Assembly: GCA_021815825.1 (NCBI GenBank)
Contig: JAKAZO010000020.1
Span: forward strand, 1 to 40,356
Length of the DNA: 40,356 bases
Source of the DNA: Pseudomonadota bacterium
GTDB lineage: Bacteria > Pseudomonadota > Alphaproteobacteria > Acetobacterales > Acetobacteraceae
Direction: 5' to 3'
The notes beneath the pieces are model-generated. The model was not told where the DNA came from and made no database searches. It saw only the letters and a list, made by a program, of their open reading frames with translations. Both the position numbers and the translations under genes were made by a program. Positions 1-40,356 of the stretch are shown here, one piece after another (the first letter of the stretch is position 1; every line of letters starts with the position of its first letter).

Positions 1-88
1 TGGCGGATGGGGTGGGATTCGAACCCACGAACCCTTGCGGGTTGGCGGTTTTCAAGACCGCTGCCTTCAGCCGCTCGGCCACCCATCC
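1..88 (-). tRNA. tRNA-Ser (anticodon UGA)
   Basis: A class II tRNA read on the minus strand. The acceptor stem pairs GGATGGG with CCCATCC, followed by discriminator G73 and an encoded CCA at bases 1-3. The anticodon arm has the loop CTTGAAA, giving UGA, which reads serine UCA codons. A long variable arm (ACCC-GCAA-GGGT) and the G73 discriminator are serine hallmarks, and the T arm pairs GTGGG with CCCAC around TTCGAAT. It starts 19 bases after the infC stop on the same strand, so it may be transcribed by readthrough from infC. Confidence 0.96.
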
Positions 89-107
89 GCGCTGGTGACA
101 CTTCCGA

Positions 108-644
108 TCAGCGCGGCGTGAGCACCATGATCATCTGGCGGTTTTCCATCCGCGGCATCTGCTCCACCTTGGTCTGCGCATCCAGATCGGCTCGAATCCG
201 TTCGAGCACCTTCACGCCGAGTTCCTGGTGGGCCATTTCACGACCGCGGAAGCGAAGCGTTACCTTGACCTTGTCGCCCTCAGTGAGAAACGCCTTCATG
301 GCACGCAGCTTCACCTGATAGTCGTTCTCGTCAATGTTCGGGCGAACCTTGATTTCCTTGATCTCGATGACTTTTTGTTTCTTTTTGGCTTCGTTCTTTT
401 TCTTTTGCTGCTCGTATTTGAACTTGCCGTAATCGAGGATTTTAACGACCGGCGGGTCCGCGTTCGGGCTGATCTCCAGCAGGTCGAGCCCGACCATGTA
501 GGCGCGCTGCAGCGCCTCGCGCGCGCTCATCACGCCCGACATTTCGCCGTCCTGATCGATCAAGCGGACTTGGGGAACGCGAATCTCTTCGTTGACGCGT
601 GGGCCGTCGCGGGTCGGGGCCACGGGTTGGGGTGGTCTGGCGAT
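108..644 (-). CDS. infC: Translation initiation factor IF-3
   Basis: IF-3 binds the 30S subunit, prevents premature 50S joining and proofreads the start codon and initiator tRNA. The N-domain opens with the family motif [15 protein letters not shown], followed by a Lys-rich linker (near [14 protein letters not shown]). The C-domain contains [17 protein letters not shown]. No ATG precedes the conserved region. The first GTG, at 623, would trim the N-terminus, whereas an in-frame ATC at 644-642 sits 8 bases after an AGGAG ribosome-binding site and adds the usual MARPPQPV-type start, giving 178 residues. Rare AUU/AUC/AUA starts are a known infC trait that IF-3 uses to repress its own synthesis. 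It lies 93 bases downstream of thrS in the same orientation, as in many bacteria, but rpmI and rplT are not next to it here. Confidence 0.96.
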
Positions 645-657
645 GGGTATTTCTCCT
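642..657 (-). promoter_or_regulatory. infC ribosome-binding site and ATC start codon
   Basis: On the minus strand AGGAG (657-653) is followed by eight bases and then ATC (644-642), in frame with the conserved IF-3 sequence. No other initiation codon has a comparable ribosome-binding site. The GTG at 623-621 lacks one. The site would be subject to IF-3 discrimination against non-canonical start codons, which is the established basis of infC autoregulation. Confidence 0.8.
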
Positions 658-737
658 CAGGCTGTTGACGGGAAGTATCACGGCGCCGCGGAATTTGCGA
701 CCACAGCGTGCAGTTTTGGCGAACTCACGCGTCCGGA

Positions 738-2690
738 TCAAGAACGGGCTTGGCCCTCCGCGCTCACCGTTGCGAGATCGGGCGGCGTCGCCTCCATTGC
801 AAGCCGCCGGCAGGCCTCTTCCAGCGGCAGCACCTCCTGCGCTGCGCCGCCGAGCCGGCGCAGCGCCACGCTCCGCCGCTCCGCCTCCTGGCGCCCCACC
901 ACCGCGATCACCGGCACGGCGGCGAGGCTGTGAGTGCGGATCTTGGCGTTGATCTTCTCGGCCCCGAGGTCGGTCTCCACCTGCAGCCCGGCCCGGCGCA
1001 GCGCGCCCGCCACGTCCTCGGCATAGTCGTTGGCGTCCGAGACGATGCTCGCCACCACCACCTGCACCGGCGCGAGCCAGAGCGGGAAGCGTCCGGCATG
1101 GTTCTCGATCAGGATGCCGAGGAAGCGCTCGAAGCTGCCGAGAACCGCTCGATGCAGCATCACCGGACGGTGACGGGCGCCGTCCTCCCCGACATATTCG
1201 GCATCCAGCCGCTCGGGCAGGACGAAATCCACCTGCAGCGTGCCGCACTGCCAGTCCCGCCCGATCGCGTCGCGCAGCACGAACTCCAGCTTGGGGCCGT
1301 AGAAGGCGCCTTCGCCGGGGTTCAGCGTGTAGTCCACGCCGGCGATGGCGCAGGCCTCCTTCAGCGCCGCCTCGGCGCGGTCCCATACCGCGTCGGAGCC
1401 GGCGCGGACCTCGGGGCGATCGGAGAATTTCACCTGGAATTCGGCGAACCCGAAATCGCGGTAGATGCTGCCGAGCAGTTCGACGAAGCGCACCGTCTCG
1501 GAGGCGACCTGCGCCTCGGTGCAGAAGATATGGGCGTCGTCCTGGGTGAAGGCGCGCACACGCATGATCCCGTGCAGCGCGCCGGAGGGCTCGTAGCGAT
1601 GGCAGGACCCGAACTCGGCCATGCGCAACGGCAGCTCACGGTAGGAGCGCAGCCCCTGGCGGAAAATCTGCACGTGGCAGGGGCAGTTCATCGGCTTCAG
1701 CGCGAGGGTTCGGTCCTCGTCCTCGACCCGGGCGACGAACATGTTCTGGCGGAACTTTTCCCAGTGGCCCGAGGCCTCCCACAACGCGCGGTCCACCAAC
1801 TGCGGCGTGCGCACCTCCTGGTAGCCGGCCGCATCCAGCCGGCGGCGCATATAGGCCTCCACCGCCCGGTAGAGGCGCCAGCCCTTCGGGTGCCAGAAGA
1901 CGCTGCCGACGGCCTCCTCCTGGATATGGAACAGGCCGAGCTCACGGCCGATGCGCCGATGGTCGCGTCGCTCCGCCTCCGCCAGCATGGTCAGGTAGGC
2001 GTCGAGCTCCTTCTGGTCGCGCCAGGCGGTGCCGTAGATGCGGCTGAGCATGGCGTTGCGGTGGTCGCCGCGCCAATAGGCGCCGGCCACCTTCATCAGC
2101 TTGAATGCGCCCCCGACATCGCCGGTCGAACGCATGTGCGGGCCGCGACAGAGATCGACCCACTCGCCCTGGCGGTAGAGGGTGATCACCTGGTCGTGCG
2201 CCAGATCCTGGATGATCTCGGCCTTGTACTTCTCGCCCCGCTCGGCGAAGAAGCGGATCGCGTCCTCGCGGTGCCAGACCTCGCGCACGAAGGCGGCGTC
2301 GCGCGCGATGATCTCGCGCATCTTGGCCTCGATGGCCGGGAAATCCTCCGGCGTGAAGGGCTCGTTGCGGGCGAAATCATAATAGAAGCCGTTCTCGATC
2401 GACGGGCCGATCGTCACCTGCGTGCCGGGGAACAGCGCCTGCACCGCCTCGGCCAGCACATGCGCCGCGTCGTGGCGGATCAGCTCCAGGGCGTCGGCGT
2501 CCTTGCGGGTAACGAAGACCACCGCAGCGTCCGCCTCGATGCGGCGGCCCAGATCCGTCAGCACCCCGTCCAGCTTCATCGCGAGCGCGGCGCGGGCGAG
2601 GCCAGGGCCGATCGCGGCGGCAAGCTCGCTGCCCGTGATCGGCGTATCGAAGCGGCGGATGGACCCGTCGGGCAGGGTGATGGCGGGCAT
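738..2690 (-). CDS. thrS: Threonyl-tRNA synthetase
   Basis: Charges tRNA-Thr with threonine. It has 650 residues, the usual length. Domains in order are an N-terminal TGS domain (about 1-62), the editing domain with H73-x3-H77 and C181-x3-H185, the class II catalytic core (about 260-530) and an anticodon-binding domain from about 540. The catalytic zinc ligands are visible as C336 (MNCPCH), H387 (DDAHIF) and H513 (MLHRA). All expected active-site and editing residues are present, so it should clear mischarged serine. The ATG at 2690 follows a GGAGAG ribosome-binding site. It lies 38 bases downstream of a glycosyltransferase gene and upstream of infC on the same strand. No T-box-like leader is visible in the short upstream gap. 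Confidence 0.98.
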
Positions 2691-2728
2691 GGCACTCTCC
2701 GGTTGGGCGCGCGGGCGCTTCTATGGCC

Positions 2729-3637
2729 TCATGGCAGCGCCGCTTCAACCCGTTCCAGGGGCAGATCCGCCAGATCCGCGACGCGGAGCACGGTGGGCCA
2801 GGCCCCGCCCGGCCCGCGCGGGGCGGTCAGCGCCGGGTCGGAGGCGGCGGAGAACAGCACCAGCGACCGGCAGCCCATGGCGGCGATCAGGTGCATCGGG
2901 CCGGTATCGTTGCCCACCGCCAGCGCGGCGCCGGCGGCGAGCGCTGCGATGTCGGCGATGGTGGTGCGCCCGGTGAGGTCGCGCGCCGGCGGCGCGACAG
3001 CCCGGATCGCGGCCGCGAGCGGTGCCTCGGCTGCCGTGCCGAGCACCACCGGGTTGAGGCCGCGCCGCGCCAGGACAGCGGCCAGCGCACCGAAGCGCGG
3101 CGCCGGCCAGCGCTTTTCCGGCCGATGCGGCGCCGCGCCGGGGACGAGCAGCGCGTATGGTCCGGCAAGGCCGAAACCCTCCGGGCCGGCGCCAGCGAGC
3201 CAGGCCAGGTCGGGGGGCGGAAATTCCTCGATTCCCGCCATCTCGAGCTGCTCGCGCTGGCGCTCCAGCGTGTGCATCCCGTCCCGCGCCGGATTGGCGT
3301 GCGGCAGCGAGCACCCGGGCGCGACGCCGGACCAGGCCGGCCGGCCGGCGAGGCGGAAATAGCGCGCGGAGCGGGACGAGGTCTGAAGATCATAGACAAG
3401 ATCGAAGCCGCGGAGCTGGCGCGCCAAGCGGGCGACCCCGCCCACATGCCACCAGGGCGGCCTGACATCGGTGGCGACATGGTCGAACCAGGGCGCCCGC
3501 TCGGCGAGGGGGGCGAAGGGAGCCGTCGTCAGCAGCGTGATCTCGGCGCCGGGGTGGTGCGCGCGGATGGCGGCGAAGGGCGCGAAACTCAGCACGAAAT
3601 CCCCCAGCGCCCCGAGCCGGATGACGAGAATCCTCAC
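2729..3637 (-). CDS. Glycosyltransferase family 9 (heptosyltransferase-like)
   Basis: Probably a cytoplasmic or membrane-peripheral GT-B enzyme that adds heptose or a related sugar to the lipopolysaccharide inner core. The 302-residue product starts MRILVIRLGALGDF, with the family's acceptor-side Asp at D13, and carries the donor-binding signature GNDTGPMHL at 242-250 (D244). K175 in the PEKRW motif fits the heptosyltransferase donor site. The GTG start at 3637 shares GTGA with the stop of the preceding family 4 glycosyltransferase gene, so the two are translationally coupled and probably modify the same glycan. The exact sugar and acceptor cannot be read from sequence alone. Confidence 0.88.
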   Translation of the reverse strand: MRILVIRLGALGDFVLSFAPFAAIRAHHPGAEITLLTTAPFAPLAERAPWFDHVATDVRPPWWHVGGVARLARQLRGFDLVYDLQTSSRSARYFRLAGRPAWSGVAPGCSLPHANPARDGMHTLERQREQLEMAGIEEFPPPDLAWLAGAGPEGFGLAGPYALLVPGAAPHRPEKRWPAPRFGALAAVLARRGLNPVVLGTAAEAPLAAAIRAVAPPARDLTGRTTIADIAALAAGAALAVGNDTGPMHLIAAMGCRSLVLFSAASDPALTAPRGPGGAWPTVLRVADLADLPLERVEAALP

Positions 3638-4788
3638 GCCAGCAGCTCGCGATAGACCGCCAGATGCGCCGCCTGCATCGCGGCGATGGAGTATTCGCCA
3701 GTGGCCACGGCGCGGGCCCGCGTGCCGAGCGCGGCCCGGGCCGCCTCCGGCAGCGCCAGCGCGGCGTCGAGCGCGGCGGCCAGCGCCGCGGCGTCGCCGG
3801 GCGGAACGCGGAAACCGGTTTCGCCCTCGCGCACCGTCTCGCGGGCTGCTCCATGATCGGCGGCGATGACGATCCGCCCCATCGCCTGCGCCTCGATGAT
3901 GGTGCGCCCGAACCCTTCGGGGTCCGTCGAGGCGTTGAGCACGATGTCGGCGGCGAGCAGCGCGGCCGGCATGTCCGCGGTGGGGCCGGGGATGCGCAGC
4001 CGGTCGGCGACGCCCAGCGAGGCCGCGAGGGCGCGCAATTCAGCGACATAGTGGTGCCGGCCCTGCTCGGCACCGACCAGCACGCCGACCGTGTCGTGCC
4101 GTGCCAGGCGCGCCAGCGCGGCGATCAGCACGCGCTGGCCCTTCCAGCCGGTGAGCCGGCCCGGCAGCAGGAAAATCCGTGCCGTCGGCGGCACGTTCCA
4201 GGCGGCACGGATCGCGGCGAGCCGCTCGGCGCCGACGGCGGCGGGGTCGAAACGGGCCGGATCGACGCCGTTCGGGATCACCCGCAGCCGCGCCGGCTCG
4301 GTGGCGTGGCGGGCACCGATCAGCTCGGCGAGATAGTGGCTGACCGCGATCACCCGCTCGCCCTTGGCCATCACGGCGTTGTAGGCGCGCTTGCCGGGCG
4401 CGGCCTCATTGTAGGGGCTGTGGTAGGAGGTGACGAAATGCGCGCCGCTGCGCCGGCACGCGAGCCAGGCGGACCAGGCGGGGGCGCGCGAATGGGCGTG
4501 GACGAGGGCGATGTGTTCGTCCGCGATCAGCCGCGCCAGCGCCCCGGCGTTGCGCCAGATCGCACCCGGCCCGCGCCGGTCGAGTGGCAGCCGGACATGG
4601 CGCAGACCGGCCCGTTCGATGGCGTCGACCATGCCGCCCCCGGCGGAGGCGACGAGGCCGGTCAGGCCGGCCCCGGCGAGCGCCTCGGCGATCTCGACGA
4701 CGACATGCTCGACCCCGCCGGCTTCGAGGGCCGGCAACACCAGCAGCACACGGCCGCTGCCGCCCGAGTTTTCCGCGTGTCGCGCCAT
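3634..4788 (-). CDS. Glycosyltransferase family 4
   Basis: A retaining GT-B glycosyltransferase of 384 residues, probably acting in lipopolysaccharide or cell-surface glycan assembly. The N-terminal Rossmann half has the glycine-rich start LPALEAGGVEHVV (18-30). The C-terminal half has the nucleotide-sugar site with R211 and K216 (GRLTGWKG) and the E-x7-E signature at E291/E299 (PEGFGRTIIEA). No membrane segment is visible. The reading frame is open far upstream, but that part lies antisense to the hydrolase gene, so I chose the ATG at 4788. An extended -10-like element ends seven bases before this ATG, which would make the transcript leaderless. It overlaps the family 9 transferase by four bases. 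Confidence 0.87.
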   Translation of the reverse strand: MARHAENSGGSGRVLLVLPALEAGGVEHVVVEIAEALAGAGLTGLVASAGGGMVDAIERAGLRHVRLPLDRRGPGAIWRNAGALARLIADEHIALVHAHSRAPAWSAWLACRRSGAHFVTSYHSPYNEAAPGKRAYNAVMAKGERVIAVSHYLAELIGARHATEPARLRVIPNGVDPARFDPAAVGAERLAAIRAAWNVPPTARIFLLPGRLTGWKGQRVLIAALARLARHDTVGVLVGAEQGRHHYVAELRALAASLGVADRLRIPGPTADMPAALLAADIVLNASTDPEGFGRTIIEAQAMGRIVIAADHGAARETVREGETGFRVPPGDAAALAAALDAALALPEAARAALGTRARAVATGEYSIAAMQAAHLAVYRELLA

Positions 4789-4795
4789 GCGCGGC

Positions 4796-4804
4796 GCTAT
4801 AGCA
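4796..4804 (-). promoter_or_regulatory. Candidate extended -10 element for the family 4 glycosyltransferase
   Basis: The minus strand reads TG-C-TATAGC, followed by seven bases and the ATG at 4788, so transcription would begin at or next to the start codon. The core GCTATAGC (4796-4803) is palindromic and could also act as a -10 element for the divergent hydrolase gene. No convincing -35 box is seen on either strand. This is an inference from spacing and sequence. Confidence 0.35.
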
Positions 4805-4830
4805 TGGGCCAAACTGCAGAGGAGGGGCCG

Positions 4831-5589
4831 ATGGCCGAGCGGACGGGACGGCTGGCACGCGCCGGCCTGGTGGAGATCGCCTGGCGCCGGCTGCCGGGGC
4901 GGGGGCCGACCCTCGTGTTCCTGCCCGGCTTCGGCAGCGATATGACCGGAGAGAAGGCGACCGCGCTGGCCGAGTGGTGCCACGGCAGCGGCCAGGCGAT
5001 GCTCCGGCTGGACTATTCCGGCCACGGTGCCAGCTCCGGCCGATTCGAGGAGGGCACGATCGGTCGCTGGACCGAAGACGCGCTGGCGGTGATCGATGCC
5101 GAGGCGGAGGGGCCGGTGGTGCTGGCCGGCTCGTCGATGGGCGGCTGGATCGCGCTGCTCGTCGCGCTGGCCCGCCCCGAGCGGGTCGCCGGGCTGCTTG
5201 GCATCGCCGCCGCGCCGGACTTCACCGAGGCGCTGATGTGGGCGGCGATGAGCTTCGAGGAGCGCGACCGGCTGCGGGCGCAGGGCATGATCACCGTGCC
5301 GAGCCGCTACGGCCCGCCGACGCCGATCACCCTGGCGCTGATCGAGGAGGGCAGGCGGCATCTGCTGCTCGATGCGCCGATCCCGATCACCTGCCCGGTG
5401 CGCCTGCTGCACGGCCAGGCGGACCCCGACGTGCCCTGGGAACTGGCGCTGCGCCTCGGCGAGCGCCTCCAGTCCGCGGACGTGCAACTGACCCTGATCA
5501 AGGACGGCGATCATCGCCTGTCGCGGCCGCAGGATCTGGCGCTGCTACGCCGGACGCTCGCCCCGCTCCTCGGCCAGGATCGCGGCTAG
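4831..5589 (+). CDS. Alpha/beta hydrolase (serine hydrolase)
   Basis: A 252-residue cytoplasmic alpha/beta-hydrolase. The nucleophile elbow is GSSMGG with Ser102. The acid is probably D198 in HGQADPDVP and the base H228 in KDGDHRLS, completing the triad. The oxyanion region is PGFGSDMTG (32-40). It resembles short esterase/thioesterase-type hydrolases of the ABHD10-like group, but the substrate cannot be inferred. The ATG at 4831 is preferred over the one at 4804 because GGAGG lies about six bases upstream. The gene diverges from the glycosyltransferase genes, and its 3' end overlaps the convergent epimerase-like gene by 45 bases, so the two mRNAs share complementary tails. Confidence 0.85.
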   Translation: MAERTGRLARAGLVEIAWRRLPGRGPTLVFLPGFGSDMTGEKATALAEWCHGSGQAMLRLDYSGHGASSGRFEEGTIGRWTEDALAVIDAEAEGPVVLAGSSMGGWIALLVALARPERVAGLLGIAAAPDFTEALMWAAMSFEERDRLRAQGMITVPSRYGPPTPITLALIEEGRRHLLLDAPIPITCPVRLLHGQADPDVPWELALRLGERLQSADVQLTLIKDGDHRLSRPQDLALLRRTLAPLLGQDRG

Positions 5590-6408
5590 CCCCTCGCGAT
5601 AGCTCGGGTAGCGCCAGCGCCGGCCGAGCGCGGCCTGGGTGGCCGCGCTGGCGACCTTCCGGTTCTCGGCCCAGAAGCTCCGCGCCATCGGGCTCATCGC
5701 CGCCGCGGCCTCGGCGAACGGCAACGCGGGCGGCGGTTCGCGGCCGAGCAGGGCGGCGGCGTAGGCCACCACCGCCGCGCTTTCCGCCGGCTCGTCGTCG
5801 GCGAAGTTCAGCACCCGCGCGACCGGCGGCCGAACCTGCGCCATGGCGGCGAGGATGCCGCCGGCGATGTCGTCGCGATGGATGCGTCCGAAGGCATGGC
5901 CGGGCTTGAGGATCCGCCGGGCGGTGCCGGCGCGGAGGTCGTCGAGGACGCTGCGGCCGGGCCCGTAGATGCCGGCCAGGCGGATGAGGTCGAGCGCGCA
6001 GCCCTTCGCCGCCGCGAGATCCCGCCAGGCCTGTTCCGCGGCGAGCCGGCGTCGGGCCCGGTCGGCGCCGGGCGCTGGCGCCGTGCTCTCATCGACCCAG
6101 GCGCCATTCCGGTCGCCATAGACGCCGGTGGTGGAGCAATAGCCGATCCAGCGCAGCGCCGGCGCCGCCGCGATCGCCGCGCCGTGCCGCGCCAGCGCCG
6201 GGTCGCCGCCCTCGTCCGGTGCGGCGGTGACGAGCAGATGTGTCGCCCGCGCCAGCGCCGGTCCGGGACGCTCGAAGTCGAGCACGGTGATGCCGGGCGG
6301 GGCGGGGCGGCGGCTCGTGCCGCCGACCGCGAAGCCGGCGCGCGCCGCCGCCAGCGCCACCGCGGTACCGCTATAGCCGAGCCCGATGACCAGGAGTGTG
6401 CTGTTCAT
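5545..6408 (-). CDS. NAD(P)-binding epimerase/dehydratase-like protein (atypical SDR)
   Basis: A 287-residue Rossmann-fold protein of the extended or atypical short-chain dehydrogenase group, similar in style to YeeZ-like proteins. The nucleotide-binding motif is GLGYSG (9-14). A strand-end motif STTGVYGD matches the SS/T-VYG motif of nucleotide-sugar epimerases. I do not see a canonical Y-x3-K pair after it, which is typical of the atypical branch. The C-terminal half contains GRIHRDDIAGGI and a FADDEP motif, as expected for such proteins. The function is unknown, with an NAD(P)-dependent sugar-nucleotide or related reaction possible. The ATG at 6408 begins the glycine-rich strand directly. 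It converges on and overlaps the upstream hydrolase. Confidence 0.82.
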   Translation of the reverse strand: MNSTLLVIGLGYSGTAVALAAARAGFAVGGTSRRPAPPGITVLDFERPGPALARATHLLVTAAPDEGGDPALARHGAAIAAAPALRWIGYCSTTGVYGDRNGAWVDESTAPAPGADRARRRLAAEQAWRDLAAAKGCALDLIRLAGIYGPGRSVLDDLRAGTARRILKPGHAFGRIHRDDIAGGILAAMAQVRPPVARVLNFADDEPAESAAVVAYAAALLGREPPPALPFAEAAAAMSPMARSFWAENRKVASAATQAALGRRWRYPSYREGLAAILAEERGERPA

Positions 6409-6477
6409 GGCCGCAGGATCGCCGCGATCGGGCATGGCGCCAAGGGCCGGTGGGGAATCGCCTGCAGCGGCCGGCGA

Positions 6478-6486
6478 TGCTAGAGT
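6478..6486 (+). promoter_or_regulatory. Candidate extended -10 for the nit-nadK-radA run (leaderless)
   Basis: TG-C-TAGAGT ends six bases before the ATG at 6493, spacing expected for transcription starting at the start codon itself. No Shine-Dalgarno sequence precedes this ATG, which fits a leaderless mRNA. The -35 region is not recognisable, so this rests on the extended -10 and its position. Confidence 0.4.
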
Positions 6487-6492
6487 TCGTCC

Positions 6493-6909
6493 ATGACCCT
6501 GCCCTTCGCCCTGCCGCCCTGGCTGCCCTGGTGGGTGCCGATCGCCGTTCTCGTCGTGGCTCTGCTCTACCTGCTCGCCTTCCTGATGATGCCGTTCAGC
6601 GTCATCGGGCTGAAGGGCCGGCTGGAGATGATCGACGCGCGCCTCGACGAGATCCAGGGCGAGATCCGCAATCTCGCCCTGCGCCTGCCGGAACCGATTC
6701 GCGGCGCCGCGCATGACGAGGTTCTGCTCTACGCCGAACCGGATGCGGAGATGGCGGCGCCCACGCGTGGCGAGGCGCTCTCCCCCCGGCCGCCGATCCC
6801 GCCGGCGCCGGAGCGCGCACCGCGCGCGGTCAGCGAGACCCCGCCGCTGCGGGCGGGGCGCGAGGCGGCGGCCCGGACCAGCCGCGCCGAACCCCGTCTC
6901 GGCCGCTGA
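6493..6909 (+). CDS. Small single-pass membrane protein of unknown function
   Basis: A 138-residue protein that I do not recognise as a named family. The N-terminus is a short proline/tryptophan-rich stretch followed by one strong hydrophobic segment (about residues 15-36), so it is probably anchored in the inner membrane. Next comes an amphipathic, heptad-like helix (about 40-65, with LEMIDARLDEIQGEIRNLAL) that may form a coiled coil. The tail, from about 90, is Pro/Ala/Arg-rich and probably disordered. It heads a run of closely spaced genes (nit begins seven bases after its stop), which suggests co-expression with nit and nadK. The start lacks a ribosome-binding site but follows an extended -10-like element by six bases. 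Confidence 0.7.
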   Translation: MTLPFALPPWLPWWVPIAVLVVALLYLLAFLMMPFSVIGLKGRLEMIDARLDEIQGEIRNLALRLPEPIRGAAHDEVLLYAEPDAEMAAPTRGEALSPRPPIPPAPERAPRAVSETPPLRAGREAAARTSRAEPRLGR

Positions 6910-6916
6910 TCACGCC

Positions 6917-7750
6917 ATGCGCATCAGCGTCGTCCAGATGAATCCCGGCGCCGAGAAGGCCGCCAATGTCGCCCAGGCCGAGGCGCTGATCGGCGCCGCG
7001 CTCGATGCCGACCGGCCGGACCTCGTCGCGCTGCCGGAAATGTGGACCTGTCTCGGCGGCGACCGGGCGCAGAAGTTCCGCGAGGCCGAGGCCCTGCCTC
7101 CGGCCGGCTCCAACCTGCCCGGCGGGCCGGCCTACGAGGCGCTGCGCGCGATCGCCCGCAACCGGCGGACCATCGTCCATGGCGGTTCGCTGGCCGAACT
7201 GGACGGCGAGCGCCTGTTCAACACCACCGTCGTGTTCGGCCGCGACGGCGCGGAGCTGGCGCGCTACCGCAAGATCCACCTGTTCGATATCGTCGCCCCC
7301 GACGGCACCGGCTACCGCGAGAGCCGCGTCTACGGTGGCGGCGAGTCGGTGGTGACCTTCGCCGCCGGCGAGGTCACCGTCGGGCTGGCGATTTGCTATG
7401 ATCTGCGCTTTCCGGAGCTGTTCCTCGCCCTGCGCCGGGCCGGAGCGGAGCTGATCCTGCTGCCCTCGGCCTTCACCCTGCAGACCGGCAAGGACCATTG
7501 GGAGCCGCTGATCCGCGCCCGCGCCATCGAGACCCAGTGCTGGCTCGCCGCGCCGGCGACCTGGGGGCGGCATGAGGATCGCGGCGAGCCGCGCTTCACC
7601 TACGGTCATTCGCTGATCTGCGATCCCTGGGGCCTGGTGGTGGCGCAGGCGTCCGACGGCACCGGCTGGAGCAGCGCCCGGCTGGACCGCGCCCGCACCG
7701 CGCGGGTGCGCGCGGACATGCCCGTGCTCGACCATCGCAAGCTGGCATGA
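6917..7750 (+). CDS. Nitrilase-superfamily amidohydrolase (Nit/omega-amidase-like)
   Basis: A 277-residue carbon-nitrogen hydrolase. The catalytic triad is complete: E41 (LPEMW), K119 (YRKIHLFD) and C160 (AICYDLRF). The RKIHLFD and YDLRFPELF motifs place it in the Nit1/Nit2 branch, whose characterised members hydrolyse deaminated glutathione or alpha-ketoglutaramate as metabolite-repair enzymes. Which substrate is used here is inference. The ATG at 6917 follows the upstream stop by seven bases. The gene ends in ATGA shared with the NAD kinase start, so the two are translationally coupled. Cytoplasmic. Confidence 0.9.
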
Positions 7751-8520
7751 GCCTCGCCGCGCCGCGGATCGCCTTTCTCGCCGCGCCCACCGATCTTGCC
7801 GCGGAGAGCAGGGCGCGGCTGCTGGCGCGCTACGGGGAAGCCTCGCTCGACGAGGCGGGCGTCGTCGTCTCGCTGGGCGGCGATGGCTTCATGCTGGAGA
7901 CGCTGCACCTGCTGCTCAGCCGGAATCTCCCCGTCTACGGCATGAATTGCGGCTCGGTCGGCTTCCTGATGAACGCCTACAGCGAGGATGATCTGCCCGA
8001 GCGCATCGCGCGCGCCCAGGCCGCCGAGCTGCACCCGTTGCGGATGCACGCGGTGACCAAGGGCGGCGCGGTGGAGGAGGCGCTGGCGCTGAACGAGGTC
8101 TCGCTGCTGCGCGAACTGCGCCAGGCGGCGAAGATCCGCATCACCGTGGACGGACGGGTGCGGATGCCGGAGCTGATCTGCGACGGCATCCTGATCGCCA
8201 CGCCCGCCGGCTCGACCGCGTATAATCTGTCCGCCCATGGCCCGATCGTGCCGCTTTCGGCCGACCTGTTGCCGATGACGCCGATTTCCGCCTTCCGCCC
8301 CCGCCGCTGGCGCGGCGCGCTGCTGCCCGGCAGCGCCGAGGTGCTGTTCGAAGTTCTGGAAGCCGAGAAGCGCCCGGTGGCGGCCGTAGCCGACTTCACC
8401 GAAGTGCGCGACGTCCTCTCCGTCGCCGTGAGCGAGGATCGCAGCGTGACCGTGCGCGTGCTGTTCGACCCGGACCAAGCGTTGTCCGAGCGCATCATCG
8501 CCGAACAGTTCACGGTGTGA
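7747..8520 (+). CDS. nadK: NAD kinase
   Basis: Phosphorylates NAD to NADP, setting the cell's NADP(H) supply. The 257-residue protein has the short alphaproteobacterial form. The GGDG motif lies at 44-47 (catalytic D46), followed by [10 protein letters not shown], the conserved Asn-Glu in LALNEVSLL, and the nucleotide-binding [13 protein letters not shown] segment. No N-terminal extension or regulatory domain is present. Its ATG overlaps the amidase stop (ATGA, 7747-7750) and its TGA overlaps the radA start, so expression of all three is probably coupled at translation. Confidence 0.96.
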
Positions 8521-9896
8521 TGGCGCGCGAGAAGGCCCGCTTCGTCTGCGCCGAATGCGGCGCCGTCACCGCCAAATGGCTCGGTCGCTGCGAGAGCTGC
8601 GGGGCCTGGAACAGCCTCGCCGAGGAGGCCCCGGCGGGCCCGGCCTCCGTGCCGCGCGGGCGGGCGGGGCGGGTCGCTTTCGTCGGCCTCGCCGGCGAGG
8701 CCGAGCCGCCGCCGCGCGTGCCCTCCGCCCTGGCGGAGCTGGACCGCGTGCTCGGCGGCGGCTTCGTGCCCGGCTCCGCGGTGCTGGTCAGTGGCGATCC
8801 CGGCATCGGCAAGTCGACGCTCATGCTCCAGGCGGCCGCCGCGCTGGCCCGGGCCGGACGGCGGGTGCTCTACATTTCGGGCGAGGAATCGGTGGCTCAG
8901 GTGCGGTTGCGCGCCCGGAGGCTCGGGCTGGAGTCCGCGCCCCTGGGGCTCGCCGCCGCCACCGCGCTGGCCGACATCGCCGCCGCGCTGGAGGCCGAGC
9001 GCGACGCGGCCTTGGTGGTGATCGATTCGATCCAGACGATGTGGCTCGAAACCCTCGACTCCGCCCCCGGCACGGTGAGCCAGGTCCGCGCCAGTGCCTT
9101 CGAGCTCGTGCGCCTGGCCAAGTCGGTCGGCTTCGCGCTGGTGCTGGTCGGCCATGTCACCAAGGACGGTGCCATCGCCGGGCCGCGCGTGCTCGAGCAC
9201 ATGGTTGATGCGGTCCTGTATTTCGAAGGCGACCGTGGCCACCAGTTCCGCATCCTGCGCGGGGTGAAGAATCGCTTCGGCGCCACCGACGAGATCGGCG
9301 TCTTCGCCATGACCGATCGCGGGCTGGCCGAGGTCGCGAATCCCTCGGCGCTGTTCCTCGCTGAGCGGCGCGGCAACGTCGCCGGCAGCGCCGTGTTCGC
9401 CGGACTGGAGGGGACGCGGCCGGTGCTGCTCGAGGTCCAGGCCCTGCTCGGCGCGGAGGCGGCGGGCCCGCCGCGGCGCGCGGTGCTGGGCTGGGAGGGC
9501 GGGCGGCTGGCGATGCTGCTGGCGGTGCTGGAGGCGCGCTGCGGGCTGCGGCTGGCCGGACGCGACGTGTTCCTCAACATCGCCGGCGGGCTGAAGGTGA
9601 ACGAGCCGGCAGCCGATCTGGCGGTGGCGGCGGCGCTGGTCTCGGCCGCTTGCGGCGTGCCCGTGGACCCGGGCATGGTCTTCTTCGGCGAGGTCGGGCT
9701 GTCCGGCGAGGTGCGTCAGGTGGCGCAAGCGGAGGCGCGGCTGAAGGAAGCCGCCAAACTCGGCTTCACCGCCGCCTGCCTGCCGCGGCGGCTGACGCGC
9801 GCGCCGCGCGGATTCCGTCCACCCGAGGGGCTCGGACTCGGCGAGATCGGCCATCTTGCCGATCTCATCGCGCGCCTGGGCGCTTCGGCCCCCTGA
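8520..9896 (+). CDS. radA: DNA repair protein RadA (Sms)
   Basis: A RecA-like ATPase and branch-migration helicase used in recombinational repair. The N-terminal zinc finger has C10, C13, C24 and C27. The RecA core carries Walker A GDPGIGKST (92-100) and the RadA-specific KNRFG motif, followed by a C-terminal Lon-protease-like domain that lacks protease function in this family. With 458 residues it is full length. A GTG immediately upstream (8517) is also in frame, but the ATG at 8520 overlaps the nadK stop as TGATG and gives the usual N-terminus. It precedes cvpA and purF, an order common in alphaproteobacteria. Confidence 0.97.
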   Translation: MAREKARFVCAECGAVTAKWLGRCESCGAWNSLAEEAPAGPASVPRGRAGRVAFVGLAGEAEPPPRVPSALAELDRVLGGGFVPGSAVLVSGDPGIGKSTLMLQAAAALARAGRRVLYISGEESVAQVRLRARRLGLESAPLGLAAATALADIAAALEAERDAALVVIDSIQTMWLETLDSAPGTVSQVRASAFELVRLAKSVGFALVLVGHVTKDGAIAGPRVLEHMVDAVLYFEGDRGHQFRILRGVKNRFGATDEIGVFAMTDRGLAEVANPSALFLAERRGNVAGSAVFAGLEGTRPVLLEVQALLGAEAAGPPRRAVLGWEGGRLAMLLAVLEARCGLRLAGRDVFLNIAGGLKVNEPAADLAVAAALVSAACGVPVDPGMVFFGEVGLSGEVRQVAQAEARLKEAAKLGFTAACLPRRLTRAPRGFRPPEGLGLGEIGHLADLIARLGASAP

Positions 9897-9990
9897 GCGG
9901 AGCGCCGAAGGTGGGCCGGGCTGGTCGCGGGGGCCCTGGCGCCGGCGGACGGCTGCCTCTATATCGCGCCAGCGCAGCGATGGCGGTTTC

Positions 9991-10629
9991 ATGACCTGGG
10001 TCGATTTCGTCGTATTCGCCGTTCTGTTCGTCTCTGCCCTGCTCGCGTTTCTGCGCGGCCTGGTGCGCGAGCTGCTCGGCATTGCCGCCTGGGCCGGCGC
10101 GTTCTATATCGCGCTGACCTTCTTCCGCCACCTCGAAGGCCCCGTTCGCGGCGTCATCCCCGACGCGGCCATCGCCGACCCGGTTGCCTTCGGCGCTCTG
10201 TTCCTGGTCGCTCTCATCGGCTTCTCGCTCGTCGCCGCCCTGCTCGGCCGGCTGGCCCGCGGTTCCGCACTCGGCGGGCTCGATCGCACGCTCGGCCTCG
10301 TTTACGGACTGGCGCGGGGTGCGGTGCTGGTCACGGCCGCCTATATTGTCGGTCAATGGGTCAGTCCGGTCGAGCGCTGGCCGGCGCCCGTGCGCGACGC
10401 GCTCAGCCTGCCGCTGGTCTATGAGGGTGCGAACTGGATGGCCGAGGCCTTGCGGCCAGCCTGCACAGTGACAAGCGGCGAGGCGTGCCGCCTGCATGTC
10501 GAGGCCCCACCCGGCCGGCAGACACGGGCGGAGGATCTGCTGCGTGTCCGCCCGGATGGCTACGCCCTTGGCTCGCGCGCGCCGTCCAAGGGTGCGGGGC
10601 CAGGCAGCGATCAGGAGAGCAATCGATGA
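9991..10629 (+). CDS. cvpA: CvpA family membrane protein
   Basis: An inner-membrane protein of 212 residues with about four hydrophobic segments in its first 130 residues (the first begins FVVFAVLFVSALLAFLRG), then a soluble tail. The family is named from colicin V production in E. coli, and its biochemical role remains poorly defined. Position directly before purF is a conserved arrangement. The ATG at 9991 opens the first membrane segment. The stop overlaps the purF start as ATGA (10626-10629). A 94-base gap separates it from radA, with TATATC at 9960-9965 as a possible but weak -10 element. Confidence 0.9.
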   Translation: MTWVDFVVFAVLFVSALLAFLRGLVRELLGIAAWAGAFYIALTFFRHLEGPVRGVIPDAAIADPVAFGALFLVALIGFSLVAALLGRLARGSALGGLDRTLGLVYGLARGAVLVTAAYIVGQWVSPVERWPAPVRDALSLPLVYEGANWMAEALRPACTVTSGEACRLHVEAPPGRQTRAEDLLRVRPDGYALGSRAPSKGAGPGSDQESNR

Positions 10630-12119
10630 CAGCGCCCGTGTCCGGTCTTCCCGAGCCGACCTCGCACGAGGACGACCATCCGCACGAGGAATGCGGCGTC
10701 TTCGGCTTGTGGAACTCGACCGACGCCGCAGCGCTCACCGCGCTCGGGCTCCATGCGCTGCAACACCGCGGCCAGGAAGCGACCGGCATCGTCGCTTATG
10801 ACGGGCGGCACTTCCACATGCATCGTGGTCTCGGTCTGGTCGGCGACAATTTTGGCGACGCCAAGGTCATCGCCGGTCTGCCGGGAACGCATGCGATCGG
10901 CCACAACCGCTATGCGACCACGGGCGACACGGTGCTGCGCAATGTCCAGCCGCTCTACGCCGACTTCGAATTCGGCGGCCTGGCGGTCGGGCACAACGGC
11001 AACCTCACCAACGCCCACGCGCTGCGCCGCGCCCTGGTGCGTCGCGGCTGCCTGTTCCAGTCCACCACCGACAGCGAGGTGTTCATCCACCTCATCGCCA
11101 TCAGCCTCTATTCGACCGTGGTGGACCGGCTGATCGACGCCTTGAAGCAGGTCGTCGGCGCCTACAGCCTGATCGCGCTCTCCAATGAAGCGCTGATCGG
11201 CGCGCGCGACCCGCTCGGCGTGCGCCCGCTGATCCTCGGCCGCCTCACCGGCGGTGATGCGCCGGCCGGCGGCGGCTGGGTGCTCGCCTCGGAGACCTGC
11301 GCGCTGGACATCGTCGGCGCCGAGTTCGTCCGCGACGTCGAACCCGGGGAGGTGGTGGTCATCAATGACCAGGGGGTGCACTCCATCCGCCCCTTCAGCC
11401 GCCTGCGCTCGCGCTTCTGCGTCTTCGAATACATCTACTTCGCCCGTCCGGACTCGGTGGTCGAGGGCATGCCGGTCTACGAGGCGCGCAAGCGAATCGG
11501 CCGCGAGCTGGCGCGCGAGAGCGGGATTCCGGCCGATGTCGTCGTGCCGGTGCCGGACTCGGGCGTGCCGGCGGCGATGGGCTATTCGCTGGAAAGCCGG
11601 CTGCCGTTCGAGCTCGGCATCATCCGCAATCACTATGTCGGGCGCACCTTCATCGAGCCGACCGACCAGATCCGCCATCTCGGCGTCAAGCTCAAGCACT
11701 CGGCCAACCGCCCGATCCTCGAGGGCAAGCGCGTCGTGCTGGTGGACGATTCGATCGTGCGCGGCACCACCAGCCGCAAGATCGTCGAGATGGTGCGTGC
11801 CGCCGGGGCGGCGGAAGTGCATATGCGCATCTCCTCGCCGCCGACGACGCATTCCTGCTTCTACGGCATCGACACGCCCGAGCGCGAGAAGCTGCTCGCC
11901 GCGCGGCACGACGTCGAGGCCATGGCGCAGCTGATCGGCGCGGATACGCTCGCCTTCATTTCGATCGACGGGCTCTACCGCGCCCTCGGCCATGCCGGAC
12001 GGAACCCCGAGGCGCCGCATTTCTGTGATGCCTGCTTCACCGGCGACTATCCGATCGCGCTCTCGGACATGACCGAGAACGACAGCCGCCAGCTCAGCCT
12101 GCTGGCCGAAGGGCGTTGA
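10626..12119 (+). CDS. purF: Amidophosphoribosyltransferase
   Basis: Catalyses the first committed step of purine synthesis, converting PRPP and glutamine to phosphoribosylamine. The 497-residue protein has an Ntn-type glutaminase domain with nucleophile C23 in EECGVFG, implying removal of a 22-residue propeptide. The phosphoribosyltransferase half has the PRPP loop VVLVDDSIVRGTTS. Cysteines in SETCALD, HSCFYGID and the CDACF motif match the four ligands of the Bacillus-type [4Fe-4S] enzyme, so this is the iron-sulfur form. The ATG at 10626 follows AGGAG and overlaps the cvpA stop. Confidence 0.98.
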   Translation: MTAPVSGLPEPTSHEDDHPHEECGVFGLWNSTDAAALTALGLHALQHRGQEATGIVAYDGRHFHMHRGLGLVGDNFGDAKVIAGLPGTHAIGHNRYATTGDTVLRNVQPLYADFEFGGLAVGHNGNLTNAHALRRALVRRGCLFQSTTDSEVFIHLIAISLYSTVVDRLIDALKQVVGAYSLIALSNEALIGARDPLGVRPLILGRLTGGDAPAGGGWVLASETCALDIVGAEFVRDVEPGEVVVINDQGVHSIRPFSRLRSRFCVFEYIYFARPDSVVEGMPVYEARKRIGRELARESGIPADVVVPVPDSGVPAAMGYSLESRLPFELGIIRNHYVGRTFIEPTDQIRHLGVKLKHSANRPILEGKRVVLVDDSIVRGTTSRKIVEMVRAAGAAEVHMRISSPPTTHSCFYGIDTPEREKLLAARHDVEAMAQLIGADTLAFISIDGLYRALGHAGRNPEAPHFCDACFTGDYPIALSDMTENDSRQLSLLAEGR

Positions 12120-12121
12120 GC

Positions 12122-12847
12122 GTGACGGTGGCCCCGGACCGGCCGCTCGCCGGGCGCGTCGCGCTCGTCACCGGGGCAAGCCGTGGCCTGGGTGCGGCCG
12201 CCGCGATCGAGCTGGCCCGGCTCGGCGCGCAGCTGGTGATCACCGCGCGCACCGAGGGGGGGCTCGCCGAGACCGATGATGCGATCCGCGCGCTCGGCGG
12301 TCCTGCCGCCGTGCTGCTGCCGCTCGATCTCGCCGACGGCACCGCGCTGGACGCGCTGGGCCCCTCGCTCTTCGCCCGCTTCCGCCGGCTGGACATCGTG
12401 GTCAGCGCCGCGGCGACGCTGGGCAAGCTGACCCCGGCCGCGCATATCCTGCCGCGCGACTACGAGGAGGTGATGACGGTCAACCTCGCCGCGGCGTGGC
12501 GGCTGATCCGCAGTTGCGGGCCGCTGCTGCAGATCGCCGAGGCCGGCCGGGCGGTGTTCGTCACCTGCCGGCAGGGGCGCGCGCCGGCGGCCTACTGGGG
12601 CGCCTATGGGGCCAGCAAGGCGGCGCTGGACAACCTGGTGCGGAGCTGGGCAGCGGAAATCGGCGACGGCCGGTTGCGGGTGAACCTGTTCGACCCCGGT
12701 CCGATGGCGACCCGCCTGCGCGCCAGCGCCATGCCCGGCGAGGACCCGGCCAGCCTGCCCCGCCCGGCGGAGCTTGCCCCGGCGCTGGCCGCGCTCTGCC
12801 TGCCGGCGGAGACCCGCCAGGGCAGCCTGACCGGCCCGGGCTGCTGA
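12122..12847 (+). CDS. Short-chain dehydrogenase/reductase (YciK-like)
   Basis: A 241-residue classical-type SDR. The cofactor motif is TGASRGLG and the catalytic pair is Y-x3-K in AYGASKAAL. The catalytic serine normally found 12-13 residues before the tyrosine is not visible: the equivalent stretch reads VFVTCRQG, offering Thr or Cys. Activity may therefore be altered, or Thr may substitute. It directly follows purF. The GTG at 12122 sits about eight bases after GAAGGG, and a TTG at 12116 overlapping the purF stop is a less likely start. The substrate is unknown. It converges on glpK with a 10-base gap. Confidence 0.85.
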   Translation: MTVAPDRPLAGRVALVTGASRGLGAAAAIELARLGAQLVITARTEGGLAETDDAIRALGGPAAVLLPLDLADGTALDALGPSLFARFRRLDIVVSAAATLGKLTPAAHILPRDYEEVMTVNLAAAWRLIRSCGPLLQIAEAGRAVFVTCRQGRAPAAYWGAYGASKAALDNLVRSWAAEIGDGRLRVNLFDPGPMATRLRASAMPGEDPASLPRPAELAPALAALCLPAETRQGSLTGPGC

Positions 12848-12857
12848 GCGCGGCGCG

Positions 12858-14360
12858 CTATGCGCTGCTGCGCGTGCGTCGCACCGCGTCGTGCCAGGCC
12901 GCGAGCCGGTGCGCCCGTTCGGGCTCGGCCATGACCGGCTCGAATCGTCGCTCCGCCTGCCACAGCGTGGCGAAATCATCGGGTTCGGGGCAGACGCCGG
13001 CGGCGCGCCCGGCGAGATAGGCGGCGCCGAGGACCGTCGTCTCGGGCTGGCGCGGCCGGTCCACCGGGCTGGCCAGGATGTCGGCCAGGAACTGCATCGC
13101 CCAGTCCGAGGCGCTCAGGCCGCCATCGGCGCGCAGCACCGTCGTCGGGCCTGGCCCGGCCTCCCGGTGCATCGCCGCGATCAGGTCGTGGGTCTGAAAG
13201 CCGACGCATTCGAGCGCGGCGCGGGCCAGCTCGGCCGGGCCGGTCGCGCGGGTCAGGCCGAACAGCGCCCCGCGCGCCTCGGCGTCCCAATACGGCGCGC
13301 CGAGACCGGTGAAGGCGGGCACGAGCACCACCGACTGCGCCGGATCGGCGGCGGCGGCGAGCGGTCCGGCCTCATCGCTGGCGCCGAGCAGGCCGAGCCC
13401 GTCGCGCAGCCACTGCACGGCCGCGCCGGCGACGAAGATCGAGCCTTCCAGCGCATACACCCGCGTGCCTCGGTGCTGCCAGGCGATGGTGGTGAGCAGG
13501 CGCTGGCGGGAGGCGACCGGCGTCGCGCCGGTGTTGAGCAGGACGAAGGCGCCGGTGCCGAAGGTCGCCTTGGCCATGCCGGCGCTGAAGCAACACTGCC
13601 CGATGGCGGCCGCCTGCTGGTCGCCGGCGATGCCGAGGATGGGAACGGGCGCGCCGAGGAGAGCGGCCTCCGTGGTGCCGAACGCCGCGCCGCAATCGCG
13701 CACCTCGGCGAGCAGCGCAGCGGGGATGCGGAACAGGTCGAGCAGCTCCGGGTCCCAGACGCCGCGGCGGATGTCGAACAGCAGCGTGCGGCTGGCATTG
13801 GTCGCGTCGGTGGCGTGGACGCGCCCGCCGGTCAGCCGCCAGAGCAGGAACGTGTCGACGGTGCCGGCGGCCAGCTCGCCCCGTTCGGCGCGGGCGCGCG
13901 CGCCGGGGATGGTGTCGAGCAGCCAGGCGAGCTTGGTGGCGGAGAAATACGGGTCGAGCAGCAGCCCGGTGCGGGCAGAGATGTCCGGTTCGCAGCCCTG
14001 GTTCCGGAGCGACCGGCAAAGCGGCTCGGTGCGCCGGTCCTGCCAGACGATGGCGCGATGGATGGGGCGCCCGCTGGCACGCTCCCAGATCATCACCGTC
14101 TCGCGCTGATTGGTGATGCCGAGCCCGGCGATCGCGCGCGCCTCGATGCCGGTGCGGTCGAGCACCTCGCGCAGCGCCGCGACCGTGCCCTGCCAGATCT
14201 CCTCCGGATCGTGCTCGACCCACCCGGGTGCAGGGAAATGCTGCGGCAGGTCGCGCCGGGCGATGGCCAGCGTGGTCAGCTCCGGCGGCCGCAGCAGCGC
14301 CGCCCGGGTCGAGGTCGTCCCCTGATCGAGGGCGAGGACCGGCGCGGCCGACCGACTCAC
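12858..14360 (-). CDS. glpK: Glycerol kinase
   Basis: Phosphorylates glycerol to sn-glycerol 3-phosphate in the cytoplasm. The 500-residue FGGY-family protein contains the N-terminal phosphate motif [12 protein letters not shown], the glycerol-site segments GITNQRET and VWQDRRT, the [14 protein letters not shown] helix and the C-terminal DGGLSASDW region, so it is full length and apparently intact. No glpF or glpD is in the window. The GTG start at 14360 overlaps the stop of the sensor-kinase gene as GTGA, making kinase and sensor translationally coupled. It ends ten bases from the convergent SDR gene, with no terminator-like hairpin. Confidence 0.96.
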
Positions 14361-16348
14361 GCCTCGCCCGGCTCCTTCGCCCCCGGCCGCTGCGTCAGCC
14401 TGCGGAGGACTCTCTGCAGCTCAGCCATGCGATAGGGCTTGGCGATGAACGGGGTGTCCCCGTGGGCGGCGTCGAGGGTGCGCAGCGTTTCGCGCGCATA
14501 GCCGGAGGCGAGCAGCACCGGCAGGTCCGGGCGGAGCGCGCGCGCCTGGTTCGCGAGTTCGACGCCATCGACACCGTGCGGCATGACGACATCGGTGAAC
14601 AGCGCGTCGATCGGCACGCCGCGCTGGAGAATGCTGAGCGCCTGGTGCGCGTCCTCGGCGGCGAAGACCTGATAGCCGCTGCCCTCCAGCGCCTCGGCCG
14701 CGATCTCGCGCACTTCGGGATCATCCTCGACGAGGAGGATCGCCGGGCGTTCCCGCGCCAGCCCGGCTTGGGCCGGCTTCGGCTCCACCGCGGCGCGCGG
14801 CAGCAGCAGCCGGACCACGGTGCCCTCATTCTCGCGGCTCTCGATCTCCAGCCCGCCAGCGGACTGGCGGGCGAAGCCGTGCACCTGGCTGAGTCCGAGG
14901 CCGGATCCGAGGCCTGGCGGCTTGGTCGAGAAGAACGGTTCGACGGCGCGCTGCCGCACCGCTTCGGACATGCCGGCGCCGGTATCGCGCACGGCCACGG
15001 CGACGTGCGGGCCGGCGGCCAGCTCGCCGAGAGCGGCCGCCTCCTCGGCCGAGAGCGTGACATTCCGCGTCTCGATGGTCAGCGTGCCGCCCTTCGTCAT
15101 CGCCTCGCGCGCATTGACCACGAGGTTGAGCACGGCGGACTGGAACTGGCCCTGATCCACCAGCACCGCATCCAGCTGCGGATCCAGATCCAGGCGCAAC
15201 GTCACGGCATCGCTCACGGCCCGCTCGAGCAGCGCCTCGAAGACCCGGATCAGGCCGTTGAGGTCCGTCAGCACCGGGCGTTGGCGCTGGCGCCCGGCAA
15301 AGGTCAGAAGCTGGGCGTTGAGCTTCTGCCCCCGCTCGATCGCGTGATGCACGGTCTCGGCCAGACGCCCGACGCGGGCGTCGCCCGAATAGCGGCCCAT
15401 GAGATCGACGCTGCCGGCGATGGTGGTCAGCAGATTGTTGAAATCATGCGCGACCCCGGCGGTCAGATGGCCGATCGCCTCCATCTTCTGCGCCTGCTGC
15501 GCACGCTCGCGGGCCTGTTCCATCGCATAGCGGTCGGTGATGTCGCGGGTGATCTTGACGAAGCCGAGCAGGTCGCCGTCGCTGCTGAACACCGGGTTGA
15601 TGACGATGCTGGCGCGAAACTGGCTGCCATCCTTGCGCACCCGCCAGCATTCGGCGCTGAAGTGCCCGACCGTCGCGGCCTCGGCCAGCGCGCGGTCGGC
15701 CTCGCCGGCGCGCCGGTCGGCCTCGGTGCAGAAGGTCGACACATGGCGCCCGACGACCTCCGCAGCGGTATACCCCTTGATGCGTTCGGCGCCAGCGTTC
15801 CAGCTCGTGATCATGCCGTGCAGGTCGAGCGTGTAGATGGCGTAGTCGACGACGCTGTCGATGAAGCGGCGGAACAGCTCCTGGCTCAGATGCAGCGCCT
15901 CCGCCGCCTGCATCCGCTCGCTGAGATCGCGCAGGACGACGGCATAGCCGGCGACCGAGCCGTCGGGGCCGATGACGCGGCCGACCGTGGTCTGTGCCGG
16001 GAAGCGGGTCGCGTCCTTGCGCAGGCGCCAGGCTTCCTCCTCGAACCGTCCGTCTTCCCGCGCCATTTGCAGCGCCAGCGCGGGGCGCTCGTTGGCCTGG
16101 TCCTTGGGTGGATACAGGATATCGATCGGCTGGCCGATCACCTCGTGGGCGACATAGCCGGTCAGCCGTTCGGCGCCGATGTTCCAATCCGTGATGGTGC
16201 CGGCGAGGTCCACTGAGAAGATCGCGTGATCGAGAACGCTGTCCAGCATGGCGTCGAGCCCGCCCGTCTGGTCGCCTTCCCCGGCCTTTATCCCGGGCTC
16301 TGTCCCGGGCTGCACACCAGGGGGTAGCCCCGGTCCGTGATGGCTCAT
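14357..16348 (-). CDS. Soluble hybrid sensor histidine kinase (PAS-PAS-HisKA-HATPase-REC)
   Basis: A 663-residue two-component sensor with no membrane segment, so it senses a cytoplasmic signal. Domains are PAS 1 (about 32-145), PAS 2 (about 160-275), HisKA with phospho-acceptor H301 in GVAHDFNN, HATPase with the N-box N408/N412, DTGAGM (455-460) and GSGLGLS (481-487), and a C-terminal receiver with acid pocket E541-D543, phospho-acceptor D586 and K637. No DNA-binding output domain is attached, so the receiver may regulate the kinase or act as a phosphate sink. The ATG at 16348 follows GAGGGGG. It is followed directly by glpK with a four-base overlap, suggesting that it senses or controls glycerol or energy status. 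That link is inference. Confidence 0.93.
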
Positions 16349-16565
16349 CGGTCGCCCCCTCACCGCTGGCCGTCAACAGGTTGCTCGGCTCCGAGGCCGC
16401 CGTGCGCGTGACAGGATAGGCTTCGGCCAGCCGTGAAAGCTTAGGCCATGCCGAGGCGTGAGCGCAATCGAGACCGCTACCCAAGCTCGCATATGAGTCC
16501 TGCTCTGCAATCAGTGTGGAGGTGATCCGGGTGCGATCCGCGGCGGCTGCACCAACGCGTCGCGT
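16349..16565 (-). other. Intergenic region between sensor kinase and fetB
   Basis: This 217-base gap presumably holds the promoter of the sensor kinase-glpK pair and the end of the exporter transcript. I see no convincing -35/-10 pair, no hairpin followed by a T run, and no credible small gene. Confidence 0.4.
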
Positions 16566-17363
16566 TCATCGCGGGCGCAGGCGGTCGAGCCGCAGCCGCT
16601 GGCGCGGGTCGGTGAGCAGCCGCACCGCCAGCAGCACCGCCGCCACCGACGCCAGCGCGCCCCCGCCGGCGAGCAGGAACATCAGCAGGATTTGATACTT
16701 GACCGCCTCCATCGGATCCATCCCGGCCAGAATCTGACCGGTCATGATGCCGGGCAGGGTCACAACGCCGGCGGCCGACATCTGGTTGATCATCGGCAGC
16801 ATGCCGCGGCGGATCGCCTGGCGCGCCAGGCGCGCCATCGCGGTGCCGAAGGTTGCGCCCAGGGCCAGCTGCGCCTCCACCGCGGCGCGTTCGCGCACGA
16901 CGCTGCCGAGCAGCGCGTCCAGCGCCAGGCTGGCCGCGTTGAGCACATTGCCGAGGATGATGCCGGCGAGGGGCACGGCATAGCGCGGATCGTACCATGG
17001 CACCGGGCGGATCGCCGTGGTCAGGGCGAACACCGCCGTCAGACAGGCTGCGCCGGCCACCGCCGAGCCGGCGACGGCGAGGTTGCCGAAGCGTCCGAGT
17101 TGCTGCTCCGGGCGCGCCGCCACCTCGCGCGCCGCGATCGCCGCCATCAGCATCACCACGGCCAGCGTCAGCGCCGGCGATGCGGCGTCGAACACCCGGT
17201 GCAGGATCACGCCGACGACGAGGAGCTGGATGACCATCCGCGCCGCCGCGACGCCGAGCTGGCGGTGCAGCCCGAGCCGGAGCGAAACGGACAGCGCCGC
17301 GTCGAGCACCAGCAGCAGCGCCGAGACGGCAAGATCGCGCGGCGTGAGCAGGATCGGGTTCAC
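16566..17363 (-). CDS. FetB-like ABC exporter permease
   Basis: A 265-residue inner-membrane protein of the FetB/YbbM family (UPF0014), whose E. coli member with FetA is linked to iron export and peroxide tolerance. About seven hydrophobic segments are visible, and the family motifs PLAGIILGNVLNAASLALD and LPGIMTGQILAGMDP are present. The GTG start at 17363 overlaps the ATPase gene's stop as GTGA, so the two subunits are translationally coupled. It is the last gene of the tetR-M20-ATPase-permease run. The substrate is inferred from the family only. Confidence 0.88.
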   Translation of the reverse strand: MNPILLTPRDLAVSALLLVLDAALSVSLRLGLHRQLGVAAARMVIQLLVVGVILHRVFDAASPALTLAVVMLMAAIAAREVAARPEQQLGRFGNLAVAGSAVAGAACLTAVFALTTAIRPVPWYDPRYAVPLAGIILGNVLNAASLALDALLGSVVRERAAVEAQLALGATFGTAMARLARQAIRRGMLPMINQMSAAGVVTLPGIMTGQILAGMDPMEAVKYQILLMFLLAGGGALASVAAVLLAVRLLTDPRQRLRLDRLRPR

Positions 17364-17953
17364 GGCGGCCCGAGCCGTCCGGCGTGCATCACGAGATGCC
17401 GCGCCCCGAGCCGGGACGGCTGGCCCGGGTCGTGGGTCGACATCATCAGCACCAGTCCGGCGCCGAGGCGTTCGGCGAGCAGCGCCTCCACCCGCGCCAC
17501 GCTGGCGGGATCGAGCGCGCTGGTCGGCTCGTCGAGCAGCAGCGCCGCCGGCGCGCGCACCAGGGCGCGGATCAGCGCCAGGCGCTGGCGCTCTCCCGAT
17601 GAGAGCCGCGCGACTGTGGCGGCGAACAGCTCCGCCGCCAGCCCCAGCCGCTCGCCCAGCGCGGCGGCGGCGGCCTGTTGGGCGGGCTGGAAATGCGCGC
17701 CGACGCTGGCGTCCCACCAGCCGGATTCGGCGGCGCAGTAGATGACGCGCGCGCGCCATTCCGGCGCGCGCATCCCAGCGCGCGGCCGGCCATCGAGCCA
17801 GGCCTCGCCTTCGTTGGGATCGAGATCGGCCACCATGCGCAGGCACAGGCTCTTGCCCGAGCCCGACGCACCGCTGATCGCCACCGCCTCGCCATGGCCG
17901 ATGACGAGATCGAACGGGCCGGCCAGCGCGCTGCGCAGCCCGACGAGGCGCAA
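17360..17953 (-). CDS. FetA-like ABC exporter ATP-binding subunit
   Basis: A 197-residue nucleotide-binding subunit for the adjacent FetB-like permease. Walker A is GASGSGKS, the signature is LSSGERQR, Walker B ends LLLDEPT and the H-loop is STHDPG. The Q-loop position reads YCAAESGWW, so the usual Gln is replaced by Ala, an unusual feature for an ABC ATPase. The start is uncertain. The TTG at 17953 gives a normal N-terminus five bases after the peptidase stop, but its ribosome-binding site is poorly spaced, and a CTG at 17965 is an alternative. It overlaps the permease gene by four bases. Confidence 0.85.
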   Translation of the reverse strand: MRLVGLRSALAGPFDLVIGHGEAVAISGASGSGKSLCLRMVADLDPNEGEAWLDGRPRAGMRAPEWRARVIYCAAESGWWDASVGAHFQPAQQAAAAALGERLGLAAELFAATVARLSSGERQRLALIRALVRAPAALLLDEPTSALDPASVARVEALLAERLGAGLVLMMSTHDPGQPSRLGARHLVMHAGRLGPP

Positions 17954-17957
17954 GCCT

Positions 17958-19352
17958 TCAGCCAGGGCCGAGATGCCCGAGCAGGCGGATATGCGCCCGC
18001 AGACCGTGGGTGAAGCAGGCGAGATCGAATTTCTCGTTCGGACTGTGCACCTGGTCGTCGTCGAGGCCGAAGCCCATCAGCAGCGTGTCCAGCCCGAGCA
18101 CGCGCTTGAAGCTCTCCACCACCGGGATCGAACCGCCGCTGCCGACGAAAACGGGCTCGCGTCCATATTCCTCGGCCAGCGCGGCCCGCGCCGCCGCGAT
18201 CAGGGGCGAGTGCGTCGGCACCTCGATGCCGGGGCTCTGGCCAAACACCTCGTAGGCCGCCTCGATGCCGGGCGGCAGGCGCTCGGCGACGAAGCGGCGG
18301 AAGGAAGCGAGCACCGCCGCCGGGTCCTGGTCCGGCACCAGGCGGAAGGAGAGCTTGGCCCGTGCCTCGCCGGGAATGACGGTCTTCGCGCCCGGGCCCG
18401 TATAGCCGCCCCAGAGCCCGTTGATGTCGGCGGTCGGACGGGCCCAGAGCCGCTCCAGCGCCGGCAGTCCGGCCTCGCCGGCCGGCTGCAGCAGCCCGAT
18501 CTGGCCGAGAAACTCACGCTCGTCGAAGCCGAGCGCGCCCCACGAGGCAGCCTGCTCGGGGGGGACCGGGCGGACCCGGTCGTAGAACCCGGCCAGCCGC
18601 ACGCGGCCCTGCGTGTCGTGCAGATCGCCGAGGATGCGCGTGAGCAGGTTCAGCGCGTTCAGCGCCGAGCCGCCATACAGGCCCGAATGCAGGTCGCGCG
18701 TCGCCGCGCGCAGCGTCAGTTCGACATAGACCAGACCACGCAGCCGCGTGGTGATCGCCGGCGTGTGGATGTCCCACATGTTGGTATCGGAGATCACCGC
18801 GGCGTCGGCGGCGAGTGCGGCGCGCTGGGTGAGGAGGAATGGTTCGAGATTGGGACTGCCGACTTCCTCCTCGCCCTCGACCAGCACAGTGACGCGCGCC
18901 GGCAGCCCGCCGGTGACCGCGTGCCAGGCGCGAAAGGCGGCGAGCCAGGTGCAGACCTGCCCTTTGTCATCGACGGCGCCGCGCGCCACCACGCGCTCCC
19001 CGTGCGGGCCCTGGGTACGTGTCGGCTCGAAGGGCGGCGTCGTCCAGAGCTCGAGCGGTTCCGGCGGCTGCACGTCGTAATGGCCGTAATAGAGCAGGTG
19101 CGGGGCGTTGCCGCCGGGGCCGGGATGGTGGGCGAGGACGCAGGGCTGCCCCGGTGTCGCGTGCAGCGCGGCCTCGAAGCCGAGCTCGGCGAGTTCGGCG
19201 CGCACCCATTCGGCCGCGGCGGCGCAGTCGGCCGCGTGCGCGGGCTGGGCGCTGACGCTCGGGATGCGCAACAGCGCGAACCACCGCTCCAGCGCCGCCT
19301 GATGGGTGCTGTCGGCGTGACGCAGCACACCCTCGATCCGGCCATTCGCCAT
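17958..19352 (-). CDS. M20 family metallopeptidase (dipeptidase-like)
   Basis: A 464-residue zinc peptidase of the M20/M28-fold group, most like broad dipeptidases that cleave short peptides in the cytoplasm. The first zinc motif is YGHYDVQPP with the conserved His and Asp, then GAVDDKGQ (bridging Asp) and the catalytic Glu-Glu pair in VEGEEEVGS. A dimerisation lid domain occupies about residues 190-330, and a late His lies in DDDQVHSPNE. No signal peptide is present. The ATG at 19352 follows GGAGG by seven bases. It lies between a TetR gene and the FetAB-like exporter genes on the same strand, five bases before the ATPase start. Confidence 0.93.
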   Translation of the reverse strand: MANGRIEGVLRHADSTHQAALERWFALLRIPSVSAQPAHAADCAAAAEWVRAELAELGFEAALHATPGQPCVLAHHPGPGGNAPHLLYYGHYDVQPPEPLELWTTPPFEPTRTQGPHGERVVARGAVDDKGQVCTWLAAFRAWHAVTGGLPARVTVLVEGEEEVGSPNLEPFLLTQRAALAADAAVISDTNMWDIHTPAITTRLRGLVYVELTLRAATRDLHSGLYGGSALNALNLLTRILGDLHDTQGRVRLAGFYDRVRPVPPEQAASWGALGFDEREFLGQIGLLQPAGEAGLPALERLWARPTADINGLWGGYTGPGAKTVIPGEARAKLSFRLVPDQDPAAVLASFRRFVAERLPPGIEAAYEVFGQSPGIEVPTHSPLIAAARAALAEEYGREPVFVGSGGSIPVVESFKRVLGLDTLLMGFGLDDDQVHSPNEKFDLACFTHGLRAHIRLLGHLGPG

Positions 19353-19397
19353 GCTGGAGCCTCCGCCTTTGCCGCCCGATCCCTGCGGCGCCCGGGG

Positions 19398-20033
19398 TCA
19401 CTCACTGCCGATGTGGGCACCATAGGTATGAAGGAACATTTCGACGGCGCCGTCCACCACGCGATCGAGCATCGCCTCCGTCGGGTTGGGCAGCAGATTG
19501 AGCTTGCAGCGGAACCAGACACGGGTCTGGCACAAGGCGAAGAACTGCTCGGCGGCGAACTCGGCGTCCGGCACGCGCAACAGGCCGCGCGCGCTCTGGG
19601 CGGTGAGCCAGCGCGACATGAAGCCGATCGCCTGCGCCGGCCCGGCCTCGTAGAATTTCCGCGCCAGCTCGGGGAATTTCTCCGCCTCGGAGACGACGAC
19701 CCGGTAGATCGTGCGCCCTGTGGGGGAGAGCATCATGCGGATGAAGCGCCGGCCGATGATGCCGAGCGTGGCGGCGGGATCGGCGCCGGCATCCGCGCCC
19801 TCGAACAGGCGGGTCAGATTCTGCGCGATCTCGGCCTCGACGAAGGCGACGAACAGGTGCGCCTTGCTCTCGAAATGATTATAGAGCGTGCCCTTGGAGA
19901 CGCTCGCCTCGGCGGCGATGCGCGACATCGACGCGCCCTCATAGCCCTCGGCGGCGAATACGATGCCGGCGCCGCGCAGGATCTGTCCGCGCTTCTCCGG
20001 GGAAAGGGCCTCGATGGCGACCATCCGTTGCAC
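19398..20033 (-). CDS. TetR/AcrR family transcriptional repressor
   Basis: A TetR-type regulator of about 211 residues. The N-terminal helix-turn-helix is clear (SRIAAEASVSKGTLYNHFESKA region), and the C-terminal ligand-binding domain is of the AefR-like type. The ligand is unknown. The start is ambiguous: GTG at 20033 lies four bases after GGAG, while ATG at 20024 also fits the family N-terminus. The gene diverges from a NodT-type outer-membrane efflux gene, with a 7-bp-arm palindrome between them, the classic arrangement of a repressor controlling itself and an efflux component. The M20 peptidase gene follows after 45 bases on the same strand. Confidence 0.9.
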   Translation of the reverse strand: MQRMVAIEALSPEKRGQILRGAGIVFAAEGYEGASMSRIAAEASVSKGTLYNHFESKAHLFVAFVEAEIAQNLTRLFEGADAGADPAATLGIIGRRFIRMMLSPTGRTIYRVVVSEAEKFPELARKFYEAGPAQAIGFMSRWLTAQSARGLLRVPDAEFAAEQFFALCQTRVWFRCKLNLLPNPTEAMLDRVVDGAVEMFLHTYGAHIGSE

Positions 20034-20054
20034 GTATCTCCAAGGACGAGCGCC

Positions 20055-20082
20055 TTGACGAATGCCGCAAGCGGGGTAGTTT
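20055..20082 (+). promoter_or_regulatory. Candidate promoter of the outer-membrane factor gene
   Basis: TTGACG (20055-20060), a 16-base spacer and TAGTTT (20077-20082) resemble a sigma-70 promoter with a strong -35 and a weak -10. The predicted start falls at about 20089, just ahead of the palindrome at 20090-20108, so bound repressor would block early transcription. A minus-strand TTGACA (20087-20082) could serve the tetR side. Confidence 0.4.
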
Positions 20083-20089
20083 GTCAAAG

Positions 20090-20108
20090 TGACCGAACCG
20101 ATCGGTCA
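20090..20108 (+). promoter_or_regulatory. Palindromic TetR-type operator
   Basis: TGACCGA, five bases, TCGGTCA: a perfect inverted repeat with 7-bp arms, which also contains the inner palindrome ACCGATCGGT. It lies in the 200-base gap between the divergent tetR gene and the outer-membrane factor gene. Its size and GACCG/CGGTC composition suit a TetR dimer. Which protein binds it is inference from position. Confidence 0.6.
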
Positions 20109-20233
20109 GGAGCGGATCGTGGCTGGCGCGGCGTCCGGTGTCAGACGGGCCAACGCTCCGGCTGCCGGCGGAGCATGGGCGGCCAGCTGAGCATGCGTGG
20201 CTTGCGGCGGTCGCAGGGTTGGAGAAGGCAGGA

Positions 20234-21856
20234 ATGAAACCTTGGGCGCGAAACGGCCGGTTGCGGCGCTGGACGTTCGTGCGAGGGGCGTTGGTGCCAG
20301 CAGCCTTGGTGTCGCTGCTGGGAGGTTGTACGGTTGGCCCGGACTTCGCGCAGCCCAAGCCCTGGTGGTCTCCTGCCTCCTGGGGCCAGCACGAGGTGAA
20401 GCCGGTCGTCGCATCCAGCAAGCCGGTGGTGGCGGCGGTGGACCCGGCCTGGTGGAACCAGTTCCACGATGCCGAGATGACGGCGCTCGAGGGCCGCCTG
20501 GTCGAGAGTAATCTCGACCTGCGCATCGCCATGATCCGGCTCGGCGAGTCCCGCGCCGCCTACGGCCAGGCCCGGGCGGCGATGTTCCCGACGCTGAATG
20601 CCAACGGCTCCTACACGCGCGAACTGATCAGCCCGAACGGCATCGTCTCCGCCTTCGGCGCCGGCGCGCCCGGCGGCAGCTTCACCGCCCAGAGCGGCAT
20701 CGCCAGCGGCCTCGTCGGCACCCAGGCGGGCACCGTGATCCCGAACACCACTGGCGTCATCCCCCCGTTCAACCTCTACCAGTACGGCTTCGACGCGACT
20801 TGGGAGATCGACCTCTGGGGCCGGGTGCGCCGCGGCGTGGAGGCGGCGCAGGCGAGTGTCGATGCGGCGAACGATCAGCTGCGCGACACGCTCGTTGCCA
20901 TCGAGGCCGAGTTGGCGCGCGACTATATCCAGCTCCGCGGCGTTCAGCGGACGCGCCAGATCATCGAGGAAAATCTGGCGAGCGCGCGCGAAAGCCTGAA
21001 ACTGACGCAGGAGCGCGCCACCACCGGCCTGACCACCGATCTCGACGTTGCCAACGCCCAGGCGCAGGCCGACGGCATCGCCGCCCAGCTGCCGCAGCTC
21101 GAGCAGCAGGAGGCGCAGCTCATCAACGCCGTCAGCCAGCTTCTCGGCCAGCCGCCGCAGGCGCTCGCCGGCGATCTCCGCCCGGCCAAGCCGATCCCGC
21201 CCGTGCCGCCCCAGATCCCGGTCGGCCTGCCCTCCGATCTCGCCCGCCGCCGCCCGGACATCCGCGCCGCCGAGGCGCAGCTCCATGCCGCCACGGCGCA
21301 GATCGGCGTCGCCGTGGCGAGCTTCTTCCCGAGCATTTCGCTCTCCGGCAGCTTTGGCTTCCAGTCGGTCACCACCAACAACATCTTCAATTGGAACTCG
21401 CAGCAATATGGCTTTGGCCCGACCGTCGTGCTGCCGATCTTCCAGGGTGGGCAGCTGGTTTCCACGCTGGAGCTGCGCAAGCAGCAGGAGAAGGAAGCGG
21501 CGGTGGCCTATCAGCGCACCGTGCTCGCCGCGCTGCACGACGTCGACAATGCGCTGACCGCCTACGACGCCGAACAGAAGCGAAACCAGCGCCTCGCCAC
21601 CGAGACCGCGGCGGCGCGGCGAGCGCTTGAGCTCGCCCGTGCGCGCTATGTGCAGGGCATCTCGACATTCCTCGATGTGCTCGAGGCGCAGCGTGTGGTG
21701 CTCGCTGCGGAGCAGCAGCTCGCCGACAGCACCACAACGGTCTCGACCAACCTCGTCGCCCTCTACAAATCCTTGGGCGGCGGCTGGGAGTCCGCCTACC
21801 CTCTGCCGGATACGACGGCAAAGGCCGCGCCAGTGACGCCGGTCAAGGGCGGCTGA
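20234..21856 (+). CDS. NodT-type outer-membrane efflux lipoprotein
   Basis: A 540-residue outer-membrane channel of the TolC/OprM-NodT family. The N-terminus is an Arg-rich signal with the lipobox LLGGC (acylated C32), followed by CTVGPDF, a hallmark of the family. Two repeated outer-membrane-efflux domains follow, with long helices such as the NAQAQADGIAAQLPQLEQQE region and the conserved RRPDIRAAEAQL. Such channels work with a periplasmic adaptor and an RND, MFS or ABC pump, none of which adjoins it here. The ATG at 20234 is chosen because it opens the signal sequence and is preceded by a purine-rich ribosome-binding site. It is divergent from tetR. Confidence 0.92.
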   Translation: MKPWARNGRLRRWTFVRGALVPAALVSLLGGCTVGPDFAQPKPWWSPASWGQHEVKPVVASSKPVVAAVDPAWWNQFHDAEMTALEGRLVESNLDLRIAMIRLGESRAAYGQARAAMFPTLNANGSYTRELISPNGIVSAFGAGAPGGSFTAQSGIASGLVGTQAGTVIPNTTGVIPPFNLYQYGFDATWEIDLWGRVRRGVEAAQASVDAANDQLRDTLVAIEAELARDYIQLRGVQRTRQIIEENLASARESLKLTQERATTGLTTDLDVANAQAQADGIAAQLPQLEQQEAQLINAVSQLLGQPPQALAGDLRPAKPIPPVPPQIPVGLPSDLARRRPDIRAAEAQLHAATAQIGVAVASFFPSISLSGSFGFQSVTTNNIFNWNSQQYGFGPTVVLPIFQGGQLVSTLELRKQQEKEAAVAYQRTVLAALHDVDNALTAYDAEQKRNQRLATETAAARRALELARARYVQGISTFLDVLEAQRVVLAAEQQLADSTTTVSTNLVALYKSLGGGWESAYPLPDTTAKAAPVTPVKGG

Positions 21857-21884
21857 TCCGGTCGCGGCGCGCCGCCGAATAGGC

Positions 21885-21913
21885 TTGACGGTAGGATGAC
21901 GTATACGTAAACT
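21885..21913 (+). promoter_or_regulatory. Candidate sigma-70 promoter of the fatty-acid degradation operon
   Basis: TTGACG (21885-21890), an optimal 17-base spacer and TAAACT (21908-21913) lie 42 bases before the acyl-CoA ligase start. The -35 matches five of six consensus positions and the -10 four of six. A 10-bp palindrome overlaps the spacer and the first base of the -10. Confidence 0.55.
21899..21908 (+). promoter_or_regulatory. Palindrome ACGTATACGT, candidate operator
   Basis: A perfect 10-bp palindrome between the -35 and -10 elements of the operon promoter. MerR-family regulators typically bind in promoter spacers, and a LiuR-like MerR gene is the second gene of this operon, so it is a reasonable binding site. 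The link is inference. Confidence 0.45.
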
Positions 21914-21954
21914 CACTCTCGTAAAGCAGCAGTTGGGCGGGGACGCAGCGGCGG

Positions 21955-23637
21955 ATGAGCATGGGTGGGGGAGAGCAGCCCGAGCGTGGACCCACCGCGG
22001 ACGCGGCGATGGCGCCACTGCCGCCGCCGAGCACGGTACCGGCCCTGCTCGATGCGGCGGTTGCCCGCTTTCCCGGCCAGCCGGCGATCGATTTCATGGG
22101 TCGGCGCTGGACCTATGCGGCACTCGGTGCACTGGTCGATCGGGCCGCGAGTGGGCTGCAGCGGATCGGTGTCGTCAAGGGCACGCGCGTCGGCCTCTGC
22201 CTCCCCAACACGCCCTATTCGGTGATACTCTACTTTGCCGCGCTGAAGGCCGGCGCGATCGTGGTCAACTACAATCCGCTCTACGTCGAGCGCGAGTTGC
22301 TGACGCAGATCCGCGACTCGGGCACCACCATCATGGTGGTGCCAGACCTCCCCGCGATCCACGGCAAGGTGGGGCGCGTTGCCGCCGAAGCCGGGCTGGC
22401 CCGCATCATCGTCTGCCCGATCGCGGCGATGCTGCCGACCCTGCATTGTCTCGCCTATCACCTGATCCGCTGGCGCGAGCGGACGCACGCGGATCCCTTG
22501 AACCTGTCGTTCACACGACTCATCGGCAGCAAAACCCCTCTCACGCCGGTGGCGATCGACCCCGAACGGGATGTTGCGGTGCTGCAATATACCGGCGGCA
22601 CGACGGGCATTCCCAAGGGGGCGATGCTCACCCACGCCAATCTCACCGCGAACAGCGCGCAGGTCATCGCGCAGGCCGCTACCCTGCGGCCGGGAGACGA
22701 GCGCGTGCTCGGCGTGCTGCCGCTGTTCCACGTATTCGCCATGACCTGCGTGATGAATTGCGGCATCGCGCTCGGCGCCGAGATCGTCCTCCTGCCCCGC
22801 TTCGAAATCCGCCAGCTGATGCGCACGATCGCGCGGACCCGCCCGAGCGTCTTTCCGGCGGTGCCGACGATCTATGGCGCGATCAACACCGCCGCCGAGC
22901 ACATGCGCATCGATCTCACCTCGATCCGCTACTGTACTTCCGGTGGCGCGCCGCTCCCCACCGAGGTGGCGCAACGCTTCGAACAGCTCACCGGCGGTAG
23001 CCTCACCGAGGGCTACGGGCTGAGCGAAACATCCCCCGTGGTCTGCTTCACCCCGCCCGGACGTGAACGCAAGCCGGGCTCGGTTGGTCCCGCGGTGCCC
23101 GGCACGGTGATCGAGATCCGCGATCCGTCCGATCCGGCCCGCAAGCTTGGCGTCGGCGAAAAGGGCGAGATCTGCATCCGCGGGCCGCAGGTCATGCTGG
23201 GCTACTGGAATCGTGCCGAGGCGACGCGCGAGGCCTTCTTCGAGGGCGCGCTGCGCACCGGCGACATCGGCTATCTCGATGCCGACAACTATCTGTTCCT
23301 CGTCGATCGCATCAAGGACGTGATCCTGTGCGGCGGCTACAACGTCTATCCGCGCGTGCTGGAGGAGGCGCTGTATCAGCATGAAGCCGTCGCCGAGGTG
23401 GTGGTGATCGGCATCCCCGATCCGTATCGCGGCCAGTCGCCGAAGGCCTTCGTGACCCTGCGGCCCGGGCGCAGCGTGAACCCGGAAGCACTGCGCGACT
23501 TCCTCAAGGGCTATGTCTCGCCGATCGAGTTGCCCAAGGAGATCGAGATTCGTACAAGCCTGCCGAAGACGATGATCGGCAAGCTGTCGAAGAAGGCGCT
23601 CGAGGACGAGCTGGCGCAGAAGGGTGACCAGGCATGA
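21955..23637 (+). CDS. fadD: Long-chain fatty-acid-CoA ligase
   Basis: Activates fatty acids to acyl-CoA with ATP, the entry step of beta-oxidation. The 560-residue ANL-superfamily enzyme has the P-loop YTGGTTGIPKGAM, the EGYGLSETSP adenine-site motif, the TGDIGYLD motif with the ribose-binding Asp, and a C-terminal domain with the catalytic Lys in the PKTMIGKLSKKAL region. The ATG at 21955 is followed by an in-frame ATG two codons on. It is the first gene of an operon with merR, thiolase, fadN-type and acyl-CoA dehydrogenase genes, and its stop overlaps the MerR start as ATGA. Confidence 0.93.
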   Translation: MSMGGGEQPERGPTADAAMAPLPPPSTVPALLDAAVARFPGQPAIDFMGRRWTYAALGALVDRAASGLQRIGVVKGTRVGLCLPNTPYSVILYFAALKAGAIVVNYNPLYVERELLTQIRDSGTTIMVVPDLPAIHGKVGRVAAEAGLARIIVCPIAAMLPTLHCLAYHLIRWRERTHADPLNLSFTRLIGSKTPLTPVAIDPERDVAVLQYTGGTTGIPKGAMLTHANLTANSAQVIAQAATLRPGDERVLGVLPLFHVFAMTCVMNCGIALGAEIVLLPRFEIRQLMRTIARTRPSVFPAVPTIYGAINTAAEHMRIDLTSIRYCTSGGAPLPTEVAQRFEQLTGGSLTEGYGLSETSPVVCFTPPGRERKPGSVGPAVPGTVIEIRDPSDPARKLGVGEKGEICIRGPQVMLGYWNRAEATREAFFEGALRTGDIGYLDADNYLFLVDRIKDVILCGGYNVYPRVLEEALYQHEAVAEVVVIGIPDPYRGQSPKAFVTLRPGRSVNPEALRDFLKGYVSPIELPKEIEIRTSLPKTMIGKLSKKALEDELAQKGDQA

Positions 23638-24050
23638 AGATGCAGCCGGAGGCCGGCGGGGAAGAGCTGTTCACCGTCACCGAGTTGGCAGCGGATCTCG
23701 GCATCAGCGCGCGCACGATCCGCTTCTACGAAGCCAAGCACCTGCTCGTACCCCGCCGCGTCGGGACGACGCGTGCCTACACCCGTCACGACCGAGCCCG
23801 CATGATCCTTATCCTGCGCGGCAAGCGGTTGGGGTTCTCGCTCCGCGAAGTCAAGGAGTATCTGGATCTCTACGATATCGACCGGAGCAAGGGCGAACAG
23901 CTGCGCATGCTGAGCGCGGCGGTGCAGAGCCGGATCGCGAGGCTCGAGGAGCAGCGCATCGCCCTCGAGGAAACCCTGGCCGAGCTGCGCGAGATCGATC
24001 GCCAGGCGGCCGATGCCATGGCCGCCGTGCAGCGCGCGCCGGTCACCTGA
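23634..24050 (+). CDS. MerR family regulator (LiuR-like)
   Basis: A 138-residue DNA-binding regulator. The N-terminal winged helix-turn-helix reads FTVTELAADLGISARTIRFYE, followed by RAYTRHDRARM and the stretch LRGKRLGFSLREVKEYLDLYD, characteristic of LiuR-type regulators, which in proteobacteria control branched-chain amino-acid and fatty-acid catabolism. The C-terminal part is a long coiled-coil dimerisation helix (about 95-130). No cysteine is present, so it does not sense metals. It overlaps the ligase gene by four bases, so it is co-expressed with the pathway it probably controls, perhaps with an acyl-CoA as effector (inference). Confidence 0.9.
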   Translation: MKMQPEAGGEELFTVTELAADLGISARTIRFYEAKHLLVPRRVGTTRAYTRHDRARMILILRGKRLGFSLREVKEYLDLYDIDRSKGEQLRMLSAAVQSRIARLEEQRIALEETLAELREIDRQAADAMAAVQRAPVT

Positions 24051-24072
24051 TCGACAGAACGGAGCAGCAACC

Positions 24073-25209
24073 ATGCCGCAGGCGGTCATCGCGGGCTATG
24101 CCCGATCTCCCTTCACCCTGGCCAAGCGGGGCGCGCTGGCGCGCGTCCGGCCCGACGACATCGCCGCGCAAGTCGTGCGCGCGCTCGTCGCCCGCAGCGG
24201 CGTCGCCGCGGCGGACATCGAGGACCTCATCGTCGGCTGCGCGTTCCCCGAGGGCGAGCAGGGATTGAACGTCGCCCGCCTGATCGGGCTGCTCGCCGAT
24301 CTGCCGATCTCGGTCGCGGGGATGACGGTGAACCGCTTCTGCGGCTCGTCGATGCACGCGGTGCACATCGCCGCGGGGCAGATCGCGCTCGGCGCCGGCG
24401 AGGTCTTCGTCTGCGCCGGAATCGAGAGCATGTCGCGCGTGCCGATGATGGGCTTCAACCCGATGCCGAATCCGGCGCTGGTAGCGAAGAATGCCGCCGC
24501 CTATATCGGCATGGGCGATACGGCCGAAAACGTCGCGCGGCAATGGCGTATTCCCCGCGCCGAACAGGAGGAATTCGCCGTGCGCAGCCACACGCGAGCC
24601 GCGGCGGCGCAGGCGGGCGGACGGTTCGCGGGCGAACTCGTCGCCATCACCGGCAAGGCTGGCAGCACCGAGGCCGATGGCTGCATCCGCCCCGAAACCA
24701 GCGCAGCCGCCCTGGCCGAACTCAAGCCTGCCTTCAGCAAGGACGGCAGCGTCACCGCTGGCACGTCGTCGCCGCTGACCGACGGCGCCGCCGCGGTGCT
24801 CGTGTGCAGTGAGGCGTACGCCGAGCGCACGGGATTGTCACCGCTGGCGCGCATCCGCTCCGTTGCCGTCGCGGGCTGCGCACCCGAGATCATGGGCATC
24901 GGGCCGGTTGCGGCGACGCGCAAGGCACTCGCGCGCGCCGGCATCGGCATCGGCGAAATCGGTGTCGTCGAGCTCAACGAGGCCTTCGCCAGCCAGGCGC
25001 TGGCCTGCGTGCGCGAACTCGGCATCGAGGAAGCGACGCTTAATCTCGATGGCGGCGCGATCGCGCTGGGTCATCCGCTCGGCGCCACCGGGGCGCGCAT
25101 CGTCGGCAAGGCGGCCAGCCTGCTCGTTCGCGAGGGCGCGCGCTACGCGCTGGCGACACAATGTATCGGCGGCGGCCAGGGCATCGCCACCATCCTGGAG
25201 CGCGTGTGA
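24073..25209 (+). CDS. fadA: Acetyl-CoA C-acyltransferase (3-ketoacyl-CoA thiolase)
   Basis: Performs the last step of beta-oxidation, cleaving 3-ketoacyl-CoA with CoA. The 378-residue enzyme is slightly short but complete. The nucleophile is C90 (NRFCGSSM), the base His lies in GHPLGATG, and the second Cys is in QCIGGGQG. The ATG at 24073 lies eight bases after GGAG. The gene follows the MerR regulator by 22 bases, and its TGA overlaps the next start as TGATG, so thiolase and the dehydrogenase/hydratase are translationally coupled, as expected for partners in one complex. Confidence 0.95.
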   Translation: MPQAVIAGYARSPFTLAKRGALARVRPDDIAAQVVRALVARSGVAAADIEDLIVGCAFPEGEQGLNVARLIGLLADLPISVAGMTVNRFCGSSMHAVHIAAGQIALGAGEVFVCAGIESMSRVPMMGFNPMPNPALVAKNAAAYIGMGDTAENVARQWRIPRAEQEEFAVRSHTRAAAAQAGGRFAGELVAITGKAGSTEADGCIRPETSAAALAELKPAFSKDGSVTAGTSSPLTDGAAAVLVCSEAYAERTGLSPLARIRSVAVAGCAPEIMGIGPVAATRKALARAGIGIGEIGVVELNEAFASQALACVRELGIEEATLNLDGGAIALGHPLGATGARIVGKAASLLVREGARYALATQCIGGGQGIATILERV

Positions 25210-27533
25210 TGCAGCAGATCCGCAAAGTCGCCGTGATCGGCGCCGGCGTCATGGGAGCAGGCATCGCCGCGCAGGTCGCCAATGCTGGCGTGCCGGTACT
25301 GCTGCTCGACATCGTCGCGGCGGGCAGCAACGATCGCAACGCGATCGCCGCCGGCGCGGTGGCGAGGATGGCCAAGACCGAGCCGGCGCCGCTGATGAGC
25401 GCGGCCGCGGCCAAGCTGATCACGCCCGGAAACACCGAGGACGATCTTGGAAAGTTAGCCGATTGTGACTGGATCGTCGAAGCGGTTGTCGAGCGGCTGG
25501 ACGTCAAGCAGACGCTCTACCGCCGCATCGATGCGGTGCGGCGGCCGGGAAGTGCGGTGTCGTCCAACACCTCGACGATTCCGCTGGCGACGCTGGTGGA
25601 GGGAATGCCGGAGGGGTTCCGGCGCGATTTCCTCATCACCCATTTCTTCAATCCGCCGCGCTATATGCGCCTGCTGGAGATCGTTGCCGGCGTCGACAGC
25701 GATCCGGCGACGGTGGCCGCCGTCAGCCGCTTCGGCGATGTCGTGCTCGGTAAGAGCCTGGTGAATTGCAAGGACAGCCCTGGATTCATCGCCAATCGGC
25801 TGGGTGTCTACTGGATGCAGCTCGGCGTCGTCGAAGCGGTCGATGCCGGGTTGACGGTCGAGGAAGCCGATGCGGTGATGGGCCGCCCGTTCGGCATTCC
25901 GCGCACGGCGATTTTCGGCCTCATCGATCTCGTCGGCCTCGATCTGATGCCGCATGTCAACGCCAGCCTGGCGCGCGCTCTGCCGCCGAGCGATCCGTTC
26001 CACGCCGCCAATCGCGAGCTGCCGCTGCTCGGGCGCATGATCGCTGAAGGCTACACGGGCCGCAAAGGCAAGGGCGGCTTCTATCGGCTGGAGCGCGGCG
26101 AGGGTGGGCGGCGCAAGCTGGCGATGGACCTCGCCACAGGCGAGTACCGGCCCGAGCGCGCCGCCAATCTCCCCGAACTCGCGGCCGCGGGCAGCGATCT
26201 GCGGAAGATTCTGGGCGCGCCGGGCAGGGTCGGACGCTATGCCTGGCGGGTGATCGGGCAGACGCTCGCCTACGCCGCGGCACTGGTGCCCGAGGCCACC
26301 GACGACATCGTCGGCATCGATGAGGCCATGCGGCTCGGCTACAACTGGAAATGGGGGCCGTTCGAACTGATCGACCGCCTTGGCGCGGACTGGCTGATCG
26401 ACCGCCTCGGCGCCGACGGCATCGCCATTCCGAAGCTGCTGGCGCAGGCGAAGGGACGCAGTTTCTATCGTAGCGAGCGTGGCCGGTTGCAGTTCCTCGG
26501 CACCGATGGCGCCTATCACGACATCGTCCGCCCGGATGGCGTGTTGCTGCTGGAGGACGTCAAGCGGCAGAGCAAGCCGCTCCTGAAGAATGCATCGGCC
26601 GCGCTGTGGGACATCGGCGATGGCGTGGTGTGCTTCGAGTTCACCAGCAAGATGAACGCGCTCGATGCCGATATCATCGCGCTGCTGAGCAAGACGCTGG
26701 CGCTGGTGCGCGAGGACTACAAGGCGCTGGTGATCTATAACGAAGGCGCAAATTTCTCCGTCGGCGCCAATCTCGGGATCGCGCTCTTCGCCGCCAACAT
26801 CGCCGCCTGGAGTGAGGTGGAGAAGGCCATCTCCGCCGGCCAGCAGACCTACCTGGCTCTGAAATACGCGCCATTTCCCGTGGTCAGCGCGCCCGCCGGC
26901 ATGGCGCTCGGTGGCGGCTGCGAGATTCTGCTGCACAGTACTGCGGTGCAGGCCCATGCCGAGACCTATGCCGGGCTGGTCGAGTGCGGCGTGGGGCTGC
27001 TGCCGGGCTGGGGCGGCTGCAAGGAGATGCTGTTGCGCTGGCAGACGGAGGGAAAGCTGCCGCGCGGGCCGATGCCGGCTGCGGCGCGCGCCTTCGAGTT
27101 GATATCCACTGCGCAGGTCTCGAAATCGGCAGCGGAGGCGCGGGAAATGCTGATCCTGCGCCCGAGCGACGGCATCACGATGAACCGGGCGCGGCTGCTC
27201 GCGGACGCGAAGGCGCGCGCGCTGGCGCTGCTCGATTCCGGGACGCGGCCATTGCCGCCGGAGATCATCGCCGCGGGACCCGCCGGCAAGGCCGCGCTGG
27301 TGATGGCGGCGGAGGGGTTCCACCGGCTCGGCAAGGCGACCGACCACGATCTCGTGGTCGCCGCTGCGTTGGCCGAAGTGCTCTCGGGCGGGGATGCGGA
27401 CCCGACGATGCCGGTCGGCGAGCAGGCGATCCTCGATCTCGAGCGGCGCAATTTCATCCGTCTGCTGCAGAGCGAAAAGACGCTGGCGCGCATCGAACAC
27501 ACCCTGGAAACCGGCAAGCCGCTGCGCAACTGA
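25209..27533 (+). CDS. fadN: 3-hydroxyacyl-CoA dehydrogenase / enoyl-CoA hydratase fusion (FadN-type)
   Basis: A bifunctional 774-residue beta-oxidation enzyme. The dehydrogenase comes first: the NAD site is GAGVMGAG and the catalytic dyad is H145 (HFFNPP) with E157, then KDSPGFIANRLG, followed by a second C-terminal dehydrogenase domain (about 240-450). The crotonase domain follows at about 480-660, with both catalytic Glu residues in ALGGGCE and LVECGVGLLPG and an oxyanion segment NFSVGANL. This order is the reverse of E. coli FadB and matches Bacillus subtilis FadN, whose operon also contains fadA and fadE. The ATG at 25209 overlaps the thiolase stop. The symbol rests on architecture and context. 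Confidence 0.92.
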   Translation: MQQIRKVAVIGAGVMGAGIAAQVANAGVPVLLLDIVAAGSNDRNAIAAGAVARMAKTEPAPLMSAAAAKLITPGNTEDDLGKLADCDWIVEAVVERLDVKQTLYRRIDAVRRPGSAVSSNTSTIPLATLVEGMPEGFRRDFLITHFFNPPRYMRLLEIVAGVDSDPATVAAVSRFGDVVLGKSLVNCKDSPGFIANRLGVYWMQLGVVEAVDAGLTVEEADAVMGRPFGIPRTAIFGLIDLVGLDLMPHVNASLARALPPSDPFHAANRELPLLGRMIAEGYTGRKGKGGFYRLERGEGGRRKLAMDLATGEYRPERAANLPELAAAGSDLRKILGAPGRVGRYAWRVIGQTLAYAAALVPEATDDIVGIDEAMRLGYNWKWGPFELIDRLGADWLIDRLGADGIAIPKLLAQAKGRSFYRSERGRLQFLGTDGAYHDIVRPDGVLLLEDVKRQSKPLLKNASAALWDIGDGVVCFEFTSKMNALDADIIALLSKTLALVREDYKALVIYNEGANFSVGANLGIALFAANIAAWSEVEKAISAGQQTYLALKYAPFPVVSAPAGMALGGGCEILLHSTAVQAHAETYAGLVECGVGLLPGWGGCKEMLLRWQTEGKLPRGPMPAAARAFELISTAQVSKSAAEAREMLILRPSDGITMNRARLLADAKARALALLDSGTRPLPPEIIAAGPAGKAALVMAAEGFHRLGKATDHDLVVAAALAEVLSGGDADPTMPVGEQAILDLERRNFIRLLQSEKTLARIEHTLETGKPLRN

Positions 27534-27545
27534 AGGAGCACGCCC

Positions 27546-29336
27546 ATGCAAACCTACAAGGCCCCGCTGCGCGACATGCGTTTCGTGCTGCACGAGCTGC
27601 ATGACAGCCGCCGCATCATGGCGCTGCCCGGCGGTGACGAGCTTTCCCCCGAGCTGATGGACAGCGTGCTGGAGGAAGCGGCGAAAATCTCCGAGCAAGT
27701 GCTGCTGCCGCTGAATGCGAGCGGCGATGAGGAGGGCTGCCACTACGAGAACGGCGTCGTGCGCACGCCGAAAGGCTTCAAGGCAGCCTATGACCTGTTC
27801 CGGGAGGGCGGCTGGACATCGCTCGCGTGCGATCCCGCCTATGGCGGACAGGGGCTGCCGGAAATCCTCAACAAGCTCGTCGAGGAGATGAGCTGCGCGA
27901 CCAATCTCGCCTTCGGGCTCTATCCCGGCCTCACCCACGGCGCCTATCTGGCGCTGCGCGATCATGGCTCGGAGGAGCTCAAGGCGCGCTTCCTGCCGAA
28001 GATGGTGGATGGCACCTGGTCGGGGACGATGTGTCTCACCGAGGCCCATTGCGGCACGGATCTCGGCCAGTTGCGCACCCGCGCGGTGCCACAGCCGGAT
28101 GGCAGCTACCGGCTGAGTGGGGCGAAAATCTTCATTTCCGCCGGCGAGCACGACCTCACCGAGAACATCGTGCATCTCGTCCTCGCCCGGCTGCCGGATG
28201 CGCCCGCCGGGGTGAAGGGCATCAGCCTGTTCCTGGTGCCGAAATTCCTCCCCACGGCCGAGGGCGCGCCGGGCGCGCGCAACGGCGTGCTGTGCACGGC
28301 GATCGAGCACAAGATGGGCATCCGCGCCTCGGCTACCTGCCAGCTCACCTTCGAGGACGCCACCGGCTGGCTCGTTGGGGAACCCAACAAGGGGCTCGCC
28401 GCGATGTTCACCATGATGAACAGCGAGCGGCTCTCGGTCGGCATCCAGGGGCTCGGCATTGCCGAGGCGGCCTACCAGAGCGCGGTCGCCTACGCGAAGG
28501 AGCGGCTCCAGGGCCGCTCGCTCGCCGGGGCCAAGCGGCCGGACCTGGCCGCCGATCCGATCATCGTCCATCCGGATATCCGCCGCACCCTTCTGACCAT
28601 CCGCGCCTACGCCGAAGGCTGCCGCGCGCTCGCCGGCTGGGTGGCGCAGGCGCTGGACCTCATGGAGCGGGAGAACGACCCCGATGCGCGCGCCGCGGCG
28701 GATGATTTCACCGCCCTGATGACACCGGTGGTGAAGGCGCTGTTCACGGATCTCGGCTTCGAGACGGCCAGCCTGGGCATGCAGGTCTATGGCGGTCATG
28801 GCTACATCCGCGACCACGGCGTCGAACAATTCGTGCGCGATGCGCGCATCGCCATGATCTACGAGGGCACGAACGGGATCCAGGCGCTGGATCTGGTCGG
28901 GCGCAAGCTGCCGGCCCATGCGGGGCGCTCGCTGCGCCGGTTCTTCCATCCCGTCGCCGCCTTCATCGAGGCGAAGAAAGACGACGCCGCGATCGGCCCG
29001 CTGGTCCAGGCGCTGGCCAAGGGGTTCGGCGCGCTGCAGCTCGCGACCGCCCACATCGCCGAGTGCGGCCAGCGTGACCCGGAGGAGGCGGGTGCGGCGG
29101 CGACCGAATATCTGCGCCTGTTCGGTCTGGTCGCACTCGGCTTCATGTGGGCCCGCAGCGCCGAGGTGGCCGCGGCGAAGCTGCCGGCCGCCAACGGCGA
29201 CGCCGGATTCTATCGCACCAAGCTCGCCACCGCGCGTTTCTACATGGAGCGCATTCTGCCCGGCGCGTTCGCGCTCCTGCCCGCGATCAAGTCCGGCAAG
29301 GCGGCGATGATGGCGCTCGGCGAGGCTGATTTCTGA
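27546..29336 (+). CDS. Acyl-CoA dehydrogenase with C-terminal extension
   Basis: An FAD-dependent acyl-CoA dehydrogenase of 596 residues that makes the first double bond in beta-oxidation. Features are the flavin-side motif CLTEAHCGTDLG, the substrate-side segment LSGAKIFISAGEHD, the catalytic base E440 (IYEGTNGIQ) and an extra C-terminal domain of about 110 residues, found in the long acyl-CoA dehydrogenase/DmdC-like branch. That branch includes medium- and long-chain enzymes as well as 3-methylmercaptopropionyl-CoA dehydrogenase. The operon context favours ordinary fatty acids. A strong GAAGGAG precedes the ATG at 27546, 12 bases after the fusion gene. It ends nine bases from convergent nusB. 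Confidence 0.93.
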   Translation: MQTYKAPLRDMRFVLHELHDSRRIMALPGGDELSPELMDSVLEEAAKISEQVLLPLNASGDEEGCHYENGVVRTPKGFKAAYDLFREGGWTSLACDPAYGGQGLPEILNKLVEEMSCATNLAFGLYPGLTHGAYLALRDHGSEELKARFLPKMVDGTWSGTMCLTEAHCGTDLGQLRTRAVPQPDGSYRLSGAKIFISAGEHDLTENIVHLVLARLPDAPAGVKGISLFLVPKFLPTAEGAPGARNGVLCTAIEHKMGIRASATCQLTFEDATGWLVGEPNKGLAAMFTMMNSERLSVGIQGLGIAEAAYQSAVAYAKERLQGRSLAGAKRPDLAADPIIVHPDIRRTLLTIRAYAEGCRALAGWVAQALDLMERENDPDARAAADDFTALMTPVVKALFTDLGFETASLGMQVYGGHGYIRDHGVEQFVRDARIAMIYEGTNGIQALDLVGRKLPAHAGRSLRRFFHPVAAFIEAKKDDAAIGPLVQALAKGFGALQLATAHIAECGQRDPEEAGAAATEYLRLFGLVALGFMWARSAEVAAAKLPAANGDAGFYRTKLATARFYMERILPGAFALLPAIKSGKAAMMALGEADF

Positions 29337-29345
29337 GGCGGAGGG

Positions 29346-29849
29346 TCAGCCGCGCTCGTCGACGGGCGCGGCGAACTCGCCCGCGCGCAGTGCGCGCGCG
29401 ATGGCGTCGAGCACGCCGTTGGCCAGGCGCGGCGCTTCGCCCTCGAAGAAACCGTGGGCAACGTCGAGATATTCGTTGATCAGCACCCGCGCCGGCGGGC
29501 CGTCGGCGTGGCCGAGTTCGGCGGCGCAGGCGCGCAGCAGGGCGCGCAGGACGGGATCGAGCCGTTCCAGCGGCCAGTCCGCCGGCAGCGCGGCGGTAAT
29601 GAGGGCGTCGATCGTCTCGGCCTGCAGCGTTGCCGCGCGGACGATGCCAACGAACAGCGCTGCGTCGGCCTCCGGCGCCCTGCCTTCCTCGAATCCTCCG
29701 GCGGCGGCGGGGCCGAGCCGGTGGCGCAGGAATTGATCGATCACCGCCTCCGCGCTTTCCTCGGCCTGCTCGGCCTGGAACAGCGCCTGCACGGCGGCGA
29801 CGCGGGCGCCGGTGCGCTTGCGCGCGGGCGGGCGGGCGGTGCGGGCCAT
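29346..29849 (-). CDS. nusB: Transcription antitermination factor NusB
   Basis: Binds boxA RNA with NusE (S10) and promotes antitermination, mainly in rRNA operons. The 167-residue all-helical protein has the family's N-terminal RVAAVQALFQAEQAE and the C-terminal INEYLDVAHGFFEGEAPRLANGVLD. An Arg-rich N-terminal extension (MARTARPPARKRTGAR) precedes the domain, as often in alphaproteobacteria. Its ATG overlaps the ribH stop as TGATG, making it the last gene of the riboflavin operon. This ribH-nusB pairing is widely conserved. Confidence 0.95.
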   Translation of the reverse strand: MARTARPPARKRTGARVAAVQALFQAEQAEESAEAVIDQFLRHRLGPAAAGGFEEGRAPEADAALFVGIVRAATLQAETIDALITAALPADWPLERLDPVLRALLRACAAELGHADGPPARVLINEYLDVAHGFFEGEAPRLANGVLDAIARALRAGEFAAPVDERG

Positions 29850-30331
29850 CAGAGCGCGCCGAGCCTGCGGCCGGCGTCGATCTGGCGCAGCGCCGCCGCC
29901 GCCGCCTCGGCCCCCTTGTTCGGCCCCTCGGCCCCGGCGCGAGCCTCCGCCTGGCCCAGCGTGTCCACCGTCAGCAGCCCGGTGCCGAGGGCGATGCCGT
30001 AGGCCAGGGCGACGTCCATCAGCCCCTGCATGCTGGCCTGGCAAATGAACTGGTAGTGGTCGGTCTCGCCACGCACGACGCAGCCGAGCGCGACGAACCC
30101 GTCGAAGCGCGTGCGCCCGCGCAGCGCGAGCCGGATCGCCTGTGCCAGCTCGAAGGCGCCGGCGACGTCCAGCACCTCGGCGCTCGCGCCGGCGGCGGCG
30201 ATGATGCGCTGGGCGCCCGCGGTCAGCCCGTCGACCACCGCCTGATAGTAGGGCGCGCGCACGATGAGCAGATGCGGCGGCGGCCCGGTCACTTCGGGAG
30301 CGGCCACCGGGGCTGCGTCTTCGGTACTCAT
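29849..30331 (-). CDS. ribH: 6,7-dimethyl-8-ribityllumazine synthase
   Basis: Condenses the RibB product dihydroxybutanone phosphate with the aminouracil to give lumazine, the penultimate step of riboflavin synthesis. The 160-residue protein contains the substrate motif GAFE, the proton-donor H92 in GETDHYQFIC and the phosphate-binding GLLTVDTLGQA region. It probably forms pentamers or an icosahedral capsid, as family members do. The ATG at 30331 overlaps the preceding ribB-type stop (ATGA), so these enzymes are made in coupled fashion. Confidence 0.96.
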   Translation of the reverse strand: MSTEDAAPVAAPEVTGPPPHLLIVRAPYYQAVVDGLTAGAQRIIAAAGASAEVLDVAGAFELAQAIRLALRGRTRFDGFVALGCVVRGETDHYQFICQASMQGLMDVALAYGIALGTGLLTVDTLGQAEARAGAEGPNKGAEAAAAALRQIDAGRRLGAL

Positions 30332-31455
30332 GGGGCGGGCCTTTCGATCGCGCGCTGTTCGATCACGTTGAGCCCGTAGCCTTCCAGGCCAATGATAGTG
30401 CGACGCGTATTCGAGAGCAGGATCATGTCGCGCACGCCGAGATCGAGCAGGATCTGCGCGCCGATGCCGTAATGGCGCAGCTCCGCCGGCGGGCGGGCGG
30501 CGGCGGCGAGCAGGCGCACGCGTTCGGAGAGCGCGGTCGGCGGCCGTTCGCGCAGCAGCACCACCACGCCGCGCCCGGCTGCGCCGATCATGCGCATCGC
30601 CCCGTGCAGGCTGGACAAATGCGGCCCGGCCAGCACGTCGTCGAGCAGGTCGACGGCGTGCATGCGCACGAGCACCGGCCCCGGCGCCGCGAGATCGCCC
30701 TTCACCAGCGCCAGATGCTCGGCGTACTCGACCGTGTTGGCATAGACCGCGAGCCGCCAGGCGCCGCCGATGCCCTGCATCAGCTCGCCTTCCTGCATCA
30801 GGCGCACCAGCCGCTCGGTGCGGCGCCGATAGGCGATCAGATCGGCGATCGTGCCGAGGCGGAGATTATGCGTCTGGGCGAAGGCAACCAGGTCCGGCAG
30901 CCGCGCCATGCTGCCGTCGTCGCGCATGATCTCGCAGATCACCCCGGCCGGGTTGAGCCCGGCGAGGCGGGCGATGTCCACCGCCGCCTCGGTGTGCCCG
31001 GCGCGCACCAGCGTGCCGCCCTCGCGCGCCATCAGCGGGAAGACGTGCCCCGGCGTGGCGATATCCGCCCGCCCCGCTTCGGGGTTGATGGCAACGGCGA
31101 TGGTGTGGGCGCGGTCGGCGGCGGAGATGCCGGTGGTGACGCCCTCGCGCGCCTCGATCGAGACGGTGAACGCGGTCTGGTGGCGCGAGCTGTTGGACTG
31201 GCTCATCAGCGAGAGCCCGAGCTGCTCGACGCGGTGCTGCGTCAGCGCCAGGCAGATCAGGCCGCGGGCGTGCCGGGCCATGAAATTGATCGCCTCGGGC
31301 GTGGCGTACTGCGCCGGGATGACGAGATCGCCCTCGTTCTCGCGATCCTCGTCATCGACGAGGATGAACATGCGCCCCGCCCGCGCCTCCGCGATCAGCT
31401 CCTCGGCGGAGGAGATATAGGCGGAAAGCTCGGCGGTGCGGGCGGTCTCGGTCAT
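30328..31455 (-). CDS. ribB: 3,4-dihydroxy-2-butanone 4-phosphate synthase with degenerate RibA-like tail (RibBX type)
   Basis: The N-terminal domain (about 1-205) is an intact RibB: DDEDRENEGDLVIPAQ carries the acidic metal/substrate residues and RAGHTEAAVD is the second active-site motif. It converts ribulose 5-phosphate to dihydroxybutanone phosphate. The C-terminal domain (about 210-375) aligns with GTP cyclohydrolase II in fold cues (YGIGAQILLDLGV, GLEGYGLNV), but the three zinc cysteines are absent. The region reads VRMHAVDLLDDV then LSSLHGAMRM, and the domain has no cysteine at all. It cannot be a normal GTP cyclohydrolase II, so a separate RibA must exist elsewhere. The ATG at 31455 follows AGGAG by five bases and overlaps the ribE stop. 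Confidence 0.93.
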   Translation of the reverse strand: MTETARTAELSAYISSAEELIAEARAGRMFILVDDEDRENEGDLVIPAQYATPEAINFMARHARGLICLALTQHRVEQLGLSLMSQSNSSRHQTAFTVSIEAREGVTTGISAADRAHTIAVAINPEAGRADIATPGHVFPLMAREGGTLVRAGHTEAAVDIARLAGLNPAGVICEIMRDDGSMARLPDLVAFAQTHNLRLGTIADLIAYRRRTERLVRLMQEGELMQGIGGAWRLAVYANTVEYAEHLALVKGDLAAPGPVLVRMHAVDLLDDVLAGPHLSSLHGAMRMIGAAGRGVVVLLRERPPTALSERVRLLAAAARPPAELRHYGIGAQILLDLGVRDMILLSNTRRTIIGLEGYGLNVIEQRAIERPAP

Positions 31456-32051
31456 GCGCACTCCTGGAGGCGGGCGACATAGCGGGCGAGCAGGTCGATC
31501 TCGATATTCACCGGATCGCCGGGCCGCAACGTGGCGAAACTGGTGACGGCGGCGGTGTGGGGAATGATGTTGACGCCGAATTCCGCGCCCTCGGCGCTGT
31601 TCACCGTCAGCGACACCCCGTCAACGGCGACGCTGCCCTTGACGGCGATGAAGCGGGCGAGCGGGGCGGGGACGCGGAAGCGCCAGCGGATCGAGCCATG
31701 GTCCGCCACCGCCGCCAGCGCCGTGCCGACGCCATCGACATGGCCGGAGACGAGATGCCCGCCGAGCTCGTCGCCGAGGCGCAGCGCGCGCTCGAGATTG
31801 ACCCGCGTGCCGGCGCGCCAGGTGCCGAGCGTGGTATGCGCCAGCGTCTCGGCGGAGGCCTGAACGGCGAAGGCGTCGGCCTCCGTGGCGATGACGGTGA
31901 GGCAGCAGCCGGAGCAGGCGATCGAGGCGCCGAGAGGGATCGCGCCCGTATCCGGCCACGGCGCCGCGATGACGAGGCGCATGTCCGCTGCCACGCCGAT
32001 CGGAACGATCTCGCGCACGGTGCCGAGCGCGCTGACGATGCCGGTGAACAT
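31452..32051 (-). CDS. ribE: Riboflavin synthase, alpha chain
   Basis: Dismutates two lumazine molecules to riboflavin. The 199-residue protein begins with the invariant MFTGIV and shows the two internal lumazine-binding repeats (about 1-95 and 96-190), with SGHVDG and DGVSLTVN motifs. It works as a trimer in the cytoplasm. The start overlaps the ribD stop as TGATG, and the stop overlaps the ribB start as ATGA, so ribD-ribE-ribB-ribH are chained by overlaps. No FMN riboswitch is visible before any of them. Confidence 0.96.
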   Translation of the reverse strand: MFTGIVSALGTVREIVPIGVAADMRLVIAAPWPDTGAIPLGASIACSGCCLTVIATEADAFAVQASAETLAHTTLGTWRAGTRVNLERALRLGDELGGHLVSGHVDGVGTALAAVADHGSIRWRFRVPAPLARFIAVKGSVAVDGVSLTVNSAEGAEFGVNIIPHTAAVTSFATLRPGDPVNIEIDLLARYVARLQECA

Positions 32052-33157
32052 CAGCCGTGCTCGCGGCGGAATTCGCTCAGCACGTCCTCGCCGAGCGGGC
32101 GGATGCGCTCGCGCACGAAGCGTGGCATCGCGCCGAGCGAGCTGACGCCGAACCCCTGCGCCGCGGGCCAGCCATCGGCGCCCATCACGGTCGGGGCGTG
32201 GAACCAGACCAGACGGTCCACCAGATCCTCTCTCAGCAATGCGGCCGCGATCTGCGCGCCGCCTTCGACCAGAACGGCGTTGATGCCTGCCTCGGCCAGC
32301 GCCCGCAAGCCCAGGGCGATGTCGATGCCGGCATTGCTGCCCGGCACCTCGAACAGCCTCGCACCGAGCGCGGCGATGGCGCGGCGGCGCTCGGGGTCGG
32401 CGCCGTCGCGGTGGAGCAGCCAGGTCGCGGCCGCCGCGTGGGCGAGCACCCGGGCGGTGAGGGGCGTGCGCAAATGGCTGTCGGCGATGACCCGGATGCC
32501 AGCGGCGCGCTTGAAGCCGGCGAGGCGGCAGGTGAGCTCGGGATCGTCTGCGAGCAGCGTGCCGACGCCGGCGAGCACGGCGTCGTGCTCGCCGCGCAGG
32601 GCGTGGGCGGCGCGCCGCGCGGCCTCGCCGGTGATCCAGCGGCTCTCGCCGGCATGGGTGGCGATGCGCCCGTCCAGCGTCGAGGCCAGTTTCAGCGTCA
32701 CCATCGGACGGTTGTGCCGGACGCGGGTCAGGAACCCCGCGGTCACGTGCGCGGCCTCGTCGGCGAGCACGCCCTCGGTGACGGCGATCCCGGCGGCGCG
32801 CAGCCGAGCGATGCCGGCGCCGTTCACGCGCGGGTCCGGGTCGCGGATGGCGACGACGACGCGCGCGATGCCGGCCTCGATCAGCGCCTCCGTGCAGGGC
32901 GGGGTGCGGCCGTGATGGCAGCAGGGCTCGAGCGTGACATAGGCGGTGGCGCCGCGCGCCGCCGCGCCGGCCATGGCGAGCGCCAGCACCTCGGCATGCG
33001 GGCGCCCGCCCGGCGCGGTGACGGCACGGCCGACGACGCGCCCGGCCTTGACGATGACGCAGCCGACCGAAGGATTGGGCCAGGTCTCGCCCAGGCCGCG
33101 CCGGGCCAGCGCCAGGGCGGCGCGCATGGGCTCGGCGTCGTGCTGTTCGCTTGACAT
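32051..33157 (-). CDS. ribD: Bifunctional pyrimidine deaminase/reductase
   Basis: Carries out the second and third steps of riboflavin synthesis. The N-terminal cytidine-deaminase-like domain has H54-A-E56 and the zinc cysteines C79 and C88 in the PCCHHGRTPPC segment. The C-terminal NADPH reductase domain (about 150-368) includes TLKLASTLDGRIA and VEGGAQIAAALL. At 368 residues it is full length. The ATG at 33157 follows a 104-base GC-rich gap after nrdR that contains no recognisable riboswitch or terminator. Confidence 0.96.
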   Translation of the reverse strand: MSSEQHDAEPMRAALALARRGLGETWPNPSVGCVIVKAGRVVGRAVTAPGGRPHAEVLALAMAGAAARGATAYVTLEPCCHHGRTPPCTEALIEAGIARVVVAIRDPDPRVNGAGIARLRAAGIAVTEGVLADEAAHVTAGFLTRVRHNRPMVTLKLASTLDGRIATHAGESRWITGEAARRAAHALRGEHDAVLAGVGTLLADDPELTCRLAGFKRAAGIRVIADSHLRTPLTARVLAHAAAATWLLHRDGADPERRRAIAALGARLFEVPGSNAGIDIALGLRALAEAGINAVLVEGGAQIAAALLREDLVDRLVWFHAPTVMGADGWPAAQGFGVSSLGAMPRFVRERIRPLGEDVLSEFRREHG

Positions 33158-33261
33158 CGCTTCGGGCTCGGTCCTCGCGCGCGGGTGCGCGCCCGTTCAT
33201 GCGCCCAGCCCGCTCGCGAGGCAATCCGGGCGCGGGCGGGCCGGCGCCGCGCCGCGGCCGC

Positions 33262-33729
33262 TCAGTCGCCCGGCGCTGCGGGCGGCTCCAGCGAGCCGAG
33301 AAACGCTTCGAAATCCTTGGCCTCGCGGAAATCGCGATAGACGCTGGCGAAGCGCACATAGGCGACCTCGTCCACCGCCTTCAGCGTGTCCATCACCAGC
33401 TCGCCGATCTGCTTGCTGCTGACGTCGCTCTCGCCGCTGGCCTCGAGCTGGCGAACGATGCCATTGACGACGCGCTCGATGCGCTCCTCCTGCACCGGGC
33501 GCTTGCGCAGCGCGATGCGCACCGAGCGGGCGAGCTTGTCACGGTCGAAGGGAACGCGCCGCCCGTCGGCCTTCACCACTGTCAGCTCGCGCAGCTGCAC
33601 CCGCTCGACGGTGGTGAAGCGCTGGCTGCAGCCAGGACAGAAGCGCCGCCGCCGGATCGCCGCCCCATCCTCGGCGGGGCGGCTGTCCTTCACCTGCGTA
33701 TCCTCATGGCCGCAGAACGGGCAGCGCAT
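33262..33729 (-). CDS. nrdR: Transcriptional repressor NrdR
   Basis: Represses ribonucleotide-reductase genes according to the ATP/dATP balance. The 155-residue protein has the N-terminal zinc ribbon with C3, C6, C31 and C34 (MRCPFC and CPGC), then an ATP-cone domain (about 45-135) with [19 protein letters not shown]. No NrdR-box-like sequence is apparent nearby, so its targets are probably elsewhere. It lies nine bases after glyA and upstream of the riboflavin genes, a conserved neighbourhood in alphaproteobacteria. Confidence 0.97.
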
Positions 33730-33738
33730 GGCAGCCCG

Positions 33739-35043
33739 TCAGCGGCGCCGATAGAGCGGGAAGCGTGCGCACAGCTCCAGCACCCGCGCCGCCACCGCCT
33801 GTTCGGCGGCGCCGTTGGTGCCGTCGTTCGATGCCGCCAGCCCTTCCAGCACCTCGTTGATCATCAGCCCGACCTGGCGGAACTCCGCCGCGCCGAAGCC
33901 GCGTGTCGTCGCCGCCGGGCTGCCGAGGCGGATGCCGGAGGTGACGGCCGGCTTTTCCGGGTCGAACGGGATGGCGTTCTTGTTGGTGGTGATGCGCGCC
34001 CGCTCCAGGGTCGCTTCCGCCGCCTTGCCGGTGACGCGCTTGGGCCGGAGATCGACCAGCAGCAGATGGCTGTCCGTGCCGCCGGTGACGATGGCGAGGC
34101 CCTGCTCCTTGAGCGTCGCGGCCAGCACGCGCGCATTCTCGACCACCGCGCGCTGATAGGCACGGAAGTCGGGCCGCAGCGCCTCGCCGAAGGCCACCGC
34201 CTTGGCGGCGATGACATGCATCAGCGGCCCGCCCTGCAGCCCGGGGAACAGCGCGGAATTGATCTTCTTGGCCAGCTCGGCATCGTTGGTCAGCACCATG
34301 CCGCCGCGGGGGCCGCGCAGGGTCTTGTGGGTCGTCGTCGTGGTGACGTGGGCGTGCGGCAGCGGGCTCGGGTATAGGCCGGCGGCGACCAGGCCGGCGA
34401 AGTGCGCCATGTCGACCATGAAATACGCGCCCACCTCGTCGGCGACGGCGCGGATGCGGGCGAAGTCGATGATGCGCGGATAGGCCGAGCCGCCAGCGAT
34501 GATCAGTTTCGGCCGCTCGCTGCGCGCCAGACGCTCCAGCTCCTCGTAATCCAGCAGCCCATCCTCGCGGCGGACGCCGTACTGCACGGCGTGGAACCAC
34601 TTGCCCGACAGGTTGGGCGCGGCACCATGGGTGAGATGCCCACCGGCGGCGAGGCTCATGCCGAGCACGGTGTCGCCCGGCTTGATCAGGGCGAGGAAGA
34701 CGGTCTGGTTCGCCTGGGCCCCGGAATGCGGCTGCACATTGGCGAATTCGCACCCGAACAGCGCCTTGGCACGGTCGACGGCGAGCTGCTCGGCGACATC
34801 GACCTCGGCGCAGCCGCCGTAATAGCGCCGGCCTGGATAGCCCTCGGCGTATTTGTTCGTCAGCACCGAGCCCTGGGCCTCGAGCACCGCAGCGGATACG
34901 ATGTTTTCGCTGGCGATCAGCTCGATGCCGTCCTGCTGGCGGTTGAGCTCAGCGCCGAGCACGGCGGCAATCTCGGGGTCGGTGTTCGCCAGCGGGGCGG
35001 AAAAGAAACGCTCGAGGCTGATCGCCTCGCTCTGCTCGTTCAT
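33739..35043 (-). CDS. glyA: Serine hydroxymethyltransferase
   Basis: A PLP-dependent enzyme that converts serine and tetrahydrofolate to glycine and 5,10-methylene-tetrahydrofolate. The 434-residue protein carries the PLP-lysine motif [14 protein letters not shown], the substrate region [10 protein letters not shown] and [13 protein letters not shown]. It is full length and intact. The ATG at 35043 has only a weak AAAGG upstream, and the bamE gene ends 51 bases before it on the same strand, so the two may be co-transcribed. No glycine riboswitch is visible. Confidence 0.97.
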
Positions 35044-35094
35044 ATCGTCAACAGGCCTTTCAGAGGGACGGCGGGGGGTGGGCGGCGGCGTTGC

Positions 35095-35589
35095 TCACGG
35101 CATCGGTGGACCGATGCCCGTGTTGTTCTGCTGCATTCCGCCGAACGGATTGAAGCCGCCGATATTGCCGAGAATTTCCTGGAGGAAGCTGCTGTGCGCC
35201 CCGGGCGAGGGCGTCGTCGCGGCGATCATACTGAGCGGCTGGCCGTCTTTGCCGTCGAGCTCGCGCAGGCCGCGCAGCACGCCCTTATCGTCGAAGGTAA
35301 GGATCACGACCTTCTGCTTGCGCACCGCCGTGGTCTGAGCCACTCTCGGCTGCGTCATCTGTCCGATATAGATCCATTCATTGTCGTTGAAGCTGGCTTT
35401 CGCGGTAGGCGTGCCAAGCAGGGAGGTCGCATCGGCGCGGGTCGAGATGCCCGGGATCAGTTCCTGCAGATCGGCGTGGTCCACCATGTTGCCGCGGGCG
35501 GTCTCCTGCATGTGGAACAGGCTGCAGCCGCCGAGGAGGGCGGCCGCGAGCAGTGGCCCGGCCAGCCGGGACAGGCGCGAACGCGCCAT
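35095..35589 (-). CDS. bamE: Outer-membrane assembly lipoprotein BamE (SmpA/OmlA)
   Basis: A component of the BAM complex that inserts beta-barrel proteins in the outer membrane. The 164-residue precursor has a lipoprotein signal with lipobox LLGGC and acylated C22, followed by the SmpA/OmlA domain (about 38-120) containing ELIPGISTRADATSLLGTP and NDNEWIYIGQ. A Gly/Asn-rich tail ends the protein. The ATG at 35589 is chosen because it opens the signal peptide, and a GTG at 35643 would add 18 unneeded residues. It is divergent from the cytochrome bc1 chaperone gene, also a standard alphaproteobacterial pairing. Confidence 0.92.
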   Translation of the reverse strand: MARSRLSRLAGPLLAAALLGGCSLFHMQETARGNMVDHADLQELIPGISTRADATSLLGTPTAKASFNDNEWIYIGQMTQPRVAQTTAVRKQKVVILTFDDKGVLRGLRELDGKDGQPLSMIAATTPSPGAHSSFLQEILGNIGGFNPFGGMQQNNTGIGPPMP

Positions 35590-35826
35590 TGGCCTCTGGC
35601 GGCGGGCGGGCAGGGGGTGGTCGGGGCAGGCGAGGCGGCGCACGGTGGTGGTCCTTGTGGCTGGGCGCGTCCCGGTCGCGGGCTCAGGCGGGCGCGGCGG
35701 AGACGCTCGCGCCGCGTTTGTCTGCTGCGCCGTTTCGGCCTATCTGATGTCCGTGTCACGATCGCCGCGGTGTTGTCAACGACGTTCGTTTGCCGCGCGT
35801 GACGCGGCCGGGGAGGGAGACCCAGC
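35590..35826. other. Divergent intergenic region bamE / CBP3 chaperone
   Basis: The largest gap (237 bases) must hold promoters for both directions. On the plus strand TTGTCT (35718-35723), 17 bases, TATCTG (35741-35746) is a weak candidate. On the minus strand a consensus TTGACA (35779-35774) has no good -10 partner. No hairpin or small gene is convincing. Confidence 0.3.
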
Positions 35827-36378
35827 GTGTTGAGAAGTCTGCGCCGGGGACGTCACGAACGCGCCGGCTTTGCCCTCTACGCCGTGGCCGTCGCCGCCGC
35901 GCGCGCGCCGTTTCTGTATGCCGAGCTCGGCGTGCCGGATACGATCGATGGCCGGTTCGATCTCGTCAGTGTCTATGCCGCGCTGCTCATCCGCCGCCTG
36001 CGCGCCGCCCCCGTCCCGGGTCCGGCGCTGGCCCAGGCGGTGTTCGACGCCATGTTCAGCGATATGGACGTGACCCTGCGCGAGCTGGGCGTCGGCGATC
36101 TCTCGGTCGGCAAGCGCGTGCGGACGATGTGGGAGGCGTTCCATGGCCGCGCCGCCGCCTATGAGCCGCTGCTCGCCGCCGGCGACGCCGCCGGGCTCGC
36201 CGAGGCGCTGGTGCGCAATGTCTGGCGCGGTGCACCGGCGCCGGGCGCGCCGGCGCTGGCGCGGCGGATCCTGGCCGAGGATGCCGCCCTCGCGCGCCAG
36301 GCGCTGGACCGGCTCGCCGCCGGCGAGGTCGCGTTCCTGCCCCAGGGAGCGGAACCGGGGATGGAGTTCGCGTCATGA
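35827..36378 (+). CDS. Ubiquinol-cytochrome c chaperone (CBP3/UQCC1-like)
   Basis: A 183-residue homologue of the mitochondrial cytochrome b assembly factor CBP3, found in alphaproteobacteria and needed for cytochrome bc1 biogenesis. The family core spans about residues 10-150, with YAVAVAAARAPFLYAELGVPDT and DVTLRELGVGDLSVGKRVR. There is no signal peptide, and it probably acts at the cytoplasmic face of the membrane. The GTG at 35827 lies seven bases after GGAGGGAGA. Its stop overlaps the next gene as ATGA. Confidence 0.9.
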   Translation: MLRSLRRGRHERAGFALYAVAVAAARAPFLYAELGVPDTIDGRFDLVSVYAALLIRRLRAAPVPGPALAQAVFDAMFSDMDVTLRELGVGDLSVGKRVRTMWEAFHGRAAAYEPLLAAGDAAGLAEALVRNVWRGAPAPGAPALARRILAEDAALARQALDRLAAGEVAFLPQGAEPGMEFAS

Positions 36379-36914
36379 CCCCGGAATTCTCCCGCCCGTT
36401 CCTCATTGCCAGCCTGCCCCCGGGCGGTTGCTCGGTCGCCATCGAGGCCGATGCCGGCGAGCGCGCGGCCCTGGCGCGGCGCATGGGCGTGCCGGAGATC
36501 GCGGCCCTGGCCTGCACGTTCCGTCTAATCCCTGAATCCGTCGCGGCGCAGGGCAGCATCATCGCTCAGGCGCGGCTGGTCGCCCGGCTGACGCAGATCT
36601 GCGTCGTCGCGCTCGAGCCCTTCGAAACCGAGCTCGACGAGGAATTCCGGGTCCGCTTCGTGCCCGCCGGCTGCGAGAGCGAGGATGACGACCCGTTCGG
36701 CATCGATGAGATTTCCTGGCACGGGCCGGCGCTCGACCTTGGCGAGGCCGCGGCCGAGCAGCTCGGTCTCGCGCTCGACCCCTACCCGCGCGGCCCGGCC
36801 GCACCGAGGGCCGGCGCCGAGTCGGAGACGGCCCCCGAGGACGCGCCCGGCCGGGAGTCGGGCCGGGCGGCGCATCCCTTCGCAGCCCTTGCCGCGCTGC
36901 GGCGGGGCTCCTGA
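36375..36914 (+). CDS. YceD/DUF177 family protein
   Basis: A 179-residue member of the YceD (DUF177) family, which sits next to rpmF across bacteria and in plants is linked to 23S rRNA accumulation. The domain covers about residues 10-155, with the conserved CVVALEPFETELDEEF stretch and an acidic segment ESEDDDPFGID. The C-terminal 35 residues are Pro/Glu/Arg-rich and probably disordered. The start overlaps the CBP3 stop. The precise function is not established, with a role in ribosome assembly likely. Confidence 0.9.
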   Translation: MTPEFSRPFLIASLPPGGCSVAIEADAGERAALARRMGVPEIAALACTFRLIPESVAAQGSIIAQARLVARLTQICVVALEPFETELDEEFRVRFVPAGCESEDDDPFGIDEISWHGPALDLGEAAAEQLGLALDPYPRGPAAPRAGAESETAPEDAPGRESGRAAHPFAALAALRRGS

Positions 36915-37074
36915 GGCGACCCGATGCGCCCCAGCCCTGCGCCGGCCGCGCGCACGCCCTTGCCCCGTTCGGCCGGCTCTGCTAGACGCCCCGGCTCTTG
37001 GTTTGACCTGATGGTGACCGCCCCGCGGCTTTTTTCGCGTCCCGGCGCCACAGCGATCGGAGGGATGCGGTTCC
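36915..37074 (+). other. Intergenic region before rpmF
   Basis: This 160-base gap contains a TGCTAGAC element (extended -10-like, 36980-36987), a TTGACC (37003-37008) without a matching -10, and a T run (37030-37035) without a proper preceding stem. A GGAGGG ribosome-binding site lies ten bases before the rpmF ATG. rpmF may therefore have its own promoter. Confidence 0.35.
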
Positions 37075-37278
37075 ATGGCGGTTCCGAAGAAGAAGACCTC
37101 GCCTTCACGGCGGGGGATGCGGCGCAGTCATCAGGCGGTGCGCGTCGAAGCGCATGCCGAGTGCCCGAATTGCGGCGAGGCCAAGCGTCCGCACCATGTC
37201 TGCAGCCATTGCGGGCATTACGACGGGCGCGAGGTCGCAGCCGCCGGGAAGCCCCTGAAGGGCGTTGTTCGGCTCTGA
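37075..37278 (+). CDS. rpmF: 50S ribosomal protein L32
   Basis: A 67-residue ribosomal protein. It starts with the invariant [18 protein letters not shown] and carries a four-cysteine zinc ribbon (C30, C33, C43, C46), so this is the zinc-containing C+ form. The GGAGGG ribosome-binding site is strong. It sits between the YceD gene and plsX, the usual arrangement that links ribosome and phospholipid synthesis. Confidence 0.97.
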
Positions 37279-37298
37279 ACGGGGCTGACGGCGTGGTC

Positions 37299-37364
37299 AT
37301 GCCGCTCCATGTCGCCGCGGACCGGCTCGGCCACGGCGGCATGATCCGGTCTGGCGCGCTGTGA
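37299..37364 (+). CDS. Possible 21-residue leader peptide upstream of plsX
   Basis: A short frame, MPLHVAADRLGHGGMIRSGAL, fills most of the gap between rpmF and plsX. Its stop overlaps the plsX GTG as GTGA (37361-37364). plsX itself has no evident ribosome-binding site, so translation of this peptide could deliver ribosomes to plsX. The peptide has no recognised motif and only a weak purine-rich stretch upstream, so it may be chance. Confidence 0.22.
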   Translation: MPLHVAADRLGHGGMIRSGAL

Positions 37365-38425
37365 GTGCGGCGTTCACGCTGGCGGTGGATGCGATGGGGG
37401 GCGATCACGCTCCGGACATCGTGGTCGCCGGCCTGGACATCGCTGCCGAGCGCCATCCCGGGGCGCGGTTCCTGCTCGTGGGTGACGAGCAGCGCCTGGC
37501 CCCTCTGCTGGCCCGCTACCGGCGGGCGGCGCGTCTGTGCACCGTGCGGCACGCGCCCGACGTCATCGGCAACGACATGAAGCCGACCGCGGCCCTGCGG
37601 TCGCGCAACGCGTCGATGCGGGTGGCGATCGATGCCGTCGCCGCCGGCGAGGCGGAGGGCGTGGTTTCCGCCGGCAACACGGGCGCGCTGCTGGCGCTGG
37701 CCAAGATCGTCATCAAGACGCTGCCCGGCATCAGCCGCCCGGCGATGGCCGGCATCACCCCCTCGGCCCGAGGCGACGTGGTGATGCTCGATCTCGGCGC
37801 CAATGTCGCCTGCGATGCCCGCAACCTGGTCGAATTCGCGGTGATGGGCGATGCCTTCGCCCGCGCCGTGCTGGGGCTGACGGCGCCGAGCATCGGGCTG
37901 CTCAATGTCGGCTCCGAGGAGCAGAAGGGCGACGATCGCGTCCGCCAGGCCGCCGAGGTGCTGCGGGCGAGCCCGATCGCGGCGCAGTTCGCCGGCTTCG
38001 TCGAAGGCCACGACATCACCGCGGGCACCACCGACGTCATCGTCACCGACGGCTTCACCGGCAATGTCGCGCTCAAGACGGCGGAGGGCGCGGCCAAGCT
38101 GGTGGGGGAGCTGCTGCGCCAGGTGTTCCGCTCCGGTGTGCTCAGCCGCATCGGCTACGTCTTCGCCCGAGGCGGGCTGGAGCGGCTGCGCGAATGGCTG
38201 GATCCGCGCCGCTATAACGGGGCGGTGATGCTGGGGCTGAACGGGGTCGTCGTGAAATCGCACGGCGGCACCGACGCCGAGGGCTTTGCCCACGCCATGG
38301 ATGTCGCCATGGACATGGTGGTGCATCGGTTCAACGAGCATATCCGCGAGGGGCTCGCGCGCGTCGTCGGCCCGATGGCGGTGGCCTCGGCGCCGAACGG
38401 CAGCGCTGTCGCCTCCGCCGGATAG
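37361..38425 (+). CDS. plsX: Phosphate acyltransferase PlsX
   Basis: Makes acyl-phosphate from acyl-ACP, the first step of phospholipid synthesis through PlsY. The 354-residue protein has the N-terminal VDAMGGDHAP, the AGNTGALLALAK segment, LDLGANVACDARNL and NVGSEEQKGDD, all family signatures. It is peripheral to the membrane, with no transmembrane segment. GTG at 37361 is the only start that keeps the AVDAMGGDH motif near the N-terminus, but no Shine-Dalgarno sequence precedes it. fabH follows after ten bases. Confidence 0.94.
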   Translation: MSAAFTLAVDAMGGDHAPDIVVAGLDIAAERHPGARFLLVGDEQRLAPLLARYRRAARLCTVRHAPDVIGNDMKPTAALRSRNASMRVAIDAVAAGEAEGVVSAGNTGALLALAKIVIKTLPGISRPAMAGITPSARGDVVMLDLGANVACDARNLVEFAVMGDAFARAVLGLTAPSIGLLNVGSEEQKGDDRVRQAAEVLRASPIAAQFAGFVEGHDITAGTTDVIVTDGFTGNVALKTAEGAAKLVGELLRQVFRSGVLSRIGYVFARGGLERLREWLDPRRYNGAVMLGLNGVVVKSHGGTDAEGFAHAMDVAMDMVVHRFNEHIREGLARVVGPMAVASAPNGSAVASAG

Positions 38426-38435
38426 AGGGTCGCAT

Positions 38436-39410
38436 ATGGTCATCCGTTCGCTGCTCGCCGGTGCCGGCGGCTACCTCCCGTCCCGCATCGTCGGCAACGA
38501 CGAACTGGCGCGTCGGTTCGACACCTCGGATGAGTGGATCCGCGAGCGTACCGGCATCCGTCAGCGCCACGTCGCCGGGCCCGAGGAGACGGCGGCGATG
38601 ATGGGCGCTGCGGCGGCCCGCGCTGCCCTCGCCGATGCCGGCGCCGGGCCGGATGAGGTAGACGCGGTGCTGCTCGCCACCTCCACGCCCGATCAGGCTT
38701 TCCCGGCCACCGCGCTGCGCGTGCAGGCGCTGCTGGGGATCGAGCAGGGGTTCGGCTTCGATCTCTCCGCTGCCTGCAGCGGCTTCATCTATGGCCTGTC
38801 GATGGCCGACGCGCTGATCTGCACCGGGCGCGCGCGGGGCGTGCTGGTGATCGGCAGCGAGGTCTATTCCCGCATCCTGGACTGGTCCGACCGCTCCACC
38901 GCCGTGCTGTTCGGGGACGGCGCCGGGGCGGTGTTTCTGCGTGCCGGGCGCGGCGAGGGGGGGGCAGGCGATCGTGGCGTGCTGTCGACGCATCTGCACG
39001 CGAACGGCGCGCTCGGCGACATTCTCTACGTCGACGGCGCGGTCGGCCGCCCGGAGCGGCCGGGCACGCTGGCGATGAACGGCAAGGAGGTGTTCCGCCA
39101 CGCGGTGACCAAACTGGCGGAAGCCGTGGACGAGGCGCTTGCCGCCAACGGTCTGGAGCGCGGCGAGGTCGACTGGTTGGTGCCGCACCAGGCCAATCTG
39201 CGCATCATCGAGGCTATGGGGCGCAAGCTCGGGTTGCAGCGCGAGCGCGTGGTGGTGACGGTGGACCGCCACGCCAATACCTCGGCCGCCTCGATCCCGC
39301 TTGCGCTGGCCGAGGCGATCGCGGACGGGCGGATGCGCCGGGGCGAACTGGTGCTGATGGAGGCCCTCGGCGGCGGGCTGACCTGGGGATCGGCTCTGGT
39401 CCGCCTCTGA
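38436..39410 (+). CDS. fabH: 3-oxoacyl-ACP synthase III
   Basis: Starts fatty-acid synthesis by condensing acetyl-CoA with malonyl-ACP. The 324-residue thiolase-fold enzyme has the complete Cys-His-Asn triad: C114 (AACSGF), H251 (PHQANLRI) and N281 (HANTSAAS). The GDGAGAV and EALGGGLTWGS motifs complete the fold. The ATG at 38436 follows AGAGGGT. It is paired with plsX, so initiation of fatty-acid and phospholipid synthesis is co-expressed. A hairpin with a T-rich tail follows at 39427-39468. Confidence 0.97.
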   Translation: MVIRSLLAGAGGYLPSRIVGNDELARRFDTSDEWIRERTGIRQRHVAGPEETAAMMGAAAARAALADAGAGPDEVDAVLLATSTPDQAFPATALRVQALLGIEQGFGFDLSAACSGFIYGLSMADALICTGRARGVLVIGSEVYSRILDWSDRSTAVLFGDGAGAVFLRAGRGEGGAGDRGVLSTHLHANGALGDILYVDGAVGRPERPGTLAMNGKEVFRHAVTKLAEAVDEALAANGLERGEVDWLVPHQANLRIIEAMGRKLGLQRERVVVTVDRHANTSAASIPLALAEAIADGRMRRGELVLMEALGGGLTWGSALVRL

Positions 39411-39426
39411 GCGCCTCGCGGCGGGC

Positions 39427-39468
39427 CTTGGAGTGCCATGGCAAGCCCCTGATCCTCCAAGATTTTCT
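39427..39468 (+). terminator. Candidate intrinsic terminator after fabH
   Basis: CTTGGAG (39427-39433) and CTCCAAG (39455-39461) form a 7-bp stem around a 21-base loop that contains the palindrome TGCCATGGCA. ATTTTCTT follows directly. The loop is long and the T run is interrupted, so termination is likely partial. Confidence 0.4.
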
Positions 39469-39496
39469 TGACGCGGCGGCGGCGCGTGCCTAACTT
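39468..39496 (+). promoter_or_regulatory. Candidate ihfA promoter (leaderless)
   Basis: TTGACG (39468-39473), 17 bases, TAACTT (39491-39496). The -10 ends six bases before the ihfA ATG at 39503, so transcription would start at the start codon. No ribosome-binding site is present there. The -35 is good and the -10 is weak (three of six). Confidence 0.4.
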
Positions 39497-39502
39497 TGCG
39501 GC

Positions 39503-39814
39503 ATGCAAACGGTCACGCGGGCCAATCTGGCCGAAACGATCTATACCGAGGTCGGTCTGTCGCGCAATGAATCGGCGGAGCTGCTGGAAACAGTGCTGGG
39601 CCATATCGCGCGCGCCCTTGAGGATGGAAAATCCGTAAAAATCAGTGGGTTTGGAACGTTTTCTGTGCGCCAGAAGGGGCGGCGTATCGGCCGCAACCCC
39701 AAGACGGGTGTGGAAGTCCCGATCCTGCCGCGCCGGGTGCTGGTGTTCCGTCCGAGCCAGGTGCTGAAGGCGCGCATCAATGGGTTGCCCTCGCCGGCGG
39801 GAGAGGATGAATGA
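39503..39814 (+). CDS. ihfA: Integration host factor, alpha subunit
   Basis: A DNA-bending nucleoid protein that forms a heterodimer with IHF-beta. The 103-residue product has the family start [20 protein letters not shown], the [20 protein letters not shown] core and the beta-arm with the intercalating proline in [25 protein letters not shown] is typical of the alpha subunit. The start lacks a ribosome-binding site and lies six bases after a -10-like hexamer. The stop overlaps the next MerR gene (ATGA), a standard alphaproteobacterial pairing. Confidence 0.95.
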
Positions 39815-40356
39815 GTGGTGACGACCCGCGGCATGGCGCGGAGAGCGCGTCGGAGGCCGCGGATGGGGCAGCGGAGGTTGTGTCGGCTGTCGAGCATGGC
39901 CGGCCGCGCAAGGCGCCGAACGCCTATCGCACGATCAGCGAGGTCGCCGACGATCTGCACATCCCCCAGCACGTGCTGCGATTCTGGGAGACCAAATTCC
40001 CCCAGGTGAAACCGCTGAAGCGCGGCGGCGGCCGGCGCTATTACCGGCCGGACGATATCGCGCTGCTGCGGCGCATTTCGGATCTGCTCTATATCCAGGG
40101 CTATACGATCAAGGGCGTGCAACGCCTGCTGCGCGATGGCGGCGGCAGCCTTGCCGACGACATTCCACCCCCGGCGCCGGAGGAACGCGCCGTGCCGGGC
40201 GTGGACCCCGCGGTCGAGGAGGCACAACTGCCGATGCCGGGCCTGGCCGCTCCGCCCTCCCGGCCCGGCCAGCGCGAGACGCGCCCTGCAGCGGCGTCCG
40301 AGCAACTCCGGCTCGAGGCCGAGAACGCCCGGCTGCGCCGCCTGCTCGGTGATGTG
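39811..40356 (+). CDS. MerR family regulator (partial, runs off the window)
   Basis: The first 182 residues of a MerR-family DNA-binding protein, with no stop before the window ends. After an acidic, low-complexity leader of about 35 residues, the helix-turn-helix reads [22 protein letters not shown], followed by [20 protein letters not shown] and the second helical part [21 protein letters not shown] Pro/Ala-rich linker then leads to a leucine-rich, probably coiled-coil helix at the edge. It is co-translated with ihfA. This ihfA-merR pair is widespread in alphaproteobacteria, but the regulator's target is not established. Confidence 0.92.

Follow-up and report, generated by a model that had tools for sequence, protein, structure and literature searches.

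Does an outer-membrane channel gene that faces a TetR regulator, with a dipeptidase and an ABC exporter lying behind that regulator, belong to one unit with these neighbours, or does it serve a transporter encoded elsewhere? We considered this question for a window of 40,356 nucleotides (the whole stretch of DNA that was analyzed) from contig C8 of an Acetobacteraceae genome, referred to here as G000.

The window locus and its palindrome

Gene families in the window were assigned by Pfam and NCBIfam profile searches which, together with reading of the sequence, confirmed the five genes and the palindrome at the positions given in a first-pass annotation. The features, including the rest of the M20-fetAB neighbourhood (the first two lines), are as follows:

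12858-14360, minus strand: glycerol kinase-like gene, named from its translation alone
14357-16363, minus strand: PAS histidine kinase, with kinase domains by Pfam/NCBIfam
16566-17363, minus strand: FetB-like UPF0014 permease (PF03649, E 2e-73), with a GTG start overlapping the fetA stop
17360-17953, minus strand: FetA-like ABC ATPase, 4 bp after M20, with FetA (NF007601) as its second-best NCBIfam match
17958-19352, minus strand: M20 metallo-dipeptidase of the PRK09104 subfamily (NF006579, 644.5 bits, cut-off 327), 45 bp after tetR
19398-20024, minus strand: tetR, AefR-like repressor with TetR_N and TetR_C_7 (PF14246)
20090-20108, no strand: 19-bp palindrome, putative operator, TGACCGAACCGATCGGTCA, between tetR and the channel gene
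20234-21856, plus strand: NodT/OprN-type outer-membrane channel (OMF; TIGR01845 'outer_NodT'), with a lipoprotein-type signal

Both TetR domains score above their gathering cut-offs (54.9 bits for TetR_N and 128.8 bits for TetR_C_7) and, as read from the sequence, the ATG at 20024 is the likelier start, giving 208 aa. The channel reaches 379.9 bits against a TIGR01845 cut-off of 210.05; its likelier start is the ATG at 20234 (540 aa) rather than the GTG at 20138, and its lipoprotein-type signal ends in LLGGC. FetB and FetA missed their equivalog cut-offs (136.5 vs 410 bits for TIGR00245 and 88.9 vs 292 bits for NF007601, respectively), and these proteins should be regarded as FetB-like and FetA-like only. 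Searches against solved structures, which yielded family names only, placed AefR (3cdl) among the relatives of the window TetR and returned OprN and a cytosolic non-specific dipeptidase as the best solved relatives of the OMF and M20, respectively.

The palindrome follows the pattern TGACCGA-N5-TCGGTCA and lies 65 bp upstream of the tetR ATG and 125 bp upstream of the OMF ATG. Because it occurs at two mismatches or fewer in 76 of 80 related tetR loci (it is absent at that limit in the other 4), it looks like a conserved operator, which supports the earlier proposal of one regulator and one site common to tetR and the channel. More distant tetR relatives (G004, G005 and G006) have a different palindrome. 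Scanning G000 at up to two mismatches gave four strand matches at two places, as compared to a single match for the pattern read backwards, and the occurrence of the site in this genome is therefore more than chance. Across 45 genomes, the pattern gave 145 matches by strand (palindromes count twice) and the backward control 4. No sigma-70-like promoter passed a simple scan at the window site or at the emrA site described below. The lone 'terminator' listed ahead of emrA by the promoter/terminator scan is the palindrome itself.

The distant emrA-emrB pair

No RND transporter or adaptor lies next to the OMF, and every RND match in G000 falls on contigs other than C8. The first-pass view that no adaptor or pump accompanies the channel holds locally but not genome-wide, as the only other place in G000 with the pattern at two mismatches or fewer lies immediately ahead of an emrA-emrB pair carried by a different contig, where the site has one mismatch:

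Contig 3, 26094-26112, strand not given: second site, ahead of emrA
Contig 3, about 26145-27281, strand not given: emrA, behind the second site
Contig 3, 27295-28875, strand not given: emrB, after emrA

No channel was found beside this pair. EmrB is a DHA2 MFS transporter (TIGR00711, 427.9 bits, cut-off 230.2), while the best match of EmrA is the EmrA/EmrK family TIGR00998, at 245.6 bits below the cut-off of 390.8, with three HlyD/lipoyl-type domains above Pfam cut-offs. In the stretches read, no site at three mismatches or fewer was found for a second G000 EmrAB pair (C14) or for a close EmrB paralogue on C77, which has no adaptor and is 55% identical to the G011 EmrB. The first-pass annotation had stated that a dedicated RND pump encoded elsewhere under matching regulation would count against its reading; such a pump was found at the sequence level, although it is of the MFS type (EmrAB) rather than RND. 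We thus read the window, with a probability of roughly 80%, as carrying the regulator and the outer-membrane channel for a tripartite MFS drug-efflux pump of the EmrA-EmrB-NodT type whose genes are split between two loci, with the channel probably not partnerless but the outer part of that pump.

To consider how general this arrangement is, we used the 80 related tetR loci and a set of 35 relatives with a lone tetR|OMF layout (split relatives). It should be noted that these counts rest on tblastn or genome searches; a crude gene caller missed fetA, some emrA genes and the tetR of L071. The site precedes the distant emrA in 31 of the 35 split relatives, at one mismatch or fewer in 24 (the distance to the best emrA match being 8-227 bp), at two in 6 and at three in 1 (G062, a weak site). 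Three split genomes have no site ahead of emrA (G073, G079 and G071, the last being the same organism as G008), while G069 gave no emrA match at 1e-45, and the counted emrA match of G088 contains two in-frame stops. Elsewhere the parts are joined: emrA and emrB lie between tetR and the OMF in 20 of the 80 loci, and in a further 9 emrA is present, accompanied or not by emrB, with no OMF seen; in 8 of these 9 the sequence ends less than 4 kb from tetR on that side. The window OMF is 44-57% identical to all 20 channels of the joined loci; among the other channels of G000, the closest two reach 29% each. The tetR|OMF and emrA sites are the best matches in G001, G002, G003 and G032, as in G000, and G011 has both sites on one locus, with emrA-emrB facing tetR|OMF; each of these five genomes also has at least one scattered 2-mismatch match. 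The tetR-linked EmrB of G011 shares 72% identity with its distant counterpart in G032 and 58% with that in G000. In three of 20 neighbourhoods read (G010, G024 and G027), tetR and an operator-like site occur with no channel or pump labelled right beside them. The tetR-channel regulon layout was seen in Acetobacteraceae bins, Acidicaldus, Acetobacter, Gluconacetobacter and Komagataeibacter.

The channel might also act as a shared exit, for EmrAB plus the channel-less RND pumps of the same genome (e.g., MFP_C133-RND_C46 and MFP_C74-RND_C74), a reading that we consider possible but doubtful. In G000, OEP matches fall on 5 contigs and ACR_tran matches on 8, and contigs C46, C133 and C74 lack OEP matches. 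In relatives, the site precedes MFP_C67-type RND pumps (G064, G065, G066 and G068) and MFP_C133-type RND pumps (G099 and G100, where reading extended about 1 kb beyond the RND gene and met no channel), and the channel therefore need not serve EmrAB alone. Nonetheless, the G000 RND adaptors examined (L074, L082 and L083) have no preceding site at four mismatches or fewer, and this genome also encodes a TolC-like channel (C63).

The M20-fetA-fetB block

The genes behind tetR could suggest a single functional unit of tetR, M20, FetAB and the channel, in which peptides are cleaved and a complex of metal with a peptide or amino acid is exported, as tetR-M20-fetA-fetB lie on one strand with short gaps and tetR adjoins M20 in 20 of the 80 loci (match ends at most 107 bp apart in 16 of those 20). 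However, fetB is found within 9 kb of tetR in just 2 of the 80 loci, both from the window's genus, and four other genera have the M20-fetA-fetB tandem where tetR was not seen alongside (G012, G014, G016 and G022; the G014 contig begins inside M20, and that genome gave no tetR match at 1e-10). In G012 and G022 glpK lies next to M20-fetAB, in G020 M20-glpK occurs without fetAB, and in G004, G006 and G032 fetAB has no adjoining M20. The recurring partners of the channel are emrA and emrB. We consider the single unit very improbable, and we rejected peptide-metal export by it on the grounds that neither fetAB nor M20 stays with the channel across genomes. The earlier suggestions of FetAB as the channel's partner and of export of such complexes thus find no support. 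M20-fetA-fetB appears to be mostly a separate block from the channel and pump.

This does not detach M20 from the regulator: tetR-M20 is a recurring neighbourhood, and M20 may well therefore share the tetR transcript. In the window's genus, fetAB could be co-transcribed as well, such that the inducer of the pump would also raise a dipeptidase and a FetAB-like exporter that are not pump parts. We judge the odds of this to be even. The 45-bp and 4-bp gaps and the fetA-fetB overlap, together with the lack of a terminator-like site in the scanned region 19360-20260, are in its favor, while the M20-fetAB order persists at loci with no tetR seen alongside, presumably under its own promoter there.

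A proposed regulon and known systems

In the split-pump reading, we infer that an AefR-like TetR dimer would repress tetR and the channel gene by binding the 19-bp operator that separates them, and that the same TetR would bind the second operator copy ahead of emrA-emrB. An inducing compound would free TetR from the DNA, such that the three pump parts are co-produced and assemble, with EmrB exporting the compound via EmrA and the window channel out of the cell. M20-fetA-fetB would be a separate block behind tetR in the window's genus, contributing no pump parts, with M20, and perhaps fetAB, carried on the tetR transcript. More speculatively, the AefR-like repressor, its gene back to back with that of a channel, could be the hub of a dispersed Acetobacteraceae efflux regulon, in which one 19-bp site switches on a shared exit channel and site-bearing pumps (EmrAB in most genomes, in some also RND), operators and not genes move when pump parts are re-wired, and the tetR transcript of the window's clade adds an M20 whose activity may degrade or generate the inducer. 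We hold this only tentatively.

What seemed an odd channel without a pump thereby becomes part of a regulon that has a defined site and can be tested. This suggests that, where gene neighbourhood fails, orphan channels could be matched to their pumps simply by a common operator. The pump could bear on the tolerance of acetic acid bacteria to toxic compounds. A literature search that mostly stopped short of subscription papers found no description of this regulon, including in the accessible parts of PMC8744987 and PMC11274321.

Tripartite EmrAB-type pumps and their control by TetR proteins are already known, and the proposed window system would belong to that kind. The FetAB-like pair of the window resembles E. 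coli FetAB in combining a UPF0014 permease with an ABC ATPase but falls far below the equivalog cut-offs. In Pseudomonas, AefR represses mexEF-oprN, according to the accessible part of PMC11915855, and is likewise an AefR-family repressor of an efflux pump; MexEF-OprN, however, is of the RND class rather than a split MFS pump, and that paper names and deletes it as a single unit. Three further parallels come from the accessible part of a review (PMC6780985). In S. meliloti, emrAB is controlled by the TetR-like EmrR and induced by flavonoids, so that a TetR-family repressor again governs an EmrA-EmrB MFS pump, whereas in the window's genome emrAB is on another contig than tetR, which is instead paired with the channel gene. 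V. cholerae VceR-VceCAB also combines a TetR-type repressor, an EmrAB-like pump and a channel of its own, although vceCAB is one operon and the parts of the window system are found at two loci. In N. gonorrhoeae, FarAB works with MtrE, an EmrAB-like pump thus borrowing the channel of another system, but while FarR and MtrR control those two systems oppositely, the window system presents the same site at both loci.

Genes of the window and the M20-FetAB arm

The five genes and the palindrome that the first-pass annotation had described around tetR, which encodes an AefR-like TetR-family repressor, were recovered by translation and family searches as it had them.

Features of the window around tetR
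16566-17363, minus: FetB-like UPF0014 permease
after the FetB-like gene, minus: PAS kinase, then a gene reading as glycerol kinase
17360-17953, minus: FetA-like ATPase
17958-19352, minus: M20 dipeptidase
19398-20024, minus: tetR
20090-20108, between tetR and channel: palindrome TGACCGAACCGATCGGTCA
20234-21856, plus: NodT-type channel
3' of the channel, plus: AMP-binding acyl-CoA ligase (family search)
3' of the acyl-CoA ligase, plus: MerR regulator (family search)
3' of the MerR regulator, plus: apparent beta-oxidation genes (translation only)

The assembly (G000) comprises 150 contigs and 3.2 Mb. For a wider survey, 11 aligned tetR proteins served as the query in a scan of genome contigs; it found 347 relatives, and all survey counts refer to the best 80 of them. 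At least six organisms among these 80 are also present in our numbered (G) genomes. The same-strand run 3' of the channel (acyl-CoA ligase, MerR regulator, apparent beta-oxidation enzymes) occupies window 21955-29336, and an acyl-CoA ligase lies near tetR in just 3 of these best 80 loci.

The same annotation had suggested that one regulator might control M20, the FetAB-like exporter and the channel together. In 60 genomes, G000 counted, FetB was found in 13 and M20 (at 1e-60) in 37. The M20-fetA-fetB tandem occurs in all three genomes of the window's genus and in G012, G014, G016 and G022, adjoined by glpK in G012 and G022. The stretches read from these last four genomes hold no tetR orthologue beside the tandem: in G012 tetR is on a different contig, and G014, where the contig starts within M20, lacks a tetR match at 1e-10. 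Because the tandem is found without tetR, fetA-fetB without M20 (in the stretches from G004, G006 and G032) and M20 beside glpK but lacking fetAB (G020), the M20-FetAB arm is, on these comparisons of sequence, a block separate from tetR and the channel. Among the best 80 of 347, fetB lies within 9 kb of tetR at 2 loci, and M20 follows tetR within 800 bp at 20, with at most 107 bp separating the match ends at 16 of the latter. The tetR-M20 link (window 17958-20024) thus recurs, reaching beyond the window's genus.

Lone and joined tetR loci

A tetR match at 1e-10 was present in 37 of 60 genomes (G000 counted), and 20 neighbourhoods were read out of genomes with a match. Four of these (G021, G025, G011, G034) hold tetR together with a channel, an EmrA-like adaptor and an EmrB-like transporter, with tetR placed between emrA-emrB and the channel in G011 and G034; such loci are termed joined. 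The lone layout of the window, with no emrA or emrB beside tetR and channel, was seen in G001, G002, G003, G008 and G032, while G012, G004, G005, G006 and G020 have an adaptor, but no channel, beside tetR. For the remaining six (G010, G024, G027, G029, G031, G057), rough gene calls, which in G031 missed tetR itself, labelled neither directly beside tetR. Transporter names come from family searches in G011 and G021, from genome sequence searches in G012 and G025, and from reading by eye elsewhere. An operator-like site, TGACCGAACNGGTCGATCA, accompanies tetR in three stretches from same-family genomes (L062, L064, L065), where neither a channel nor a pump was labelled directly adjacent.

Among the best 80 of 347 survey loci, 49 have a lone channel, 20 a complete channel-emrB-emrA set, and two neither channel nor emrA; at the remaining nine emrA is present, alone or with emrB, and no channel was seen. 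The best match after two genus mates is in a bin titled Terriglobia (L162; tetR 72%, channel 67%, layout unchanged), which may be mislabelled or may reflect transfer.

Within G000, the channels on contigs C67 and C117 share 29% identity with that of the window (about 506 residues), and those on C116 and C63 align with it only patchily. A 31-row tree was built from the window's channel, these four and channels of 15 of the 49 lone and 11 of the 20 joined loci. The window's channel clusters with three lone channels (support 96/99), and the other G000 channels fall, on very long branches, to one side of a weakly supported branch (61/89). The tree fits, without proving, a shared origin for the lone and the joined channels.

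The palindromic site and a distant emrA-emrB pair

The palindrome between tetR and channel is kept across orthologues. Upstream of tetR it occurs with at most one mismatch in 74 of the best 80 of 347 loci and with two in 2, and is absent at up to two mismatches in 4. Eight whole genomes were searched at up to two mismatches, the backward pattern serving as control and giving 0-5 matches per genome. In G000 the pattern matches at two places: in the window, at C8:20090, and directly 5' of emrA, at C3:26094. In G001, G002, G003 and G032 the best places are likewise at tetR/channel and emrA, each with 1-2 scattered two-mismatch places; G011 has both sites on a single contig and three further two-mismatch places, and G021 has one such place besides a single site that lies between tetR and emrA. 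In G008 the site is at tetR/channel, with six two-mismatch places and none before its emrA at this threshold.

The pair on C3 was also located when EmrB and EmrA of G021 were used as queries against nine genomes (adjacent matches at C3:26223-28677).

Features of contig C3 (stretch L124)
26118-27281: emrA frame
27295-28875: emrB

The emrA start is most likely ATG 26145, 32 bp past the site. No channel lies beside this pair in L124. Elsewhere in G000 are another EmrAB-like pair, on C14, and an EmrB paralogue standing alone on C77. We favour the reading that the window's channel would be the outer part of a split EmrAB-type pump, with emrA-emrB on C3.

The site before emrA was sought in 45 of the 80 survey genomes (35 of 49 lone, 8 of 20 joined, and both with neither channel nor emrA). 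At up to one mismatch, it lies 8-227 bp upstream of the best emrA match in 24 of the 35 lone genomes, including G088, whose match carries two in-frame stops. Stretches around emrA were read for ten of the other eleven: the site precedes emrA at two mismatches in G060, G061, G064, G065, G066 and G068 and at three in G062, and was not found in those of G071, G073 and G079; in G069 no emrA match was found at 1e-45. The looser count is therefore 31 of 35. By eye, the site precedes the tetR-linked emrA in all eight joined genomes and an emrA in both genomes with neither gene at tetR. Across the 45 genomes, 145 matches (at most one mismatch, counted by strand) compare with 4 for the backward control.

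Fourteen of the places lie away from both tetR and emrA, and all except G087:C145 were read. In G064, G065, G066 and G068 the site, at 0-1 mismatch (L240:2332, L241:6420, L242:6553, L243:2956), precedes an adaptor-RND operon resembling that on C67 of G000, which suggests that the repressor may also control an RND pump in these four relatives. In G099 and G100, where the tetR-emrAB locus is joined, an additional site precedes an adaptor-RND pair resembling MFP_C133-RND_C46 (L248:5477, L249:5587); no channel was found near it in stretches ending about 1 kb beyond the RND gene. Near the other seven places, no pump, channel or tetR from the query panel was found. G000 itself has no site at up to four mismatches before C67-type or MFP_C133-type adaptors. 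An extra one-mismatch site, TGACCGGACGGATCGGTCA, is common to three genomes (L244:4434, L245:4564, L246:4569), with loci titled Novacetimonas maltaceti, Gluconacetobacter entanii and Novacetimonas hansenii.

Proposed working and known systems

In the proposed working, the repressor would bind both sites and an inducer would release it from both; channel, adaptor and transporter would then be produced jointly and presumably assembled. In the portions of the literature reached by our searches, we found no description of a family-wide split layout with one operator at both loci. According to PMC6780985 and PMC11915855, related systems handle antibiotics, fatty acids, flavonoids or uncouplers. EmrAB pumps under TetR control are already known, as are EmrAB-like pumps whose channel is borrowed from a distant locus.
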